A stretch of 64,000 nt of DNA, taken from positions 1 to 64,000 of the forward strand of contig JAUSCY010000027.1 in the NCBI GenBank assembly GCA_030650995.1. Reading direction: 5' to 3'. Below the pieces are notes generated by a model. The model searched no databases. It saw only the letters and a program-made list of their open reading frames with translations, and had not been told where the DNA came from. The position numbers and the translations under genes are program-made. Numbering within the stretch: position 1 is the stretch's first letter; the number at the start of each line of letters is the position of its first letter. The DNA comes from Sheuella sp. Its GTDB lineage: Bacteria > Pseudomonadota > Gammaproteobacteria > Burkholderiales > Burkholderiaceae_B. Below are positions 1-64,000 of the stretch, in pieces.

Positions 1-27
1 TGCTTCCCCCTTTTTCGATTTTGCACT

Positions 28-101
28 GGCGCAATGGCAGAGTGGTTATGTAGCGGATTGCAAATCCGTCAAGCTCGGTTCGATTCCGGGTTGCGCCTCC
101 A
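28..101 (+). tRNA. tRNA-Cys (anticodon GCA)
   Basis: A full cloverleaf can be folded by eye. The 7-bp acceptor stem pairs GGCGCAA (28-34) with TTGCGCC (91-97). The anticodon stem GCGGA/TCCGT encloses loop TTGCAAA with anticodon GCA at 60-62. The T-arm contains GGTTCGATTCC, and the discriminator T and CCA are encoded at 98-101. A GCA anticodon with a U discriminator is the cysteine identity. Any promoter lies mostly outside the window. The MFS gene begins 49 bases downstream. Confidence 0.96.
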
Positions 102-150
102 GCACCTAAGGTTATGATCCAGTCACACTGTTCAGGCGGACTGTATTCAG

Positions 151-1455
151 ATGCCCTCTAATCCCCCCACCACCCCTATTAATTATCCCATTACGTCTCC
201 CCACGCCCAGCAATCTTTGCCGCCTGTCATTTCACGTGCCATAGCGATCCGGATATTTGTCAGTTTTGCGGCTGGTTATTTCATTTCTTACGCACTGCGT
301 TCGGTCAATGCTGCGCTCGCGCCATTACTCGCAGCGGATCTGGATTTATCAGCAGGCCAGCTCGGATGGCTCTCCTCCGCTTTTTTTCTCTCTTTTACAG
401 CGATGCAAATACCACTTGGCATTTGTCTTGACCGCTTTGGGGCACGACGTACAGAGTCTTTATTACTTGTCATTGCAGCCTGCGGGGCACTTGTCATCTC
501 TGTCGGTCATTCGCTCTGGATGGTCTCGCTTGGACGCATGCTGATCGGAATAGGTGTCGCAGCCTGTCTGATGGCACCCTATGCATATTTTCGTCGCAGC
601 TTTGCGGCAAACAGACAGGCACAGCTCGCCATGTGGATGCTGATCGCAGGAACAACGGGCGCCCTGCTCGCGACGCAGCCTGCGCTCACGCTGGCGCAAT
701 GGCTGGGCTGGCGACAGTTTTTTGTACTCTCAGCAGTTTTGCTTGCTTGTGCTGCCTGCGCCATATTTCTGTGGACTGGGGATCACGACCGACAGAGCGC
801 CTCACAGATTGCAAGTAATCAGGCGGCAGGTTTTCTGAGCCTGTTGACCAACCCACTGATGCTACGCGTCATTCCAACCACGATATTTTTTTCAGGTGGC
901 TTTGCCGCCTTGCAATCGCTCTGGGCAGGTCCCTGGCTGACTCAAGTATTACAAATGACCGCGGCAGAAGCAGGCGAGCATCTTTTTTACTTTAATGCAG
1001 CCTTACTGGTGAGCTATGTCGCCATGAGCATGATCAGTCCAAGACTTGAGAAACGTGGTCTGACACTTGCAAAGCAATCCCTGTTCGCCTTTGTGTGGTT
1101 TCCAATTTGTCTGGGCACCATGCTGATCTGGCAATCTCAACAATCATGGATCATGTGGATCGTTCTTGCTCCGGGTGTGCCCGCTGTGATTCTGATGCAA
1201 ACCCAGACAGCGCTTGCATTTCCACGGCATATGGCGGGCCGGGTACTCACCACGTTCAATCTGGTGATGTTCGGCGGCGCATTCAGCATTCAGTGGGGAA
1301 TTGGTTTGCTTGCCGACTTATTCAGCGCCATGCAGTACAGCTCGCGCGCCTCGCTCACCATGGCCTTTGCTTGCCTGGTGGTGTTGCAACTATGCAGCCT
1401 TGCCTGGTTCCTGATGCGACGCGATAGCGTCTCTGCCCAACAACCTTCCACCTGA
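151..1455 (+). CDS. MFS transporter
   Basis: A 434-residue inner-membrane protein with about 12 hydrophobic segments. The cytoplasmic loop after segment 2 carries the major facilitator motif A (GICLDRFGARR, near residue 90-100), which is diagnostic of the superfamily. The first 30 residues are polar and proline-rich and precede the first membrane span. It probably moves a small organic solute or drug by secondary transport, but the substrate cannot be read from sequence. The next gene starts a few bases after its stop, so it probably opens the plus-strand run that continues to pyrD. The start at 151 is the first ATG in frame; a later start is possible. Confidence 0.85.
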   Translation: MPSNPPTTPINYPITSPHAQQSLPPVISRAIAIRIFVSFAAGYFISYALRSVNAALAPLLAADLDLSAGQLGWLSSAFFLSFTAMQIPLGICLDRFGARRTESLLLVIAACGALVISVGHSLWMVSLGRMLIGIGVAACLMAPYAYFRRSFAANRQAQLAMWMLIAGTTGALLATQPALTLAQWLGWRQFFVLSAVLLACAACAIFLWTGDHDRQSASQIASNQAAGFLSLLTNPLMLRVIPTTIFFSGGFAALQSLWAGPWLTQVLQMTAAEAGEHLFYFNAALLVSYVAMSMISPRLEKRGLTLAKQSLFAFVWFPICLGTMLIWQSQQSWIMWIVLAPGVPAVILMQTQTALAFPRHMAGRVLTTFNLVMFGGAFSIQWGIGLLADLFSAMQYSSRASLTMAFACLVVLQLCSLAWFLMRRDSVSAQQPST

Positions 1456-1467
1456 GGTGTGACACTG

Positions 1468-2142
1468 ATGGATCAGTCTGTTCTTGATGCGCTCAGGCGC
1501 TGGCCTGACGTTCCTGCGGTCTATGGCTGGCTGTCTTTGACGGCCAGAGGCGACTGGCGCCTGCATCCACTTGGTGATGCACAACATGGCGGCGCAGGCG
1601 AAGGCATCACCAACCCGCAAATTCTCGGATTCATGGGACGCAATTACTCCAGTGAACCAGACGGAAAATGGTTTTTTCAGAATGGTCCGCAACGCGTCTA
1701 CGTCAGACTGGATGCCGCTCCATATATTGCGCACCTGCAGCCTGAAACTGCCTCACTCATCACTCACAATGGATTAATCATTGAGCAGGTGCTGGCGTGG
1801 TTCTCTGACGACACTGGTCAGCTGTATACCCAAACCAATCTGGGGGCAGCACGTATCGATGACAGGGATCTCATCGCACTGGCTGATATATTACAAACTC
1901 AGGAAAAGCTGAGCTTGCTCGATACGCTAGAGGCTGAGGATTGCGCCCCTGATACAACAGACACTACCGCGCGAAATCCAGACAGCCCTGCTTTTCAGCT
2001 ATCAGACCCCACGGGACACTATCAGGCGCTACGCCTGGCGGTGCCTTGCAATAAAGTGCTGCACAGTGAAATTGCACACAAAATGGGGTTTATGATGAAT
2101 CCACAATCTGCGACAACTTCCCCCACAAGTATCCTAAAATAG
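1468..2142 (+). CDS. Conserved protein of unknown function upstream of NUDIX gene
   Basis: Encodes 224 residues from ATG 1468, preferred over GTG 1459 because GAGG (1454-1457) sits ten bases upstream of it. No signal peptide or membrane span is visible. The N-terminal half (GRNYSS, then WFFQNGPQRVYV) resembles a Burkholderiales family that I remember as DUF2946-like; this is recollection, not a search. The C-terminal tail is low in complexity and Thr/Ser-rich. The stop is six bases from the NUDIX start, suggesting co-expression with the nucleotide-hydrolase and N-degron genes. No function is assigned. Confidence 0.75.
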   Translation: MDQSVLDALRRWPDVPAVYGWLSLTARGDWRLHPLGDAQHGGAGEGITNPQILGFMGRNYSSEPDGKWFFQNGPQRVYVRLDAAPYIAHLQPETASLITHNGLIIEQVLAWFSDDTGQLYTQTNLGAARIDDRDLIALADILQTQEKLSLLDTLEAEDCAPDTTDTTARNPDSPAFQLSDPTGHYQALRLAVPCNKVLHSEIAHKMGFMMNPQSATTSPTSILK

Positions 2143-2148
2143 GACGCT

Positions 2149-2733
2149 ATGAGCCAAGACGCCGAGTTTTATTTCCCTGCCCCGCGCCTGCAAAAATTTT
2201 GCAGCCAATGCGCCACCCCCATTACCCGCCGCATTCCGCCAGGTGACAACCGCGAGCGTGACTTGTGTGAAAACTGCGGCGCTGTGCATTATCAGAACCC
2301 GCGATTAGTCGTAGGCACCATGCCGGTCTGGCAGGACAAAGTACTGCTTTGCCTGCGTGCAATTGAACCGCGCGCCAATTTCTGGACGCTGCCAGCTGGT
2401 TTTATGGAACTGGCCGAATCGCTCTCTGAGGGTGCAGAACGCGAAACCCAGGAAGAAGCGGGCGTTAAAATTAAACTCGGTGGGCTCTACACGGTCATCG
2501 ACATTCCGCATGTTGATCAGGTACACGTGTACTTTATGGCCGAAGCTCAGGGTCCTGAGCTTGACCCGGGCCCCGAAACAATCGAAGCGCGCTGGTATGG
2601 CCTGGATGAAATACCCTGGGACCAGCTCGCATTCAAATCCGTCTACACCACACTTAAACACTACATCACAGACCGCGAGACGGGTCAGTTCCCTACACAT
2701 CACTATGCCCTTGGCGGCCCCAAGCATCCATAG
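2149..2733 (+). CDS. NUDIX hydrolase with N-terminal zinc ribbon
   Basis: A 194-residue protein with two modules. A zinc ribbon is formed by C18-x2-C21 and C40-x2-C43. A NUDIX fold carries the signature helix G84-x5-E90-x7-R98-E99-x2-E102-E103-x-G105, intact in all catalytic Glu and Arg positions. Such ribbon-bearing NUDIX proteins hydrolyse nucleoside-diphosphate-linked substrates, with NADH or ADP-sugars as typical examples for the family; the substrate here is not determined. It is cytosolic. It lies between the unknown gene and aat, with gaps of 6 and 12 bases, so translation is probably coupled within one operon. Confidence 0.9.
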   Translation: MSQDAEFYFPAPRLQKFCSQCATPITRRIPPGDNRERDLCENCGAVHYQNPRLVVGTMPVWQDKVLLCLRAIEPRANFWTLPAGFMELAESLSEGAERETQEEAGVKIKLGGLYTVIDIPHVDQVHVYFMAEAQGPELDPGPETIEARWYGLDEIPWDQLAFKSVYTTLKHYITDRETGQFPTHHYALGGPKHP

Positions 2734-2745
2734 CGCGATGCGCAG

Positions 2746-3501
2746 GTGCCTAGCGTGAAGCTTATCTGGCTCGATCACGATACGCCTTTTCCAGACCCTG
2801 CAGACGCGCTCGCAGACCCGCCCGGTCTGCTTGCAGCCGGTGCAGATCTGTCGATCACAAGATTGCGGCAAGCCTATCAGCAAGGAATTTTCCCCTGGTT
2901 TCAAGAGGGTGAGCCGATCCTGTGGTGGTCGCCTGAGCCCCGTATGGTGCTTCAATGCGCGGACTTTCATCCCTCCCACTCATTGCGCAAACGGCTGAGG
3001 CAGATCGCACGCAATCAGCAACAAAATAATTTTGAAGTGGTTGTTAAAGTCGATCACTCGCTGCGCGGTGTGATGCAGGGTTGCGCCAGGCGCTCCGCAG
3101 ATGGCCGTGCCGAAACCTGGATCACGCGCGATATGCAGCTCGCCTATCAGGCATGGCACCTCGCGGGCCAAGTCCACAGTATCGAAACCTGGATGGATGG
3201 CCAACTCACCGGCGGCCTCTATGGGGTGAGCATAGGCCACATGTTTTATGGTGAGTCCATGTTCAGTCACGCAACGGATGCCTCGAAAATCGCGCTTGCA
3301 CACCTGGTGAGTTTCTTGCACAGGCAAGGTGTCACCTGGATTGACTGCCAAATGCAAACCGATCACCTGGCCAGCATGGGCGCAGCACCCGTTTCTCGCG
3401 AGGCATTTGTAAAACATGTCCGTCAGGCCAGTGCACAGCCGCCTATAAATTGGTACAAAGGCTGGCTGGACGATGCGGGCATTTTGCACGCTGACGTGTA
3501 A
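2746..3501 (+). CDS. aat: Leucyl/phenylalanyl-tRNA--protein transferase
   Basis: A 251-residue L/F transferase of usual length. It moves Leu or Phe from charged tRNA onto proteins with N-terminal Arg or Lys, creating N-degrons read by ClpS/ClpAP. Family signatures are visible: GIFPWF near residue 45, WWSPEPR near residue 60, and a long conserved block (GGLYG, then MFYGESMFS) in the GNAT-like core. Start is GTG 2746, or GTG 2755 three codons later; neither has a strong Shine-Dalgarno. It is followed at once by bpt, so both bacterial N-end rule transferases are paired, an arrangement common in beta- and gammaproteobacteria. Confidence 0.95.
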
Positions 3502-3549
3502 TATCGATGTCACACTCCGACTTTCCGGTCGGGCTTGAAATGTGCGCGC

Positions 3550-4296
3550 ATGAGCAAACTCAAAGAACTCCCCTTCTCGACGCTGCAGTTCTATGCAACA
3601 GCCCCCTATCCGTGCAGCTATCTGCCTGGAAAAGAAGCACGCTCGCAGGTTGCAGCGCCCGGCCATCTGATTCAAGCCCACACCTACTCCCTGCTGGTGG
3701 ACGAAGGCTTCAGGCGCAGCGGTTTATTTACTTACAGACCGCATTGCGACGATTGTCAGGCTTGCATTCCTGTGCGGATAGATGTTGAAAAGTTTTCTTC
3801 TAACCGCACGCAGATGCGAAGTTTTAAACGGCATCAGAATTTGCGGCCTTTGGTTGGGGAGCTCGCCTGGTCTGAGGAGCATTTCAAGCTTTATTCACGC
3901 TATCAAACGCTGCGCCATCCTGGCGCGGGCATGGACGAGGATAGCCGCACGCAATACAGTCAGTTTTTGCTGGCCAGCCGTGTCAACACGCGACTGGTGG
4001 AGTTTCGCGATGAAGATGGCGCCTTGCAGATGGTCTCGATCATCGACATACTCGAGCAGGGTTTGTCTTCGGTTTATACATTTTATGACCCAGCCATCCA
4101 GGGCAGCCTCGGAACGTATGGAATCCTCTGGCAGATTAATCAGTGCAGACAGTTAAAATTGCCCTGGCTTTATCTTGGGTACTGGATTGCGAATAGCCAG
4201 AAAATGGCTTACAAATCGCGCTTTACACCTGCACAATACCGCTGGAACGGGCAATGGCGCGATGCGCCTGCACCCGATGAGCCCGACTCTTTCTAA
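3550..4296 (+). CDS. bpt: Aspartate/glutamate leucyltransferase (Bpt)
   Basis: A 248-residue member of the arginyl/leucyltransferase ATE family. Bacterial Bpt attaches Leu to proteins with N-terminal Asp or Glu, feeding them to the ClpS/ClpAP N-degron route. The N-terminal domain shows the conserved cysteine region (YPCSYLPG, then [10 protein letters not shown]). The C-terminal GNAT-like part contains [12 protein letters not shown] and a YLGYWI segment typical of the family. ATG 3550 is chosen because homologues begin MSxLKxLPF; an in-frame TTG at 3535 would add five residues. It lies 48 bases after aat and 44 before pyrD. Confidence 0.94.
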
Positions 4297-4340
4297 AACC
4301 TCAAGATTTCCTCGTTAAGATCCTTTTATAGCCTCAGCCC

Positions 4341-5390
4341 ATGTCAATTCTCTTTCAAGCCTACCCCCTCGCCCGCCAGGCACTATTTGCAATGGATGCC
4401 GAAGCTGCTCACGAAGCCACGCTGCATGCCCTGCAAAAAGCGTATGACTGCTCCCTGACACGCGCGCTGATGCGTGACCGCGCCCTGGCACCCACGCAAC
4501 TCATGGGGCTATCGCTACTCAATCCCGTTGGATTGGCTGCGGGTCTGGACAAAAACGGTGCGCATATTGATGCAATGGGCAATTTAGGATTTGGTTTTAT
4601 TGAGGTTGGCACCGTCACACCACGCGCACAATCGGGCAATCCTAAACCCAGAATGTTCCGAATTCCTCAAGCGCAGGCCTTAATCAATCGACTAGGATTT
4701 AATAATCTAGGACTGGATACCTTTCTGGAGAATGTCCAGCGCAGCCAGTTCCGCAAACAAGGCGGCATACTGGGACTGAATATCGGCAAGAACGCGGACA
4801 CACCGATAGAACGCGCAGCCGATGACTACCTGATCGGCTTAGCAGGTGTGTATCCACACGCCGACTACATCACTGTCAATATTTCGTCGCCCAACACAAA
4901 GAATTTGCGTGCACTGCAGGGGGAACACGAACTGGATCAATTGCTGTCACAGCTCGCACTGCGCCGTGCCGCTCTGGCTGACCAGCATGGCAAACGCGTT
5001 CCGTTAGTCGTTAAAATCGCCCCCGATCTGACACAGGAAGAAATCGATACGATCGCAGAGGTTCTGCCGCGTCATGGCATTGATGGTGTGATTGCGACGA
5101 ACACCACACTGGCACGGAGTGCTGTGACAGGCATGAAACACGCAGAAGAAACAGGTGGTCTGTCTGGCGCTCCTCTGCATGCACGCTCGCTTGAAGTCAT
5201 CGGGCGATTGCGCAGCAGACTCGGCAAAGAGTTTGCAATCATCGGGGTTGGCGGCGTCATGAGCGGCCAGCAGGCCGTCGAAAAAATCCAGGCCGGTGCG
5301 AATGCAGTCCAGCTCTATACAGGTTTGATCTATCGTGGCCCAGCACTGGTGGGAGAATGTGTCCGCGCGATGCGCAACAGCAAATCCTGA
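4341..5390 (+). CDS. pyrD: Dihydroorotate dehydrogenase (quinone), class 2
   Basis: A 349-residue membrane-associated class 2 enzyme that oxidises dihydroorotate to orotate in pyrimidine synthesis and passes electrons to quinone through FMN. Evidence: an amphipathic N-terminal helical region preceding the barrel, GLDKNG (FMN/substrate contact), NRLGFNN, and the class 2 catalytic-serine loop [10 protein letters not shown]. The C-terminal phosphate-binding GVGGV and YTGLIY segments are also present. Length matches class 2 enzymes. It is the last gene of the plus-strand run and is followed by a strong hairpin at 5420-5474. Confidence 0.97.
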
Positions 5391-5419
5391 TTCTTACTTT
5401 TCTGGTGGGTGTTTCGGAT

Positions 5420-5474
5420 AGTCTGCAGACAACAAAAAGGCCACAACACGTGGCCTTTTTGTTGTCTGCAGACT
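5420..5474. terminator. Bidirectional rho-independent terminator, 25-bp perfect stem
   Basis: Positions 5420-5444 and 5450-5474 are exact reverse complements enclosing a 5-base loop (AACAC). The stem contains an A5 run on the left and a T5 run on the right. It separates pyrD from the convergent phasin gene. By position it can stop transcripts from both sides, although the T-run is inside the stem rather than just after it. Confidence 0.8.
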
Positions 5475-5535
5475 CTTTTAATGGAGTCTGCTTTCACTTA
5501 CTACTTACACAATTACTATTTACCCAAACCTGGTA

Positions 5536-6111
5536 TTAAGCAGCGCGACGGCCACGTGTTGTCGACTTGACAACTTCAGCAGCGTCACCGGCAGCTTTAA
5601 ACGAAGCAGCCGCAGCGGCTGACAGGTTTTTCTCAGCGACTTCAGAAGCTTGTTTAGCAGCTTTGGTCATTGATTCGTAGGCGCCGCTGACTTGAGCCAA
5701 TGATGACTTAAGCATAGCAACAGCACTTTCCGAACCAGCTGGTGCGTTTTTGGTGAACTGTTCGATCGCGTCATTCACGTGTTTCTGACCTTCAGCAACA
5801 TGTGACTCGCCCAGTTTGGACAGATCAGCCTGCACAGCTGTAACGATGTCATAGACATGCTTGCTGTAAGCCATGGCTTTTTCAGCACCAGGCTGAACCA
5901 GACTCTGTGTCAATGAAGCGGCTTCTTGCGCGTCTTTCACGCTGGAAACTTTTTGTGAGGTTTGCGCAACTTCATCAAGGGTCGCCTTGATGACTTTGAG
6001 GTTCAAATCAACCAGTTTTTCGAAACCGGTAAATACGGAACTCTGGAAAGCCACCAATGTATCAATGGCGGCTTTTTGGCTGTTTAAAACTTGCTGAGGA
6101 ATCGCTGACAT
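5536..6111 (-). CDS. Phasin family protein (PHA granule-associated)
   Basis: A 191-residue helical protein rich in Ala, Lys, Gln, Ser and Val, without signal peptide or membrane span. The N-terminal 110 residues (QKAAIDTL, then FEKLVDLNLKVIK) match the phasin pattern of proteins that coat polyhydroxyalkanoate granules and limit coalescence. The C-terminus is Ala/Lys-rich and ends in a basic RGRRAA tail, as in PhaP-like proteins that may also touch DNA. No PHA synthase lies in this window. A near-consensus promoter and PhaR-like dyads lie just upstream, fitting repression released when PHA is present. Confidence 0.92.
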   Translation of the reverse strand: MSAIPQQVLNSQKAAIDTLVAFQSSVFTGFEKLVDLNLKVIKATLDEVAQTSQKVSSVKDAQEAASLTQSLVQPGAEKAMAYSKHVYDIVTAVQADLSKLGESHVAEGQKHVNDAIEQFTKNAPAGSESAVAMLKSSLAQVSGAYESMTKAAKQASEVAEKNLSAAAAASFKAAGDAAEVVKSTTRGRRAA

Positions 6112-6140
6112 GGTGTTCTCCGATATTCAAATTAAATAAA

Positions 6141-6157
6141 TTGTTGCACTGCACAAC
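6141..6157 (-). promoter_or_regulatory. Putative PhaR-type operator over phasin transcription start
   Basis: The imperfect dyad TTGTTGCACTGCACAAC begins five bases downstream of the phasin -10 box, covering the expected transcription start. PhaR repressors bind TGC/GCA-rich dyads at phasin and phaR promoters, so a PhaR operator is the simplest reading. The match is by resemblance only. Confidence 0.5.
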
Positions 6158-6161
6158 TTCT

Positions 6162-6189
6162 ATTGTAAGGTCGAAAATCCAGATGTCAA
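6162..6189 (-). promoter_or_regulatory. Sigma70-type promoter of phasin gene
   Basis: On the minus strand a perfect -35 TTGACA (6184-6189) is followed after 16 bases by -10 TACAAT (6162-6167). This lies about 50 bases before the phasin ATG and is the best sigma70 match noticed in the window, fitting a highly expressed granule protein. Confidence 0.75.
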
Positions 6190-6193
6190 CAAC

Positions 6194-6216
6194 TTTTTGT
6201 TGCAACGCAACAAAAA
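6194..6216. promoter_or_regulatory. 23-base inverted repeat upstream of phasin promoter
   Basis: TTTTTGTTGC (6194-6203) and GCAACAAAAA (6207-6216) are a perfect 10-bp inverted repeat around AAC. It starts five bases upstream of the phasin -35 and shares the GTTGC/GCAAC core with the dyad at 6141-6157, suggesting a second binding site of the same regulator. It could instead act on the divergent Bug gene, or form a hairpin in its leader. Confidence 0.45.
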
Positions 6217-6286
6217 GACCACAAAATTGCCTCGACCTCCACCGTTTTCTCTCCTAGACTGTCAATTAAATATAAAAGGATTGGCA

Positions 6287-7303
6287 ATGAAAAAAGGGTT
6301 ATTGATCACACGCTGGCTGGACACAGTCAGTATTCAGGGCATTCTTTGCAGCTTGATGACAGCCGGCTTGATGACCATAAGCAGCCTGGCGCAGGCACAA
6401 ACTGCCAGCACCTTCCCAACGAAACCCATCAAAATCGTTGTTGGCTTTGCTCCTGGCGGTGGCTCAGACTTTATCGCCAGAATCGTTGCTCAAAAGCTGA
6501 CCCAGCAACTCGGCCAGACAGTTTTCGTTGAAAATCGCCCTGGTGCCGGTGGCAATCTCGGCGCAGAAATTGCCCTGAAAGCGCCTGGTGATGGTTACAC
6601 ACTGTTTCTGGCAGCGACCAGCTATACCGTCAACGCGAATCTGTACAAATTGTCTTTCGATCCGCTCAAAGACATCACCCCGATCGCGCGACTGGCAAGC
6701 GGCCCATTCATTATTGCGACTAACCCTAATCTGCCAATCCCAAATTTAAAGGCACTTGTCGATCTGGCTAAGAAAGAGCCCGGCAAACTCGGTTACGCTT
6801 CGGCGGGAAGCGGGAGTATCACGCACGTCGCAACAGAGTATTTTTTAACAACGGCCGACATCGATGTGCTGCACGTACCCTATAAAGGGACCTCGCCTGC
6901 ACTCACCGACACGATTTCCGGACAAGTACAGTTTATTTTCGGCACTGTCGCCTCTACGCTGCCACATGTGCAGTCTGGCAAACTCAATGCGCTGGCTGTC
7001 ACAACTGCGCAAAGACTTGAAGCATTACCCAAGGTACCAACAGTCATGGAGTCCGGCTATCCCAACTTTGACGTATCTGTCTGGCACGGACTGATCGGGC
7101 CCAAAGGAATTCCTTCCGATATCGTGCTCAAAATCAATGAGGCCGTTCGCACAGCACTCAACGATCCGCTCATGGCGCAACAACTGGCCTCTGACGGGCT
7201 GACTGCCAGTTCGGATTCTCCGGAGGAATTTGGCGCACTCATTGCTCAGGAAGTTTCCCGCTGGGGGGCGCTCGTCAAAGCGCGTGGCATCACACTGAAA
7301 TAA
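6287..7303 (+). CDS. Bug/TctC family periplasmic solute receptor
   Basis: A 338-residue tripartite tricarboxylate receptor-family protein. A cleavable signal peptide covers about residues 1-38, ending SLAQAQT. The mature part opens with the family hallmarks PIKIVVGFAPGGGSD and ENRPGAGGN, the two loops that bind carboxylate ligands. The C-terminus ends ALVKARGITLK, usual for the family. ATG 6287 is chosen over an upstream in-frame ATG because AAGGA lies six bases before it and the signal peptide starts there. No TctA/TctB membrane genes are adjacent. The ligand is unknown. The convergent IclR gene may regulate it. Confidence 0.93.
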   Translation: MKKGLLITRWLDTVSIQGILCSLMTAGLMTISSLAQAQTASTFPTKPIKIVVGFAPGGGSDFIARIVAQKLTQQLGQTVFVENRPGAGGNLGAEIALKAPGDGYTLFLAATSYTVNANLYKLSFDPLKDITPIARLASGPFIIATNPNLPIPNLKALVDLAKKEPGKLGYASAGSGSITHVATEYFLTTADIDVLHVPYKGTSPALTDTISGQVQFIFGTVASTLPHVQSGKLNALAVTTAQRLEALPKVPTVMESGYPNFDVSVWHGLIGPKGIPSDIVLKINEAVRTALNDPLMAQQLASDGLTASSDSPEEFGALIAQEVSRWGALVKARGITLK

Positions 7304-7329
7304 CGCAGATACTGAGCGGATTCAATTAC

Positions 7330-8157
7330 TCAGGTACTTTGCTCTGAGGCACTTTGTTCATATCCAAGTGCTTCGGAGATTCGACCTGCTGTAGCGACTA
7401 ACTGTGCAATCCATGCGTCTTGCATCCTGCCTGATGGCGCTGAGATTGATAGGCCTGCGACTAGCTTGCCCGTATCGTCATAGATACCTGCAGCGATACA
7501 ACGCACACCCATTTCCAGCTCTTCATTATCGCGCGCATAGCCCAGTTCTCTGACGTGCAACAGCTCTTGTTCGAGCTTGTCCAGCTCAGTGATACTGTTG
7601 CGCGTACTGCCTGTCAGCCCGGTACGTGTTGCATACGTGCGTACCTGACGCAAATCTGAGGCTGATAAAAAAAGCTTTCCGTTAGAGGTCAAATGCAGGG
7701 GCGCCCGACCACCTATCGCGCGCACAACTTGCATACCCGAGCGCTCGCTCCAGGCGCGATCAATGTAAACAATCTCATCGCCCTGCTGCACCGACAGATT
7801 CACAGTCTGTCCGGTCAGCTGATGCAGATCACGCATGGCATCAATGGCAGCTTCGCGAACATTCAGACGCCCTTTAACCAGCGAACCGAGTTCAAGCAAG
7901 CGCATACCCAGCTGGTACAGACCATTATCAACTCTCTCAACATAGCGCGCCAGAACCAGATCGTTGAGGATACGATGCGTCGTAGAGGGATGCAGGCCTG
8001 TCGTCAGGGCCAGATCTTTGAGTGTGACCGGATCAGGCTGAGCAGCCAGCGCATCGAGTAGGCGCGTCGCTCGTTCCAGCACCTGGATCGCCATGCCGGA
8101 GTCTCGCAGCACAGGGGATGCTGAGTCGGCAGGGCTGGGGGCGAGCAGACGCGACAT
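7330..8157 (-). CDS. IclR family transcriptional regulator
   Basis: A 275-residue cytosolic regulator. The N-terminal winged helix-turn-helix spans about residues 22-85 (LKDLALTTGLHPSTTHRIL is the recognition region). The C-terminal effector-binding domain has the usual pattern (YIDRAWSERSG, then GYARDNEELEMGVRCIAAGI). About 20 extra polar residues precede the HTH; an internal ATG before AIQVLERA is a possible shorter start. It lies three bases after the CinA-like gene on the same strand and is convergent with the Bug receptor gene, a common receptor-regulator pairing. The effector is unknown. Confidence 0.93.
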   Translation of the reverse strand: MSRLLAPSPADSASPVLRDSGMAIQVLERATRLLDALAAQPDPVTLKDLALTTGLHPSTTHRILNDLVLARYVERVDNGLYQLGMRLLELGSLVKGRLNVREAAIDAMRDLHQLTGQTVNLSVQQGDEIVYIDRAWSERSGMQVVRAIGGRAPLHLTSNGKLFLSASDLRQVRTYATRTGLTGSTRNSITELDKLEQELLHVRELGYARDNEELEMGVRCIAAGIYDDTGKLVAGLSISAPSGRMQDAWIAQLVATAGRISEALGYEQSASEQST

Positions 8158-8160
8158 GAA

Positions 8161-8976
8161 TTACTTGACCACAGGAGGATCGTAGCGTGCACCTAAACGC
8201 TCGGCTTCAGCGCGCAGAAATCCAAGGGCCTGCGCTGCAACCTCAGGCTCTCCTTTGACTCCGAGCTCGATGTGCGGAGAAGCGCCGTTTTCACCGACTG
8301 AAGGCAAGCTAAACGCACGCACACCCGGCCATTTTTGTTCGAGCGCCTCCAGCGCCGGCGTGATACGTGACTCTGGCATGCCAAAGACAATGAAGGAGTG
8401 CTCGACGATTTGAGTTTTATGATGCAAATGCGCGTAACGTGTATCAAGCATCCATTCGAGCATCGGCCAGGCCATGACAGGAAAGCCGGGTACAAAAGTA
8501 TGGTTCTGTATAAAAAAACCAGGAATCCTGTTGAAAGGATTGGGCACAATTTCAGAGCCTGCCGGGAACATCCCCATTTGCAGACGCTGCTGATTTTCAG
8601 GGGCACTCATATCCGCAGTGCCTTGACCTTTCTCAGCATTTTCTAAGCAACGCAGTCTGATTTGCTCCGCAGCCTCAGGATGAAGCACCAGGGGCAGATC
8701 CAGCGCAGCGCCTGCTGCCTGGCGGGTGTGATCATCAGGTGTTGCACCGATTCCACCACAACTCAGGACAATATCGCCACTGGCAAAGCTGCGTTTGAGC
8801 GCAGCGGTCAGGAGTTCACGATCATCAGAAAGGATTTCTACCCAGGATAACTGCAAACCCCGTGCACCAAGCAACTCGACCACTTTCGAGAAGTGCTTAT
8901 CCTGACGGCGACCAGACAAAATCTCGTCGCCAACAATAATTAAACCGATCCGTGACTTGTTTTGCGTTGCAGACAT
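8161..8976 (-). CDS. CinA N-terminal/MoaB-like molybdopterin-binding domain protein
   Basis: A 271-residue protein built on the MoCF (MoaB/Mog) fold. It shows the start GLIIVGDEILSG, followed by CGGIGATPDDHT (the GGxGxTxxD motif of the family) and NPFNRIPGF with VPGFP downstream. It corresponds to the N-terminal half of CinA and lacks the C-terminal nicotinamide-mononucleotide deamidase domain, as in many stand-alone CinA-like proteins. A nucleotide or FAD/ADP-ribose phosphatase activity is known for some members but cannot be assigned here. It is probably co-transcribed with the downstream IclR gene. Confidence 0.9.
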   Translation of the reverse strand: MSATQNKSRIGLIIVGDEILSGRRQDKHFSKVVELLGARGLQLSWVEILSDDRELLTAALKRSFASGDIVLSCGGIGATPDDHTRQAAGAALDLPLVLHPEAAEQIRLRCLENAEKGQGTADMSAPENQQRLQMGMFPAGSEIVPNPFNRIPGFFIQNHTFVPGFPVMAWPMLEWMLDTRYAHLHHKTQIVEHSFIVFGMPESRITPALEALEQKWPGVRAFSLPSVGENGASPHIELGVKGEPEVAAQALGFLRAEAERLGARYDPPVVK

Positions 8977-9069
8977 CAGTTTTCCAGAAAAAAATCAGCA
9001 AATAGAAAAAATCAATTCAGTATTTCAGCACAAATCACTCTTATCCGAGCGTTCACGCTGCATCGGCAA

Positions 9070-9882
9070 TCAAATATCCAGAGTTTTTTCAGTGCGTAAG
9101 CGTCTGAGCGCCTCAAGACCAAAGTGCGTATAGACCAACCCAGAAAAAACCGGCAGAAAAACCCACGCAGGCGGCACCAGGTTAATCAGCGCACAAATCA
9201 GACCAATCGTCCAGAAGCCGACATTGTGGCGTCCGATCAGCAGGCGTCTTTCCTCGGCACTGGCATGCTCAACAATGGCGTCGATGCGCATCATGCGGGA
9301 AAAGGCGAAGGTCCACCAGAAGATGGAAACCATCAACCCCAGGGGCGGGATTAACCAGAAAGGCAAGGTCACCAGCCAGCCCACGGCAAACAGAAAACTG
9401 ACCCAGACCGCATTCCACAGGCTGACTGCGAAAGCTTGCTGCCCCTGCATCTTGAGACCTTGATAATCACGGGCAGACAAATGTGCAATCACCATTGGCA
9501 TGACACACACCGCAGCCACAGCCAGACCGAGGATCCCTGAGAGAGGCAGCAGAATCACAATCGCGGTGATGGGCACAATAAAAGACTGCACCGACATCAG
9601 CGAAAACAAGCCCACCGATAGCAGCCACTGATTAGCCTGAATAATTGTTGAGGATTCGCTGATCTGCTGATCCATCCAGCTCGTCAGAGGACCCAGCGCC
9701 ATGACAAGCAACAAAACCGCGCCTCCCAGCATAATCATGAACGGCAGCAAGAGCGCAAAAAGCATCCGTGGATGAAACTGTGAGCGCAGGGCTCGACCAA
9801 AAGCAAGCGCGACTCCCGATAACCCAGACGAATCAATCGTTTCTGAATGCGCAGAGCGAGCAGGTGAAAGTTTTTGAATCAT
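9070..9882 (-). CDS. EI24 domain (CysZ-like) membrane protein
   Basis: A 270-residue inner-membrane protein with four main hydrophobic stretches. The overall layout is that of EI24/CysZ-type proteins: an early FGRALRSQFHPRMLF region, long membrane helices, and a conserved FWTIGLICALINLVPP-like segment near the C-terminus. CysZ is a sulfate channel in enterobacteria, but many betaproteobacterial EI24 proteins are unlinked to sulfur genes, and none is nearby, so transport of sulfate is not claimed. It starts 73 bases from the divergent thioredoxin-like gene and ends 93 bases before the CinA-like gene. Confidence 0.82.
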   Translation of the reverse strand: MIQKLSPARSAHSETIDSSGLSGVALAFGRALRSQFHPRMLFALLLPFMIMLGGAVLLLVMALGPLTSWMDQQISESSTIIQANQWLLSVGLFSLMSVQSFIVPITAIVILLPLSGILGLAVAAVCVMPMVIAHLSARDYQGLKMQGQQAFAVSLWNAVWVSFLFAVGWLVTLPFWLIPPLGLMVSIFWWTFAFSRMMRIDAIVEHASAEERRLLIGRHNVGFWTIGLICALINLVPPAWVFLPVFSGLVYTHFGLEALRRLRTEKTLDI

Positions 9883-9955
9883 CGCGAAGTTCTACTCAGT
9901 CTAGGAGAGGGTGAAAGGAGCTATCATAATCAAATCAGATTAAGCATGACTACAC

Positions 9956-10345
9956 ATGACAATATTTTTACCCGGCTCAGCAGCGCTGGCCGCCCGTCTG
10001 AATCAAACCAAACCAACCGTCGTGTTGTGTTTTTGCGCGGCCTGGTGCGATACCTGCAAAGAGTACCAGCCAAAATTTGAAAGCTTATCGGCTCAACACC
10101 CTGATGCGACGTTTGTCTGGATCGACATTGAAGATCATCCTCTATTGCTGGGTGACGAGGATGTGGAGAATTTTCCAACGGTAGCGATCATGCAGGGTCA
10201 CGATGTCAGATTCATGGGCACTATATTGCCCCATATCGGCCATCTTGACCGCCTGATTCAGGCGATGCAGGCTCCCGGCAAAACGCAAGATACCGAGTTA
10301 CCGGAAAATCTGCTCGAGATGCTTCAGTCTGTCAGCATCTCTTAA
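9956..10345 (+). CDS. Thioredoxin-like protein
   Basis: A 129-residue single-domain thioredoxin fold without a signal peptide, thus probably cytosolic. The redox pair is C31-D-T-C34 within AAWCDTCK, a CxxC motif unlike the classical CGPC. The cis-proline loop is NFPTVAI near residue 74. Residues 105-129 form an extra acidic tail. It may act as a thiol reductase or oxidoreductase for a specific partner; the altered active site argues against its being the housekeeping TrxA. Its last four bases overlap the 3-prime end of the convergent helicase gene. Confidence 0.87.
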   Translation: MTIFLPGSAALAARLNQTKPTVVLCFCAAWCDTCKEYQPKFESLSAQHPDATFVWIDIEDHPLLLGDEDVENFPTVAIMQGHDVRFMGTILPHIGHLDRLIQAMQAPGKTQDTELPENLLEMLQSVSIS

Positions 10346-11877
10346 ACTTTTTTGAAAGCACCACCCAACAACAAACCCACCTGACGCTTGGCGCCCAGTA
10401 CAGGTTTAGCAGGCGCAGCATTGGCCTGCGCCGCCGCAGCCAAGGCAGCAGGTGAAGGCTCGTAGGGTTTTGTGAAAAACTCATCGATCGGCTTAGGTGG
10501 CGCACTGTAACGGCTTGGACGCGCAGGGCGATCCGCACTGCGCTCACTGCTTCTTTCGGTGCTTCTTTCGGTGCTTCTTTCAGTACCGCGTTCACCACTA
10601 CGGCCACTCGACGCAGTCCGCGCAGGACGCTCGCTTGAGGCACCCGTCCTGGCTTCACGTGGGGCTGCACGCGCCAGCAATTCGCCAGGAATATGCAACA
10701 CAGCACGAGGGACCGTCGTTTTAATCAGTTTTTCAATATCAAGCAGATATTTTTCTTCTGCTGGAGCGTACAACGCAATGGCTTCGCCTTTGGCGCCGGC
10801 ACGGCCTGTACGACCAATGCGGTGAACGTAATCCTCGGCGCTATGCGGTAAATCATAATTAATCACGCACGGCACGCCCGCCACGTCCAGACCACGCGCA
10901 GCTACATCAGTTGCCACGAGCACTTCGAGCTCACCGGCTTTGAAAGCTTCTAGTGCTTTCATCCGATCAGCCTGGGATTTATCACCATGGATAGACTCGG
11001 CACGCACACCATCGAGTTCGAGCTGACGGGCAAGTCGGCCGCAACCAATTTTCGTATTGGAAAATACGATCACCTGTTTCAAACCGCGTGACTTTACCAA
11101 ATGCACAACGGCTGCACGTTTGGCATCGCCTGACATCGGATAAGCGATCTGCGTAACGGTATCAGCCGTTGCGTTGCGATTCGCCACTTCGATTTCGACC
11201 GGCGAATTCAGATAGGTACGGCCAAGCTTGCGAATTTCGTTGCTGAAAGTCGCAGAAAACAATAACGCCTGGCGCTGAGCAGGCAGCAAACGAATGATGC
11301 GGTCCAGATCAGGCAAAAACCCCATATCCATCATGCGGTCTGCTTCATCGAGCACCAAAATGCCAACCTGACTCAAATTCACGTTTTTCTGTTCAACATG
11401 ATCCAGCAAACGACCCGGCGTTGCGATCAGGACTTCACAACCGTTACGCAGGGCTTCTTTTTGAGGACCGATATCCACACCACCAAACACGACCGTAGAA
11501 CGCAAAGGCGTATGACGGCTGTAGCGCTTGACGCTTTCGTACACCTGATCGGCGAGTTCCCGGGTCGGTGTCAGAATCAAAGCACGGACCGGATGACGGG
11601 CAGGCGATGCACTGGTGTTGGACAAAGGAATCAATCGGTGCAGGATCGGCAGCGTAAACGCCGCGGTCTTACCAGTACCTGTCTGCGCAGCCCCCATCAC
11701 ATCGTTACCCGCCATGATCGAGGGTAAAGCTTGTGCCTGGATAGGTGTGGGAGTGGTGTAACCCGTGTCAATCACCGCTTGCAACAGACTCGGATGCAAG
11801 CCGATTTCAGCAAAAGTTGGGACGGCGGCAATAGGCGCCTCGGGAGTCAGAGCAGGAGTTTGTATGTTTGAAGTCAT
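10342..11877 (-). CDS. rhlE: DEAD-box ATP-dependent RNA helicase (RhlE type)
   Basis: A 511-residue helicase with all DEAD motifs: the Q motif (TTPTPIQAQALP), Walker A AQTGTGKT, DEAD, SAT, and motif VI HRIGRTGR. These lie in two RecA-like domains covering about residues 20-375. The C-terminal 120 residues are basic, Ser/Arg/Glu-rich and disordered (repeats of TERS), as in RhlE proteins where the tail binds RNA or partners. It is expected to remodel RNA in ribosome assembly or RNA decay. A 12-bp DNA repeat encodes the TERS units at 10548-10583. It ends in convergent overlap with the thioredoxin-like gene. Confidence 0.93.
   Translation of the reverse strand: MTSNIQTPALTPEAPIAAVPTFAEIGLHPSLLQAVIDTGYTTPTPIQAQALPSIMAGNDVMGAAQTGTGKTAAFTLPILHRLIPLSNTSASPARHPVRALILTPTRELADQVYESVKRYSRHTPLRSTVVFGGVDIGPQKEALRNGCEVLIATPGRLLDHVEQKNVNLSQVGILVLDEADRMMDMGFLPDLDRIIRLLPAQRQALLFSATFSNEIRKLGRTYLNSPVEIEVANRNATADTVTQIAYPMSGDAKRAAVVHLVKSRGLKQVIVFSNTKIGCGRLARQLELDGVRAESIHGDKSQADRMKALEAFKAGELEVLVATDVAARGLDVAGVPCVINYDLPHSAEDYVHRIGRTGRAGAKGEAIALYAPAEEKYLLDIEKLIKTTVPRAVLHIPGELLARAAPREARTGASSERPARTASSGRSGERGTERSTERSTERSSERSADRPARPSRYSAPPKPIDEFFTKPYEPSPAALAAAAQANAAPAKPVLGAKRQVGLLLGGAFKKV
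10548..10583. repeat. Three tandem copies of a 12-bp repeat inside rhlE
   Basis: TGCTTCTTTCGG is repeated at 10548, 10560 and 10572 (the third ends CAG). The repeats encode TERS/SERS units in the disordered helicase tail. Because the unit is a multiple of three, copy changes would keep the frame. Confidence 0.85.
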
Positions 11878-11988
11878 TGAATTATTTGAAGAATATCCGT
11901 CAAGTGTACCGCAGCTGCGGCAATTTGTTCGGGATTCCCCTTATATATGGGTGCAAAAGGCCCGATTACAACAACTCACCCAGTTATC

Positions 11989-12321
11989 TCAAAATGAAGC
12001 GATCCAGCGCATCAGCCACAAAGCCAGCATGCCAGAGACGATCAGCAGCAATGCGCTGCGGGTTCGTTGAAACACCCAGATTGACACAATCGCCGCGACC
12101 AGCTTGAGATCAAGTACAGGTCCATGCTGGGCTGACCACGGCAGAACTTCTGGAACGATAATGGCTGTGAGCGCCGCCAGCGGGGCGTAACGCAGGGCAC
12201 TGCGGACATGATCGGGTAATGGCACCAAGTGGCCGAAAAGGAAATATCCCGCACGGGTGATGACGCTGCACAAGGCGAGCAACAAGATCGCAGCGTAAAC
12301 ATACCAATCTTCAATCAGCAT
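11989..12321 (-). CDS. azlD: AzlD family branched-chain amino acid exporter subunit
   Basis: A 110-residue membrane protein with three to four hydrophobic helices, the small partner of AzlC. Typical features are the opening YVYAAILLLALCSVITR and the ALRYAPLAALTAIIVPE core. Start is ATG 12321, which overlaps the azlC stop as TGATG, indicating translational coupling. An upstream extension of the frame runs through azlC and is rejected. AzlCD complexes export branched-chain amino acids or analogues in characterised species; the substrate here is inferred from family only. Confidence 0.92.
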   Translation of the reverse strand: MLIEDWYVYAAILLLALCSVITRAGYFLFGHLVPLPDHVRSALRYAPLAALTAIIVPEVLPWSAQHGPVLDLKLVAAIVSIWVFQRTRSALLLIVSGMLALWLMRWIASF

Positions 12322-13070
12322 CAGACACGCCCTTTGCGAAAGACTTTTTCCGCCCACATACCGGCCGCACTTCCAGCAATCACGGCAGCGATCAGCCCCA
12401 GGCGCAACGGCCACATCTGGGTGATCCAGGCCACCACGCCAGCGGCCAGAATAGCGACAAGAATAGGCTTATTACTGACCAGTGGCATCATCATGGCAAT
12501 CAGTGCCAGAATCGCAGCGAAATCAAGCGACCAGGTCGATGGCACAAAAGAACCGAGTGCGATTCCTGCTATGGAAGTGACCTGCCACACGGTCCAGGAA
12601 GAAACCAGGGCACCCAGATAAAACCAGTGCTGCTCCAGCGTGCCTTTTTGCGGTGCGTCGCTGAAACGCGGCATAAACACCACAAAAGCAACATCCACAC
12701 TCAGATAGCCCATCAGCAAACGTTTGGGCCAGCGCATATTTTTAAAATACGGGTGCAATGCCGCACCGAAAATAATGAATCTGAGATTCACCACGGTGCC
12801 CGCGGCAAAAATCAGCCACAACGGCGCGCCCGCCATGATCAGTGGCAATGAAGTTAACTGAGCGGAGCCTGCATAGACCAGTAGAGACATCACCACGGCA
12901 GTGTGCTCGGCCAGCCCGGATTTAACCATCGCGACCCCCGTGACCACGCCCCAGACGGTAAGGGCCAGCAGGCCGGGAGATACGGCGCGACAGCCATCGC
13001 GCATTGCAGCTATACGCTGGGCGCGCAAATCTTTAACGCACTGATCGGAGGGTGGAGGGAGTTCGGACAA
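12321..13070 (-). CDS. azlC: AzlC family ABC-independent permease (branched-chain amino acid exporter)
   Basis: A membrane protein with about six to eight helices and the AzlC hallmarks (GVVTGVAMVKSGL near the N-terminus, then SLLVYAGSAQLTSLPL and MGYLSVDVAFVVF). The start is uncertain. The frame is open to 13196, but that would run into the divergent zinc-protein start at 13186. TTG 13070 gives 249 residues and ATG 13004 gives 227; none has a clear Shine-Dalgarno. It pairs with AzlD downstream through a one-base overlap. It may export branched-chain amino acids; regulation is unknown, and no Lrp or AsnC gene is adjacent. Confidence 0.9.
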   Translation of the reverse strand: MSELPPPSDQCVKDLRAQRIAAMRDGCRAVSPGLLALTVWGVVTGVAMVKSGLAEHTAVVMSLLVYAGSAQLTSLPLIMAGAPLWLIFAAGTVVNLRFIIFGAALHPYFKNMRWPKRLLMGYLSVDVAFVVFMPRFSDAPQKGTLEQHWFYLGALVSSWTVWQVTSIAGIALGSFVPSTWSLDFAAILALIAMMMPLVSNKPILVAILAAGVVAWITQMWPLRLGLIAAVIAGSAAGMWAEKVFRKGRV

Positions 13071-13140
13071 AGCAACACCAGAAAAGCGGGCGCATTGCCC
13101 AGACAGAAAATTCGTAAAAGTCTGTCTATTGTAAAGCGAC

Positions 13141-13160
13141 TGCCTTGTTACAATAAGGCA
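13141..13160. promoter_or_regulatory. Inverted repeat between azlC and zinc-protein gene
   Basis: TGCCTT (13141-13146) and AAGGCA (13155-13160) flank the 8-base centre GTTACAAT, 25 bases before the zinc-protein ATG. It may be an operator or a small leader hairpin for that gene, or part of the azlC promoter region. There is no further evidence. Confidence 0.35.
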
Positions 13161-13185
13161 TTCTTTCAACACTATGAGAACCGTC

Positions 13186-13392
13186 ATGTCTGACACCGCC
13201 GCTGGCTCAGTCGATATCCCCGTTCAGCTTCAGGCTTCGGATTTGCCGCTGTACTGCCCGGGGCCGCGCGCTCCGCTCTGGAGTATGCACCCGCGTGTGT
13301 ATCTGGACGTCACAAAATCCGGCTCAGTTCGCTGCCCTTACTGCAGCACCACTTACACACTTGCGCCAGGCGCAGTGGTACACGCTCATTAG
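13186..13392 (+). CDS. Small zinc-finger (zf-CHCC type) protein
   Basis: Encodes 68 residues from ATG 13186. The zinc site is a CHCC set: one Cys in YCPGPRAPLW, His in MHPRVYLDV, and the CPYC pair near the C-terminus. This domain is also seen in the mitochondrial complex I subunit NDUFS6 and in small proteobacterial proteins of unknown role. It is cytosolic. An in-frame ATG at 13174 would add four residues. It is followed after 12 bases by the SnoaL-like gene and probably shares its transcript. Confidence 0.88.
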   Translation: MSDTAAGSVDIPVQLQASDLPLYCPGPRAPLWSMHPRVYLDVTKSGSVRCPYCSTTYTLAPGAVVHAH

Positions 13393-13404
13393 GAATCTGC
13401 CAGC

Positions 13405-13836
13405 ATGCCAGTGATGTTCGCCACGTCAGAAGAAGCAGAGCTTGCTTTTTACGATGCACTTGAACGTGCCGACCTCGCACGGCTGATGCAAGTCTGGGCA
13501 GACGAAGAGGAAATTATTTGTGTGCATCCGGGTGGTTTACGCGTGGTCGGTCATCACGCAGTAAAAGAATCCTGGCAGGAAATTCTCGCCAATGGTGCCT
13601 TGCATATCCGTCCTTCAAATGCTGTGGTGCTTCACAGCATGATGAGCGCAGTGCACTCTCTGGTGGAACAAGTCACCGTCCACGGGACAGAATCAACAGA
13701 GATTGCAAACTGCTATGCCACCAATGTGTATCACAAAGGCCCGACTGGCTGGCGCATGATCATGCATCACGCCTCTGCCGCACCGGGTCAGGCAGGGATG
13801 CTTGATTTGCATGACGTACCCGGGATGTTGCATTAA
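13405..13836 (+). CDS. SnoaL-like/NTF2-fold protein
   Basis: A 143-residue single-domain protein of the NTF2-like (SnoaL/DUF4440) superfamily. Features are the opening FYDALERADLARLMQVWADEE helix pair, followed by CVHPGG and a conserved GWRMIMHHAS strand at the C-terminus that lines the family's cavity. It is cytosolic, with no cofactor motif. Members range from isomerases to ligand-binding proteins of unknown role, and none can be chosen here. Gaps of 12 and 15 bases to its neighbours suggest one operon with the zinc protein and the hydrolase. Confidence 0.82.
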   Translation: MPVMFATSEEAELAFYDALERADLARLMQVWADEEEIICVHPGGLRVVGHHAVKESWQEILANGALHIRPSNAVVLHSMMSAVHSLVEQVTVHGTESTEIANCYATNVYHKGPTGWRMIMHHASAAPGQAGMLDLHDVPGMLH

Positions 13837-13851
13837 AACGCGCCCGATGAC

Positions 13852-15009
13852 GTGACAGCCTCTCTGGATTTATCTCCCTGCCCCGTTTCCTGGTGGTTGC
13901 CTGAACGGCAGCTGCAGACCCTTTACGGCGCATTAGCCGCACCGACACACCGTGTCAGCTTTATCCGCGACCGCATTGAAACACCCGACGGCGATTTTGT
14001 AGATATGGACTGGACGGCCCCCGGCCTGGTTGCCCAACCTGTCGCCAGTAGCGCAACGCCTGCGGCTCAAGCCAGTCTCAGTGGCACCATTCTCAGTGAC
14101 GCGAACAGTCCCGCGCACACACAGCAGCAGCCATTAACCGGGACGGGCGCATTACGCTGGATGACGCATGCAGACCGGATGCATTTACAACATTTACACC
14201 AGACCGGCCCTGTTCAGGCTCTGGTCTTGCTGCATGGATTGGAGGGCAGCAGCAAAAGCCGCTATGTGCAATCGATCGCCCAGTATTTCAGGGCACGCGG
14301 CTGGGTTGTTGTCATCGCGCATTTCAGGGGCTGCTCGGGCTTTCCCAACCGTCTCGCACGGGCTTATCATTCCGGTGATTCAGAAGAGATTGCTTTTATT
14401 TTGCAGACGGTGCGCCACGCTCTGCCGGGAGCAGTATGGCACGCTGCTGGCGTGTCACTGGGCGGTAATGCCCTACTGAAATATCTGGGCGAACATCCCG
14501 AACAATCAAGCTGGATAGAGGCCGCAGCCGGCATATCCGTCCCCCTGGATCTGGTCGCCGCAGGCAACCATCTTTCTGATGACACGTTTAACCGCCATAT
14601 TTACAGCCGTTATTTTTTGCGTTCACTCAAGCCCAAAGTACTGGAAAAAGCAAAACGCTTTCCTGGTGCGATTGATGTGATGCGCATTTCCCAGGCGAGC
14701 GACCTGCGCGACTTTGACGATGCGTACACAGCACCGATGCATGGCTTTCGAGATGCGATGGACTACTGGACGCAATCTTCCAGCAAGCCCTGGCTCAGGC
14801 ATATCAGCGTGCCAACACTTGTGTTGAATGCACGCAATGATCCCTTTCTCCCCGAACCCGCCCTGCCTTCGGTAGAGGATGCATCCGCGCAGGTATTGCT
14901 GCATCAACCCGCATCGGGTGGTCATGCAGGATTTGTAACGGGTCACTTTCCCGGGAATCTGAACTGGCTTGCCGAACGACTGGCCAGATTTTTTTCGCAG
15001 CGTAAATAG
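13852..15009 (+). CDS. YheT-like alpha/beta hydrolase
   Basis: A 385-residue alpha/beta hydrolase starting at GTG 13852. The core shows VLLHGLEGSS (oxyanion region), GVSLGGN (nucleophile elbow with the serine), a late NARNDPF aspartate segment and a GGHAGF histidine segment, giving a plausible Ser-Asp-His triad. This matches YheT-type esterases, whose physiological substrate is unknown. About 45 residues near positions 60-105 (Ala/Ser/Thr/Gln-rich, low complexity) interrupt the usual N-terminal strand region and look like a lineage-specific insertion. It ends before a bidirectional hairpin at 15017-15050. Confidence 0.88.
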   Translation: MTASLDLSPCPVSWWLPERQLQTLYGALAAPTHRVSFIRDRIETPDGDFVDMDWTAPGLVAQPVASSATPAAQASLSGTILSDANSPAHTQQQPLTGTGALRWMTHADRMHLQHLHQTGPVQALVLLHGLEGSSKSRYVQSIAQYFRARGWVVVIAHFRGCSGFPNRLARAYHSGDSEEIAFILQTVRHALPGAVWHAAGVSLGGNALLKYLGEHPEQSSWIEAAAGISVPLDLVAAGNHLSDDTFNRHIYSRYFLRSLKPKVLEKAKRFPGAIDVMRISQASDLRDFDDAYTAPMHGFRDAMDYWTQSSSKPWLRHISVPTLVLNARNDPFLPEPALPSVEDASAQVLLHQPASGGHAGFVTGHFPGNLNWLAERLARFFSQRK

Positions 15010-15016
15010 TTTTTAA

Positions 15017-15050
15017 CGCCATATTTTTTCAACCCCGAAAAAATATGGCG
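15017..15050. terminator. Bidirectional terminator hairpin
   Basis: A 14-bp perfect stem (15017-15030 with 15037-15050) encloses the loop AACCCC. It contains A6 and T6 runs and lies between the convergent YheT and protease genes. Confidence 0.8.
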
Positions 15051-15069
15051 TGCACGACAGACGACGCCA

Positions 15070-16617
15070 TTATTTGAGTTTTTCTAGTAACTGCTTGTTT
15101 TCAATGATTTTTTTAGTCAGCTGGCGCAGTTCCACATCAATCTGGGACTGCACATAAAAATCCTTGGACATCGTACGTGCCTGTTGCAGCTGCGTGGCCG
15201 CGGCAGGCAGAGCCCCCACCAGAATGTAATAAGACGCCAGGGACTGACGCGCACCGACCGGATCATCGAGCCGGTCCTGACTGGTCGCCCGCATCTGGAA
15301 AAATCCTGGTTCAGCACTGGGCCAGCGTTTAATCTGTTCGCTCAAAAAGACCACCGCTTCTTTATCCTTGCCCAACAGCTGCAAGGTGAGCGCCACGCGT
15401 TGTGCGAATGCCCTGCGCTCCGGCCAGCGTTTCATCGCAGCCTGCGCGCTCGTCAGTGCAGCTGGATAGTTTTTATTGGCTAATTCAATGTCGATGCGCT
15501 GCAGATCAAGAAAAGGAGAATTCGTGAGGATGGTTTGCGCCTGCTGTAAAGCGCTCGAAGCACCCGCGAGGTCTTTACGGCTGAGCGCGGCAAAGGAAAC
15601 GCCATACCAGGCAGCGGCACGGCGCACAGGATTGAGCGCAGAGCGTTCTCCCCCGGTCTGGCGGGTTTCTTCTTGGAGCTGATCGACGGCCACACGTAAT
15701 GATTTCGGGTCTGTCGCCTGCAAAATCCGTGATTTTGCCCGGATAAACCAGAATTCATCAGAAGCGCGATAGCGTGCAAGGGGGAGCTGACTGATTCGAT
15801 TTTGCATATCGGTCATACGCTGGATACTCAGAGGATGGGTGGATGCATATACACCGCCCCCACGTCCCTCATTGAGTGAGGCCGATTTCATCAGCCTGCC
15901 AAACAAAATCGCCATGCCATTCGGATCGTAGCCAGCTTTGCGTAACATTTCAAAACCCGTACGGTCTGCTTCCTGCTCGGCATCCCTTGAAAATCCAAGT
16001 TGCTGCTCAATCGCAGCGGCCTGACCAAAAGTAGCGATCCCTGCGGCCAGATTCGCTCCCCCTCCGGGAACTAAGGCTGCCAGCAGCGCTGCAGCCATGG
16101 AGGCCAGAGCGATATGTCCGCTTTTTTGCTGCTGAGTGAGTCCTCGGGCGATATGTCGTTGCACCACGTGCGCGATTTCGTGAGCCATCACACCTGCCAG
16201 CTCAGATTCATCACCAGCGGCAACAATCAAGCCTGTGTTGATGCCGATAAAACCGCCTGGCATGGCAAAAGCGTTAATCACGTTCTCGCGCACACCAAAA
16301 GCCTCGATCTCAGGCGCACCGCCCGGAGCGTAGGCGGCGAGTTTACGCGCCATACTGTTCAAATATTGATCAATATCGGGGTCGCTGATGTAGTCAGGAT
16401 CTCGCCGCCCCTGCTCCATGATGGCCTCACCAAGCTTACGTTCGAGCGCGGGCGACAAGTCCGCAGCCGATGCGGGCCCCAGAGTTGGAGCACCCGTCGG
16501 CTGCGCCTGCAGGGGACTGACCCAGAGCGGGCTGAGCGTCAGGGAAATGATCAGAACGCCTGTGAGCAACTTTTCAGCTAGTCTGGACGTAAAACGTTTA
16601 GAACAATGAGGAAACAT
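15070..16617 (-). CDS. M48 family metalloprotease with TPR-like domain (BepA-like)
   Basis: Encodes 515 residues from ATG 16617; a GTG at 16638 would add seven. A signal peptide covers about residues 1-38 (hydrophobic [16 protein letters not shown], then LQAQP), so the protein is periplasmic. The M48 peptidase domain has the zinc motif HEIAH at 146-150 and a downstream third ligand in [12 protein letters not shown]. The C-terminal 200 residues are helical repeats of TPR type. This matches BepA/YfgC, which cuts or helps assemble outer-membrane proteins such as LptD. It is divergent from galU with a 118-base gap. Confidence 0.93.
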
Positions 16618-16645
16618 TACTTTTTGGAAAATTGGCACACATTTG

Positions 16646-16675
16646 TTGAAGATTGAAATCTCATACGCTTATGAT
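16646..16675 (+). promoter_or_regulatory. Putative sigma70 promoter of galU
   Basis: TTGAAG (16646-16651) and TATGAT (16670-16675) are separated by 18 bases and lie about 60 bases before the galU ATG, in the divergent galU/protease region. Confidence 0.5.
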
Positions 16676-16735
16676 AGCGGCTCAAGCAATTTGGTTCCGC
16701 CTTTGTGCAGATCAACTTTAAGGATTAGTTTCATC

Positions 16736-17572
16736 ATGCGCCCAGTTCGCAAAGCAGTATTCCCCGTAGCAGGTTTAGGAACGCGTTTTTTACCCGCGAC
16801 CAAGGCGATGCCTAAGGAAATGTTACCTGTTGTCGACAAACCTCTGATCCAGTATGCAGTGGAAGAGGCCGTCGCCGCTGGTATTACCGACCTGATTTTC
16901 GTGACGGGTCGGCACAAACGCGCGATCGAAGATCATTTTGATTCCGCTCCAGAAATGGAAGCAGAACTCTTTCGTAAAGGCAAAATCGAGCTGCTCGAGA
17001 TTGTCCAGGGCATATTGCCAGCAAACGTAAGCTGCATTTACATCCGCCAGTCCGCACCGTTGGGGCTGGGGCATGCAGTACTAACTGCGGCACCGATCGT
17101 GGGTGATGAGCCTTTCGCCGTATTATTGGCAGACGATCTGCTGGATGCAGACCGACCAGTCATCGGACAGCTGATCGATGCAGCGCTGACCCACCAGGGC
17201 AGCATTCTGGGCGTTCAAAACGTCCCCCTTTCGGACACAGACAAGTACGGCATCGTCGCGACCGATCCTGTCGGACCAAGAACCGAGCGTGTGCGTCATA
17301 TCGTAGAAAAGCCAAAATCTGATGTCGCCCCCTCCACACTGGCAGTCGTTGGACGCTATGTACTGGATGCGCGTATTTTTGCCCATCTGCGTCAGACACA
17401 GGCTGGTGCCGGAGGTGAAATTCAGCTGACGGATGGCATTGCATCGCTGATGAACGAAAAGCCCGTGTTTGCTCACCGTTACGAAGGTATTCGCTACGAC
17501 TGCGGCAACAAAGAAGGCATGTTCAGAGCAACTGTCGCCCTTGCACGCAAATACCACGGCCTGGAGCCCTGA
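16736..17572 (+). CDS. galU: UTP--glucose-1-phosphate uridylyltransferase
   Basis: A 278-residue nucleotidyltransferase that makes UDP-glucose from UTP and glucose-1-phosphate for polysaccharide and envelope synthesis. The N-terminal [19 protein letters not shown] is the nucleotide-binding signature. LADDLLD (metal-site aspartates) and VEKPK also fit GalU. The start is ATG 16736, where the conserved [13 protein letters not shown] begins; upstream in-frame codons cover the promoter region and are rejected. It stands as a single gene, three bases from the convergent CtaG-family gene. Confidence 0.96.
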
Positions 17573-17575
17573 GCG

Positions 17576-18415
17576 TTATTTTGCAGGAACCTGTCGTGGT
17601 TTAGGCAGGCCCCAGCGCCCCTTCGCTGACAAACGCATCAGGTTGCGTAATGCGACCAGCAAACCGATGACCTCGGTCATCGCAGCAGGAATCCACATGG
17701 TCAGCCCGCCGATCATCTGATCGGTTTGGGCTTGCATGGGGATCGCGCGTCCGCACAAATCAAACAGCGGGTACAAATCTCTTTCGGTAAACGCAATCAC
17801 CGCGCCTGCAACCATCTGCGGCGCCATCGTGAGGATGGGAGAAATCACACGACCACCCGGACTCATTGCTGCCGGCGGACAGGCTCTGCGATCCAGAATC
17901 AGATTCCAGTACATAAAGCCCGTAATCACTACGGACCAGTTCATCAGACGATACAGGCGCCAGTCCAGCATCGAATAAAACTGCACCGAAGGCACGAGCC
18001 AGATAATCACCAGAAAAACAAAGAGCGCAGGCACAAAAATCGGATTAGTCAGCACGGCTTTCAATGCGCGGCCAGGCAGGCTCAGATTGAATTTTTTGAG
18101 TCTGAGGCGCCATGCCATCGGCAGCCCCGCACGCATGACTGAACCTGGATAAGCCGCCATCACGACCAAGGGACCCGCATGGTGCAGAACCAGGTGCTGG
18201 ATACGATGCATGAAAAACATACGCTCCGCATAATAATCAAGCATGGTGTGCAGTGACAGGTACAGCATCACCATACCAACCCAGAAAAGAATCTTGCGGC
18301 TACGGGATACATGGTGCACGCGCTGGCCGCGGACAAACAGCCATGCCGCCAGTAAAAAGGCCACAATCAGTGTCGGAGATACTTCCCAGGGGTTCAGCCA
18401 GCCTATCCAGTCCAT
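17576..18415 (-). CDS. CtaG/caa3-type cytochrome c oxidase assembly factor family protein
   Basis: A 279-residue polytopic membrane protein with about seven helices, starting at ATG 18415 (MDWIGWLNPWEVSPTL). It resembles the caa3_CtaG family (distinct from Cox11), with the early RxxxFWxGMxxLYLSLHTMLDYYAER and RMFFMHRIQHLVLHHAGPL regions that contain several conserved His. Such proteins are linked to copper delivery or assembly of haem-copper oxidases; no oxidase structural gene of that kind is in the window. It is convergent with galU and divergent from pepP. A longer start at 18466 is unlikely. Confidence 0.85.
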   Translation of the reverse strand: MDWIGWLNPWEVSPTLIVAFLLAAWLFVRGQRVHHVSRSRKILFWVGMVMLYLSLHTMLDYYAERMFFMHRIQHLVLHHAGPLVVMAAYPGSVMRAGLPMAWRLRLKKFNLSLPGRALKAVLTNPIFVPALFVFLVIIWLVPSVQFYSMLDWRLYRLMNWSVVITGFMYWNLILDRRACPPAAMSPGGRVISPILTMAPQMVAGAVIAFTERDLYPLFDLCGRAIPMQAQTDQMIGGLTMWIPAAMTEVIGLLVALRNLMRLSAKGRWGLPKPRQVPAK

Positions 18416-18504
18416 GCGCCACGCCTTGAAACTCGTTGTCCGCGAGCATCGCCGACAAGCATTCAATTGTAGTATGTTGATTGCTACAGAATACGAGAGC
18501 CCTC

Positions 18505-19875
18505 ATGACATCGCACACGCCCCCTCCATTTGCACTCCACGCACCCGACCTTTCTGGCAATACCTCTCGTCGTGAACAACTACTGGCCTGGATGCGCAGC
18601 CAGGGGGGCGGGATCGCCGTCATCCCCACCGCACCTGAGCGGGCACGCAACCGTGACAATCATTACAGTTTCCGTCATGACAGCGATTTTTTTTATCTCA
18701 CAGGCTTTACCGAACCGCACGCCTGGCTGGTGCTCATCGCAGGCGATCAAGATCAATCGATACTGTTTTGTGAGAGTAAAAACGCCGAGCTGGAACTCTG
18801 GAACGGCGTGCGCTGGGGCCCCGAGGCAGCGGCTGAACACTTTGGATTTGAACGTGCTCTGGATATTGGCTGTCTGGACGAAACATTGCCCGAACTGATG
18901 CTGGGTCAGCCCCGCCTGTTCACCACGCTATCCAGACCCGCTGGTCCGGAATTGCTGCCGAGGTTGCAGACTTGGGTCACGCAGGCGACACAAAGCAGCC
19001 GCGGGACACGCGCAACGCCACACCACTGGCTGGACTTGTCTGAGGTGCTCTGCGAAATGCGTCTGATTAAAGATGCAGGCGAACAGCGGACCATGCGCGC
19101 TGCGGCAAAAATTTCAGCCCAGGGACACGTCCGCGCGATGCAAACTGCGCAACCTGGCAAGCATGAATTCGAACTGGAAGCTGAATTACTCTACACATTC
19201 CGCAAGCACGGCGCACAAGCCGTCGCCTACAACAGCATTGTTGCTGCAGGAGCGAATGCTTGTATCCTGCATCACGCGGCTGGCAACAGCATCATGCGCG
19301 ACGGTGACCTGGTGCTGATTGATGCAGGCTGCGAGCTCGATGGGTACGCATCGGACATCACACGTACCTTTCCTGCGAACGGCAAGTTCTCAGGTCCTCA
19401 GCGTGCACTGTATGAGATTGTTCTGGCGGCGCAAGAAGCCGCTGCAGCATGTACCTCACCTGCTTATCACTGGAATGCCGGACACGATGCAGCAGTCAGT
19501 GTGTTGACGCAAGGCCTGCTGGATGTGGGTCTGCTGAAAGGTACGCTCGAACAAGCACTGGATACTGCCGCCTATAAACCCTTTTATATGCACCGTACCG
19601 GACACTGGCTCGGGATGGATGTGCATGATGTTGGCAGTTATCGCATGCCACCGGCTGCAAACGAAGATCGCCCCTGGCGAATGCTGGAATCAGGCATGGT
19701 GCTGACAATCGAACCAGGACTGTATGTCAGACCGGATGAAAATACGCCGGAGGAGTTCTGGGGTATTGGCATCAGAATTGAAGACGATGCCATCGTCACA
19801 GATCAAGGGTGCGCGCTCATCACGCGTGACGTTCCAGTCGCTATCGATGAAATCGAAGCCCTGATGCGGGGATGA
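18505..19875 (+). CDS. pepP: Xaa-Pro aminopeptidase (M24B)
   Basis: Encodes 456 residues from ATG 18505, with GAGAG (18495-18499) upstream. The N-terminal AMP-N domain covers about residues 10-140 (RDNHYSFRHDSDFFYLTGF). The C-terminal creatinase/pita-bread domain holds the dimetal site: Asp in LIDAGCELDGYASDITRTF, His in HRTGHWLGMDVHDVG, Glu in LTIEPGLY and Glu in GIRIEDD. It removes N-terminal residues ahead of proline in the cytosol. It ends two bases from the convergent TM2 gene. Confidence 0.95.
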   Translation: MTSHTPPPFALHAPDLSGNTSRREQLLAWMRSQGGGIAVIPTAPERARNRDNHYSFRHDSDFFYLTGFTEPHAWLVLIAGDQDQSILFCESKNAELELWNGVRWGPEAAAEHFGFERALDIGCLDETLPELMLGQPRLFTTLSRPAGPELLPRLQTWVTQATQSSRGTRATPHHWLDLSEVLCEMRLIKDAGEQRTMRAAAKISAQGHVRAMQTAQPGKHEFELEAELLYTFRKHGAQAVAYNSIVAAGANACILHHAAGNSIMRDGDLVLIDAGCELDGYASDITRTFPANGKFSGPQRALYEIVLAAQEAAAACTSPAYHWNAGHDAAVSVLTQGLLDVGLLKGTLEQALDTAAYKPFYMHRTGHWLGMDVHDVGSYRMPPAANEDRPWRMLESGMVLTIEPGLYVRPDENTPEEFWGIGIRIEDDAIVTDQGCALITRDVPVAIDEIEALMRG

Positions 19876-19877
19876 TT

Positions 19878-20354
19878 TCAGTCCGAACTCAGATCAAAAC
19901 CATCGAGCCAGCCTAGCGCGGTCCATACGTAGATCACGATCACAGCAATGCCGATCATGAGTGCCACCGTGCCAATTAACAACGTAAATCCAGCCACCAG
20001 GACGGGTCCCCAGCCGCTGGGGGAAGTGCGCACCAGACCCGGGTTGTAGCGCGCGTCAAAGCGCGCATCGCTCATCAGACACAGCACGATCGCCTCGATA
20101 AAACCATCCAGGATCGGAATAAATAACAAAAAGAACGCCGGATTTTCCCACCAGACCTCTGCAAATCCCGCAGCAACCATCAGCACCAGGCCTATTGCCG
20201 TCACCATCCAGGCATGCGGACGGCGCAGATACCACCAGTGCGCGCCGACGCAGCCCAGTAAGGCGGCCAGCAGACCAACTTTGACTTTACTGATGAATGC
20301 CCGATCCTGGGTTGATCCAGACGGGAGGGGTTGAAAGGTCTTGAACGATGACAT
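19878..20354 (-). CDS. TM2 domain-containing membrane protein
   Basis: Encodes 158 residues from ATG 20354; the upstream open frame to 20444 would cover the neighbouring promoter region and is rejected. Three to four hydrophobic segments are visible. The pair KVGLLAALLGCVGAHWWYLRR fits the TM2 domain, a two-helix hairpin with a conserved G-x-x-G-A-H turn. Its function is unknown in bacteria. The C-terminal 90 residues add further membrane spans and a GPVLVAGFTLLIGT segment. It is divergent from the UbiH-family gene. Confidence 0.8.
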   Translation of the reverse strand: MSSFKTFQPLPSGSTQDRAFISKVKVGLLAALLGCVGAHWWYLRRPHAWMVTAIGLVLMVAAGFAEVWWENPAFFLLFIPILDGFIEAIVLCLMSDARFDARYNPGLVRTSPSGWGPVLVAGFTLLIGTVALMIGIAVIVIYVWTALGWLDGFDLSSD

Positions 20355-20444
20355 ATTGAACTCGAGTGGATGCTGCGAAGTGTACTTAGGGAGCAGAGCT
20401 GTAGGTTTTGATGCTGAATTGTAGTGGTGTTCTAGAATAGTCAC

Positions 20445-21605
20445 ATGTCACTAAATGATTTCGATATTGCGATTCTCGGAGGCGGGCCTACGGGTTGTGC
20501 GTTGGCACTACTGCTGGCACGCACCTGCCCGCGGCCAGAGCGTATTGCGCTGTTGCAGGCAGACGACCAGACGCGTTACGGCTATGTTCCGGAACAAGAC
20601 CCACGCGTGCTCGCCATTAACCACGGCAGTCGCGTTTTGCTTGAGTCACTGAAAGGTTTTCCGCATCAGGCAGCCCTGATACAGACCATTCATGTTTCAC
20701 AGCGCGGGCGCCTTGGTCGCACCATCATTCGCCATGAAGACTTTGATGTGCCTCAGCTCGGATGTGTCGTGCGTTATGCCAGCCTGCATGCACAACTGAC
20801 GCAGGCCGTTGCCCAAAGTGGTGTAACCATACTGAGCGGATCGGCCGCCCGCGTCACGCACCAGGATGCGCAGGGCATTGAAATTCGCCAGGGCGATCAC
20901 CTCATCCGTGCAAGCATAGCCGTACATGCCGATGGCAAACCCGATACCGAAATCACCCGCCGATACGCCCAGATGGCGCTGATCACGCAGGCGCAGGCCA
21001 GCTTGCCTCGTCCAGGCTGGGCCTTTGAGCGATTTACCCAGGAGGGCCCGCTGGCCGTATTGCCCCACCCCAATCAGGCCGGACAGCAATCAATCGTCTG
21101 GTGCTGCGCGCCAGAACGTGCCGAGCAACTGACGCAACTCAGTGCGCCAGCTTTTTCGCTTGCGCTGACGCAAATGTTTGGCACACGCCTTGGAGCGCTG
21201 AACGTAGAACAGCCCGTTGCTGCTTTTCCGCTCATACTGAATATGCCTCAGCAAGCCGTAGACGGACGCGCAGTGGCGATCGGCAACGCCGCACAGACAC
21301 TGCACCCCGTAGCAGGACAAGGACTTAACCTGGGGCTGCGCGATGCGGCGGCTCTGGCTTTTTGCCTTCAGGAGTGGCTTGATGCGCCGGGCAGTCACCC
21401 CGCCCAGGCACTTGAGACATTCCAGCGGGTGCGCGGGCCCGATCGTCAGCTCACGGCGCGACTGACCGATGTGATGTCGCGTATCTTCACCACCCGTTGG
21501 CCAGTAGTCGAACATGCTGCTGGTTTAGCGTTATTGGGAATGGATCTCATTCCCGCACTGCGTGCGCCGCTTGCACGTCATTTGTTGCAAGGCATGCGCC
21601 TCTAA
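20445..21605 (+). CDS. FAD-dependent ubiquinone-biosynthesis-type hydroxylase (UbiH/UbiF/Coq6 family)
   Basis: A 386-residue aromatic-ring monooxygenase. The N-terminal dinucleotide fold is FDIAILGGGPTGCALALLLAR. The mid-region ADGK corresponds to the DG motif. The C-terminal GNAAQTLHPVAGQGLNLGLRD is the FAD-ribityl GD-type motif, here GN instead of GD. UbiH/F/I-type enzymes add hydroxyls to the ubiquinone ring, and the exact position cannot be told from sequence. The gene lies 32 bases before dusB. Confidence 0.9.
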   Translation: MSLNDFDIAILGGGPTGCALALLLARTCPRPERIALLQADDQTRYGYVPEQDPRVLAINHGSRVLLESLKGFPHQAALIQTIHVSQRGRLGRTIIRHEDFDVPQLGCVVRYASLHAQLTQAVAQSGVTILSGSAARVTHQDAQGIEIRQGDHLIRASIAVHADGKPDTEITRRYAQMALITQAQASLPRPGWAFERFTQEGPLAVLPHPNQAGQQSIVWCCAPERAEQLTQLSAPAFSLALTQMFGTRLGALNVEQPVAAFPLILNMPQQAVDGRAVAIGNAAQTLHPVAGQGLNLGLRDAAALAFCLQEWLDAPGSHPAQALETFQRVRGPDRQLTARLTDVMSRIFTTRWPVVEHAAGLALLGMDLIPALRAPLARHLLQGMRL

Positions 21606-21637
21606 ACAGAGCCTCGAGCTGCGATTACAATTTGCGT

Positions 21638-22684
21638 ATGCAAATTGGTCCCTGGACACTCCCGAACAACGTATTTGTCGCCCCGATGGCGGGGGTGACC
21701 GATCGCCCTTTCCGCCAGCTCTGCAAACGACTCGGCGCGGGCTATGCGGTTTCCGAGATGGCGGCCAGTAATCCACAGCTCTGGAAAAGCGTCAAATCCT
21801 CGCGTCGGCTGAACCACGACGGGGAAATCGACCCTGTCGCGGTCCAGATTGCTGGGGCCGATCCTGTCATGATGGCGCAGGCTGCCGTATTCAACATCAG
21901 CAAAGGCGCACGGGTGATCGATATCAACATGGGCTGCCCTGTCAAAAAGGTCTGTAATGTGGCTTCGGGCTCAGCGTTGTTGCGTCACGAGGATCTGATC
22001 GCACGCATTCTCGATGCGGTGGTCACGGCCTGCCATCCTCTTGGTATACCCGTCACACTCAAAACGCGGACTGGCTGGAGCCGGGATGAGCGTAATGCGC
22101 TGCGCGTAGCAAAACTCGCACAGGATTGCGGGATCAGTGCCCTGACCCTTCACGGACGCACACGCGCCGACATGTATGAGGGTGCGGCAGAATACGAGAC
22201 TATCCGGGCGGTCAAAGCCAACCTGTCGATTCCAGTGGTTGCCAATGGCGATATTGACAGCCCCCAGAAAGCCAGAGAAGTCCTGGCATTTACCGGCGCG
22301 GATGCCGTCATGATTGGACGCGCGGCACAAGGACGGCCCTGGATTTTCCGTGAAATCGATCATTATCTCCAGACCGGCAAAACGCTCGCTCCACCGGGCT
22401 GGCTGGAAATGCGTGATTTACTTCTGGAGCATCTGGCGGATCACTATCAGTTTTATGGCGAGCTGCCAGGCGTGAGAACGGCTCGCAAACATATCGGCTG
22501 GTATGTCTCGGGACTGCCCGCAGGTCAGGCTTTTTCTGACCAGATCAACCGGATCGAGTCTACCGGCGAACAATTCAAGGCCGTAGACCTCTGGTTTTCC
22601 CGCCAAAACGACATTTCGCCAGACACTGGGCCGACAAACTGCGACAATCTCGAAGATGTCATGCCTGGTCTTCAGGCTGCCTGA
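21638..22684 (+). CDS. dusB: tRNA-dihydrouridine synthase B
   Basis: A 348-residue flavoenzyme that reduces specific uridines in the tRNA D-loop using FMN and NADPH. Typical segments: the opening VFVAPMAGVTDRPFR, QIAGADP, and NMGCPVKKVC (catalytic cysteine region), then TLHGRTR and VVANGDI (phosphate binding), and GRAAQGRPWIF. Start is ATG 21638, where homology begins. It is followed after 14 bases by fis, the classical dusB-fis operon of proteobacteria. Confidence 0.96.
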   Translation: MQIGPWTLPNNVFVAPMAGVTDRPFRQLCKRLGAGYAVSEMAASNPQLWKSVKSSRRLNHDGEIDPVAVQIAGADPVMMAQAAVFNISKGARVIDINMGCPVKKVCNVASGSALLRHEDLIARILDAVVTACHPLGIPVTLKTRTGWSRDERNALRVAKLAQDCGISALTLHGRTRADMYEGAAEYETIRAVKANLSIPVVANGDIDSPQKAREVLAFTGADAVMIGRAAQGRPWIFREIDHYLQTGKTLAPPGWLEMRDLLLEHLADHYQFYGELPGVRTARKHIGWYVSGLPAGQAFSDQINRIESTGEQFKAVDLWFSRQNDISPDTGPTNCDNLEDVMPGLQAA

Positions 22685-22698
22685 ATAGACCTTGTTCA

Positions 22699-22944
22699 AT
22701 GAAAACTAAAACACCCCTCGAAGAATCCCTGCGCGCAAGTCTCGAACAGTATCTCGAAGATCTTGGGGGCGCGGATCCGACCAATATGTATGACATGGTC
22801 ATCAACCGCATTGAACTGCCTTTGTTGCAGCTCACCATGACACGCGTACAAAACAACCAGTCTCGCGCGGCAGCGATGCTTGGTCTGACACGTAATACGT
22901 TACGAAAAAAACTTCTTGCCCATAAATTGCTCGCGCAACGTTAA
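22699..22944 (+). CDS. fis: Fis family nucleoid-associated DNA-binding protein
   Basis: An 81-residue protein with the Fis layout. An N-terminal dimerisation region is followed by a C-terminal helix-turn-helix (NNQSRAAAMLGLTRNTLRKKL). In betaproteobacteria it is shorter than the 98-residue enterobacterial Fis because the N-terminal beta-hairpin arm is reduced. Fis bends DNA and activates rRNA and tRNA promoters in fast growth. Its position after dusB and before purH supports the call. Confidence 0.95.
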   Translation: MKTKTPLEESLRASLEQYLEDLGGADPTNMYDMVINRIELPLLQLTMTRVQNNQSRAAAMLGLTRNTLRKKLLAHKLLAQR

Positions 22945-23023
22945 AAAGGCCCGGCCACTCAGCCGCTTTCTCCCGCCCGTTGCCAGCACCTATTTTTAAT
23001 TTAACGACTGAATAACTACCCTA

Positions 23024-24613
23024 ATGAAAATTCAAACTGCCCTGCTTTCCGTATCTGACAAATCCGGTATTGTCGAATTTGCCCAAGACCTGGCCAAGCG
23101 TGGTGTGCGACTCCTGTCGACCGGCGGTACAGCCAAACTGCTTGCACAATCAGGCTTGCAGGTCACCGAGGTAGCGGCCCATACCGGCTCACCAGAGATT
23201 CTGGACGGCCGTGTCAAAACTTTACATCCTAAGATCCATGGTGGCTTGCTGGCACGACGCGACAGTGCAGAGCATATGAAAACGATCGAAGAACACGACA
23301 TCGACCGAATTGACTTGCTGGTTGTCAATCTCTATCCCTTTCGTGAAGCCGTTGCTAAACAAGACTGCAGCTTTGAAGATGCTGTTGAGAATATTGATAT
23401 TGGTGGCCCGGCCATGTTGCGTGCAGCAGCTAAAAATCACGGCACCGAAGCTGGCGGCGTTGCCGTGGTGATCGATCCCGCAGACTATCCTCGCGTACTC
23501 GCTGAGATGGATGCAACCGGCACGACTTCCTACGGTTTGCGACTCGCATTAGCAACCAAAGTCTATGCACACACCTGCGCCTATGACGGTGCGATTGCCG
23601 CCTATCTCAGCAGCCTGGTCGATGCCGAGCCTGCTCAGGCAGCAACCCCCGCACGCAGTACCTGGCCCAATACGCTGACACTGCAAGTCCATCAGCAACA
23701 AGTCCTGCGTTATGGCGAAAACGCCCAGCAGCTCGCAGCCTTTTATGTTGATCCGACAGTGCCCGCTGGTTTGCTGGCAAATTTCACACAGCTGCAAGGT
23801 AAGGAACTCTCTTACAACAACATCGCCGATGCGGATGCTGCCTGGGATTGCGTACGCAGTTTCGACGCTCCTGCCTGCGTGATCGTCAAACACGCCAACC
23901 CCTGCGGCGTAGCCACTGCAGAATCCTCTGTCGCGGCCTATCGCAAGGCCTTCCAGACAGACCCAACCTCAGCCTTTGGTGGAATTATTGCTTTTAACCG
24001 CAACGTTGATCTTGCGGCAGCGCAAGCCATCAGCGCCCAGTTTGTAGAAGTATTGCTCGCGCCTTCCTACAATCAAGACGCGCTCGCATTGCTGGCCGCC
24101 AAGAAAAACGTTCGCGTGCTTCAGGTACCGATGGGTGATGGCCAGAACGACATTGATGTTAAGCGGGTCGGTGGCGGCTGGCTGGTCCAGACTCCGGACG
24201 CTCAGATTCTGAACACAGCCGATTTACGCGTGGTCAGTCGCAAACAACCTACCGAGCAACAAATGACAGATTTACTGTTCGCCTGGAAGGTTGCAAAATT
24301 CGTCAAATCCAATGCCATTGTTTTTTGCGCAAACAGCATGACACTCGGTGTGGGTGCCGGACAGATGAGTCGCATTGACTCTGCCCGCATTGCTTCGATC
24401 AAGGCTGAGAATGCTGGCTTGACACTGCAGGGTTCAGCGGTCGCATCGGATGCGTTTTTCCCCTTCCGCGATGGTCTGGATGTCGTTGTTGCCGCAGGTG
24501 CTACCAGCGTCATTCAGCCTGGTGGCAGCATGCGCGATGACGAGGTGATCAAAGCCGCCGACGAACAGGATATCGTGATGGTGCTGACCGGCATGCGTCA
24601 CTTCCGTCATTGA
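23024..24613 (+). CDS. purH: Bifunctional AICAR formyltransferase/IMP cyclohydrolase
   Basis: A 529-residue two-domain enzyme for the last two steps of purine synthesis. The N-terminal MGS-like cyclohydrolase ([13 protein letters not shown], then [11 protein letters not shown] and [15 protein letters not shown]) covers about residues 1-150. The C-terminal AICAR transformylase shows RYGENAQQ, the catalytic KHANPCG near residue 290, and AFGGIIAFN. It is cytosolic. It lies 79 bases downstream of fis. No purine riboswitch or PurR-like box was recognised in the gap. Confidence 0.97.
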
Positions 24614-24623
24614 TGAATCATTA

Positions 24624-25175
24624 ATGCGAATTCTTGGCGTCGATCCAGGCTTGCGTCGCACCGGTTTTGGTGTGATTGATGTTCAAGGCGCCAAGCTGAC
24701 CTATGTCGCAAGCGGCACCATCGTCGTTCCCACAGGCATCACACTTCCCTTGCGGCTGAAAGTCATCCTCGACAACTTGCGACAAGTCGTCGAGGAGACA
24801 AAACCTGATACAGCAGCACTTGAAATTGTATTCATGAACAGCAATCCTGCCAGCACTCTTTTGCTCGGTCAGGCCCGCGGTGCGGCGCTTTGCGCGCTGG
24901 CAGACCGCAATCTCGATGTGCACGAATACACGGCGCTACAAATTAAAAAATCCGTTGTGGGCGCCGGACGTGCTGCAAAAGAACAGGTCCAGATGATGGT
25001 TCAGCGCTTGCTCAAGCTCGATGGCGTTCCAGCACCTGATTCGGCAGACGCACTAGCCTGTGCAATATGCCATGCCCACTTTGCACCCTTATCAGAAAAG
25101 CTTGGCGGACTGAACTATCAATCACGTACCTCACGTGGACGCTCGCGCGTTCGCGCGGGTCGCCTGCTTGGTTAA
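24624..25175 (+). CDS. ruvC: Holliday junction resolvase RuvC
   Basis: A 183-residue endonuclease that resolves Holliday junctions. The acidic catalytic residues are all present: D7 ([12 protein letters not shown]), E67 (LEIVF), and D139 and D142 ([12 protein letters not shown]). The C-terminus is basic ([11 protein letters not shown]). It starts 10 bases after purH and ends 62 bases before ruvA, so the ruvC-ruvA pair is intact. The partner ruvB is displaced about 5.7 kb downstream. Confidence 0.97.
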
Positions 25176-25237
25176 GCAGATTCACCCAGCCTGATTCGCT
25201 CATATCATCCACTTCAGTAACTACTCAGGTATCTCAC

Positions 25238-25810
25238 ATGATCGGACGTTTGACTGGCACGCTCTACGATAAGACCCCTCCACGCATCGGCCTCGATGTG
25301 CAAGGCGTGGGCTATGAAATCGATGTGTCGATGACGACGTTTTATGCTTTGCCTGAACTCGGCAAACAAGTCACGATCCTGACCCACCTGACCGTGCGAG
25401 AAGATGCGCATATCCTGTATGGATTTTCCAGTCTGGAAGAGCGTGCGGCCTTTCGCGAACTGGTCAAAGTCAGTGGCATCGGTGCACGCACAGCGCTGGC
25501 TGTGTTGTCCGGCATGTCGGTCGCAGATCTTGCCCAGGCAATTACCCTGCAAGATACCGCGCTGCTAATACGCATCCCGGGGATTGGTAAAAAAACCGCT
25601 GAACGTCTGTTGCTGGAAATGAAAGGCAAACTCGGCGCCGACCTGGGCGTGACACAACTTGCGCACGCTGGCGGACAATCAGACATCCTGCACGCACTGA
25701 CTGCATTAGGCTACTCGGATAAAGAAGCCCTCGCCGCAGTCAAGATATTGCCTGATGGTTTAAGTATCTCTGATGGTATCCGCCAGGCTCTTAAAAGCCT
25801 CTCTCGCTAA
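25238..25810 (+). CDS. ruvA: Holliday junction branch migration protein RuvA
   Basis: A 190-residue DNA-binding subunit with the opening [15 protein letters not shown], two helix-hairpin-helix elements ([16 protein letters not shown] and [19 protein letters not shown]), and a C-terminal domain III that contacts RuvB ([14 protein letters not shown]). Start is ATG 25238, where homology begins. It ends seven bases before the convergent Bug receptor gene rather than leading into ruvB. Confidence 0.97.
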
Positions 25811-25817
25811 GCTTGTA

Positions 25818-26789
25818 TTAATCGACGCGCGCACCTGACAGGCGTACCGCTTCAGACCAGTTTTTGACTTCAGCATCAATGATAATTTTGAATTGCTGCG
25901 GCGTGCTGTTGTTAATCACACCACCCATTTCGAGCAGACGTTTAGTGGTGGCGGGTTCGGCGACAACTTTTGAGACATCCTGATAAATCTTTTCAACCAG
26001 CGCTTCTGACATCGAAGCAGGTCCGAACAAGCCGAACCAGGTCGCGGCCGTAAAACCAGGCATCCCGGCCTCAGCCATCGTAGGCACATCGGCAATTCCC
26101 TGTGCCCGTTTGTCGCTTGCCAGAGCGATGGCGCGTAATTTTCCACTATTGATGTAAGGAAGCGCTGCGGATAAGGTGACAAACGCAACCTGCACTTGAC
26201 CACCAATCAGATCTGTCAGCATCGGTGCATCGCCCTTGTAGGGAACATGCACCAGCGGTGTACCTGTTTTAGCTTTGAAGAGCTCACCTGCAAGGTGCTG
26301 TGGCGTGCCGTTCCCTGTTGAGGCCATCGACAAGCCGTCTTTATGCTGTTTGCCGTAGGCGATCAGATCTTTTAAGGTTTTCACTGGCAAGGCTGGTGTT
26401 GTGACCAGCACGAGCGGAATGGTCGACACCAGCGTGATTGGGGCAAAATCCTTGATCGGGTCATAGCTCAATTTGCTGTAGAGACTGGCACTGATCGTAT
26501 GTGCTGCGGTCGTCATGTATAAGGTGTAACCATCGCCTGGCGATCTGGCCAATGCCTCAGCAGCGACCGTCGTACCCGCACCTGGGCGATTAACGACGAC
26601 CACCTGTTGCCCCCAGACCGCAGGGAGCTTTTCAGCCAGTAGCCGGGCAACCACATCCGTCGCACCGCCAGCAGGATAAGGCACGACAATCGTCACGGCC
26701 CGCTCCGGAAATCCCGCGGCGTGGGTCAGACTAGATAAACATAGCGTCACACCAACAGCCAGGCGGGTAATAAGTTTATTGATATTCAT
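25818..26789 (-). CDS. Bug/TctC family periplasmic solute receptor
   Basis: A 323-residue receptor. The signal peptide covers about residues 1-24 (hydrophobic LAVGVTLCLSSL, then THAAG). The family loops are VPYPAGGATDVVARLLAE and NRPGAGTTV. VHVPYKGDAPMLTD and a YINSGKLRAIA segment complete the pattern. It is likely to bind a carboxylate in the periplasm, with no TctAB genes nearby. It is last in a minus-strand run behind the epimerase, 78 bases away, and lies in the block that separates ruvA from ruvB. Confidence 0.93.
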   Translation of the reverse strand: MNINKLITRLAVGVTLCLSSLTHAAGFPERAVTIVVPYPAGGATDVVARLLAEKLPAVWGQQVVVVNRPGAGTTVAAEALARSPGDGYTLYMTTAAHTISASLYSKLSYDPIKDFAPITLVSTIPLVLVTTPALPVKTLKDLIAYGKQHKDGLSMASTGNGTPQHLAGELFKAKTGTPLVHVPYKGDAPMLTDLIGGQVQVAFVTLSAALPYINSGKLRAIALASDKRAQGIADVPTMAEAGMPGFTAATWFGLFGPASMSEALVEKIYQDVSKVVAEPATTKRLLEMGGVINNSTPQQFKIIIDAEVKNWSEAVRLSGARVD

Positions 26790-26867
26790 GAGTCATCCTT
26801 TTTGACTTAGTCGGCCCAGCGGTTGCGAGCCCAGAGCGCACGTAACTCGACGTCCGCTTTTTTTAAT

Positions 26868-27899
26868 CTATTGCGCTAACTTCTTTTCCTGCTGCGCGCG
26901 CCAGGCCAGTAACTTTGCGACGCCCTCTTTCATCTCCACGACAGGTTTCCAACCGATTACTACTTCGGCTTTATCGTGTGGGATGCTGAACGCACCGCCC
27001 GAGGTCAGGCGAACTTTGCCTGGAGGGTCAGGACGAACTTCAGGCTTGAGATCACTCTTGCAATATTCAAGCACCAACTGAACCAGCTCACCCGTTGTAA
27101 TAGGCGCAGGGCCTGAGACATTGACCGCAACGTCTGTTGCGGAACTTTGTAAGGCAGCAATATTCGCACGTGCGACATCGGTCACATAAACAAAATGTTT
27201 GGTATCCGTGCCATCGCCTGGCAAGACAGGTGCTTTGCCGCTGCGAATCAGATCATAGGTTTCCATGATGTAAAGAGAATTCGCAGCACGATAGTGCTGG
27301 CGCTCACCATAGACAGTTGAATAGCGCAGAACAACGTAGTCCTGTCCCCAGCTCTGATGGTAATGACGGCACAACTGCTCACCCATGATTTTGGATGCCC
27401 CATACAGGATCGCAGCGGGTGGTGCGCCCACGGAATAGAACGGTGTGTCCTCGACCAGTGCGCCCTTAATGCCAGGACCGTAGCCATAGGTCGCGTTGGA
27501 GGAGGCAAAGATTATTTTCTTAACTTTATTGACCCGACAGGCTTCGAGCATGTTTTGCGCGCCGCGGATATTCACATCCACAGCCTGCCAGGGCGTTTGC
27601 GAAAAACCAAGCGTCATATAAGCGGCCAGATGGATGACACCATCCACGCCCGCCGTTGCGTCCAGCAAGTCGGGCAAACGCATCAGATCAGCGCGCACAA
27701 TCTTGATCCGGGGATTATCCTGCAGATGAGCAATCGCATCCATCGAACCAAATGAAAAGTTATCCAGCAGCAAAACCTCGCGCGCACCAGCCTCGAGCAG
27801 CAAGTCCGCTGTGTGTGAACCGACCAGACTGGCCGCACCTGCGATCAGAATGCGTGAGTCCTTGATATTCAATGCCTTGCCTTGTTTTGCAGTTGTCAT
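26868..27899 (-). CDS. NAD-dependent epimerase/dehydratase family protein
   Basis: A 343-residue extended short-chain dehydrogenase. The Rossmann motif is ILIAGAASLVGSHTADLL, with Ala in place of one usual Gly. The SDR catalytic pair lies in ILYGASKIMGEQL (Tyr-x3-Lys), followed by a late RYSTVYGER, typical of UDP-sugar epimerases and GDP-mannose-type dehydratases. The substrate is unknown and no sugar-nucleotide pathway genes surround it. Downstream on the same strand is a Bug receptor. Upstream is a 273-base AT-leaning gap. Confidence 0.88.
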   Translation of the reverse strand: MTTAKQGKALNIKDSRILIAGAASLVGSHTADLLLEAGAREVLLLDNFSFGSMDAIAHLQDNPRIKIVRADLMRLPDLLDATAGVDGVIHLAAYMTLGFSQTPWQAVDVNIRGAQNMLEACRVNKVKKIIFASSNATYGYGPGIKGALVEDTPFYSVGAPPAAILYGASKIMGEQLCRHYHQSWGQDYVVLRYSTVYGERQHYRAANSLYIMETYDLIRSGKAPVLPGDGTDTKHFVYVTDVARANIAALQSSATDVAVNVSGPAPITTGELVQLVLEYCKSDLKPEVRPDPPGKVRLTSGGAFSIPHDKAEVVIGWKPVVEMKEGVAKLLAWRAQQEKKLAQ

Positions 27900-28172
27900 G
27901 TGTCTGTTACCGTAAAAAAATCAGTGTTCAAAATCAAAATACGAACGAAACGAATGTGGGTCCGCATCACGCAGTCCACAACGGAAATAGTTCTAGTTAG
28001 GTACGTAATTAAACGTTAGTGCTTTGTCCCCGCGTCAAAATTTATCTTCGACGTAGTTAATTTAATTTTTATATACCGCTGGTCGATTTTCCACGCTTTC
28101 AGAGAAATAGGCAACTTTGGTTGTTTGGCTGTTCCGTTCGAACATTTACCTTGCTTATTCCTGATTTGCGCC
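27900..28172. other. AT-leaning intergenic region, no gene seen
   Basis: 273 bases between the orphan ATPase and the epimerase. They contain runs such as TTAATTTAATTTTTATATA (28057-28075) and no supported ORF, RNA gene or convincing direct or inverted repeat. It probably holds the epimerase promoter and may be a scar of insertion. Confidence 0.5.
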
Positions 28173-29345
28173 CTAACGAATGATTCGCTTCATGTAATCT
28201 GCAAACAAAGGAACTGTAAAAGCTGTATCTCCATGAGATGGGCTGTATATCATTCCTTTTCTAATCAACGACTGTCTCAGCGGTCCAACCTGATTGACCT
28301 CTTTTTTCATGGCAGCAGCGATATCACCCGACCTGGGCGCTGGAGAATTAATTTCAGCCATCGCTCTGAGATAATTTTTTTCCATTGGCGTGCATCGATC
28401 AAATCGCACCCGAAAAAAACTCGTGTCCAGCTGAAGGATTGCAAGCGAAGTAGCGACTTTGGCATCCTCATGGGTAATCGTGCTGACTGTAGCAACACTC
28501 CAGCACATACTCCCCCACTCCTGAAGAAAATAGGGGTACCCCTGCGTTTGTTTCAAAATTTCTTCAATCGCTTCTTTTGCAAAATACACTTGATGTACCT
28601 CAACCGGGCGCTGCAAAGCGTCAGTTGCCGCCTCATTTGAGAGTGCGCCAATCATAGGAAAATCAAATAATCTTTCGGCATAAGACTTTGCGCGCCCAAC
28701 GTTTCCAACAAGCTGGGGTAGTCCCGCACCGACTAAGGTAATGGGCAAACGTTTCTGAGCGCAAGCGTGAAGCGCAGAGATGAGCGCTGCCAACTCTCTT
28801 TCAGGTACATATTGAAGTTCATCAATAAAAAGTACGACTGCAGTTTTTTTTTCTCGAGCAGCTTCACCCAGGCACTGCAAAAACTCAGTTAAATCGTAAT
28901 CAAGGTCGCCAGTGTCTGCTGCACCGACTTCACTTCCAAGATCAAAACCAAACTCCATCCCTTCATACTTAACTTTGGCAGCACCAATAAAGCTACCCAG
29001 CACTTTCACCGCCCGCGCGACTAAATCCCTAGTACCCGCAATACGATCCAATTTAAACAACGCCGCGCGCAAACATGGAACGAGCATCGCTGGCAAATTT
29101 CGATTTTCAGGCGATTCAAACTGCACACAAACCAAACCTTCGGCTTCTGCGTCATTTTTAAGTCTATTGAGCAAGACTGTTTTGCCAACACCGCGCAACC
29201 CGACCATCAATACACTTTTCGCCGATAGCCCAGCCCGGATGCGATGCAGCGCAACCGAAACATCTTCAATGATTTTTTCGCGACCAGCCAGCTCAGGCGG
29301 CTCAGTCCCCGCTCCCGGGGAAAAAGGATTATGCCTTGGATTCAT
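28173..29345 (-). CDS. Orphan AAA-type ATP-binding protein with ORC/STAND-like layout
   Basis: A 390-residue soluble P-loop ATPase. Walker A is GLRGVGKT at residues 49-56, and Walker B is VLFIDELQ with D175-E176. A sensor-like LVGAGLPQL follows about 30 residues later, then a lid region and a C-terminal helical/winged-helix-like part (AAMKKEVNQVGPLRQSLIRKGMI). This layout is shared by archaeal-type ORC/Cdc6-like and AAA_16 proteins, common on mobile DNA. No partner, nuclease or toxin gene is adjacent. The flanks are AT-rich, unlike the neighbouring genes, which hints at acquisition. The function is unknown. Confidence 0.85.
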   Translation of the reverse strand: MNPRHNPFSPGAGTEPPELAGREKIIEDVSVALHRIRAGLSAKSVLMVGLRGVGKTVLLNRLKNDAEAEGLVCVQFESPENRNLPAMLVPCLRAALFKLDRIAGTRDLVARAVKVLGSFIGAAKVKYEGMEFGFDLGSEVGAADTGDLDYDLTEFLQCLGEAAREKKTAVVLFIDELQYVPERELAALISALHACAQKRLPITLVGAGLPQLVGNVGRAKSYAERLFDFPMIGALSNEAATDALQRPVEVHQVYFAKEAIEEILKQTQGYPYFLQEWGSMCWSVATVSTITHEDAKVATSLAILQLDTSFFRVRFDRCTPMEKNYLRAMAEINSPAPRSGDIAAAMKKEVNQVGPLRQSLIRKGMIYSPSHGDTAFTVPLFADYMKRIIR

Positions 29346-29436
29346 ATATATAAGAATATTATTAAAGTTTATTGATTTTTTATAATATCAGATAACTTCG
29401 ATAATTTAATAATATACTTAGTTATATTTAGCCTTA

Positions 29437-29468
29437 TTGGCCATATTTTTTCTTAAAAAAATGACCAA
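29437..29468. terminator. Imperfect hairpin downstream of NDUFA9-like gene
   Basis: The 15-base arm at 29437-29451 (TTGGCCATATTTTTT) nearly matches the reverse complement of the 14-base arm at 29455-29468, with one mismatch and one unpaired A. The A/T runs and the position just after a minus-strand gene suggest a weak terminator. It also borders the AT-rich ATPase flank. Confidence 0.4.
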
Positions 29469-29477
29469 ATCGACCAA

Positions 29478-30413
29478 TCAACCGACTTTTGTTGGCATCA
29501 GATAGACGGGCGCCACGGACTCTAATGGAGTCGGGACGATACCCAGATCAGGACTCATGGGAGACTGGCTGACGTTATCTACCGTCAGCGAATCCAGATT
29601 GTCACGTGACATCAGAGGCACGCCAGGCAGACATTCAAATATGAAAGCCTGCACCCGGCCAAGTGACATTGGCAGGTCGATCACCGGGCGGGGGTGACCA
29701 CTCCAGAGCGCAGCGAGCTCGACGAGTTCACCCAGCGTATAGATACGCGGGCCAGCGAGATCATACGTTTGATCTGCAGCGCGAGGATTACCAAGCACAC
29801 GCATTACAACACTCGCCACATCACCCACATAGACTGGCTGCATACGGGCTTTGGCGCCTGCCATAGGCAGTACGGGAAAGATTCGCGCCAGACGCGCAAA
29901 CATATTCATGAACTGATCGTCCGGACCAAAAATCACCGAGGGTCTGAGAAACGTGAAAACACCTGCGCTGGCACCAGACTGTGCAGCAAAAACATCGCGA
30001 ATCACCTGCTCGCCAGCAGCTTTTGAGCGCAGGTAGCCACTTGGAGCACTCGCACTCGCCCCCAGCGCACTGATATGAATGAGTTGCTTGACATGATGCC
30101 TGCAACAAGACTCGGCAATCTGTTTAGGTAATTGCACATGCGCACGATCAAAATCAGGACCATAGGGTTGCCCCGTGCGGCTATGCAAAATTCCCACAAG
30201 ATTGATCACTACATCACAACCTGCGATCAGACCATCCAGCGCCTTTTCATCATGCACATCGGCCTGCATGACGGTCACGGTGGGATGGACCTGCAGTTCG
30301 CGGGCATGTGCAAGGCGGCGTGTCGGAACATGCACGACGTGTCCAGCAGCCACGAGTCGACCTACGATGCACCGACCTACAAAACCCGTACCGCCTATCA
30401 CCAGAACACGCAT
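29478..30413 (-). CDS. NAD(P)-dependent reductase, complex I NDUFA9-like
   Basis: A 311-residue atypical short-chain dehydrogenase. The Rossmann start is MRVLVIGGTGFVGRCIVGRL, followed by VVINLVGIL and HISALGA in the nucleotide fold. The segment SGYLRSKAAGEQVI holds the Tyr-Lys-type pair, and the FLRPSVIFGPDDQF motif is diagnostic of NDUFA9-like proteins. The mitochondrial relative is a complex I accessory subunit that binds NADPH; bacterial members are of unknown role and have been linked to quinone synthesis or assembly. It is 33 bases after the threonine dehydratase on the same strand. Confidence 0.9.
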   Translation of the reverse strand: MRVLVIGGTGFVGRCIVGRLVAAGHVVHVPTRRLAHARELQVHPTVTVMQADVHDEKALDGLIAGCDVVINLVGILHSRTGQPYGPDFDRAHVQLPKQIAESCCRHHVKQLIHISALGASASAPSGYLRSKAAGEQVIRDVFAAQSGASAGVFTFLRPSVIFGPDDQFMNMFARLARIFPVLPMAGAKARMQPVYVGDVASVVMRVLGNPRAADQTYDLAGPRIYTLGELVELAALWSGHPRPVIDLPMSLGRVQAFIFECLPGVPLMSRDNLDSLTVDNVSQSPMSPDLGIVPTPLESVAPVYLMPTKVG

Positions 30414-30445
30414 GCAAACCCCAAATAAGAACTAACTACTCCAGA

Positions 30446-31417
30446 CTACGGCTGCGATAAAAAGCCAGCATATTCTTTCAAGTCTACATTACCACCACTT
30501 AAAATCACGCCTACTCTGGCATCCTTAGGAATTGACAATGCGCCCTGGAGTATTGCGGCGGCGCCCAAACAGCCTGTCGGTTCGACAACGATTTTCATAC
30601 GCTCGGCAAAAAACTTCATCGTCTTGACAAGCTGAGGATCCGTGACGGTGACGATATCGGTGACATCGCGCTTGATGACGCCGAAAGTCAATTGCCCCAG
30701 GTACAAGGTCAAGGCGCCATCAGCAATTGAGCGAGGCGGCTCGATACGAACAACTTCACCTTTACGCAGGGATTGCTGACCATCGTTACCCGCCTCTGGC
30801 TCGACACCGTAGACCTTGCAATGCGGACTGAGTGCCTTGGCGGCCAATGCACTGCCCGCCAGCAAACCACCACCACCCAGACAAACCATCAGGTAATCCA
30901 GCTCGCCAACATCCTCAATCAGCTCTTTGGCAGCCGTACCCTGACCAGCGATCACGTGCAGATGATCATAGGGAGGGATGAGTACCATACCAGTCTGCTC
31001 TTGCATCTGACGGGCGATATCATCGCGGTTTTGTGTATAACGATCGTACGTCACGACAGTCGCGCCGTATTCCTCTGTCGCAGCTTTCTTGGCGGCAGGT
31101 GCGTCCTCGGGCATGATGATAATGGTCGCAACATTCAACAACTTACCTGACAAAGCGATCGCCTGAGCGTGGTTGCCGGAAGAAAAGGTAATCACACCGG
31201 CGCGTTTTTGTTCAGGCGTCAGATTCGCAATCGCGTTATAGCCACCGCGAAATTTAAATGCCCCCATCCGCTGCAGGTTTTCGCATTTGAAAAACAGCTG
31301 CGCACCACTCAGGCGATCGGCAGTGCGTGAGGTCATTACGGGCGTGCGGTGCGCAACACCTTTGAGGGTGGCAGAGGCATGCACAACATCATCATAAGTA
31401 GGCAAAACGAGCGACAT
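30446..31417 (-). CDS. Threonine ammonia-lyase/serine racemase-type PLP enzyme
   Basis: A 323-residue fold-type II PLP enzyme. The cofactor lysine lies in AFKFRGGYNAI near residue 60; the phosphate-binding glycine loop is CLGGGGLLAG near residue 185; FSSGNHAQAIALS and GVEPEAGNDG also match. It probably deaminates L-threonine or L-serine to 2-oxo acids, or racemises serine. No ACT domain is present, so this is the catabolic or serine-racemase-like size. Start ATG 31417 is favoured over 31423 and 31435 because AAGG lies six bases before it. It is divergent from ruvB with a 75-base gap. Confidence 0.9.
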   Translation of the reverse strand: MSLVLPTYDDVVHASATLKGVAHRTPVMTSRTADRLSGAQLFFKCENLQRMGAFKFRGGYNAIANLTPEQKRAGVITFSSGNHAQAIALSGKLLNVATIIIMPEDAPAAKKAATEEYGATVVTYDRYTQNRDDIARQMQEQTGMVLIPPYDHLHVIAGQGTAAKELIEDVGELDYLMVCLGGGGLLAGSALAAKALSPHCKVYGVEPEAGNDGQQSLRKGEVVRIEPPRSIADGALTLYLGQLTFGVIKRDVTDIVTVTDPQLVKTMKFFAERMKIVVEPTGCLGAAAILQGALSIPKDARVGVILSGGNVDLKEYAGFLSQP

Positions 31418-31492
31418 GGTCATCCTTGAATTCAAACCTGATTAGCATTACGAATAGTGTACGATTGTCGCATCACTCATTCCAGACATTTC

Positions 31493-32557
31493 ATGGCCAT
31501 TCAGTCAGATTCCCTCTCCTCGCGTCCCGATACTCGTATTGTCTCGCCTCAAGCCACAACGCCCAACGAAGAAAACATCGAACGGGCATTGCGGCCCAAA
31601 GCATTACAGGAATATGTCGGTCAGCAAAGAGTACGCGACCAGCTCGAGATTTTCATCGCCGCTGCGCGTAATCGCCAGGAGTCTCTGGATCATGTATTGC
31701 TGTTTGGTCCGCCCGGTCTGGGTAAAACCACGCTGGCACATATCATTGCCTATGAAATGGGCGTCAATCTTCGTCAGACTTCAGGTCCGGTGCTTGAACG
31801 GCCTGGTGACCTGGCTGCACTCCTGACTAATCTTGAGCGTAATGATGTGCTGTTTATTGACGAAATTCATCGGCTTTCACCTGTGGTTGAGGAGATCCTC
31901 TATCCCGCTCTGGAAGACTTCCAGATTGACATTCTGATTGGCGAAGGACCTGCTGCACGCAGCGTCAAACTCGACCTGCAGCCTTTCACTCTGGTCGGTG
32001 CCACCACGCGTGCAGGCATGCTCACCAACCCTTTGCGTGACCGGTTTGGCATTGTGTCACGGCTCGAGTTTTACAACGCTGAGGAGCTGACCCGGATCGC
32101 TACACGCAGCGCGGGATTGCTTCAGGTACCCATTACCCCTGACGGCGCCTCTGAGGTCGCACGACGGGCCCGTGGCACACCGCGGATCGCTAACCGGCTA
32201 TTGCGCAGGGTGCGTGACTATGCCCAGGTCAAGGCAGGCGGGATCATTAATGCAGAGGTCGCGAACGCTGCGCTCGCAATGCTCGAGGTTGATCCGCAAG
32301 GTCTTGACCTGATGGATCGCAAATTGCTCGAAGCAATTATCCACAAATTCGATGGAGGTCCTGTCGGAGTGGACAGTCTGGCCGCGGCCATTGGCGAAGA
32401 ACGGGACACGATTGAAGACGTGATCGAACCCTATCTGATTCAGCACGGTTACCTGCAAAGGACACCGCGGGGCCGGATGGCTACCCAGACGACCTGGCGC
32501 CATCTGGGATTGACACCCCCGAAAGCCATTTCTGATGATGGCCCTTTATTCAGCTAA
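31493..32557 (+). CDS. ruvB: Holliday junction branch migration ATPase RuvB
   Basis: A 354-residue AAA+ motor that drives branch migration with RuvA. Motifs: Walker [14 protein letters not shown], Walker [10 protein letters not shown], sensor [19 protein letters not shown] (including the arginine-finger region), and a C-terminal winged helix ending [16 protein letters not shown]. Start is ATG 31493, where homology opens after MAIQSD. Unlike most genomes it does not follow ruvA; five opposite-strand genes intervene. Its last 12 bases overlap the convergent recQ. Confidence 0.97.
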
Positions 32558-34411
32558 TTCAGCGATACATTCCAATATGGACTCGCCGTAGGATTCGAGT
32601 TTTTTAACCCCTACACCATTCACAAAACCCAGATCCTCAAGGGTTTGCGGACATGCCAGGGCGATTTCGCGCAATGTCGCATCATGGAAAATGACATAAG
32701 CCGGTACGCCATGGCTGCGCGCAATCCCTGCGCGCCAGCTACGTAACGCCTCAAAGACCGTCTGCGCAGCTCTGGGCAAATCTGGCTGCAGGCTTTTGAC
32801 GCGTGGCGAGCTTACTTTCGCCGGTTTGTCAGCCTCACGCCGAAGCATCAGGGTGCGGGCACCTTTAAGTACCGCACGACTCTCATCGGTCAGGGCCAGC
32901 GTGCCGTAACCTTCCTGATCGACCATGAGCAGACCTTGCGCCAGCAACTGCCGCAACACACTGCGCCAGGCCTGCTCGGACAAGTCTTTGCCAATGCCGT
33001 ATACCGTGAGTGAACCATGACTGTGCTCCAGCACACGCGGCGTTTCTTTGCCCCGCAAAATATCGATCAAATGTCCTGCGCCATAACGCTGTCCTCGCTC
33101 TTTCCACAGCCGATAGATCGCCGACAGCATTTTTTGTGCGGCGACTGTACCGTCCCAGGACTCGGGAGGATTCAGACAATTGTCACAATTACCGCAGGCG
33201 GAGATTGACTGACCAAAGTACTGCAGCAAACGCTGTCGCCGGCAAGACACGGTCTCACACAGCCCCAACATGGCGTCAAGTGCAGCCCCGAGCCGGCGTC
33301 GGAAGGCATCATCACCCGCCGACTCATCAATCATGCGGCGTTGCTGCACCACGTCTTGCAAACCATAGGCAAGCCAGGCCGTTGCAGGTAACCCATCGCG
33401 ACCGGCACGTCCCGTCTCCTGATAGTAGCCTTCGACCGATTTAGGTAAATCGATATGCGCCACAAACCGCACATCCGGTTTATCAATCCCCATACCAAAG
33501 GCAATGGTTGCAACCATCACAACCCCGTCTTCACGCAAGAATCTTGATTGGTTCCGTGCACGTACGGCAGCGCCAAGCCCCGCGTGATAAGGCATCGCAT
33601 CAATGCCCTGCGCGCATAAAAATTCAGCCGTATCCTCGACCTTGTTGCGCGAAAGACAGTACACAATTCCGGCGTCCCCCGCATGCTCCTGACGCAGCAG
33701 CTGCAACAGCTGGCGCCTGACATCCTGTTTTTCAACAATATGATAACGGATATTGGGGCGATCAAAACTCGCCACATAATGACGCGCATCGTTCAAGGCC
33801 AATCGTTCGGCAATCTCTACACGCGTTACATCGGTCGCCGTGGCTGTCAGTGCAATACGCGGCACAGCGGGCCACTGCTCATGCAACATCGACAGTCCGA
33901 GATATTCGGGCCTGAAATCATGTCCCCACTGCGAGACGCAATGCGCCTCGTCAATCGCAAACAGTGCAATCCTGCCGCGCGCGAGCAACTGCTGACAGCG
34001 CTCGGTCAGCAACCTCTCGGGTGCGACATAGAGAAGATCGAGTTCACCCGCAACAAATGCCCGCTCAACCTCACGCGTATCCTGCCAGTCCTGGGTTGAA
34101 TTCAGGAACGCAGCACGCACGCCCAGTTCGGTCAGCGCATCAACCTGATCCTGCATCAGTGCAATCAGAGGCGAAATCACAACACCCGTACCGGGACGAA
34201 CCAACGAGGGCACTTGATAACAAAGGGATTTACCACCACCCGTTGGCATCAATACCAGCGCATCACCGCCCTGAATAACATGATCAACAATCGCCTGCTG
34301 ATCGCCACGGAACGATTCATAGCCGAACACGCGCGCGAGCACCTCAGCGGCGCGTGGATCGGAAAGATGGGGGTCTGCAGTGCCCAGGTCAGTAAAACCG
34401 TGGTCAGACAT
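32546..34411 (-). CDS. recQ: ATP-dependent DNA helicase RecQ
   Basis: A 621-residue RecQ. The helicase core has [14 protein letters not shown] (Walker A), [19 protein letters not shown] (DEAH plus the RecQ aromatic loop) and [12 protein letters not shown] (motif VI). The zinc-binding domain has cysteines in [12 protein letters not shown]. An RQC winged helix and a C-terminal HRDC domain ([18 protein letters not shown], then [19 protein letters not shown]) complete it. It unwinds DNA in repair and suppresses illegitimate recombination. It sits back-to-back with ruvB, so two recombination helicases are convergent with overlapping 3-prime ends. Confidence 0.97.
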
Positions 34412-34465
34412 GGGGAGATGAATTCAACAACATGGCGTGATTGTAAAGGGATAACCCACGCAAAA

Positions 34466-35518
34466 TCAGTCACGCCACCATTGCGCGCCTAATATTTCAA
34501 ACGGCACGGAAAGTTGCATTTTCATTGAATAATTACCCGTCGACAGCTCCCGGTCGCCACCGATCTGCATTCTGGTTTGTTCAGCAATGAACCAGCTGTG
34601 CTTGAACCCCAGCTTTTGTTCAAGCGTTCCTGCCCCTGAACTCAAGGTCTCATACGTTGACTCGAATTCCTGCTGGTCCAGTTTCACGCGCAGGCCCAGA
34701 CCCGAGCGTTGGGATTGCGCAAATACATCCTGAGTCTGCGTTGTAGATAAATACAATGCACCCCAGTCTCCCATTGCAATGATTCCACCCAGGCCTTTTT
34801 CACTCGTATCAAGGGCACTTTGCAGATGGCTTTCAAGCGTGATGTCAGAAGTCAGTCCATATCTCAAGGTACTTGCGGCAATTGGAGAGCCAATCGACAA
34901 GCCACCCGCCCCGGTCGTGGCAAGATCCTCATGACTGATCCGACCAATCGAGGCGGACACACCAAAGGATCCAGGCAGCAGCGTACCGCGGCTGGTCACC
35001 CCTGGAAGTCGTGTGACCTGTACGCCCCCCAGGCGCGAAGAGCTCCCCCAAAAACCACCACTTTCGCCGACTTGACCGATCGATACTGTCGAGCCGTTAT
35101 CCTGAATATAGGTAAAACGACCCGTATCAGGCATCCAGCCCTGGGTGGGATGCACCTGACCAAGACGATAACGTGAACGACCATTTCTGGAAGAAGCAAA
35201 AGACTGTGTTTGGGGTGTCCAATCCACCCCTGGCTGCCATTGCAACTGATAGGCGGTCTGCGGCTCGGCAGGTACGGCTGCGAAAGGATCTTCATCAAGA
35301 GGCTCGCGCGCCAGTTCCTGAGGCAGTGCAATCTGCAGCTCAGACTCAACGGCAAAGGACTGCGCGGGAAGCAATACCGATAAACCGGGACGCTCAGGCG
35401 TGATGTCAGGCAGGCTGCGGCTCACGGCATCGGCGAGAGCGGGGCTGCTGAAGACACAACAGATAAATGTCAATAAAACAATCGACATCCGGGATAGATA
35501 CATACTGACAACTTTCAT
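34466..35518 (-). CDS. Secreted usher-like outer-membrane beta-barrel protein (orphan)
   Basis: A 350-residue protein with a signal peptide over about residues 1-29 (SIVLLTFICCVFSSPALA). The mature part is rich in Gly, Ser, Gln and alternating hydrophobic residues and ends in aromatic QWWRD. Patches resemble part of fimbrial ushers: GQVGESGGFWGSSSRLGGVQ, and LRYGLTSDITLESHLQSA, which is close to the RYGLTxxLTLEGH repeat of usher barrels. The full usher is about 800 residues, so this is either a distinct small family or a reduced usher. No pilin or chaperone genes are near. The assignment is by resemblance and is modest. Confidence 0.6.
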   Translation of the reverse strand: MKVVSMYLSRMSIVLLTFICCVFSSPALADAVSRSLPDITPERPGLSVLLPAQSFAVESELQIALPQELAREPLDEDPFAAVPAEPQTAYQLQWQPGVDWTPQTQSFASSRNGRSRYRLGQVHPTQGWMPDTGRFTYIQDNGSTVSIGQVGESGGFWGSSSRLGGVQVTRLPGVTSRGTLLPGSFGVSASIGRISHEDLATTGAGGLSIGSPIAASTLRYGLTSDITLESHLQSALDTSEKGLGGIIAMGDWGALYLSTTQTQDVFAQSQRSGLGLRVKLDQQEFESTYETLSSGAGTLEQKLGFKHSWFIAEQTRMQIGGDRELSTGNYSMKMQLSVPFEILGAQWWRD

Positions 35519-35632
35519 GATGGCTGGATTTTAGTGCTTTGTTATCTTGTGCATGAAGTATCCCCGATCGTTCTATTTCAATTGGTTTCAAATGGCTTGC
35601 CCATTCTGACAGTCCGATGCACACTCTGAGCT

Positions 35633-36331
35633 ATGGATACACGTACAAAACTTCTGATCGTCGATGACGACCCTGCGCTCAGACAACTCCTTGCTGACTA
35701 TTTGAACAAGCATGGCTATGACACCCTGCTCGCGCCGGATGCGCGCGATCTGTCGGCACGCATCACACGCTTCGAACCCGCACTGATTGTGCTCGACCGC
35801 ATGATGCCAGGCGGAGATGGGGCCGATGCCTGTCGTGCGCTACGCGCAATGGGCGAGGACATTCCAGTTATTTTGCTCACCGCACGCGACGAGGCGGTTG
35901 ATCGGATCATCGGACTAGAAGCAGGTGCGGACGATTATCTGGGCAAGCCATTCGATCCGAGAGAGTTACTCGCCAGAATTCAGGCAGTATTACGTCGCAA
36001 GCATGGCGCGTCTGCACTCACCAAAGACGGGCCCGTGCATTTCGGCGCGTTTGTGTTTGATCCCGTCATGCGCCAACTCACCAAACAAGACGAAGTCGTC
36101 AAACTGACGGGCGGAGAAATCAATTTACTCGAAGCCTTGATCCGCAACCCAGGCAAACCTTTATCGCGTGAAAAGCTTCTCACACTCGCGCGTGATGACG
36201 AGGCGGGCGAGCGTAATGATCGTGCCATCGACATCGCTATTTTAAGATTGCGCCGGGCACTCGAAGACGATCCCAAACAACCACGCTGGATCCAAACGGT
36301 GTGGGGGACGGGTTACAGGTTTTCGCCTTGA
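35633..36331 (+). CDS. OmpR-type response regulator
   Basis: A 232-residue two-domain regulator. The receiver has acidic residues D11-D13, the phosphoacceptor D55 (LIVLDRMMPG) and the switch lysine K105 (LGKPFDP). The C-terminal OmpR/PhoB winged helix covers about residues 130-230 (LTGGEINLLEALIRNPGKPLSRE, then RNDRAIDIAILRLRR). The kinase gene starts within its last codons, so the pair is translationally coupled. The targets are unknown. The divergent usher-like outer-membrane gene, 114 bases away, is one candidate, in line with OmpR-like control of porins. Confidence 0.94.
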   Translation: MDTRTKLLIVDDDPALRQLLADYLNKHGYDTLLAPDARDLSARITRFEPALIVLDRMMPGGDGADACRALRAMGEDIPVILLTARDEAVDRIIGLEAGADDYLGKPFDPRELLARIQAVLRRKHGASALTKDGPVHFGAFVFDPVMRQLTKQDEVVKLTGGEINLLEALIRNPGKPLSREKLLTLARDDEAGERNDRAIDIAILRLRRALEDDPKQPRWIQTVWGTGYRFSP

Positions 36332-37857
36332 AATACTTGTCGGCTCTTTTACCGCAATCCCTGCGCGCACGGCTGATCCTGCTGATACTGATCACAGTGC
36401 TGGCAGGTCAGGCAGCGACCCTCTACACGGTCTCACAATTTCAGCGCGATCACTCACAAACTGTTGCCCTCGACTTGGTTGCCACGACCATCCGGACATT
36501 GCAATATTCGATGGATCACATGGCCCCCCAGGATCGCGCCGGTTTTGTGAGCGATGCGTCACAAGGACAGTGGCGCTTATGGTCTAACCCCCTGCCGAAC
36601 GAGGCTCGCCTCCAGCGCAGACCTCCTGCGCGTCCTGGCCCTCCACCCCGTGCTCCGCAACGCCGCGCAGAGCCTGCCCTAACAGCAGAAACCAGTTCAC
36701 AGGACACCCCGATCGCCACTGTGCAGCCCCATGCTCATATGGCACAGTACGACTCGGCAAGCTCGAACCGGACGGATCAAAACGCCGACGATATTCGTCA
36801 AAGCCTTAGCCAATTTATTAATCGACTGAACAACCGTCTGGACGGTGACAGCCGCGTTGCGCTTTCTCGCGGACCAAGACCTGAACTTTATATTTCCCTG
36901 ATGCGTCCATCAGATAGTTCGGTATCGCGCGCACGTGAATGGCTAGTCATCCCTATTGATCGACTTGACCCGCCACTGACTACGCCTTTACTGGCCTGGT
37001 GGGGCGGCGGCCTGGCACTGGTTCTTCTGGTCGCACTCTGGTTTTCCTGGCATATCAGCCGTCCAATCACCAGTCTGGTCCAGGCGACAGATCAACTCGC
37101 AGCGGGCAAACCAGCGCGCGTTGAACCTGCTGGCCCAAGCGAGACGCGCCTGCTCGGGGAGCGTTTCAACGCGATGCTGGACGCCTTGAGCGAGTCAGAG
37201 TCGACACGTCGCACGCTGCTGGCGGGCTTGCCTCATGACCTGAAAGCACCTCTTGCAAGAATGTGGCTGCGTATTGAAATGACCGATGATCTGGCGCTTA
37301 AGAATGGTATGCGCACTGACCTGCAGGACATGCAGCACATGGTTGATCAGTTCATACATTTTTTACGCGGTACAGATATTGCTACTTATCATTTCGCACC
37401 TTTCTCTCTGAGCGACTGGGTTCAGGAGCGTGTGGGGAACTGGCAAGGTGCGGCAGACGGTACGGTCACACTGATAGGTAAACCCGCGGCAGTCACAGTC
37501 AACGCCGATAGTGTCGCGCTGTCACGCTTGTTAGACAATCTGGTGAGCAATGCCCTGCACCACGGCGCAGCGCCCGTGCATGTCACACTCGGCACGCAGG
37601 GATCCTGGGCCGTCCTGACGGTTAGTGATCATGGACCAGGCATCGCGCCTGAGCTTCGTGATAACGCACTCAAACCTTTTGTACGACTGGACGAAGCACG
37701 CACCAGAACAGGCAATGTGGGTCTGGGCCTCGCTCTGGCCGAGGCAATCGCACGCGCACATGCAGGCTCTCTGAGTCTGGGTCAAGGACCAGAGGGAGGC
37801 TTACAAGTGCAGGTTCTTTTGCCCCTTTATGGCGCACGTCCAAACAAGCTGCGATAA
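36301..37857 (+). CDS. EnvZ-like sensor histidine kinase
   Basis: Encodes 518 residues from GTG 36301; TTG 36328 overlapping the regulator stop is an alternative (509 residues). Order: TM1 about 23-42, a periplasmic loop 45-228, TM2 about 231-250, HAMP 251-300, HisKA with H312 in GLPHDLKAPLARM, and HATPase with NLVSNALHH, DHGPGI and GLGLALAEA. The periplasmic loop contains an unusual Pro/Arg-rich low-complexity stretch at 105-123 followed by Ser/Thr/Gln-rich sequence. The stimulus is unknown. Its 3-prime end overlaps convergent cydB by 31 bases. Confidence 0.93.
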   Translation: MGDGLQVFALKYLSALLPQSLRARLILLILITVLAGQAATLYTVSQFQRDHSQTVALDLVATTIRTLQYSMDHMAPQDRAGFVSDASQGQWRLWSNPLPNEARLQRRPPARPGPPPRAPQRRAEPALTAETSSQDTPIATVQPHAHMAQYDSASSNRTDQNADDIRQSLSQFINRLNNRLDGDSRVALSRGPRPELYISLMRPSDSSVSRAREWLVIPIDRLDPPLTTPLLAWWGGGLALVLLVALWFSWHISRPITSLVQATDQLAAGKPARVEPAGPSETRLLGERFNAMLDALSESESTRRTLLAGLPHDLKAPLARMWLRIEMTDDLALKNGMRTDLQDMQHMVDQFIHFLRGTDIATYHFAPFSLSDWVQERVGNWQGAADGTVTLIGKPAAVTVNADSVALSRLLDNLVSNALHHGAAPVHVTLGTQGSWAVLTVSDHGPGIAPELRDNALKPFVRLDEARTRTGNVGLGLALAEAIARAHAGSLSLGQGPEGGLQVQVLLPLYGARPNKLR

Positions 37858-38852
37858 CTCATCAGATTAAAAATGATCATGACGGGCGTTGCAACGACTG
37901 CGGCAGCGAGTACGAGCCTGAGAGAGCTCTCGGAGGCGGCCGCATCCCATAGCGTCATGTTATCCAGAATCACATAGGGAAACACGCTATAAGCCAGACC
38001 ACCAAACATACAAACAAACAAAATCAGGCACAAGCTAAAGGGCATCCAGGACAAGGGGCGGTATTTAGGCTGGCTCAAGCGATTGAGCACCATATCTATT
38101 CCGACAAAACAGCCCAGCATCAGAAACCACACGGGAGCGGCCAGCATTAGGCTGGTGGTGTTGCTCCATTTATAAAAAATTGCGGGATTGGCTAAACCCA
38201 GCGCAACAGAGATCGCCACCATGCCCGCCGCAGTCCAGCGTATCGCATGACGCGCCCAACCAATCGCCATGGCATGCAAACTTCCTTGCATACGCATCAC
38301 CAGCCAACTCGCACCCAGCAAGGCATAGGCAGCGACGGCGCAAATACCTATAAATACACTGAACCAGATCGAGGGTGTGTCCTGCTGGTAACCCGTCACA
38401 ATATTGGCTAGCAACATGCCATGCCCCATGGCCGTCAGCACCGATCCAAGCCAGAAACGGTTGATCCACACGGGACGCTGCTCAGTGCTCGCGCGAATCC
38501 GAAACTCAAACGAAACACTGCGCAGCATGACCCCCAGAACCGTCACCATGACAGGTACGAAAAGTTGCGCCAGTACCGCGCTCCACGCGAGCGGGAATGC
38601 AGCCATAAACAAACCGACGGACAGCAATAGCCAGAACTCATTGGCATCACGCCAGGGACTCAACACCACCATCATGTTTGGACGTTCTGATTCAGGCGCC
38701 ATACGCAACAACACGCCCACGCCGATATCAAATCCATCAAATACCGCCCCGCCCACAATCAGCACGAACAGCATGCCCATCATCAATAAAGGCATCCAGA
38801 AAACAGGATGAAAAACATCCAGTCCCAGCGTTGCAGCCAAACCAGTGATCAT
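37827..38852 (-). CDS. cydB: Cytochrome bd-type ubiquinol oxidase subunit II
   Basis: A 341-residue membrane subunit with about eight or nine helices and the CydB pattern: FWMPLLMMGMLFVLIVGGAVFDGFDIGVG at the N-terminus, split here around residue 30, then SPWRDANEFWLL. Start ATG 38852 overlaps the cydA stop as ATGA. Upstream open frame in cydA is rejected. With CydA it forms the high-affinity quinol oxidase for low oxygen. No small CydX-like ORF was recognised after it, and its 3-prime end runs 31 bases into the convergent kinase gene. Confidence 0.94.
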   Translation of the reverse strand: MITGLAATLGLDVFHPVFWMPLLMMGMLFVLIVGGAVFDGFDIGVGVLLRMAPESERPNMMVVLSPWRDANEFWLLLSVGLFMAAFPLAWSAVLAQLFVPVMVTVLGVMLRSVSFEFRIRASTEQRPVWINRFWLGSVLTAMGHGMLLANIVTGYQQDTPSIWFSVFIGICAVAAYALLGASWLVMRMQGSLHAMAIGWARHAIRWTAAGMVAISVALGLANPAIFYKWSNTTSLMLAAPVWFLMLGCFVGIDMVLNRLSQPKYRPLSWMPFSLCLILFVCMFGGLAYSVFPYVILDNMTLWDAAASESSLRLVLAAAVVATPVMIIFNLMSYRSLFGRAP

Positions 38853-40189
38853 GGACGCACTCCTGGTTTGCGCACGGGAACTACACCGTAACGCGCAGCG
38901 TGAACGAGCATGCGAATCCAGCCAATCAAGAGCCCCCCGTATATAACAAGACTCGCAACTAATCCTGCCAACAGTAAGCTTGCTGGCGCAGAAGTCAGAA
39001 CATCCTCTTGCCTGAGGGTATTCCAGACCATGAAGGGCATGCGCTCTAGTTCGTTGAGATTCCACAGACACAACCAGACAACAACGGCCAATCCACCTAG
39101 CCATACTTGTGCATGCAATAACCAGCCAGGGTATTTGCCCGGATCATCGCCACGCCTGGCAATCACCCAGCCTGCCACAACCGACAGCCCTGCAATCCAG
39201 ACCAGGATATAGGCTGCCAAACGCGCCAGCCAGAATAAGGTTTTCGCGGACGGCACATCCTTTTCCGCCTGATCCAGACCGATCCATTGCCCATCAGGCT
39301 GCTGAGCCAGCCATCTCTTGGCACCCGAGTCAGAAACAATCAGCCCGGCATCCTGACTCCCTTCTACAGCAGGCAAGCCAAGCCAGATGAAATCAGGTTG
39401 AGAACCTGTTTCCCAGAAACCCATCACAGCAGCCGCTGTCACGGGTTGTGTCCGGGCGAGCGCGCGCAGGTGTCCATCCAGTGCGAAGAGTTCAAGCACC
39501 GCTGCGAACAAACTCAGCACGACAGCCAGGCGATACATCGCCCGTTCATAGCCCTCAAGCGGTCTGCGCCCGCTCTGCCATGCCGTCACACAAAGCAACA
39601 GACAACCAACAATCAGAAAGCTTCCAGCGACAAACTGAATAATCAACCAGAAGAGCGAAGCGTTTAGTATCAGATCCTTCCAGTCCGTGACCAGGTAACG
39701 GCCATCAATCAGCGTGGCACCATCAGGGCTGTGCGTCCAGGAAATCAATACAAGCCCCCAGAACACAGTGGCGGTCAGGCCAATCGCGACCATCGCAACT
39801 GAAAAGACATGAGCCTTGATAGATACGCGGCGTTGCCCAAAAAACATCACGCCAAGAAAAACCGACTTAGTCACAAACAGTGTTGTGATACCAAACGCGA
39901 TGAGCGGACCCGCCACGTTCCCCATGCGCTCGAGCAAACTCGGCCAGAGCACCCCGACTTCGAGTAATAACGGGATGACAGAGGCAAGCGCCATGAAAAA
40001 AGTCAGCGCGAAAATTCTGACCCAGAATCGATAAGCATCCATCCAGACACCGGTGGGATTGCGCCAGCTCATGTATCTGAAAACGCACACCAGCCATCCC
40101 AGTGCCATCGCCATTGCGGCAAACAGCACATGGAAGTTCAGGCTTAAAGCGAACTGGAATCTTGCCAGTAAAAGTGGGGAAATTTCCAT
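38849..40189 (-). CDS. cydA: Cytochrome bd-type ubiquinol oxidase subunit I
   Basis: A 446-residue haem-binding subunit starting at ATG 40189 (MEISPLLLARFQFALSLNFHVLF). LARFQFALSLNFHVLFA contains an early histidine expected to ligate haem. The WRNPTGVW and GQRRVSIKAHVFS segments fit the family. At about 446 residues it is shorter than the E. coli CydA (about 520), suggesting the short Q-loop form seen in cyanide-insensitive CioA oxidases. It is divergent from glnS with a 73-base gap and overlaps cydB by four bases. Confidence 0.93.
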   Translation of the reverse strand: MEISPLLLARFQFALSLNFHVLFAAMAMALGWLVCVFRYMSWRNPTGVWMDAYRFWVRIFALTFFMALASVIPLLLEVGVLWPSLLERMGNVAGPLIAFGITTLFVTKSVFLGVMFFGQRRVSIKAHVFSVAMVAIGLTATVFWGLVLISWTHSPDGATLIDGRYLVTDWKDLILNASLFWLIIQFVAGSFLIVGCLLLCVTAWQSGRRPLEGYERAMYRLAVVLSLFAAVLELFALDGHLRALARTQPVTAAAVMGFWETGSQPDFIWLGLPAVEGSQDAGLIVSDSGAKRWLAQQPDGQWIGLDQAEKDVPSAKTLFWLARLAAYILVWIAGLSVVAGWVIARRGDDPGKYPGWLLHAQVWLGGLAVVVWLCLWNLNELERMPFMVWNTLRQEDVLTSAPASLLLAGLVASLVIYGGLLIGWIRMLVHAARYGVVPVRKPGVRP

Positions 40190-40262
40190 GATTAAAGCTA
40201 GTGTAGACGGCTCATGGCAAAATGTACCTTTATTGGCCGTCAAGATTGCCCCAAAAATCCGT

Positions 40263-42047
40263 ATGAGCTCTGATTCTGCTGCAGTTGTTATCCCCGTTGC
40301 GCCGGTTACCACCAATTTTTTGCGCAACATCATCGAAGCCGACCTGGCCGCCAACCGCTTTGCGGGTAAGCGCTGGGCCGGCGTTCCCGGAACGGCGACC
40401 GTCCAGGCCACAGGCATACCAGACCCAGCCAGAATCCGGACGCGCTTCCCGCCCGAGCCGAATGGCTACCTGCATATTGGTCATGCCAAGAGCATTTGCC
40501 TGAATTTCGGCCTGGCCAGGGATTACGGCGGGGTCTGTCATATGCGGTTTGATGACACGAATCCAGAAAAAGAAGAACAGGAATACGTAGACGCGATCCT
40601 GGATGCCGTCAAATGGCTTGGCTTTGACTGGTCCGCCAACAATACTGAGCACTTGTATTTCGCCAGCAACTATTTCCCGGTCATGTACGCCTGCGCCGAG
40701 GCGTTAATCGCAGCCGGTCATGCCTACGTTGACCAGCAGAGTCCCGAGGAAATGCGCACGATGCGCGGTACGCTGACCGAGCCAGGTAAAGACTCACCCT
40801 GGCGCACACGTCCCGCGGCAGAGTCTTTGCAGCTCCTGGAAGAAATGCGCGACGGCAAGCACCCGGACGGCAGCATGGCACTGCGCGCGAAAATTGACAT
40901 GGCTTCGCCAAATATCAACATGCGCGACCCTGTGCTGTATCGCATACGCCATGCCACGCACCACCGGACCGGTAATGACTGGTGCATCTACCCGATGTAT
41001 GCCTTTGCCCACCCGATCGAGGATGCGCTTGAGGCCATTACACACAGCATCTGCACGCTAGAGTTTGAAGATCAGCGTCCGTTCTATGACTGGACACTAA
41101 ATCGTCTCCAGGAGCTCGGGCAACTCGCCGCCCCCCTGCCGCACCAGTATGAATTCGCCCGTCTGAACATGAGTTACATCGTGACCAGCAAGCGCAAACT
41201 GCTGCAACTGGTCAAAGAAAACCACGTCAGCGGCTGGGACGATCCACGCATGCCCACTATCGTTGGGCTGCGTCGTCGTGGCTACAGTGCGGCTGCCTTG
41301 CGACTGTTTTGCGAACGCACTGGCGTGTCTAAAAACAATGCCCGGATTGATTACAGCTTACTGGATCAAGCCCAACGTGAAGTCCAGGATCCGATCGCAC
41401 CACGCTCGGTCGCTATTCTTGATCCACTTAAACTGGTCATCACCAACTTTCCTTCGGATAAGGTTGAGACCTGTCACGCCCCCCGCAATCCACACGATCC
41501 CGCTGCTGGTATGCGCGAGTTTCCAATCAGCCGCGAACTCTGGATCGAACAGGAGGATTTCGCCGAAATTCCACCTAAAAAGTATTTCCGACTGTTCCCG
41601 GGCAACTCGGTGCGCCTGAAATACGGCTATGTCGTCACCTGCACGGGCTGCGTGAAAGATGCAGACGGTCGGGTCATCGAGGTTCATGCCGAATACAACC
41701 CGGACACCAAGAGCGGCACGCCCGGCTCCGATCTGGTCAAAGTTAAAGGCAACGTCACCTGGATTAGCGCGGCTCACGCCATCCCGGCCGAAATCCGGCT
41801 CTATGACAGACTGTTTTCTGTGCCCTTCCCGGACGCTGGAGATAATGACTTCCTGGCGTGCCTGAATCCGGATTCGGTCAAAATCGTTCAGGGTTTGCTC
41901 GAACCAGGTACTGTCGCGGATCCCGAAGTTGCGACGCAGTTTGAACGACTCGGCTATTTTGTGGCCGACCGTGTGGACTCCACCCCGGGAAAACCCGTTT
42001 TTAACCGTATAACGACTCTCAGGGATACTTGGGCGGCAGGTACCTGA
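40263..42047 (+). CDS. glnS: Glutaminyl-tRNA synthetase
   Basis: A 594-residue class I synthetase, somewhat longer than the E. coli enzyme through an N-terminal 40-residue extension. Motifs: [19 protein letters not shown] (HIGH at 71-74) and [11 protein letters not shown] in the KMSKS position, followed by the beta-barrel anticodon-binding domains ending [14 protein letters not shown]. It charges tRNA-Gln directly. Start is ATG 40263; an upstream open frame reaching 40053 lies in cydA and is rejected. It is followed 16 bases on by minC. Confidence 0.97.
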
Positions 42048-42063
42048 GTTATCATTCTCCCCA

Positions 42064-42867
42064 ATGACAACCGAAACCTCAGCACTGGATTTTAAAAGCG
42101 CCACACTCTACGCGATCCGCGTAGTGCTGCAGCACGCCGATACTGCAGACTTGATCAAAGCGCTCGATAAACGCATGACCGACGCTGGCGCTTTTTTTGA
42201 AAACGAGCCCGTTGTGATTGATGCCAGCCGCGTGGAGGACTCAGTGGACTGGGTTGCGCTGATCAAAGCAATGCGCGATCACCGTCTGCCCGTTATTGGC
42301 GTGGTTGCTCAAGGTGAAAATTTAGCGGCTGCTCAAGCCTGCGGACTGACACTGGTCGATCTGTCTGCGAGTCCTGCGCGTAATGCCTCGGATACCAAGA
42401 CCGCTGCCGCTGCAGCCGAGCCTGTCACAACAGCAGTCCTGACCCCTGTCTCGAACAAACCCACCGCTACACAGATTAAAACCGCAGCATCCAAAGCACA
42501 AAGCCAGGCTGCGCTTGAGCCTCCCCTTGCCGCCCCCACCATGGTTGTGCGCGGCCCCTTGCGCTCAGGTCAGCGCGTGTACGCACGCAATAGTGATCTG
42601 ATCGTCATGGGTGTAGTCAGTCAGGGTGCCGAGGTGATTGCTGATGGCAATATTCATATTTACGGCCCCTTGCGTGGCAAAGCGATGGCAGGTGCGCATG
42701 GTGATACTGCAGCAAGAATTTTTACCACTGGACTGGATGCTGAGCTGGTCGCGATTGCCGGTGTATATCGTGTCATTGATGCGAAATTACCCGCGGACCT
42801 GCACCAGCTACCTGCGATGATCAGTCTGGATAAAGATGCTCTTCGTATGGCACCGCTCGATCAATAA
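42064..42867 (+). CDS. minC: Septum site-determining protein MinC
   Basis: A 267-residue division inhibitor. The N-terminal domain spans about residues 1-105 ([24 protein letters not shown]). A variable Ala/Thr-rich linker of about 50 residues follows. The C-terminal beta-helical domain ([20 protein letters not shown], then [18 protein letters not shown]) binds MinD and FtsZ. It prevents Z-ring formation at poles together with MinD. It is followed 80 bases later by minD, with a promoter-like element in the gap. Confidence 0.96.
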
Positions 42868-42879
42868 ATGCTTTTCCGT

Positions 42880-42909
42880 TTGAATTTTGCAGTCTGTAGT
42901 ATTCATAAT
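42880..42909 (+). promoter_or_regulatory. Putative internal promoter for minDE
   Basis: TTGAAT (42880-42885) and CATAAT (42904-42909), 18 bases apart, lie 39 bases before the minD ATG. It could supply minDE transcription independent of glnS-minC. Confidence 0.45.
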
Positions 42910-42947
42910 CACATTAAAAAATTTACTTATTTAAGGATTTCCGCGTC

Positions 42948-43763
42948 ATGACTCGTATTGTGGTGGTGACTTCAGGTAAAGGCGGCGTGGGCAAAACCAC
43001 GACTAGCGCCAGTTTTTCTTCCGGTTTGGCCATGCGTGGTTTCAAAACTGCTGTGATCGACTTTGACGTGGGTTTGCGTAACCTCGATCTGATCATGGGT
43101 TGCGAACGTCGCGTGGTGTATGACTTTGTGAACGTCATTCAAGGCGAAGCCACACTGAACCAGGCCCTGATCAAAGACAAGAATCTCGAAAATCTCTTCA
43201 TATTGCCTGCTTCGCAGACACGTGACAAAGACGCACTCTCCCAAGAAGGCGTCGAGAAAGTCATTAATGATCTGAAGGCAATGGGTTTTGACTACATTGT
43301 TTGCGACTCTCCTGCTGGCATTGAGACAGGTGCTTTGCTTGCAGCTTATTTTGCTGATGACGCCCTGGTTGTGACCAACCCCGAGGTGTCGTCCGTGCGT
43401 GACTCGGATCGGATTCTCGGTATTCTGGCCTCCAAGTCGCAGCGTGCTATCAAAGGTGATGAGCCAATCAAAGAGTTTTTACTCCTGACTCGCTACAACC
43501 CCAAGCGCGTCGAGGATGGCGAGATGCTCTCCTTACAAGACATCGAGGATATCCTGCGCATCAAGCTGATCGGTGTCATCCCCGAGTCTGAGTCTGTACT
43601 GCAGGCGTCAAACCAGGGTTTGCCAGCGATTCACATTGAGAACACCGATGTGTCCGAAGCCTACCGCGATGTGGTGGCTCGTTACCTCGGCGAAGAAAAA
43701 CCTCTGCGTTTCGTAGACTACGAAAAGCCAGGTCTCTTCAAGCGTCTGTTCGGAGGTAAATAA
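42948..43763 (+). CDS. minD: Septum site-determining ATPase MinD
   Basis: A 271-residue deviant-Walker ATPase. The P-loop [16 protein letters not shown] carries both signature lysines. [14 protein letters not shown] holds the switch I region, and [14 protein letters not shown] the Walker B-like switch II. The C-terminal amphipathic membrane-targeting helix is present ([12 protein letters not shown]). It oscillates on the membrane with MinE and recruits MinC. The stop overlaps the minE start by one base. Confidence 0.98.
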
Positions 43764-44017
43764 TGTCTTTTCTGTCGTTTTTACTCGGTGAGAAAAAAAC
43801 TTCTGCCAACGTAGCCAGAGAAAGGCTGCAAATTATTCTGGCGCACGAGCGTGGCAGCAGCGATACCTCGCCCGACTATCTACCCCAGTTGCAAAAAGAA
43901 CTGATTGCGGTGATTTCTAAATATGTAAAGATCAATCCCGAAGACATCAAGGTCAGCCTGGATCGTCAGGACAGCCTTGAGGTGCTAGAGGTCAAGATCG
44001 AGATGCCCCAGCGATAG
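43763..44017 (+). CDS. minE: Cell division topological specificity factor MinE
   Basis: An 84-residue protein. The N-terminal [12 protein letters not shown] is the membrane-binding helix. The anti-MinCD segment ([13 protein letters not shown]) follows, then the C-terminal dimerisation domain ([22 protein letters not shown]). Usual length. It overlaps minD by one base and precedes a hairpin with a T7 run, ending the glnS-minCDE run. Confidence 0.97.
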
Positions 44018-44041
44018 TTGAGGGGTATCAAAAGGAATAAG

Positions 44042-44070
44042 GGCGATGCTTGATAGCGTCGCCTTTTTTT
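44042..44070 (+). terminator. Rho-independent terminator after minE
   Basis: The stem GGCGATGC/GCGTCGCC (44042-44049 with 44056-44063, one T-G pair) has loop TTGATA and is followed by seven T (44064-44070). Confidence 0.88.
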
Positions 44071-44128
44071 GGGGGTTATTTAACGCGTGTGAATTTACTT
44101 AAAATTATTATAAAAAATTCATAAAAGC

Positions 44129-44563
44129 TTAAACCCTTAACAACTGCGCAGCATTAATCAGCGACTGTGGCATGGGAACAGGTTTATTAGTCGCACGATC
44201 AACGTACACATGTACAAAATAACCTTGTGCACTAGCCAGATCCTCGTCGTTACGGAAGATGCCAACTTCATATTTGATGCTACTGGCACCTAGATGAGCC
44301 AGACGCAACCCTACATGCACCGTATCTGGAAAAGCCATTGAACTGAAATAGCGGCACTGGGTCTCGACCACAAGGCCGACAATGCTTGAGTTTTGTAAGT
44401 CCAGAACACCTTGTTTAATCAAAAATTCATTTACTGCGGTATCGAAATATGAGTAATACACCACATTATTAACATGTCCAAAGACATCGTTATCTTTCCA
44501 ACGGGTAGAAATCGAATGGAAATGTGCAAATGCACTACGGTTCTCAGCAGGGGCGCGGCTCAT
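44129..44563 (-). CDS. Acyl-CoA thioesterase, YbgC/4HBT type
   Basis: A 144-residue hotdog-fold thioesterase. The N-terminal segment TRWKDNDVFGHVNNVVYYSYF holds the catalytic Asp (D26) and the family motif. The rest follows the single-domain hotdog pattern with VETQCRYFSS and KYEVGIF strands. It probably hydrolyses acyl-CoA or 4-hydroxybenzoyl-CoA-like thioesters; the substrate is not determined. It is convergent with minE across a terminator and divergent from the PaaY-like gene. Confidence 0.9.
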   Translation of the reverse strand: MSRAPAENRSAFAHFHSISTRWKDNDVFGHVNNVVYYSYFDTAVNEFLIKQGVLDLQNSSIVGLVVETQCRYFSSMAFPDTVHVGLRLAHLGASSIKYEVGIFRNDEDLASAQGYFVHVYVDRATNKPVPMPQSLINAAQLLRV

Positions 44564-44665
44564 AATTCCTTTTTTTTCGGTACAAAGCTATTTCGAGTTC
44601 TTTTTTGAATTCGTTTTAATTGGCTATCCAGATTACTATTTTGACATCAAATTAGGAGTCACCCC

Positions 44666-45265
44666 ATGCTCAAGGTTTATTCGATTGACGGCATTACTCC
44701 GGTCGTGGACCCCACCGCCTATGTTCACCCCACCGCAGTGCTGATTGGAGACGTCGTGATTGGTCCGCGCTGTTATGTCGGGCCTCTGGCCAGCCTGCGT
44801 GGGGACTTTGGGCGCATTGTCATGCACGAAGGCTCAAACGTTCAGGACTGCTGCGTGATCCATGGTTTCGCTGAGAGCGAAACCGTGATTGAGGTTGATG
44901 GCCATATCGGCCACTCAGCTGTGCTGCACGGCTGTCATATTGGTAAAAATGCGATGGTGGGTATGAATGCCGTGGTGATGGATGAAGCCGTCATCGGTGA
45001 GGCCAGCATCATCGGCGCCTCGTCTTTTGTCAAAGCAGGCTCAATTATTCCCCCGCGCAGCATGGTGATGGGCACACCTGCCAAGGTCATCCGCGAATTA
45101 CGAGATGACGAAATCAAGTGGAAAGGCCACGGTACAGCGCAGTATCAGCAATTAGCCGTTCGCTGTTTAAATACCATGCAGTGTGTCGACCCATTGACCG
45201 CGGTCGAACCGGATCGCAAAAAACTGAAAATCGAGGCGCCGTCCAAACCAAAAATTAAAACCTGA
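44666..45265 (+). CDS. paaY: PaaY/CaiE-like hexapeptide-repeat protein (gamma carbonic anhydrase family)
   Basis: A 199-residue left-handed beta-helix protein with repeated hexapeptides (VLIGDV, then VIGPRC and VGPLAS). It keeps the His residues that bind zinc in gamma-class carbonic anhydrases and PaaY thioesterases: one in CCVIHGF, two in IGHSAVLHGCHIG. SLRGDFGRIV and AVVMDEAVIGE match PaaY closely. PaaY hydrolyses dead-end CoA thioesters in phenylacetate degradation, but no other paa genes are in the window, so this may be an orphan copy or CaiE-like. It abuts the convergent transporter with no gap. Confidence 0.85.
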   Translation: MLKVYSIDGITPVVDPTAYVHPTAVLIGDVVIGPRCYVGPLASLRGDFGRIVMHEGSNVQDCCVIHGFAESETVIEVDGHIGHSAVLHGCHIGKNAMVGMNAVVMDEAVIGEASIIGASSFVKAGSIIPPRSMVMGTPAKVIRELRDDEIKWKGHGTAQYQQLAVRCLNTMQCVDPLTAVEPDRKKLKIEAPSKPKIKT

Positions 45266-45727
45266 TTAGTTGCTTTTAGCGTTCGCAAACTGGGTGATCA
45301 CCAAGCCACTCACCAGGATCACGATCCCCAGTAAGCGCAGACCGTTGACAGGCCGGACTGCCGCGCTGAACAAACCGAAGTGATCGATCACGACGGAGCC
45401 GATGATCTGGGACACCACCGCAAACATTATGAAATTGGCCACACCGAAATGCGGTGCAACCATCGTTGCGCTAATGACATAAAACGCGACAATCATGCCT
45501 CCCATGAAATTGATCGGCTCTGAGTGACTGAGGCGACTCAGATCAGGCAATGATCGCGTGATGAGCAAAGCGCACACTAAACAAAAAATCAATCCTACAC
45601 CAAACAGCACAACAGGGGCATGCAGTGGCTCTCCGAGATGACGGCCTAGTCTGGCGTTGAGCATCCCCATCACAGGGATTAACACACCCGCCATTAATGC
45701 CCAGATCGCGTATTTCAGAGAAAACAT
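45266..45727 (-). CDS. DMT superfamily YdcZ-type small transporter
   Basis: A 153-residue inner-membrane protein with five hydrophobic helices, the length of the DMT_YdcZ (DUF606) family, a half-size drug/metabolite transporter thought to act as a dimer. Conserved features are a first helix containing GVLIPVMGMLNARLGR and the Gly-rich FGVGLIFCLVCALLI helix. The substrate is unknown. It begins 58 bases after the EttA gene on the same strand and ends exactly at the PaaY stop. Confidence 0.87.
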   Translation of the reverse strand: MFSLKYAIWALMAGVLIPVMGMLNARLGRHLGEPLHAPVVLFGVGLIFCLVCALLITRSLPDLSRLSHSEPINFMGGMIVAFYVISATMVAPHFGVANFIMFAVVSQIIGSVVIDHFGLFSAAVRPVNGLRLLGIVILVSGLVITQFANAKSN

Positions 45728-45785
45728 AGCAGCACCCTACCTCATGCGGTCAGCAAATAAACTTGCCCATTGAAGGGCATCCGAA

Positions 45786-47459
45786 TCAACGCAAAGCTTT
45801 GTAACGAATACGCTTAGGCGCCGCACCGGCCTCGCCTAGACGGCGTTTCTTGTCCGCTTCGTATTCCTGATAGTTACCGTCAAAGAAAACCACTTGCGAG
45901 TCTCCCTCGAACGCCATGATGTGCGTGGCGATACGATCGAGGAACCACCGATCGTGACTGATGACCATGACGGAGCCTGCAAATTCGAGCAAAGCATCCT
46001 CAAGTGCACGCAAGGTCTCAACATCCAGGTCGTTTGAAGGCTCGTCAAGCAGCAAAACGTTGCCACCACTGATCAGTGTTTTACACAGATGCAGACGACC
46101 GCGTTCACCACCAGACAACTGGCCTACGGTTTTGCCCTGATCTGCGCCTTTAAAGTTAAAGCGGCCCAGATAAGCACGCGCAGGCATTTCAAATTTACCA
46201 ATAGTCAGGATATCTGCACCATCAGCAATCGTGTCAAACACAGTCTTGGCATCAGGCAGCGCATCGCGTGACTGATCTACAAAAGCGATCTTGACTGTCT
46301 TGCCAATCGTGACTTCACCACTGTCAGGTTGCTCACGACCGGCGATCATTTTGAAAAGCGTTGATTTACCTGCACCGTTCGGACCAATGATGCCGACAAT
46401 CGCACCCGGTGGCACGCGGAAACTTAAGTGATCAATCAGGATGCGATCACCGAAAGATTTGCTCACATCGGTGAATTCAATGACCTCATTACCCAGACGC
46501 TCTGCGACAGGAATAAAAATTTCCTGCGTTTCGTTTCGCTTCTGGTATTCCTGCGAGGAGAGTTCCTCAAAACGCGTCATCCGCGCTTTGGCTTTCGCCT
46601 GGCGGCCCTTGGCGTTTTGACGAACCCATTCAAGTTCTTTCTTAATTGTTTTCTGGCGAGCTGATTCGCTGGATTCTTCTTGCTGCAGACGCGCATCCTT
46701 CTGCTCAAGCCAGGAACTGTAGTTGCCTTTCCAGGGAATGCCGTGGCCACGGTCGAGTTCAAGAATCCATTCGGCCACGTTATCGAGGAAGTAACGATCG
46801 TGGGTGACGGCCACAACCGTACCTGAAAATTTAGCCAGAAATTGCTCAAGCCAGTCGACGCTTTCAGCATCCAGGTGGTTGGTAGGCTCATCGAGCAGCA
46901 GCATATCGGGCTTTGACAATAGCAGGCGACACAAAGCCACGCGGCGTTTCTCACCACCAGATAACTTACCTACGTTGGCATCCCATGGCGGCAGCCGCAG
47001 CGCATCAGCGGCGATTTCCATCTGTGTCTCAATATCATCCGCTCCACTGGAGGCTGCGGCTGAAATAATCGCCTCGAGCTCAGCCTGCTCCGCTGCGAGC
47101 TTGTCAAAATCCGCATCGGGTTCTGCATAAGCGATATAGACCTCATCCAGACGCTTGCGCGCTGCGACAACGGGACCCAAGCCCTCCTCGACCGCTTCGC
47201 GAACCGTGTGATCTGGATTCAGGCGGGGCTCCTGCTCAAGATAGCCAATATTCAGGCCAGGCATCGGGGTGGCTTCACCTTCGATTTCCTTGTCAACACC
47301 CGCCATGATTTTTAGCAGCGTAGATTTACCAGAACCGTTTGTACCGAGCACGCCGATTTTGGCGCCGGGGAAAAACGAAAGGGAAATATCACGCAGAATC
47401 TGGCGCTTGGGGGGCACGATTTTGCCCACGCGGTGCATAGTGAATACGTATTGAGCCAT
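45786..47459 (-). CDS. ettA: Energy-dependent translational throttle protein EttA (ABC-F)
   Basis: A 557-residue ABC-F ATPase with two nucleotide-binding domains: Walker A GTNGSGKSTLLK and GPNGAGKSTLFK, signatures LSGGEKRRVALCR and LSGGERGRLHLCK, and Walker B LLLDEPTNHLDAE and LLLDEPSNDLDVE. The inter-domain linker is rich in charge (EESSESARQKTIKKELEW). EttA binds the ribosomal E site and gates translation by ATP level. Start is ATG 47459 (MAQYVFTMHRVGK, the conserved N-terminus); a start at 47480 is unlikely. Divergent from the acidic unknown. Confidence 0.96.
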   Translation of the reverse strand: MAQYVFTMHRVGKIVPPKRQILRDISLSFFPGAKIGVLGTNGSGKSTLLKIMAGVDKEIEGEATPMPGLNIGYLEQEPRLNPDHTVREAVEEGLGPVVAARKRLDEVYIAYAEPDADFDKLAAEQAELEAIISAAASSGADDIETQMEIAADALRLPPWDANVGKLSGGEKRRVALCRLLLSKPDMLLLDEPTNHLDAESVDWLEQFLAKFSGTVVAVTHDRYFLDNVAEWILELDRGHGIPWKGNYSSWLEQKDARLQQEESSESARQKTIKKELEWVRQNAKGRQAKAKARMTRFEELSSQEYQKRNETQEIFIPVAERLGNEVIEFTDVSKSFGDRILIDHLSFRVPPGAIVGIIGPNGAGKSTLFKMIAGREQPDSGEVTIGKTVKIAFVDQSRDALPDAKTVFDTIADGADILTIGKFEMPARAYLGRFNFKGADQGKTVGQLSGGERGRLHLCKTLISGGNVLLLDEPSNDLDVETLRALEDALLEFAGSVMVISHDRWFLDRIATHIMAFEGDSQVVFFDGNYQEYEADKKRRLGEAGAAPKRIRYKALR

Positions 47460-47594
47460 TGGGTCCGTCACAGAGATCAAAAAAACAATGCCGTATTGTA
47501 GGGCTTATAGGTCGTTTTTACGGTGAGCGAGGGCCAGACGGCTATGATGTAGGGTATTAAAACTTTGAACCAGCCTGCCCAAGGCTGTTGCCCC

Positions 47595-48104
47595 ATGTCT
47601 GATCCTGATCTCGCCCTGCGTTTTACCGAACAAGAACTTGCCATGCTTGGCAAGACTGCCGATGGGCTGAGCGCCTATATGGGTAAGTCTGTTTTAGCTG
47701 AGGTGGGGGTCGACGATGACGCCGAATGGGTGATCTTCGCCATTCCAATCGGCACGGATGAAAAACCCGACGAGAATGCCATGCATGTGCAAATGGGCGG
47801 CCCGGGAGCAAGATTTGTCGGAAACCGGGGCGGACTGGATCTGGATAACGAATCTTATGATTGCCAGTATCTTTGGGCGATTCAGATCACCGCAGACCCC
47901 GAAGCTCGATTTGTCAGGCTGGATGATCAGGGTGAGGAGTTCGACTTTTCAAACGAATTGGGTGAATTGCTGCCCTTCGACATGAGTGAAGAAGACTTGC
48001 CAGACCCAGACCTCGAATTACTCGAAGATCTGGGTGAGGATGATGAGGATCTTCCTGAAATCGATGACGATGCCGAACTACGTCCTAAAGGACCTCTGCA
48101 CTGA
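47595..48104 (+). CDS. Acidic conserved hypothetical protein
   Basis: Encodes 169 residues from ATG 47595; an earlier in-frame ATG at 47565 would add ten. There is no signal peptide or membrane segment. Residues 1-120 look globular, with strand-like patches (VIFAIPIGT, then YLWAIQITAD). Residues 125-165 are extremely acidic (repeated DLPDPDLELLEDLGEDDED), giving a strongly negative tail. No family is recognised. The tail overlaps the convergent ABC ATPase gene by 20 bases. It may bind basic partners, but that is speculation. Confidence 0.75.
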   Translation: MSDPDLALRFTEQELAMLGKTADGLSAYMGKSVLAEVGVDDDAEWVIFAIPIGTDEKPDENAMHVQMGGPGARFVGNRGGLDLDNESYDCQYLWAIQITADPEARFVRLDDQGEEFDFSNELGELLPFDMSEEDLPDPDLELLEDLGEDDEDLPEIDDDAELRPKGPLH

Positions 48105-49119
48105 TTTCGATTTTCATGGGCCAGCCCTGAGCAATACCATGACATGCCACCTGATTCTCACCATGAGCAACCATTGCAGGTGACTCTGACTTGCATAGAT
48201 CGCGCGCAAAAGGACAGCGTGGATGGAAGGTACAGCCAGAGGGTGGGTTCAGGGGATTAGGGACTTCACCCGCAACGGGTGTGCGACGTGCACCCGCTCC
48301 TGTCATATCAGGAATAGCAGACAACAACATTCTCGTATAAGGGTGTTGTGGCTTTTCAAACAAGCTATCCCGATCTGCAATCTCAACGATCCGTCCCAGA
48401 TACATCACCCCAACACGGTCGGCCACGTGATGCACGACTGCCAGATTATGTGAAATGAACAAATAAGTCAGGCCAAGACGGCGCTGCAGATCCTTCATGA
48501 TGTTCAGCACCTGTGCCTGCACCGAAACATCCAGGGCAGAAGTCGGTTCATCACACACCAGGAACTCAGGGTTCACCGCCAGTGCACGCGCAATAGAAAT
48601 CCGCTGTCGCTGTCCTCCGGAAAACTGGTGTGGGTAGCGTTCAGAATCTGTCGGATGCAAACCTACCTGCTTGAGCAACACATCCACGCGCTCATTACGC
48701 TGCTGCGGAGTCATGCTTGTATGCGCAAGCATGGGTTCCGCAATGATGCGTCCCACACGCCAGCGTGGATTCAAACTTGCGTAAGGATCCTGAAAAATCA
48801 TTTGAAGTCGTTTGCGCAAGGCCAGGCCATCAGGCCCATCCATATCTGAAAGAGGCTGGCCATCAAACGTAATCGAGCCACGCGTCAACGGGTACAAGCC
48901 TACGAGCAGTCTTGCAATGGTAGATTTCCCACAGCCTGACTCACCTACCAAGGCAAGTGTTTCGCCTTTACGGATACTGAACGACACACCATCAACAGCA
49001 CGTAACATGGTGCGGGGCTTACGCGACAACACGCGTTCGAGCCAGGGTGCAGAAACATCAAACCAGCGTGCCGCATCGCGGACTTCGACTAACGGACGTT
49101 CTTGTGCGACGTTATTCAT
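48085..49119 (-). CDS. Dipeptide/oligopeptide ABC transporter ATP-binding protein (DppF-like)
   Basis: A 344-residue ATPase. Walker A is GESGCGKSTIARLL, signature FSGGQRQRISIARALA, Walker B FLVCDEPTSALDVS. The C-terminal oligo_HPY domain shows NPLNPPSGCTFHPRCPFA, with the cysteines seen in oligopeptide ATPases. It pairs with the DppD-like ATPase upstream through an ATGA overlap and is the last gene of the DppBCDF-type import operon. Its distal end overlaps the acidic unknown by 20 bases. Confidence 0.94.
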   Translation of the reverse strand: MNNVAQERPLVEVRDAARWFDVSAPWLERVLSRKPRTMLRAVDGVSFSIRKGETLALVGESGCGKSTIARLLVGLYPLTRGSITFDGQPLSDMDGPDGLALRKRLQMIFQDPYASLNPRWRVGRIIAEPMLAHTSMTPQQRNERVDVLLKQVGLHPTDSERYPHQFSGGQRQRISIARALAVNPEFLVCDEPTSALDVSVQAQVLNIMKDLQRRLGLTYLFISHNLAVVHHVADRVGVMYLGRIVEIADRDSLFEKPQHPYTRMLLSAIPDMTGAGARRTPVAGEVPNPLNPPSGCTFHPRCPFARDLCKSESPAMVAHGENQVACHGIAQGWPMKIEISAEVL

Positions 49120-50090
49120 GCATGCTCCTGTTCAGTCTGCAACCAACAGGCCGCACTGGTTGCCCCTGTCTGAAACAGCAAGGGTCTTTCTACTTTGCAG
49201 CGTGGCATGACTTTCGGACAACGAGGATTAAATGCGCAACCTTGAGGAATAGCAGTGAGTCGCGGCATCGTGCCATCGATTTGCACCAGACGCTCGACGT
49301 GCTGATGCACTGAAGGGATGGAACCCATCAGCCCCACCGTATAGGGATGAGCAGGTGCGTGAATCACATCACGCACATTGCCGATCTCCGCAACACGTCC
49401 CGCATACATGACCACCACGCGATCGGCCGTCTCAGCGATCACACCCATATCATGCGTGATGAGCATGACTGCAGCGCCTTGTTCACGACAAAGTTTTTTA
49501 AGCAGATCAATAATCTGTGCCTGGATAGACACATCCAGAGCAGTGGTAGGCTCATCGGCCACAATCAGTTTGGGCTCAGCCGCAAGTGCCAGAGCAATCA
49601 CGACACGTTGGCGCATACCGCCAGAAAACTGATGAGGGTAGTGATCAATCCGTTCGCGTGCAGCGGGAATACCCGTGGACTCCAGCAATTCGATTGAACG
49701 CGTTCTCGCCTGCGACCAAGTCATCGGCAAATGCGTCACGATTGTTTCAGTGAGTTGGTGACCAACGGTATAGAGTGGATTGAGCGAAGTCAACGGGTCC
49801 TGAAAAATCGCACCAATTTCCCGGCCCCGTATATGTCGCATCTGATCGTCGGAAAGATTGTCGATACGGCGACCAGCCAGCAACACCTCGCCACTGGAGA
49901 TGCGTCCTGGCGGCTCAAGCAAACCAATGATGGCCGCACCGGTCAGTGATTTGCCGGCACCAGACTCGCCCACGACACCGACCACCTCGCCTGCAGAGAT
50001 CGAAAAAGATACTTCGTTCAACGCTTTTAAGGTGCCGCGTCGAGTCGGAAACTCAACACTTACCTCACGCAGTTCAAGAATAGTTGACAT
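49116..50090 (-). CDS. Dipeptide/oligopeptide ABC transporter ATP-binding protein (DppD-like)
   Basis: A 324-residue ATPase. Walker A is GESGAGKSLTGAAI, signature FSGGMRQRVVIALALA, Walker B LIVADEPTTALDVS. The C-terminal oligo_HPY domain has GCAFNPRCP. Start is ATG 50090 because GAGG lies six bases upstream; an in-frame TTG at 50102 would overlap the permease stop. It forms a heterodimer with the DppF-like protein on the inner membrane. Confidence 0.94.
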   Translation of the reverse strand: MSTILELREVSVEFPTRRGTLKALNEVSFSISAGEVVGVVGESGAGKSLTGAAIIGLLEPPGRISSGEVLLAGRRIDNLSDDQMRHIRGREIGAIFQDPLTSLNPLYTVGHQLTETIVTHLPMTWSQARTRSIELLESTGIPAARERIDHYPHQFSGGMRQRVVIALALAAEPKLIVADEPTTALDVSIQAQIIDLLKKLCREQGAAVMLITHDMGVIAETADRVVVMYAGRVAEIGNVRDVIHAPAHPYTVGLMGSIPSVHQHVERLVQIDGTMPRLTAIPQGCAFNPRCPKVMPRCKVERPLLFQTGATSAACWLQTEQEHA

Positions 50091-50098
50091 GCGTGACC

Positions 50099-51013
50099 TC
50101 AATTCAAACGTGGGTTAAGTGCGTCACGCAGCCAGTCACCCAGCAGGTTGACAGACAGCACCAGCAGCACCAATGCCGCACCTGGGAAAATCGTAATCCA
50201 CCACTCCCCAGAAAACAAAAAGTCATTGCCAATCCGGATCAGCGTTCCCAGCGAAGGTGATGTAGGTGGCACACCGACTCCGAGATACGAGAGTGTCGCC
50301 TCAGTAATGATGGCCGTAGCCAGGTGAACAGTAGCCAGCACCAGCACCGGCCCCAACACATTGGGCAGCACATGCCTGAACATAATGACAGGCGATGAAA
50401 TGCCGATTACGCGCGCGGCCTGAACATATTCGCGATTTTTTTCAACCAGTGTTGAGCCACGAACTGTTCGAGCGTATTGCGGCCAACCTGCCAGCGCAAT
50501 GGCTCCCACCAGAACTGGAAAAGCAATCACTTCATGCATGTCACCAGGCACCACCGCACGCGCGACGCCATCGATCAGCAGGGCGATCAGAATCGCAGGG
50601 AACGACAACTGCACATCTGCAACCCGCATAATCAGCGCATCAATCCGACCGCCTGCGTAGCCAGCGATCAGGCCGAGTACGATGCCAAGCGTCATCGCAC
50701 CCACCACAGCTGCCAGACCAATCAGTAACGACACGCGCGTGCCATACATCAGCGCGGATAAAAGATCCCGTCCCTGACTGTCCGTGCCCAACAGATACTG
50801 ACTTGTTCCCTCCACAGACCAGACAGGAGGCTTGAGTGCGTCCATCAGTTCGATACTGGCCAGATCAAAAGGGTTATAGGGTGCCAGCCAATCCGCACCG
50901 AAGGCGGCGATCAGCATGGATGCAAGCGCAAGCGTCGCCACAATCGCAACAGGGTGGTGTCGCCAGGACCAGGCCAGATCGCCATCCCAGAATTTAGCAA
51001 GAGAGTTAAGCAT
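50099..51013 (-). CDS. Dipeptide-type ABC transporter permease (DppC-like)
   Basis: A 304-residue permease with six helices. Its N-terminal OppC_N segment (WSWRHHPVAIVATLALASM) and the cytoplasmic EAA loop (YVQAARVIGISSPVIMFRH) that docks the ATPases are visible. LGTDSQGRDLLSALMYG is the typical DppC signature. It overlaps the DppB-like gene by one base, so both halves of the channel are translated together. The substrate is set by the binding protein at 52067-53638. Confidence 0.94.
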   Translation of the reverse strand: MLNSLAKFWDGDLAWSWRHHPVAIVATLALASMLIAAFGADWLAPYNPFDLASIELMDALKPPVWSVEGTSQYLLGTDSQGRDLLSALMYGTRVSLLIGLAAVVGAMTLGIVLGLIAGYAGGRIDALIMRVADVQLSFPAILIALLIDGVARAVVPGDMHEVIAFPVLVGAIALAGWPQYARTVRGSTLVEKNREYVQAARVIGISSPVIMFRHVLPNVLGPVLVLATVHLATAIITEATLSYLGVGVPPTSPSLGTLIRIGNDFLFSGEWWITIFPGAALVLLVLSVNLLGDWLRDALNPRLN

Positions 51014-52002
51014 CAGTGTCCCCCTCCTGATTTACCCAGACCCACACGTAGTCGCGGGTCTACCGCAAAATAAAGCAGATCAACACTCAGATTAATCAAC
51101 ACAAAAATCAGTGAAATCAGGCAAAGATAAGCCGCCATAACTGGAATATCGGCAAACTGAACTGCCTGTATAAACAGCAAGCCCATACCAGGCCATTGAA
51201 AAACTGTTTCAGTCACAATTGCAAAAGCAATGATGCCACCAAGCTGCAAACCCATGATGGTGATGACAGGAACCAGAGTATTTTTAAGCGCGTGACCGAA
51301 ATGAATCGCACGTTTGGTCAAGCCTCGCGCACGCGCAAATTTGATGTAGTCCGTGCGCAGGACTTCAAGCATTTCGGAGCGAACGAGTCTGAGCACAAGC
51401 GCGACTTGAAACAGTGACAACGTGATCGCAGGAAGAATCAAGTGCTGCCAGCCGCTCGCGGTCAGCAGCCCGGTCGACCACCAGCCCAACTGGATGGTAT
51501 CGCCCCGTCCGTAACTTGGTAACCATCCCAGAGAAACTGAAAACACAAGTATCAGCAAAATTCCGATCAGGAATGTTGGTAACGAAACGCCCAACAAAGA
51601 AAATGCCAGCAACGCTTGTGAAATTTTTCCATTCCGTCGCAGAGCAGTGTATACACCCAGCGGCAAGCCAGCGACTAGCGCGATCAGCGCGGCCGCAACG
51701 GATAGCTCAAGTGTGGCGGGCAGCTTTTCCCGAATCAACACAGAGACCTTTTGCCCTTGCCTCAGGGAGAGTCCGAAATCACCCTGCATGGCGTTCAAAA
51801 CAAAATGATAGAACTGCACGACGACCGGCTCGTTCAAACCTAGCTGCGTACGCAACAAGTCTCTTTCTGCAGGCGTGGCTTCCTGACCCAGCATGATCGT
51901 GACCGGATCACCCACATACTGAAACAGTACAAAGGCAATCAAGGCGACTGCCAGCATCACCCCAACAGCCTGAATCAAGCGGCGCAAAATAAATGCAAAC
52001 AT
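51013..52002 (-). CDS. Dipeptide-type ABC transporter permease (DppB-like)
   Basis: A 329-residue permease with six helices, the N-terminal FILRRLIQAVGVMLAVALIAF helix, a GLNEPVVVQFYHFV periplasmic loop and the EAA loop YIKFARARGLTKRAI. Length and pattern match DppB. It follows the solute-binding gene by 64 bases and overlaps the DppC-like gene by one base. It forms half of the inner-membrane channel. Confidence 0.94.
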   Translation of the reverse strand: MFAFILRRLIQAVGVMLAVALIAFVLFQYVGDPVTIMLGQEATPAERDLLRTQLGLNEPVVVQFYHFVLNAMQGDFGLSLRQGQKVSVLIREKLPATLELSVAAALIALVAGLPLGVYTALRRNGKISQALLAFSLLGVSLPTFLIGILLILVFSVSLGWLPSYGRGDTIQLGWWSTGLLTASGWQHLILPAITLSLFQVALVLRLVRSEMLEVLRTDYIKFARARGLTKRAIHFGHALKNTLVPVITIMGLQLGGIIAFAIVTETVFQWPGMGLLFIQAVQFADIPVMAAYLCLISLIFVLINLSVDLLYFAVDPRLRVGLGKSGGGH

Positions 52003-52066
52003 GTAATCTCACAAAAACACAACGGCGCCGATCCGACGCCGCCGTGATGACAGATCAGTCAAATAA

Positions 52067-53638
52067 TTAATCGATCTTGATCCATTCGACAACAGGACGA
52101 TTATCCGCACGGTGCAATACATTCACATTCTTTTTCATGGCCCAGGGAATGATCTGGTCATGCAATGGAATCGCACCAAAGTCCTTGGCAAACAATGCGA
52201 GCGCTTCGTGAATCATCGCGGTACGCTTGGCATCGTCAGTTTCGGTTTTGATCGTGTCGATGAGTTTATCAACCTGTGGATTAGTGTAGTTTCCGTAGTT
52301 GAAAGAGCCATTTGCGCCCTCACCCTTGCTGTGAATCAACGCCTCAAGTGTGTAATACGCGTCATAGGTTGGCACGCCCCAGCCAAACAAATAAATGCTG
52401 GTGTCGTTATTACCGACTTTCGGGAAGAACGTCGCACGCGGCATGGCATTGAGTTTAGCTTTCACCCCCACCTTCGCCCACATGGCAACAATCGCCTGGC
52501 AGATCGCTTCGTCGTTGATATAACGATTGTTCGGGCAATCGAGCGTCACCTCGAAATTATTGTCATAGCCAGCCTCTTTGAGCAAGGCACGGGCTTTTTC
52601 CAGGTCGTAGGGAACACGCTTGCCGAGTTCTTTGGTGTAACCATTGACCTGTGGCGCAATCATCGTACCGGTCGGCAAGGACATGCCTCGCATCACAGAC
52701 TTCTTGATCGCTTCAATATCAATCGCACGATAGAGCGCTTCGCGCACACGCACATCGGCCAGTGGATTTTTACCCTTGATATTGCTGTACTTTAGCTCAG
52801 GACTCTTTTGATCCATACCAAGAAAAATCGTACGGTACTCGTTGCCATCGATGACTTTGACTTGCTGACGCAAACGATCCAGATCCTGTGCAGCCGGATC
52901 CAGTACGAAGTCCACCTCACCAGAAAGCAGGGCAGCAGTCCGGGTCGCACTTTGCTTGATCGGGGTGTAGATGATTTCCGTCACGTTACCGGTTTTGGTC
53001 GGTTTACCCCACCAGTCGGTATTTTCAACGTAGACGGTTTTGATATCGACTTCGCGCGATTTCAACTTGTACGGCCCCGTACCCATGGCATTGCGTGCCG
53101 AGTAGCTTTCTTCTTTCTTATTGAAATCCTGCGGGGCCATTGTGCCGTTTTTCTCGGACCAGGCCTTACTCATCATACCTAGTACAGGCAACTGACGCAG
53201 CAGAACAGGATTCGGGCCATTGGTTGAAATCTCAACCGTCAGTGGATCGATTGCACGAGCTTCTTTAATGCCGGCGGTATATGACTTGAATTGGGAAGAA
53301 GGCGCCATAGCGCGCTGAATCGAAAATACGACATCGTCAGCAGTAAAAGGCGTGCCATCATGAAACTTGACACCTTCACGCAGTTTGAAACGCCAGAGAG
53401 AAGGATTAACCTGCTCCCAGGAAGTTGCGAGGCCTGGAGTCACTTCGAATTTTTCGTTGTAACGGACCAGAGGATCATAGACCCAGAGGTTGGCCGCGAT
53501 GTTGAGCCCTTCATTCTGTGAATGCGGGTCAAGTGTCAGGATGTCGCCCTGGCTCGCCCATTTAAAAGTTTTGGCAACGCCTAGAGCGGGGAACAACATT
53601 GCAGCTGACACGGCAGCTGCGATCAAGGTGCGACGCAT
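52067..53638 (-). CDS. ABC transporter family 5 solute-binding protein
   Basis: A 523-residue periplasmic binding protein of the SBP_bac_5 family. The signal peptide covers about residues 1-22 (TLIAAAVSAAMLFPALGVAK). Mature signatures: WASQGDILTLDPHSQNEGLN, WRFKLREGVKFHDGTPF and FTADDVVFSIQRAM. It captures peptides or other ligands such as opines, nickel complexes or glutathione; the ligand is not readable. Start is ATG 53638 with GGGAG upstream; the open frame to 53695 crosses the leader and is rejected. It heads the DppBCDF-type operon and sits 98 bases after the CoA-ligase gene. Confidence 0.94.
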   Translation of the reverse strand: MRRTLIAAAVSAAMLFPALGVAKTFKWASQGDILTLDPHSQNEGLNIAANLWVYDPLVRYNEKFEVTPGLATSWEQVNPSLWRFKLREGVKFHDGTPFTADDVVFSIQRAMAPSSQFKSYTAGIKEARAIDPLTVEISTNGPNPVLLRQLPVLGMMSKAWSEKNGTMAPQDFNKKEESYSARNAMGTGPYKLKSREVDIKTVYVENTDWWGKPTKTGNVTEIIYTPIKQSATRTAALLSGEVDFVLDPAAQDLDRLRQQVKVIDGNEYRTIFLGMDQKSPELKYSNIKGKNPLADVRVREALYRAIDIEAIKKSVMRGMSLPTGTMIAPQVNGYTKELGKRVPYDLEKARALLKEAGYDNNFEVTLDCPNNRYINDEAICQAIVAMWAKVGVKAKLNAMPRATFFPKVGNNDTSIYLFGWGVPTYDAYYTLEALIHSKGEGANGSFNYGNYTNPQVDKLIDTIKTETDDAKRTAMIHEALALFAKDFGAIPLHDQIIPWAMKKNVNVLHRADNRPVVEWIKID

Positions 53639-53659
53639 TGGGTAACTCCCTAAGAAAAT

Positions 53660-53674
53660 TCCGTAATGTACGGA
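53660..53674. promoter_or_regulatory. Dyad TCCGTA-ATG-TACGGA before solute-binding gene
   Basis: A perfect 6-bp inverted repeat around a 3-base centre, 22 bases upstream of the binding-protein ATG. It may be an operator or a small leader hairpin controlling the transporter operon. Confidence 0.35.
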
Positions 53675-53735
53675 TATTGCCGCAGGGGAGGTCAAGCGTC
53701 AATCGCGATCACCAAACCAGTTAAAAAATAAGGGT

Positions 53736-55820
53736 TTACCCTTGTCTTTCGAGAAGAGCATCCACGACCTTGGCGCCCTCGCCAATCGAACCCACCATCA
53801 CCGGATTGAGGTCCAGGGACGCTATGTTGGGTCCTGCCGCCATAGCGATTTTCCCGACAGCGACCGCGATACTGGAAAAAGCGTCAACATCCATCGGCGC
53901 ATCGCCACGCACGCCATCGAGCATTGGAGCAAGACGCAGTCCACGCAGTGCACGCTCTACCTGCTCCGCGCTGAAGGGGGGTAAAAGCACGGCATAGTCT
54001 TTCATCGCTTCAACGTATTTGCCCCCAGCCCCAACCAGCACAACCGGTCCGAACACGGGATCAAAACGGGTGCCAACCATCAACTCGTGCTTGCCACGAC
54101 TCATCGCGGCAACAATCACTGCAGCACGCTTGACATTGAGAAGAGTGAGCTTTGCCATATGGGATTCAAATACTGATACAGCATCGTCAATATTGTTGAT
54201 CCCTAAAGTAACCAGGGCATGTTCTGTTTTATGGGGGACTTCTGCTGAACAGCCCTTAAGTGCCACGTTATTACCAAGCTTTACAAACGCAGCCCGAACC
54301 TGCTCGGCGCTGTGACACAGCACGTGTTCCACCACAGGCACACCATGTCTGGACAACAGCGCAAGGGACTGCGCCTCATCACAATACTGCTCGGTACCCG
54401 GCTGTATATCAACGGTGGGTAACGCAGGCCAGTGCGTAATCGTTTCACGCAACATCGCCGTGTGTGCGGCAAGCTGACCCAGTACGCCCACCGCATCACC
54501 TTCATTTTCAAAGGTGGCTACACCGGCCTGACGAAACGGTTCCGACACGGAGGCCTGCCAGGCGGCGACCGCAACAGGTTTTCCAGTCAAGGCCTCGAAT
54601 TGTGCGGTATCGCGCGCAAATGCTTGCACATCGTAACCAGCACCGGCCACAGGAATATTGATAAAAAACATATCGGCTGCAGGATCCTGCGCAACGCAGG
54701 GCAGGACTTCACTGAACAGACCGCTGTTGGACAAAAGCGCTGCGGTGATATCAATCGGGTTGGTGGTCGTTGCAAAGCCTGGCAATGATTTGGCGACAGC
54801 TTGTTGCGTAGACGCACTGAGCTTAGCCATCTCTAATCCGTTATCTTCTGCCGCGTCCGCTCCCATGACACAACTGGCTCCAGAATTGCTGATCACAACG
54901 AGCTTATTGCCCGCGGGACGCCAGCCCTTGAGGTAGGCCTCGGCAGCGAGTGCCTGCGCATGCGGATCGCGTACTCGCCAGATGCCATGTTTTTTAAAAA
55001 ATGCGTCAACTACGCGATCTTCATTGGCCATCGAACCCGTGTGCGTCGAGGCTGCTTGCTGACCACTTGCGCAGCGACCGGCCTTGACGGCAACGATAGG
55101 CAAATCGCGACTGCGTGCATATTCGGCCGTGCGTGCCAGCATCTCCGGATTAGCAATATTTTCCAGGTAGAGCAATATCAGTTTGATTTCAGGATCATGT
55201 GCGACGGCCCAGGCCATCTCCGAGACCGTCACATCCGCCTCATTTCCTGTAGCGTGCACATGTCGTACACCCAGGCCTTTCTGGCGCAACAAACCATACA
55301 CCATCGCGCTCATGCCGCCACTCTGACTCAGCACCGCGATAGGGCCATCCTGAGGCGGACATTCTATAAACATCGTTGAAAAACCTGCGATGACACCCGT
55401 ACCAAAATTTGCTAAACCATGTGTATTCGGACCGTAAATTCTCATGCCTGTCGCACGAGCAGCGTCCGTCATGCGCTGCTGTACGGCTCGACCCGCATCA
55501 TCGACTTCGCCAAAACCGGAGGCAATCACCACAACAGACTTCACACCTGTTGCCGCGCACTCCTCTACAGCCTCAAGAGCCTTCTCCCCAGCCACCACAA
55601 TCAAAACGAGCTCTGGTACTTCCGGCAGGCTCGCGAGGGAGGGGTAACTCTTTAAGCCCTGCACTTCCTCACGCGTTGGATTAACCGGATAAATCGTGCC
55701 GCTAAACCCGGCACGCTGCATGTAATAAATGGGACGACCACCTATCTTATGAATATTTTCAGAAGCACCAATAATGGCGACAGTGCGGGGATTTAAAGCA
55801 GATTCAAGCAAGTCAGACAT
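53736..55820 (-). CDS. NDP-forming acyl-CoA synthetase (acetate--CoA ligase family)
   Basis: A 694-residue fused synthetase. A CoA-binding domain (ALNPRTVAIIGASEN, then GRPIYYMQRAGFSGTIYPVNP) covers about residues 1-130. A succinyl-CoA-synthetase-like domain follows with the phosphohistidine region near STHTGSMANEDRVVDAF, and a C-terminal ATP-grasp part holds VLVGAGGKYVEAMKDYA. Such enzymes interconvert acyl-CoA, ADP and Pi with acid, CoA and ATP. It could activate the substrate or recover energy from the cleaved product of the island. Start is ATG 55820; a start at 55841 is less likely. Confidence 0.92.
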   Translation of the reverse strand: MSDLLESALNPRTVAIIGASENIHKIGGRPIYYMQRAGFSGTIYPVNPTREEVQGLKSYPSLASLPEVPELVLIVVAGEKALEAVEECAATGVKSVVVIASGFGEVDDAGRAVQQRMTDAARATGMRIYGPNTHGLANFGTGVIAGFSTMFIECPPQDGPIAVLSQSGGMSAMVYGLLRQKGLGVRHVHATGNEADVTVSEMAWAVAHDPEIKLILLYLENIANPEMLARTAEYARSRDLPIVAVKAGRCASGQQAASTHTGSMANEDRVVDAFFKKHGIWRVRDPHAQALAAEAYLKGWRPAGNKLVVISNSGASCVMGADAAEDNGLEMAKLSASTQQAVAKSLPGFATTTNPIDITAALLSNSGLFSEVLPCVAQDPAADMFFINIPVAGAGYDVQAFARDTAQFEALTGKPVAVAAWQASVSEPFRQAGVATFENEGDAVGVLGQLAAHTAMLRETITHWPALPTVDIQPGTEQYCDEAQSLALLSRHGVPVVEHVLCHSAEQVRAAFVKLGNNVALKGCSAEVPHKTEHALVTLGINNIDDAVSVFESHMAKLTLLNVKRAAVIVAAMSRGKHELMVGTRFDPVFGPVVLVGAGGKYVEAMKDYAVLLPPFSAEQVERALRGLRLAPMLDGVRGDAPMDVDAFSSIAVAVGKIAMAAGPNIASLDLNPVMVGSIGEGAKVVDALLERQG

Positions 55821-55887
55821 GAGGATTCCACAAATATTCAATAAAAAGCACGCTCAGCGTATAGAGCGTTCACAACAACAGGCCAAC

Positions 55888-55907
55888 ACTCAGTTTCGAA
55901 ACTGAGT
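55888..55907. promoter_or_regulatory. 20-bp perfect palindrome between DUF35 and CoA-ligase genes
   Basis: ACTCAGTTTCGAAACTGAGT reads the same on both strands with no loop. It lies three bases after the DUF35 stop and about 70 bases before the CoA-ligase start. Its uninterrupted symmetry suggests a protein-binding operator more than an RNA hairpin. Confidence 0.5.
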
Positions 55908-55910
55908 TTC

Positions 55911-56297
55911 TCAGGGGGTCAACTTTTCGAAACGAATTAAATTCTGACCAAGGTGATCGAAATAACTCGCCACGACAGGCTCACCGATCCGAACCCCTGC
56001 TGCAGCATGTCCCATCACCCGGGCACCCTCCTGCATCTCCACGACCACCAGGGTGTAAGGCGCAAGCGCTCGAAACGCATCGGAAGGAGCACGAGAAACG
56101 ACAGTCACTGCGTGCACCCGACCACGGCCAGAGGAAGTTTTCCATTCGAGGCGTTCTGCTCCGCAGTGCTCGCAGGCATCGTGGGCGAATGTCTGCGCGC
56201 GCCCGCACGTTGTGCAACTCTGAAAACGGATCTGATGATGAACCAGACCATCAAGATAAGGCTGAGCCAAAGACGCCTGCATATGTTCAGTTGACAT
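55911..56297 (-). CDS. DUF35 Zn-ribbon/OB-fold protein (thiolase partner)
   Basis: A 128-residue protein. The N-terminal rubredoxin-like zinc ribbon is C28-x2-C31 and C42-x2-C45. A C-terminal OB-fold covers about residues 55-128 (GRGRVHAVTVVSRA, then PYTLVVVEMQEGARVMGH). DUF35 proteins bind CoA esters and partner thiolase-fold enzymes: ChsH2-DUF35 with Ltp2 (aldolase), and others with HMG-CoA synthase or acetoacetyl-CoA thiolase in archaea. Here it is three bases from the thiolase gene, strongly implying a complex. Confidence 0.93.
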   Translation of the reverse strand: MSTEHMQASLAQPYLDGLVHHQIRFQSCTTCGRAQTFAHDACEHCGAERLEWKTSSGRGRVHAVTVVSRAPSDAFRALAPYTLVVVEMQEGARVMGHAAAGVRIGEPVVASYFDHLGQNLIRFEKLTP

Positions 56298-56300
56298 GTC

Positions 56301-57443
56301 TCAGGCCTCTCTGGATAAGATCAAACTAACGTGAGAGGACATGACACCTCCATCAGCATGGATAAAAGCATGCGTGGGCGCTTTAACCTGCCGTACACCT
56401 GCTTGTCCGGTAAATTGACGATAGGCTTCAACGCTGTGCGCCATGCCACCAGCCACACCGCAATGACCAAAGGACAATAAACCACCATGCGTATTCAAAG
56501 GTAATACGCCATGCTGACTAAAGTCCCCATTGCGCACACGTTGCGCAGCACCACCCCGTGCGGCAAAACCGATCTCTTCAAGCAACATAAGCAGTGTGAT
56601 GGTGAATGAATCGTAGATGCCCAGAAAATCAATATCCGATACTTGAAGACCTGCCTCGTTCAGCGCAATTTTCGAAGCCCTTGCCGCGCCACAATCCATC
56701 ACATTACGCATCGCAGTCAGGTGTTGATGCAAATGTGCCTGACCCGCACCGGACATTTTCACTTTCACGTCAGCACCAGGCACCGCCGAAACAATCAGTG
56801 CCATGGCTCCGTCCGAAATCGGACAGCAATCCATCAGATGCAGTGGCTCAGCAATCGGTTTGGATGCCAGTACATCAGCAATCGAAATCGGTGTTGTCAA
56901 ATGCGCGTCCGGATGACGAATAGCATTGTTACGCATCAATACAGCGAACTCAGCAAGATCTGCATTGGTTACGCCCGTCTCATGCATATAACGCGAAGCC
57001 ATCAAACCATAATAAGCGGGAACAGAAGCGCCGTTCGGCACTTCGAAATCAGCATGGCCGACTTGCGCCAGCGTCTGAATTGAACTGTCCCGCGTCTGAC
57101 CGCTCAGCCTGTTTTCACCTGCGACAACAAGCACGTTTTTGCAACGGCCTGTTCTGACCAGCTCACGCGCTAACATCAGCATCGCAGAACCTGTTGCTCC
57201 ACCGAGCTGCATACCATGCGCATAATTCGGGCGCAGTGCAAAACGCTCACAAAACAGTGTCGATATCATCAGGTGCGGCATCGTGGTTGAATATCCACAG
57301 AGCACCCCGTCAATATCCGAGCGCTTGAGTCCGGCATGCTCGAGTGCCTGCTTTGCTGCCTGAGCCATCAAATCTAAGGTACCGAGGCCTTCGAGACGAC
57401 CAAAAGGCGTATTACCTACACCGGTAATATATGCGTGATTCAT
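56301..57443 (-). CDS. Thiolase-fold protein lacking the canonical nucleophilic Cys (SCP2/Ltp2-like)
   Basis: A 380-residue thiolase-superfamily protein. The N-terminal half shows MNHAYITGVGNTPFGR and SDIDGVLCGYSTT. At the place of the usual active Cys (C-A/G-S/T-G) the sequence is LGGATGSAM (residues 80-88), with no Cys. The C-terminal half retains NTHGGLLSFGHCGVAGG with conserved His and Cys. Absence of the nucleophile, together with a DUF35 partner, is the pattern of Ltp2-type retro-aldolases and of lipid-transfer-like thiolases. It probably cleaves or forms a carbon-carbon bond on a CoA thioester. Confidence 0.88.
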   Translation of the reverse strand: MNHAYITGVGNTPFGRLEGLGTLDLMAQAAKQALEHAGLKRSDIDGVLCGYSTTMPHLMISTLFCERFALRPNYAHGMQLGGATGSAMLMLARELVRTGRCKNVLVVAGENRLSGQTRDSSIQTLAQVGHADFEVPNGASVPAYYGLMASRYMHETGVTNADLAEFAVLMRNNAIRHPDAHLTTPISIADVLASKPIAEPLHLMDCCPISDGAMALIVSAVPGADVKVKMSGAGQAHLHQHLTAMRNVMDCGAARASKIALNEAGLQVSDIDFLGIYDSFTITLLMLLEEIGFAARGGAAQRVRNGDFSQHGVLPLNTHGGLLSFGHCGVAGGMAHSVEAYRQFTGQAGVRQVKAPTHAFIHADGGVMSSHVSLILSREA

Positions 57444-57448
57444 TTCAC

Positions 57449-58444
57449 TTACTCAAGCTTGATGTTGTTCGTACGCGCGACCTTGGACCATTTCAAACCT
57501 TCCTGCTGAATAAATTGCGCAAATTGTGCGGGCGTGTCACCCACTGGCTCAGCGCCCAATTCAAAAAACTGTTTCGTAATTTCAGGGGTCCGCAAAATCG
57601 CCATCATGTTCGTACTGAGCGCATCAATCACTGGCTTAGGCGTTCCCGCAGGTGCAAGCAAACCAAACCAGGCCGATACGTCGTAACCAGCAACACCCGC
57701 TTCAGCCATGGTTGGAATTTCAGGTGCGCCAGGCCAGCGCTTAGTGGTCGTGACCGCGAGTGCTTTGACCTTACCCGCGCGAATGTAAGCCATCGAAGAA
57801 GGTAAGTTATCAATACCAATCGCAACTTGCCCACCCATCAGATCAATCAACATGGGCGAGCCGCCCTTGTAAGGCACATGAACAATATCGATCCCGGCAA
57901 GTGATTTAAATAACTCACCGCTCATGTGAGGCGAACCACCATGACTGGTTGAGCCGAAGTTGATTGTGCCGGGCTTGGCTTTTGCCAGAGCAATTAATTC
58001 CTGTACGTTTTGTACAGGCAGATTCACATTCGCAAGCAAAACATTTGGTGTACTGGCGACCAAAGTGATGGGTGCGAAATCCTTCACCGGATCGTAAGGA
58101 GGTGGAGTCTGTAATGCCGGGATAATCCCATGGCTCGCAATACTTGCAAAAATCAGAGTATGTCCATCAGGTGGGGATTTCGCAACGAGCTGCGAGCCAA
58201 TCACACCACCCGCACCAGGCTTGTTCTCAACCATCACCGTGCGACCCAGTCGTTCACCGAGCTTGGGGGCTATTGATCGGGCCAGCAGATCGGTCGTGCC
58301 GCCCGCAGGATAAGGCACAACAATGCGGATGGGGCGATCTGCAAAAACCTGCTGTGCAGCGACGGGAGTCCAGGGCACCACGCACGCTGAGGTGATCAAC
58401 GCAAATAGTGGGATATTTTTATATAACTTTTTCAGGACTGACAT
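57449..58444 (-). CDS. Bug/TctC family periplasmic solute receptor
   Basis: A 331-residue receptor. The signal peptide covers about residues 1-30 (NIPLFALITSACVVPWTPVA then AQQ). Signatures are IVVPYPAGGTTDLLARSIA and NKPGAGGVIGS, with VHVPYKGGSPMLIDLMGG further on. Start is ATG 58444, with GAGG six bases upstream. It lies inside the acyl-CoA catabolic island, six bases before the thiolase gene, so it probably senses or delivers the island's carboxylate substrate. No TctAB genes are nearby; many Bug proteins function as orphan receptors. Confidence 0.93.
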   Translation of the reverse strand: MSVLKKLYKNIPLFALITSACVVPWTPVAAQQVFADRPIRIVVPYPAGGTTDLLARSIAPKLGERLGRTVMVENKPGAGGVIGSQLVAKSPPDGHTLIFASIASHGIIPALQTPPPYDPVKDFAPITLVASTPNVLLANVNLPVQNVQELIALAKAKPGTINFGSTSHGGSPHMSGELFKSLAGIDIVHVPYKGGSPMLIDLMGGQVAIGIDNLPSSMAYIRAGKVKALAVTTTKRWPGAPEIPTMAEAGVAGYDVSAWFGLLAPAGTPKPVIDALSTNMMAILRTPEITKQFFELGAEPVGDTPAQFAQFIQQEGLKWSKVARTNNIKLE

Positions 58445-58456
58445 GTTGTGCCTCAC

Positions 58457-59539
58457 TTAGCGCGGGATTAAACGATTTTTTTGCATTAACTCTAACCAGT
58501 CATGCAAAGAGTCCTCGGTGTCGTAGCAATTCGCAAATCCATGCTGACGTAATTTGATGGGACTTAATACGGAATCAGCAAGATTCTCTGCACCATAACC
58601 AAGAGCGCGATCGGTAAACTCCCAGGAGCTTGAAATCAATTGCGCCAATGTATGGGATTTCAAATCGTATTTTTTAACGACCCTCTCCCACGTCGCTTCA
58701 TGCTTAGGCATGACCTCAGTCATACATAAAGGCACGTGCTCGCCAGCCTGCATACCAAAGCGCTCGGCAATCGAGCCCCAGATATCGGGCCAGACAAGTG
58801 AATCACCGTTCACGACGTTGTAAGTTTCGTTGGCGGCGATTTCATGTGTGGCGGTAAATTCAGCGGCCTGGGCAATCATGCGGCTGTCACTTGCACCATT
58901 AATGTAACGACCACCGCCAGGAAAATGCAAAGGTAAATCCTGCTCACGCATGACTGCCGCATAGGCACCTATCGCTGCGATAATATTCATCGGGCTTGAG
59001 ACTGCGTAACCAAAAACAATCTGCGGCCGCAAAATCGAAAAAGTCCATGCTGCAGTTTTTTGACGCTCGCGGATCAAATCTTCTTGTAACCAATAAAAAT
59101 TCTGATGCGCATGGCGAGGCCACCTCTCCTTGGCAGGGACCGGAGCAGGTTCCACATGACCGCCATAGGCCTTTGTTCCCTGCATGATCGTGATATGCCG
59201 TAAGCCTTTAGCCTGCGGCTCCACCGCATCAAGCAGATTCCTGAGCATGGCCTCATTGACAGCCATCTGTCTTGGATCACGCCAACCCGCTACCAGCTCG
59301 GGTAATTCAAACAAAGCCGCGAACAAGATATGCGTGACGTGCGTCAGTCCGGCGGCTGCGCTCTGGCATGCAGACAGATCCGTCAGGTCGACGCTCATGT
59401 GCTTTGCGCCGTCTGGTAACGCAACAGGTCGGCGCGAAAGGGCTATCACATCCCAGTCAGGCAAAGCCGCGAAGTGTTCGAGCGCTGCCGCACCCACCAC
59501 TCCACTGGCGCCAGCTATCAATATTGTGTGTTTTTTCAT
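58457..59539 (-). CDS. PRISE-type short-chain reductase (progesterone 5-beta-reductase/iridoid synthase-like)
   Basis: A 360-residue atypical SDR. The nucleotide motif is GASGVVG (residues 10-16). The PRISE catalytic pair is conserved: K123 in GTKAYG, and Y149 in NFYWLQED. This family reduces the double bond of alpha,beta-unsaturated carbonyls, including enones, enals and enoates, with NADPH. The presence of both signatures in a bacterial catabolic cluster suggests reduction of an unsaturated ketone intermediate. Start is ATG 59539; a start at 59563 is less likely. It precedes the Bug gene by 12 bases. Confidence 0.87.
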   Translation of the reverse strand: MKKHTILIAGASGVVGAAALEHFAALPDWDVIALSRRPVALPDGAKHMSVDLTDLSACQSAAAGLTHVTHILFAALFELPELVAGWRDPRQMAVNEAMLRNLLDAVEPQAKGLRHITIMQGTKAYGGHVEPAPVPAKERWPRHAHQNFYWLQEDLIRERQKTAAWTFSILRPQIVFGYAVSSPMNIIAAIGAYAAVMREQDLPLHFPGGGRYINGASDSRMIAQAAEFTATHEIAANETYNVVNGDSLVWPDIWGSIAERFGMQAGEHVPLCMTEVMPKHEATWERVVKKYDLKSHTLAQLISSSWEFTDRALGYGAENLADSVLSPIKLRQHGFANCYDTEDSLHDWLELMQKNRLIPR

Positions 59540-59566
59540 TTCACCCTCTCTGCCTGATAGCAATGA

Positions 59567-59920
59567 TTACAAGAGATGCTGACCACGCAACTGGCCACGC
59601 AAAGACTCTGGAACTTCGATCTCGAATCCAAGCACCGCCGCGGACAACGCCTTGCCATAGTTGTCCAGACACAGGCTACGTGAGACGCCACCACCCAGCG
59701 CCCCCTGAGCGACAAAGTTCATCGCATCCAGGTTATCCACCTCATAACGCGTGACGGGACCTTTGATCGCCCCGGCATAGAAGGCTTTGAATCGCTCTGC
59801 AGTCAGCTGATCCTTAAGCAAGACATACAACTCTGGAGTGTAGGCAAAGACGGCAATGTTTGAGGTGTCGCCCTTGTCACCTGACCGCGCATGCGCAACA
59901 TGCTGAAGTTTCACTTTCAT
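59567..59920 (-). CDS. AtuA-like small subunit (ferredoxin-fold domain)
   Basis: A 117-residue protein beginning HVAHARSGDKGDTSNIAVFAY, the conserved opening of the C-terminal domain found at the end of full-length AtuA-like proteins. It has GGGVSRSLCLDNYGKALS in the second half. In Pseudomonas AtuA this segment is fused to the large domain; here it is a separate gene three bases from the large part, so the two probably associate. Biochemical function is unknown. Confidence 0.88.
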   Translation of the reverse strand: MKVKLQHVAHARSGDKGDTSNIAVFAYTPELYVLLKDQLTAERFKAFYAGAIKGPVTRYEVDNLDAMNFVAQGALGGGVSRSLCLDNYGKALSAAVLGFEIEVPESLRGQLRGQHLL

Positions 59921-59923
59921 CGT

Positions 59924-61279
59924 TTAACTCACAAAATAATTGATGGAAGGTGTGACACGCTCGCGTGGCACCAGCGAAGACCATACGCCAATCACTTCGC
60001 GGGTACGGTCCTGATGAGGCACGCGCTTACCTGTATGCGCAACGCCAGATACTGCCATGCCGTCGATTTCACGTCCTATCTTGGCCGCTTCTTCGCGCGT
60101 CTTGGTACGCGCAGCAACACGCACTGCGATCTCGTAAGGTTCTGGTGCATCAGCAGGTGTCGCATCACCGTGAATGGCATTCAACCCCAGATAGTCAATG
60201 CGCACATCCTCGGCTTGCAAGTTGACGATCTTGAACCGCTCTTCCAGTATTTTTTTAGCTAGCTGCGCGCGCCGTAAAGCACCTGGCCCGGCATAGAAAA
60301 ACATATCTTCGCCAATAAATCCCTCGGTGCATCCAATTGATACCTTCAACGTTGGTGTGCGTGGCTTGCCGCCGATATGACTGACTTTGACGCGATCCGG
60401 TCCAACTTGCTCGATCTGCGCGGTTGTGAAATCCACCACAACGTCGGGAGTCAGATAGTTCGCAGGGTCGTGAACCTCATAGAGCATTTGCTCTTTGACG
60501 GTCTCCAGCGTCACTTGCCCACCGGTCCCGGCAACCTTTGTAATCACAGCACTCCCGTCGCGACTCACTTCTGCAATTGGAAAACCAAAAATCCATGGAT
60601 CAGGTACATCTTTGAAACCTGGATCTGAAAAATAGCCTCCCGTTACCTGCGCCCCACATTCAAGCAAGTGTCCCAGACCATTGCCCTGCCCCAGCTTCAC
60701 GTGATCAAGCGGATCCCATTCAAACTCATACATCATAGGAGCCATGAATATAGAGGGGTCTGCAACGCGTCCGGTGATGACGATCTGCGCGCCAGCCTTG
60801 AGCGCATCCACAATGGGCTCAGCACCCTGATAGACTTCCGCAGAAATCAGCGTGGACGTGAGTGTGGAGGTCGGTTTACCGTTCTCCAGAATCTTATCGG
60901 TCAGTTCCAGCACATGCTCGGTTATCAGGCTGCCATTAACCGAGGCGACTTTGACGCCTGTGTAACCAAACTCCTGAAGCCAGTGGACCACTCGCCGAGC
61001 CGCGGCATCAGGATTGATCCAGCCCTGGTTGGTGATGATTTTTGTGCCGCGTTTCATACAGTGCGGCAGAACCGCTTTCATCCGGTCGTCGAGATAAGTG
61101 TCGTAACCAGGAAAACTCGGATCACGGCGCGCGCGCACCTGCGCCGCAGAAACGGTTGCTTCGGCCATGGTCTCAAAGCACAGGTAATCCAGATCACCTT
61201 TTTCAGCATTCAAGGCAGCAGGCTCAACGCGATCCCCCCACCATGCAGCGCCAGAGCCAATTCTGATCGTATCCTTCAT
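59924..61279 (-). CDS. AtuA family large subunit (acyclic terpene utilisation, DUF1446)
   Basis: A 451-residue protein of the AtuA/DUF1446 family. Landmarks: the opening IRIGSGAAWWGDRVEPA, then YLCFETMAEATVS, GKPTSTLTSTLISAEVYQGA, ITGRVADPSIFMAPM and ECGAQVTGGYFSDPG. AtuA is required for citronellol/geranylate degradation in pseudomonads, but its exact reaction is unproven and many homologues sit in other acyl-CoA clusters. No atuB-H or liu genes are seen here. It is followed by the small AtuA-like subunit; a tandem T-tract repeat lies in its leader. Confidence 0.9.
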   Translation of the reverse strand: MKDTIRIGSGAAWWGDRVEPAALNAEKGDLDYLCFETMAEATVSAAQVRARRDPSFPGYDTYLDDRMKAVLPHCMKRGTKIITNQGWINPDAAARRVVHWLQEFGYTGVKVASVNGSLITEHVLELTDKILENGKPTSTLTSTLISAEVYQGAEPIVDALKAGAQIVITGRVADPSIFMAPMMYEFEWDPLDHVKLGQGNGLGHLLECGAQVTGGYFSDPGFKDVPDPWIFGFPIAEVSRDGSAVITKVAGTGGQVTLETVKEQMLYEVHDPANYLTPDVVVDFTTAQIEQVGPDRVKVSHIGGKPRTPTLKVSIGCTEGFIGEDMFFYAGPGALRRAQLAKKILEERFKIVNLQAEDVRIDYLGLNAIHGDATPADAPEPYEIAVRVAARTKTREEAAKIGREIDGMAVSGVAHTGKRVPHQDRTREVIGVWSSLVPRERVTPSINYFVS

Positions 61280-61291
61280 GTATCCCCCATT

Positions 61292-61320
61292 TTTAAACTT
61301 TTTTTTAAACTTTTTTAAAC
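61292..61320. repeat. Three TTTAAAC repeats with A/T tracts upstream of AtuA gene
   Basis: TTTAAAC occurs at 61292, 61304 and 61314, joined by T-tracts, in the 50-base gap between the IclR and AtuA genes. Spacing of 12 and 10 bases is close to one helical turn, so it could be curved DNA or a row of regulator sites. The -35/UP element of the AtuA operon would lie here. Confidence 0.6.
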
Positions 61321-61329
61321 TTTAATCAT

Positions 61330-62115
61330 TCAAATTTCTTGCAATTCATCCGTCTGATTTGGTACGGACGGATTCGATAATTCATACGCTACTTTTTTCA
61401 GAGCCGAAACCAGGAACTCTTTTCGACCAAGTATGCGATCACTTAATGCAGCCACACTCAAGGCTGCAAATGGACGACCATCGCGACCAAATACTGGAAC
61501 GCCCAGACCACCCATTTGTGCAACGACCACCTCAACCAGCATGGCATAGCCACGCTCGCGGGATCGGGCGACTTCTTCCTTAATGCTAATAAGACTCATG
61601 AGCGGATATCTCTGTGCAATCACGTTACGATTCAACTCCAGTACGGCATCGACTTCCTCGTCTGGCAACCAGGCCAGCAGCGCCATGCTTCCTGCGCCAA
61701 CGCCTAAAGGCCTGCGCATACCAAGATCAAGATAATTCGCCCGGATAGGGAAGCTGCCGAACTCGCGATCGATACAGACGGCTTCGCAGCCGCTGCGCGT
61801 CGATAACAGTACCGTATCGCCACACATTTCTGCCAATCGCAACAAAGCGGGACGTGCGCGATCCCTGATATGATCGCGGCCCTGCATCGCCAGACCTAGT
61901 GTGATGGCTTCATCACCCAGCGTGTATTTTTTTGTCAACGGATCGCGATGAACAAATCCCTCTTCCACCATTTCTTCCAGCAGACGTAGCGCCGTAGCCT
62001 TATTTACCCCAGACGCGCTTGCGATATCAGTCAGCCTGAGGTGTGTAGGTGTGGAAAGTGTCTTGAGAATGCGACAGACCTTCTGCGCAGCACTGCTGTC
62101 AGAAATCTGCCGCAT
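61330..62115 (-). CDS. IclR family transcriptional regulator
   Basis: A 261-residue regulator. The N-terminal HTH covers about residues 8-70 (LRLTDIASASGVNKATALRLLEEM). The effector domain has RSGCEAVCIDREFGSFPIRAN and SRERGYAMLVEVVVAQMGGLGVPVF. It lies between the cyclase-family gene and the AtuA operon, all on one strand, and so is the likely local regulator of the catabolic island. Its ligand is probably a pathway intermediate, by analogy with IclR-controlled aromatic and terpenoid operons. Confidence 0.92.
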   Translation of the reverse strand: MRQISDSSAAQKVCRILKTLSTPTHLRLTDIASASGVNKATALRLLEEMVEEGFVHRDPLTKKYTLGDEAITLGLAMQGRDHIRDRARPALLRLAEMCGDTVLLSTRSGCEAVCIDREFGSFPIRANYLDLGMRRPLGVGAGSMALLAWLPDEEVDAVLELNRNVIAQRYPLMSLISIKEEVARSRERGYAMLVEVVVAQMGGLGVPVFGRDGRPFAALSVAALSDRILGRKEFLVSALKKVAYELSNPSVPNQTDELQEI

Positions 62116-62118
62116 GAC

Positions 62119-63174
62119 TTACACCGTAGCGACTGCTGTGGAGGGTGAACCCACCGCGCCGGGCAGACGCAATGGAGGTGCTGTTAGCAGGAAACGATTG
62201 CGACCGTTCTTGCGCAACCACTGCGCCAGCGGCGTGAGGTAAAACATTTCACCGAGATGGATGCCGAGCTTGAACAGGCAATGCTCATGCAACGGCAGCG
62301 TTGCACAGCACCCAGCGTGCTTGGTTGCAGGATGCGCCTCTACAGCGTAGTTATCGGCCATCAGCACCACCAGATCACTATCGGTAATCCAGTTCAGAAG
62401 CTTTGAATCACGACCATCGAGCGCAGCGCAGCTATTGTCCAGAATGCTGAGATCTGGCTTTTTATTCATATCCAGCAACATCTGTGCAAAGCCGGTATGC
62501 AAGGCAACCATATCGCCTTTTTCGATCTCGACTTTATCCTGCTCGAGCACACGCATCATCGTGTCGTAATCAACGATCACTTTCTTATTACCGAAATGCG
62601 CATGAAAATCGATCATCACTCCGCGCCCCTGTACGCAGGACTCAGCCATATTCTGAATTCCCAGCGCCATGGCGTTGGAGGTTGATTTCTGATCGCCTGG
62701 TTCAGGCACCCCTGCATCCTTGCCTTCAGTAGGGCCGATGATATGTTCGCCTGCGCGATAACCGTTGTAATAGACCGCTTCAGGAAGTCCGTCACCATTC
62801 GCATCAAATAGCGAACCTACGTGCGCCAGGCTGTCCCACTGTGTCGAATACTGCAAATGCAAAACAACCAGATCATCACTCACTACATCGCTGTGATCTT
62901 TGTTGTCGCTGAACAATTTGTAATTCATATTCGGGCGACCGTTACGTAAGGTCGGACGAATCACTGGCGGATGCCTGCGAGGATTGAGCAAACTGCCACC
63001 AGGGAAATCGAGTGGCAAACTCAGGCAGAACGGTATCCCTTCTTTGACCTCAGCAATGCCTTGTTTGATCTTTTCGGGTGTCAGCAGATTAATCCGACCG
63101 CGCTGGTCGTCCTCACCAAAATCACCCCAGTTTGATCCCTCAGGACGATTGACCCATCTTTTTGACCCACTCAT
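62119..63174 (-). CDS. Cyclase-family (kynurenine formamidase-like) metal-dependent hydrolase
   Basis: A 351-residue protein of the cyclase superfamily. Instead of the classical HxGTHxDxxxH motif it shows STQWDSLAHVG (Gln-Trp in the first positions, with Asp and His kept). Later HPATKHAGCCATLPLHEHCL and FHAHFG provide further His/Asp. The longer N-terminal part and QWDxLxH form are typical of the large cyclase subfamily, whose members hydrolyse lactones, amides or ring bonds with Zn or Mn. The substrate is unknown. It overlaps the livF-like start by four bases, so it is co-translated with the ABC gene. Confidence 0.82.
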   Translation of the reverse strand: MSGSKRWVNRPEGSNWGDFGEDDQRGRINLLTPEKIKQGIAEVKEGIPFCLSLPLDFPGGSLLNPRRHPPVIRPTLRNGRPNMNYKLFSDNKDHSDVVSDDLVVLHLQYSTQWDSLAHVGSLFDANGDGLPEAVYYNGYRAGEHIIGPTEGKDAGVPEPGDQKSTSNAMALGIQNMAESCVQGRGVMIDFHAHFGNKKVIVDYDTMMRVLEQDKVEIEKGDMVALHTGFAQMLLDMNKKPDLSILDNSCAALDGRDSKLLNWITDSDLVVLMADNYAVEAHPATKHAGCCATLPLHEHCLFKLGIHLGEMFYLTPLAQWLRKNGRNRFLLTAPPLRLPGAVGSPSTAVATV

Positions 63175-63938
63175 ATACTTTTCTCCAACGCAGACAACGG
63201 CTCACCACCGCCAAGAAATACTCTATGTAATAAATCACCCTGACCGATCTCGGTAGAGGACGCCGCAGCAGCCACACGACCGGTTTCCATCAGGAATGCA
63301 AAATGTGCGTGCTTGAGCGCTTTTTCAACAAGCTGCTCAACCAGCAGAATAGCCAAACCTTTTGCGCATAATTCAGAGGCAACTGTCAGGATACGATCAA
63401 CCACCATAGGCGCCAGACCGGCTGAAGGTTCATCAAGGATCAACAGTTTGGGCTCACCAATCACACCTTGTGCGACTGCCAGAATTTGTTGTTGTCCGCC
63501 CGATAACCTTGAAGCCATCTGCTGTTTGCGCTCGGCGAGCTCTGGAAATAATTCATAAATTTCTTCCAGTTTGCTTCGATCACCACGCGGTGATTTCGCA
63601 TAGGTGCCGATCATCAGATTATCTTCGACCGTCAGTGTTTGAAAAACGCGATGTCCTTCAAGGACCTGAACAATTCCTGACTGAACGATCTGCCTCGGAC
63701 TCGCCTGAGTGAGGTCTTGTCCGGAGAAGCTCACGCTACCACTGCGCTTTGGGATCAGACCTGAGATCGCATGCATCACTGTGCTTTTTCCGGCACCGTT
63801 GCGACCAAGAACCACTACGAATTCACCGGCACGGACGTCCATGGACAAGCCGTGAACAACCTCTGCCTTGCCATATGCGACATGTAAGTCACGCACACTC
63901 AGCAATACCTCTTCGGGTCGGGAAGAATGATTATTCAT
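63171..63938 (-). CDS. Branched-chain amino acid-type ABC transporter ATP-binding protein (LivF-like)
   Basis: A 255-residue ATPase. Walker A is LGRNGAGKSTVMHAI, signature LSGGQQQILAVAQG, Walker B LLILDEPSAGLAP. It matches LivF-type subunits of HAAT-family importers, which in Burkholderiales often carry aromatic acids, amides or other carboxylates rather than leucine. Its final four bases overlap the cyclase start, tying uptake to the first catabolic step. Confidence 0.93.
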   Translation of the reverse strand: MNNHSSRPEEVLLSVRDLHVAYGKAEVVHGLSMDVRAGEFVVVLGRNGAGKSTVMHAISGLIPKRSGSVSFSGQDLTQASPRQIVQSGIVQVLEGHRVFQTLTVEDNLMIGTYAKSPRGDRSKLEEIYELFPELAERKQQMASRLSGGQQQILAVAQGVIGEPKLLILDEPSAGLAPMVVDRILTVASELCAKGLAILLVEQLVEKALKHAHFAFLMETGRVAAAASSTEIGQGDLLHRVFLGGGEPLSALEKSI

Positions 63939-63941
63939 TAT

Positions 63942-64000
63942 TTATGCTCCGAGGTAGACACGAATAACTTCCGGATCGTGACGGACTTCCTCAGAAGTGC
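63942..64000 (-). CDS. LivG-like ABC ATP-binding protein, C-terminus (partial)
   Basis: The window ends inside this gene. The visible frame ends SEEVRHDPEVIRVYLGA followed by stop, the characteristic LivG C-terminus. It lies three bases upstream of livF on the same strand. The rest of the operon (permeases and binding protein) should follow outside the window. Confidence 0.85.
   Translation of the reverse strand, partial: TSEEVRHDPEVIRVYLGA

Follow-up and report, generated by a model that had tools for sequence, protein, structure and literature searches.

A Burkholderiales gene cluster in which an AtuA pair homologous to citramalate lyase adjoins a PRISE-type reductase, a cyclase-family protein and a thiolase-fold/DUF35 pair

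The search of the PDB for AtuA homologues led to one enzyme alone, the citramalate lyase CmlA/CmlB (PDB 9erq, 9evf), which splits citramalate into acetate and pyruvate and is solved in 9evf with ADP and pyruvate. Its chain A is nearly identical to ECs_0760 of E. coli O157, encoded together with a methylaspartate ammonia-lyase and a fumarase, and its chain B matches ECs_0759. Itaconate degradation, which likewise involves C5 hydroxy-dicarboxylate chemistry, employs a RipC-type citramalyl-CoA lyase. An AtuA family gene is also part of the Pseudomonas atu cluster for acyclic terpene utilisation, and its product has been the subject of earlier speculation as an acetate-releasing lyase (PMC9973270), the role under which AtuA is annotated in Thauera (PMC4847356). 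The steroid side-chain aldolases Sal and Ltp2 are thiolase-fold enzymes with a DUF35 partner, and such DUF35-partnered enzymes are described as cleaving C-C bonds, with YDCY or YDHF as the catalytic motif of Sal and Ltp2 (PMC12329534). Lastly, the anaerobic phloroglucinol cluster (PGR, DPGC, TfD, TAL) joins a reductase, a cyclase-family protein and C-C cleavage logic, DPGC being presented as a cyclase-family retro-Claisen hydrolase that works after a reductase (PMC10470551).

In the window (the whole 64,000-nucleotide stretch that was analysed), the sequence-only reading had pointed to eleven co-directional genes between positions 53736 and 64000; this stretch indeed comprises ten complete genes and one cut at the edge, all of the named genes are found in the order and on the minus strand claimed for them, and the gaps are short, the widest between the listed ORFs being 69 bases (slightly more if the CoA ligase begins at an internal ATG). 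The run extends further than that in both directions: upstream, past the fused LivM-LivG ABC permease/ATPase (3' end at 63942..64000, minus strand; full ORF to contig position 65756), it continues beyond the window with LivH (contig 65728-66588) and LivK (contig 66604-67785), and downstream it proceeds through a family-5 solute-binding protein, SBP5 (52067..53695, minus), and the Dpp/Opp-type permeases and ATPases DppB, C, D and F (48085..52002, minus; B and F were checked against Pfam). Further uptake components on the same strand are the LivF ATPase (63171..63938) and a Bug/TctC solute receptor (57449..58456); LivK's closest solved structures, for the most part called amino-acid receptors, give no clue to the ligand. 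An IclR-family regulator is encoded at 61330..62115 (minus). Dyads or repeats compatible with it had been proposed and are present, namely a perfect 20-bp palindrome (55888..55907, no strand) between the DUF35 and CoA ligase genes and three copies of TTTTTAAACTTT (61290..61323, no strand) before the gene of the AtuA large subunit, but neither is found at the same place in the relatives compared, so that they were rejected as IclR operators and are probably not the operator of this cluster; what is conserved, in the four loci with a close IclR, is the palindrome TTTTGTC-N-GACAAAA ahead of the operon's first gene, in the region of contig positions 67913-67933.

The AtuA large subunit (59924..61279, minus) matches PF07287 over its whole length (479.9 bits, residues 5-447), and the small subunit (59567..59920, minus) is a separate gene whose sequence hits PF23544 alone. 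When the two subunits were modelled separately and compared with the PDB by Foldseek, each had a single match below E 0.001, and both matches were to citramalate lyase: 9evf_A for the large subunit (E 2.3e-26, TM 0.72, rmsd 6.0; the second-best match has E 0.012) and 9evf_B for the small one (E 1.7e-4, TM 0.60, rmsd 4.1). The large subunit also aligns with CmlA profiles with an hhalign probability of 99, and 21 positions, among them R171, D174, E207, C208, Y267, E268 and K312, are invariant across 14 AtuA and three CmlA-type sequences, whereas membership of the small subunit in DUF4387, the family of CmlB, is not seen by sequence (hhalign probability 12, a bare match). The two-gene arrangement, the AtuA-family large subunit, the size of the small subunit (105-117 aa) and the folds of both subunits are thus common to the two systems, and the AtuA pair is homologous to CmlAB. 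From models and alignments, we infer a citramalate-lyase-type enzyme with a predicted cleavage reaction. Its substrate may, however, differ from that of citramalate lyase, given an identity of only about 21% to the CmlA-type protein and the rmsd values of 6.0 and 4.1, and the operon has neither the glutamate mutase nor the methylaspartate ammonia-lyase. Elsewhere, a transporter gene neighbours the AtuA pair in 12 of the 13 annotated plasmid loci opened, with a citrate:proton symporter directly adjoining it in four of the 13, and in Salipiger the pair is accompanied by CoA transferases and a RipC/CitE-like lyase (its match being below curated cut-offs), which recalls itaconate degradation, although the window operon has none of the genes of that route.

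Downstream of the pair, the PRISE-type enone reductase (58457..59563, minus) has its matches among 5-beta-reductases and iridoid synthases, and its GTKAYG and NFYW segments align with GTKHY and NFYY of 6el3; the Lys and Tyr so aligned are the catalytic residues of PRISE/5-beta-reductases. The thiolase-fold protein (56301..57443, minus; YDSF and GHCG motifs) reads GGATG, with no cysteine, at the N-terminal segment that holds the nucleophile in classical thiolases, both in 8/8 aligned sequences and, as a column block, in a 37-row alignment. Like Sal and Ltp2, it combines this cysteine-less segment with a DUF35 partner (55911..56297, minus; OB_ChsH2_C and zf-ChsH2) and with the Tyr of a YDxF/Y motif; unlike them, it has YDSF in all 37 rows, where neither YDCY nor YDHF is met, and His327 in place of Gln352 (Sal) and Tyr344 (Ltp2), while the DUF35 protein lacks a fused MaoC domain and a CoA ligase adjoins. 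Judged from these aligned residues, it is not a classical thiolase and resembles the DUF35-dependent aldolases. The earlier view of a DUF35-thiolase pair acting on CoA thioesters remains plausible, though not in the form of a classical thiolase. The NDP-forming acyl-CoA ligase (ACD-type; 53736..55841, minus) has CoA_binding_2, Succ_CoA_lig and ATP-grasp_5 all above cut-offs; as regards acetate as a candidate substrate, it matches TIGR02717 and NF045494 below theirs; the enone-reductase, CoA-ligase and DUF35-thiolase components anticipated from the letters alone are, accordingly, all in place.

Building on the gene order and its conservation, the family memberships, the CmlAB homology and the conserved palindrome, we tentatively read the locus as an IclR-controlled catabolic operon that would import and degrade a small oxygenated carboxylic acid, which may be cyclic, unsaturated or both, a reading close to evenly poised, if slightly on the doubtful side. 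In the scheme, whose order of steps is a guess, the LIV ABC importer would take up the acid, with Bug or Dpp perhaps assisting; PRISE would reduce the C=C adjoining a carbonyl; the cyclase-family protein would open a ring or hydrolyse an acyl bond; the AtuA pair, with a nucleotide, would split HOOC-CH2-C(OH)(R)R', releasing acetate (or acetyl-phosphate) and leaving a ketone or an oxoacid; the CoA ligase would convert either the acid left over or the freed acetate to an acyl-CoA; and the cysteine-less thiolase-fold/DUF35 pair would cleave this acyl-CoA in an aldolase- or retro-Claisen-type reaction. Of the complete uptake-and-cleavage route suggested before, a conserved co-directional uptake and catabolism cluster with its own IclR is what stands, and the word "complete" would go further than the data do.

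The gene set recurs in other Burkholderiales and a few alphaproteobacteria, as a synteny check around AtuA revealed: all five other enzymes occur in 14 of the 80 AtuA loci by tblastn (at least 35% identity and at least 50% coverage), these counts being lower bounds, as contig ends cut many loci, and serving as a recount of presence, as the codon-scored ORF set used for clustering misses genes in some loci. The association is more than chance, because AtuA has the same neighbours in other genera. Among 349 genomes of the order, eight of the 15 other matches to the cyclase (at least 66% identity) have an AtuA match no more than 6 kb away; by contrast, PRISE had to be ruled out as a marker of the operon, as none of its 11 other matches (39-53% identical) in those genomes is near AtuA and, among the 26 matches to PF22917 that 120 genomes gave, the sole one near AtuA is that of the window itself. 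A Zwartia locus has the cyclase and AtuA without PRISE, thiolase or CoA ligase, and the parts are therefore not all required together. Could the operon, then, house two adjacent pathways, an AtuA lyase module (the AtuA pair, Bug and sometimes LIV or the cyclase) and a separate acyl-CoA module (thiolase-fold protein, DUF35, CoA ligase, IclR)? AtuA-LIV and LysR-AtuA-Bug loci do exist without the other genes, the thiolase, DUF35 and CoA ligase matches, where present, have lower median identities (60, 47 and 54%) than those of AtuA (82%), and the two modules are divergent in Methylobacterium and Comamonas endophytica; nevertheless, the thiolase-DUF35-ligase trio is near AtuA in 32 of the 80 loci, in varied arrangements and also in alphaproteobacteria, which argues for a single purpose, and we regard two pathways as unlikely, if worth keeping in mind. 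Dpp/Opp-type genes are linked to the set in Alcaligenaceae-like loci, and the commonest unlabelled enzyme clusters in related loci, GAPDH-like (six loci) and transketolase-like (five loci) by our own naming, are taken as chromosomal neighbours.

The cyclase-family protein (62119..63174, minus) scores 37.2 bits against PF04199, above the cut-off, and its only PDB match, 5ibz, is uncharacterised. Hydrolytic members of the family, of the isatin hydrolase/DPGC type, carry the metal motif HxGTHxDxPxH, which is absent here, QYSTQWDS standing at residues 108-115 in 32/32 rows. This bears on a phloroglucinol-like route, in which PRISE would reduce a cyclic enone, C-C hydrolysis by the cyclase would open the ring as DPGC does, the CoA ligase and thiolase-fold/DUF35 pair would cut the resulting oxoacid, and AtuA would act on a side product. 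The sequence of reductase, retro-Claisen hydrolase and C-C cleavage noted above for the described enzymes, together with the membership of the window reductase in the PRISE family, speaks for it; the non-canonical cyclase motif, PRISE in place of PGR, the lack of a TAL-type cleavage enzyme, and several loci with cyclase and AtuA without PRISE speak against, and it leaves AtuA without a central role, though the loci were picked by AtuA. We consider such a route improbable.

A terpenoid substrate, one of the options of the sequence-only reading, is very unlikely: the Pfam name AtuA, the PRISE matches to 5-beta-reductases and iridoid synthases and the lyase role speculated or annotated for AtuA would suit it, but the operon has transporters and IclR, differs from the atu cluster in having the large and small AtuA parts as separate genes, lacks atuB-H, AtuR or any TetR-type regulator, and lacks the geranyl-CoA carboxylase, AtuE hydratase and AtuD dehydrogenase, none of which appears among the 40 commonest gene clusters in related loci, while AtuA orthologues about 80% identical are found with just a transporter and a regulator, the citrate-symporter and methylaspartate-pathway contexts favour polar acids, and AtuA's PDB homologue is a citramalate lyase. 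The likeness of PRISE and the thiolase-fold protein to steroid enzymes brought a steroid side chain into consideration as well; no steroid-type gene cluster is among the same 40, and this reading was set aside.

Returning to the import and degradation of a small oxygenated acid, the sequence-only reading knew of no named pathway with this exact gene set, and the literature searches listed no paper describing the set or CmlAB in its title or the start of its abstract (some queries, swamped by unrelated words, are weak). More broadly, and rather doubtfully, AtuA family members might be nucleotide-dependent lyases taking acetate off tertiary beta-hydroxy acids, HOOC-CH2-C(OH)(R)R', with citramalate lyase and the terpene AtuA as two cases and the operon as a third, undescribed pathway, in which an enone reductase and a ring-opening enzyme would supply the lyase and a cysteine-less thiolase-fold/DUF35 enzyme would carry out a cleavage after it. 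The family is common: at a threshold of E 1e-20, 33 of 120 genomes of the order contain a member. Plasmid records are among those that annotate AtuA-family proteins as terpene enzymes, by name. With both AtuA subunits tied to a citramalate lyase of solved structure, the family has a chemistry that can be tested; the link would correct many annotations, and it points to one concrete class of substrates for trials on an operon found in many Burkholderiales.

The island is real and conserved. Ten complete minus-strand ORFs, all in one direction, plus part of an eleventh that the window edge truncates, occupy 53736-64000, with the listed ORFs spaced by no more than 69 bases, which bears out the co-directional run described in the sequence-only reading, and Pfam and NCBIfam scans confirmed the families named there: an NDP-forming acyl-CoA ligase (ACD), a DUF35 zinc-ribbon/OB protein, a thiolase-fold protein, a Bug/TctC receptor, a PRISE enone reductase, the small (PF23544, 59567-59920) and large (PF07287, 59924-61279) AtuA subunits, an IclR regulator, a cyclase and also LivF. 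The window represents the first 64000 bases of a 94,989-base contig (assembly of 3.13 Mb), beyond which a fused LivM-LivG, LivH and LivK make the LIV importer whole, ending at contig position 67785, and a gene in the opposite direction (uvrA-like by reading) starts at 68289; downstream, a family-5 binding protein and then DppB, C, D and F reach 48085. The uvrA-like gene is separated from the operon by an interval with a minus-strand 43-aa basic ORF (contig 68058-68186; 8058-8186 in the numbering of locus L085), a conserved small protein with 95-98% identity across 10 related loci, followed by two hairpins. A second minus-strand cluster (contig 75704-79856; L085 15704-19856) comprises a Bug receptor, a D-2-hydroxyacid dehydrogenase, an RraA-like aldolase and an FMN-type hydroxyacid dehydrogenase (the Bug and FMN-type genes identified by reading), and an RraA gene is also found near AtuA in Comamonas endophytica. 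The same genome carries another AtuA pair with a Bug gene (contig C137; L002 1486-3230), whose large subunit is ~41% identical.

The search for the gene set across genomes, as proposed in the sequence-only reading, showed that AtuA and the other five enzymes do recur together. With the AtuA large subunit as query, a search of genome contigs found 235 relatives, and neighbours were counted by tblastn (identity of at least 35%, coverage of at least 50%) in the best 80 of these 235 loci, many of which end at contig ends: AtuA small was found near AtuA in 79, Bug in 53, thiolase and DUF35 in 36 each, ACD in 33, cyclase in 31, PRISE in 28, LivH and LivMG in 24 each, LivF in 22, LivK in 21 and IclR in 20. 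The thiolase, DUF35 and ACD trio was jointly present in 32 loci, and all five enzymes (the trio, cyclase and PRISE) in 14. Three loci (L026, L044, L053) have the order LIV-cyclase-IclR-thiolase-DUF35-ACD-AtuA-AtuA small-PRISE, while the trio and AtuA are divergent in six (L031, L036, L047, L072, L074, L078), and this variation in gene order points to the set having been selected, not to a single inherited block. Reduced versions (LIV with AtuA; LysR-AtuA-Bug) also occur, and the locus of Zwartia hollandica (L014) has cyclase-AtuA-Bug-SBP5-Dpp but lacks PRISE, thiolase and CoA ligase. Among the 40 most frequent locus gene clusters there was no acyl-CoA dehydrogenase-, hydratase- or carboxylase-type family, and outside the operon the top clusters were a LysR regulator (13 loci) and others in at most 6 loci (GAPDH-like, named by reading). 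The closest genus-named relatives among the best 80 of 235 belong to Sheuella amnicola, Zwartia and Jezberella, so the window probably comes from a betaproteobacterium of the Alcaligenaceae type. Four loci (L015, L016, L036, L054) come from MAGs titled Bordetella parapertussis, species names that look wrong; L015 and L016 rank beside Zwartia-like relatives in identity.

When the cyclase was taken as the starting point, 349 genomes of the order yielded 60 other matches, 15 of them with at least 66% identity (one, in G126, being a contig-end fragment), and an AtuA match (E of 1e-150 or better) lay within 6 kb in 8 of these 15 versus none of the remaining 45, one of which (G005) has a more distant AtuA-family gene ~7 kb off. 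With PRISE as the start in the same genomes, AtuA was near none of the 11 other matches, whose identities were 39-53%; a set of 120 genomes contained 26 PF22917 matches, the window's own being the sole one near AtuA. One AtuA match (G084:C68:992-2275) has an internal TGA and an internal TAG, and is possibly a decayed copy.

A classical thiolase was ruled out for the thiolase-fold protein, as the cysteine of the N-terminal nucleophile segment is absent in 8 of 8 aligned sequences, and the family carries YDSF (37/37 alignment rows) and GHCG (36/37) motifs. Its top PDB matches are 4u4e, 9myr and 6ok1, whose PDB names mention neither Sal nor Ltp2, the DUF35-partnered steroid side-chain aldolases; from the accessible text of PMC12329534, which gives Tyr302 and Cys304 as catalytic in Sal and Tyr294 and Tyr344 in Ltp2, 6ok1 can be equated with Ltp2 because Tyr294 (YDHF) and Tyr344 fall at the positions given, and 9myr with Sal because YDCY and the paper's Gln share a constant offset of 24. 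The protein would more likely act on a CoA ester by an aldolase or retro-Claisen mechanism; YDSF differs from both YDCY of Sal and YDHF of Ltp2. PRISE retains the Lys and Tyr aligned with those of 5-beta-reductases. The cyclase, whose nearest PDB entry is the uncharacterised 5ibz, has QYSTQWDS in 32 of 32 rows in place of the expected HxGTHxD, so any hydrolase activity is putative; a member of this family, DPGC, is described in the accessible part of PMC10470551 as opening a cyclic diketone during phloroglucinol breakdown.

Control of the island by IclR is likely, though probably not through the sites first put forward: the palindrome (55888-55907) and the repeats (61290-61323) are present, but the relatives compared showed neither at the corresponding positions. 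A candidate IclR operator, TTTTGTC-N-GACAAAA, precedes LivK by ~130-150 bases in L005, L023 and the window's contig (67913-67933), and L006 has two copies ahead of its first gene, the cyclase; these four loci are the ones whose IclR is close (79-85% identical). When one mismatch was allowed, the 1.78 Mb of sequence fetched gave 5 hits, all 5 in close-IclR loci; two mismatches add five (L075, L043, L019, L047, L051), including a copy 113 bases before the cyclase in L075 and one, at position 438 of L043, ~270 bases before the IclR gene. It is absent from L017 and L020, where LivK is present and IclR was not found. L043 is a MAG labelled Desulfovibrionaceae, with an AtuA 83% identical to the window's.

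AtuA matches were present in 175 plasmid records, from which 16 hand-chosen regions were opened (1 without annotation, 2 of the DUF4387 type and 13 annotated, non-DUF4387). In 4 of the 13 (Azospirillum B510, Mycetohabitans, Roseomonas, Paraburkholderia) the gene immediately upstream of AtuA encodes a citrate:proton symporter (CitMHS domain confirmed); in 8 more AtuA is flanked by TTT receptors (4), LIV (2), TRAP (1) or another ABC importer (1), and in Sphingobium it has no directly adjoining transporter. Salipiger has CoA transferases and a RipC/CitE-like lyase (score below curated cut-offs) near AtuA. A beta-propeller gene follows AtuA small in L031 (11943-12905), L036 (14327-15289), L042 (10928-11893) and L089 (15710-16657). 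Three related loci have an NHL-type gene (one Pfam-checked) and Methylobacterium an SMP-30/gluconolactonase one, which could hint at a lactone substrate.

The terpenoid-like substrate of the sequence-only reading gives way to a citramalate-lyase-type reading of AtuA, both subunits of which matched chains of PDB 9evf. The AtuA large sequence had a single weak match among PDB sequences (9erq/9evf, ~70 residues, E 0.0032), its profile reached the same entries at E 8.4e-5, and their PDB name is “Acyclic terpene utilization AtuA family protein | Citramalate lyase, subunit A (cmlA)”. Its AlphaFold model (23 aligned sequences; mean pLDDT 82.5) matched 9evf_A (E 2.3e-26, TM-score 0.72, rmsd 6.0), a chain of citramalate lyase in complex with ADP and pyruvate, the second-best PDB match having E 0.012. 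For AtuA small, neither sequence nor profile found anything in the PDB, and the profile matched DUF4387 weakly (probability 12); its separate model (pLDDT 87.7) had 9evf_B as its sole PDB match below 0.001 (E 1.7e-4, TM 0.60, rmsd 4.1). In E. coli O157, ECs_0760 is near-identical to chain A of 9evf/9erq across 456 residues, and ECs_0759 is the match for chain B, named “Citramalate lyase, subunit B (cmlB)”; both genes stand in a row with methylaspartate ammonia-lyase and glutamate mutase, and with a fumarase gene (ECs_0757) one transport gene beyond. The accessible text of the mesaconase (fumarase) paper noted the DUF1446 gene, its function then unknown (PMC4682846). Across 14 AtuA and 3 CmlA-type sequences 21 positions are invariant, including R171, D174, E207, C208, Y267, E268 and K312, positions that may form the active site. 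AtuA has been speculated to be a lyase that releases acetate (PMC9973270), and in Thauera it is annotated in that way (PMC4847356). Cleavage of citramalate releases acetate, and the piece HOOC-CH2-C(OH)(R)R' would be common to citramalate and the thioester of the terpene AtuA, with acetate released from both.
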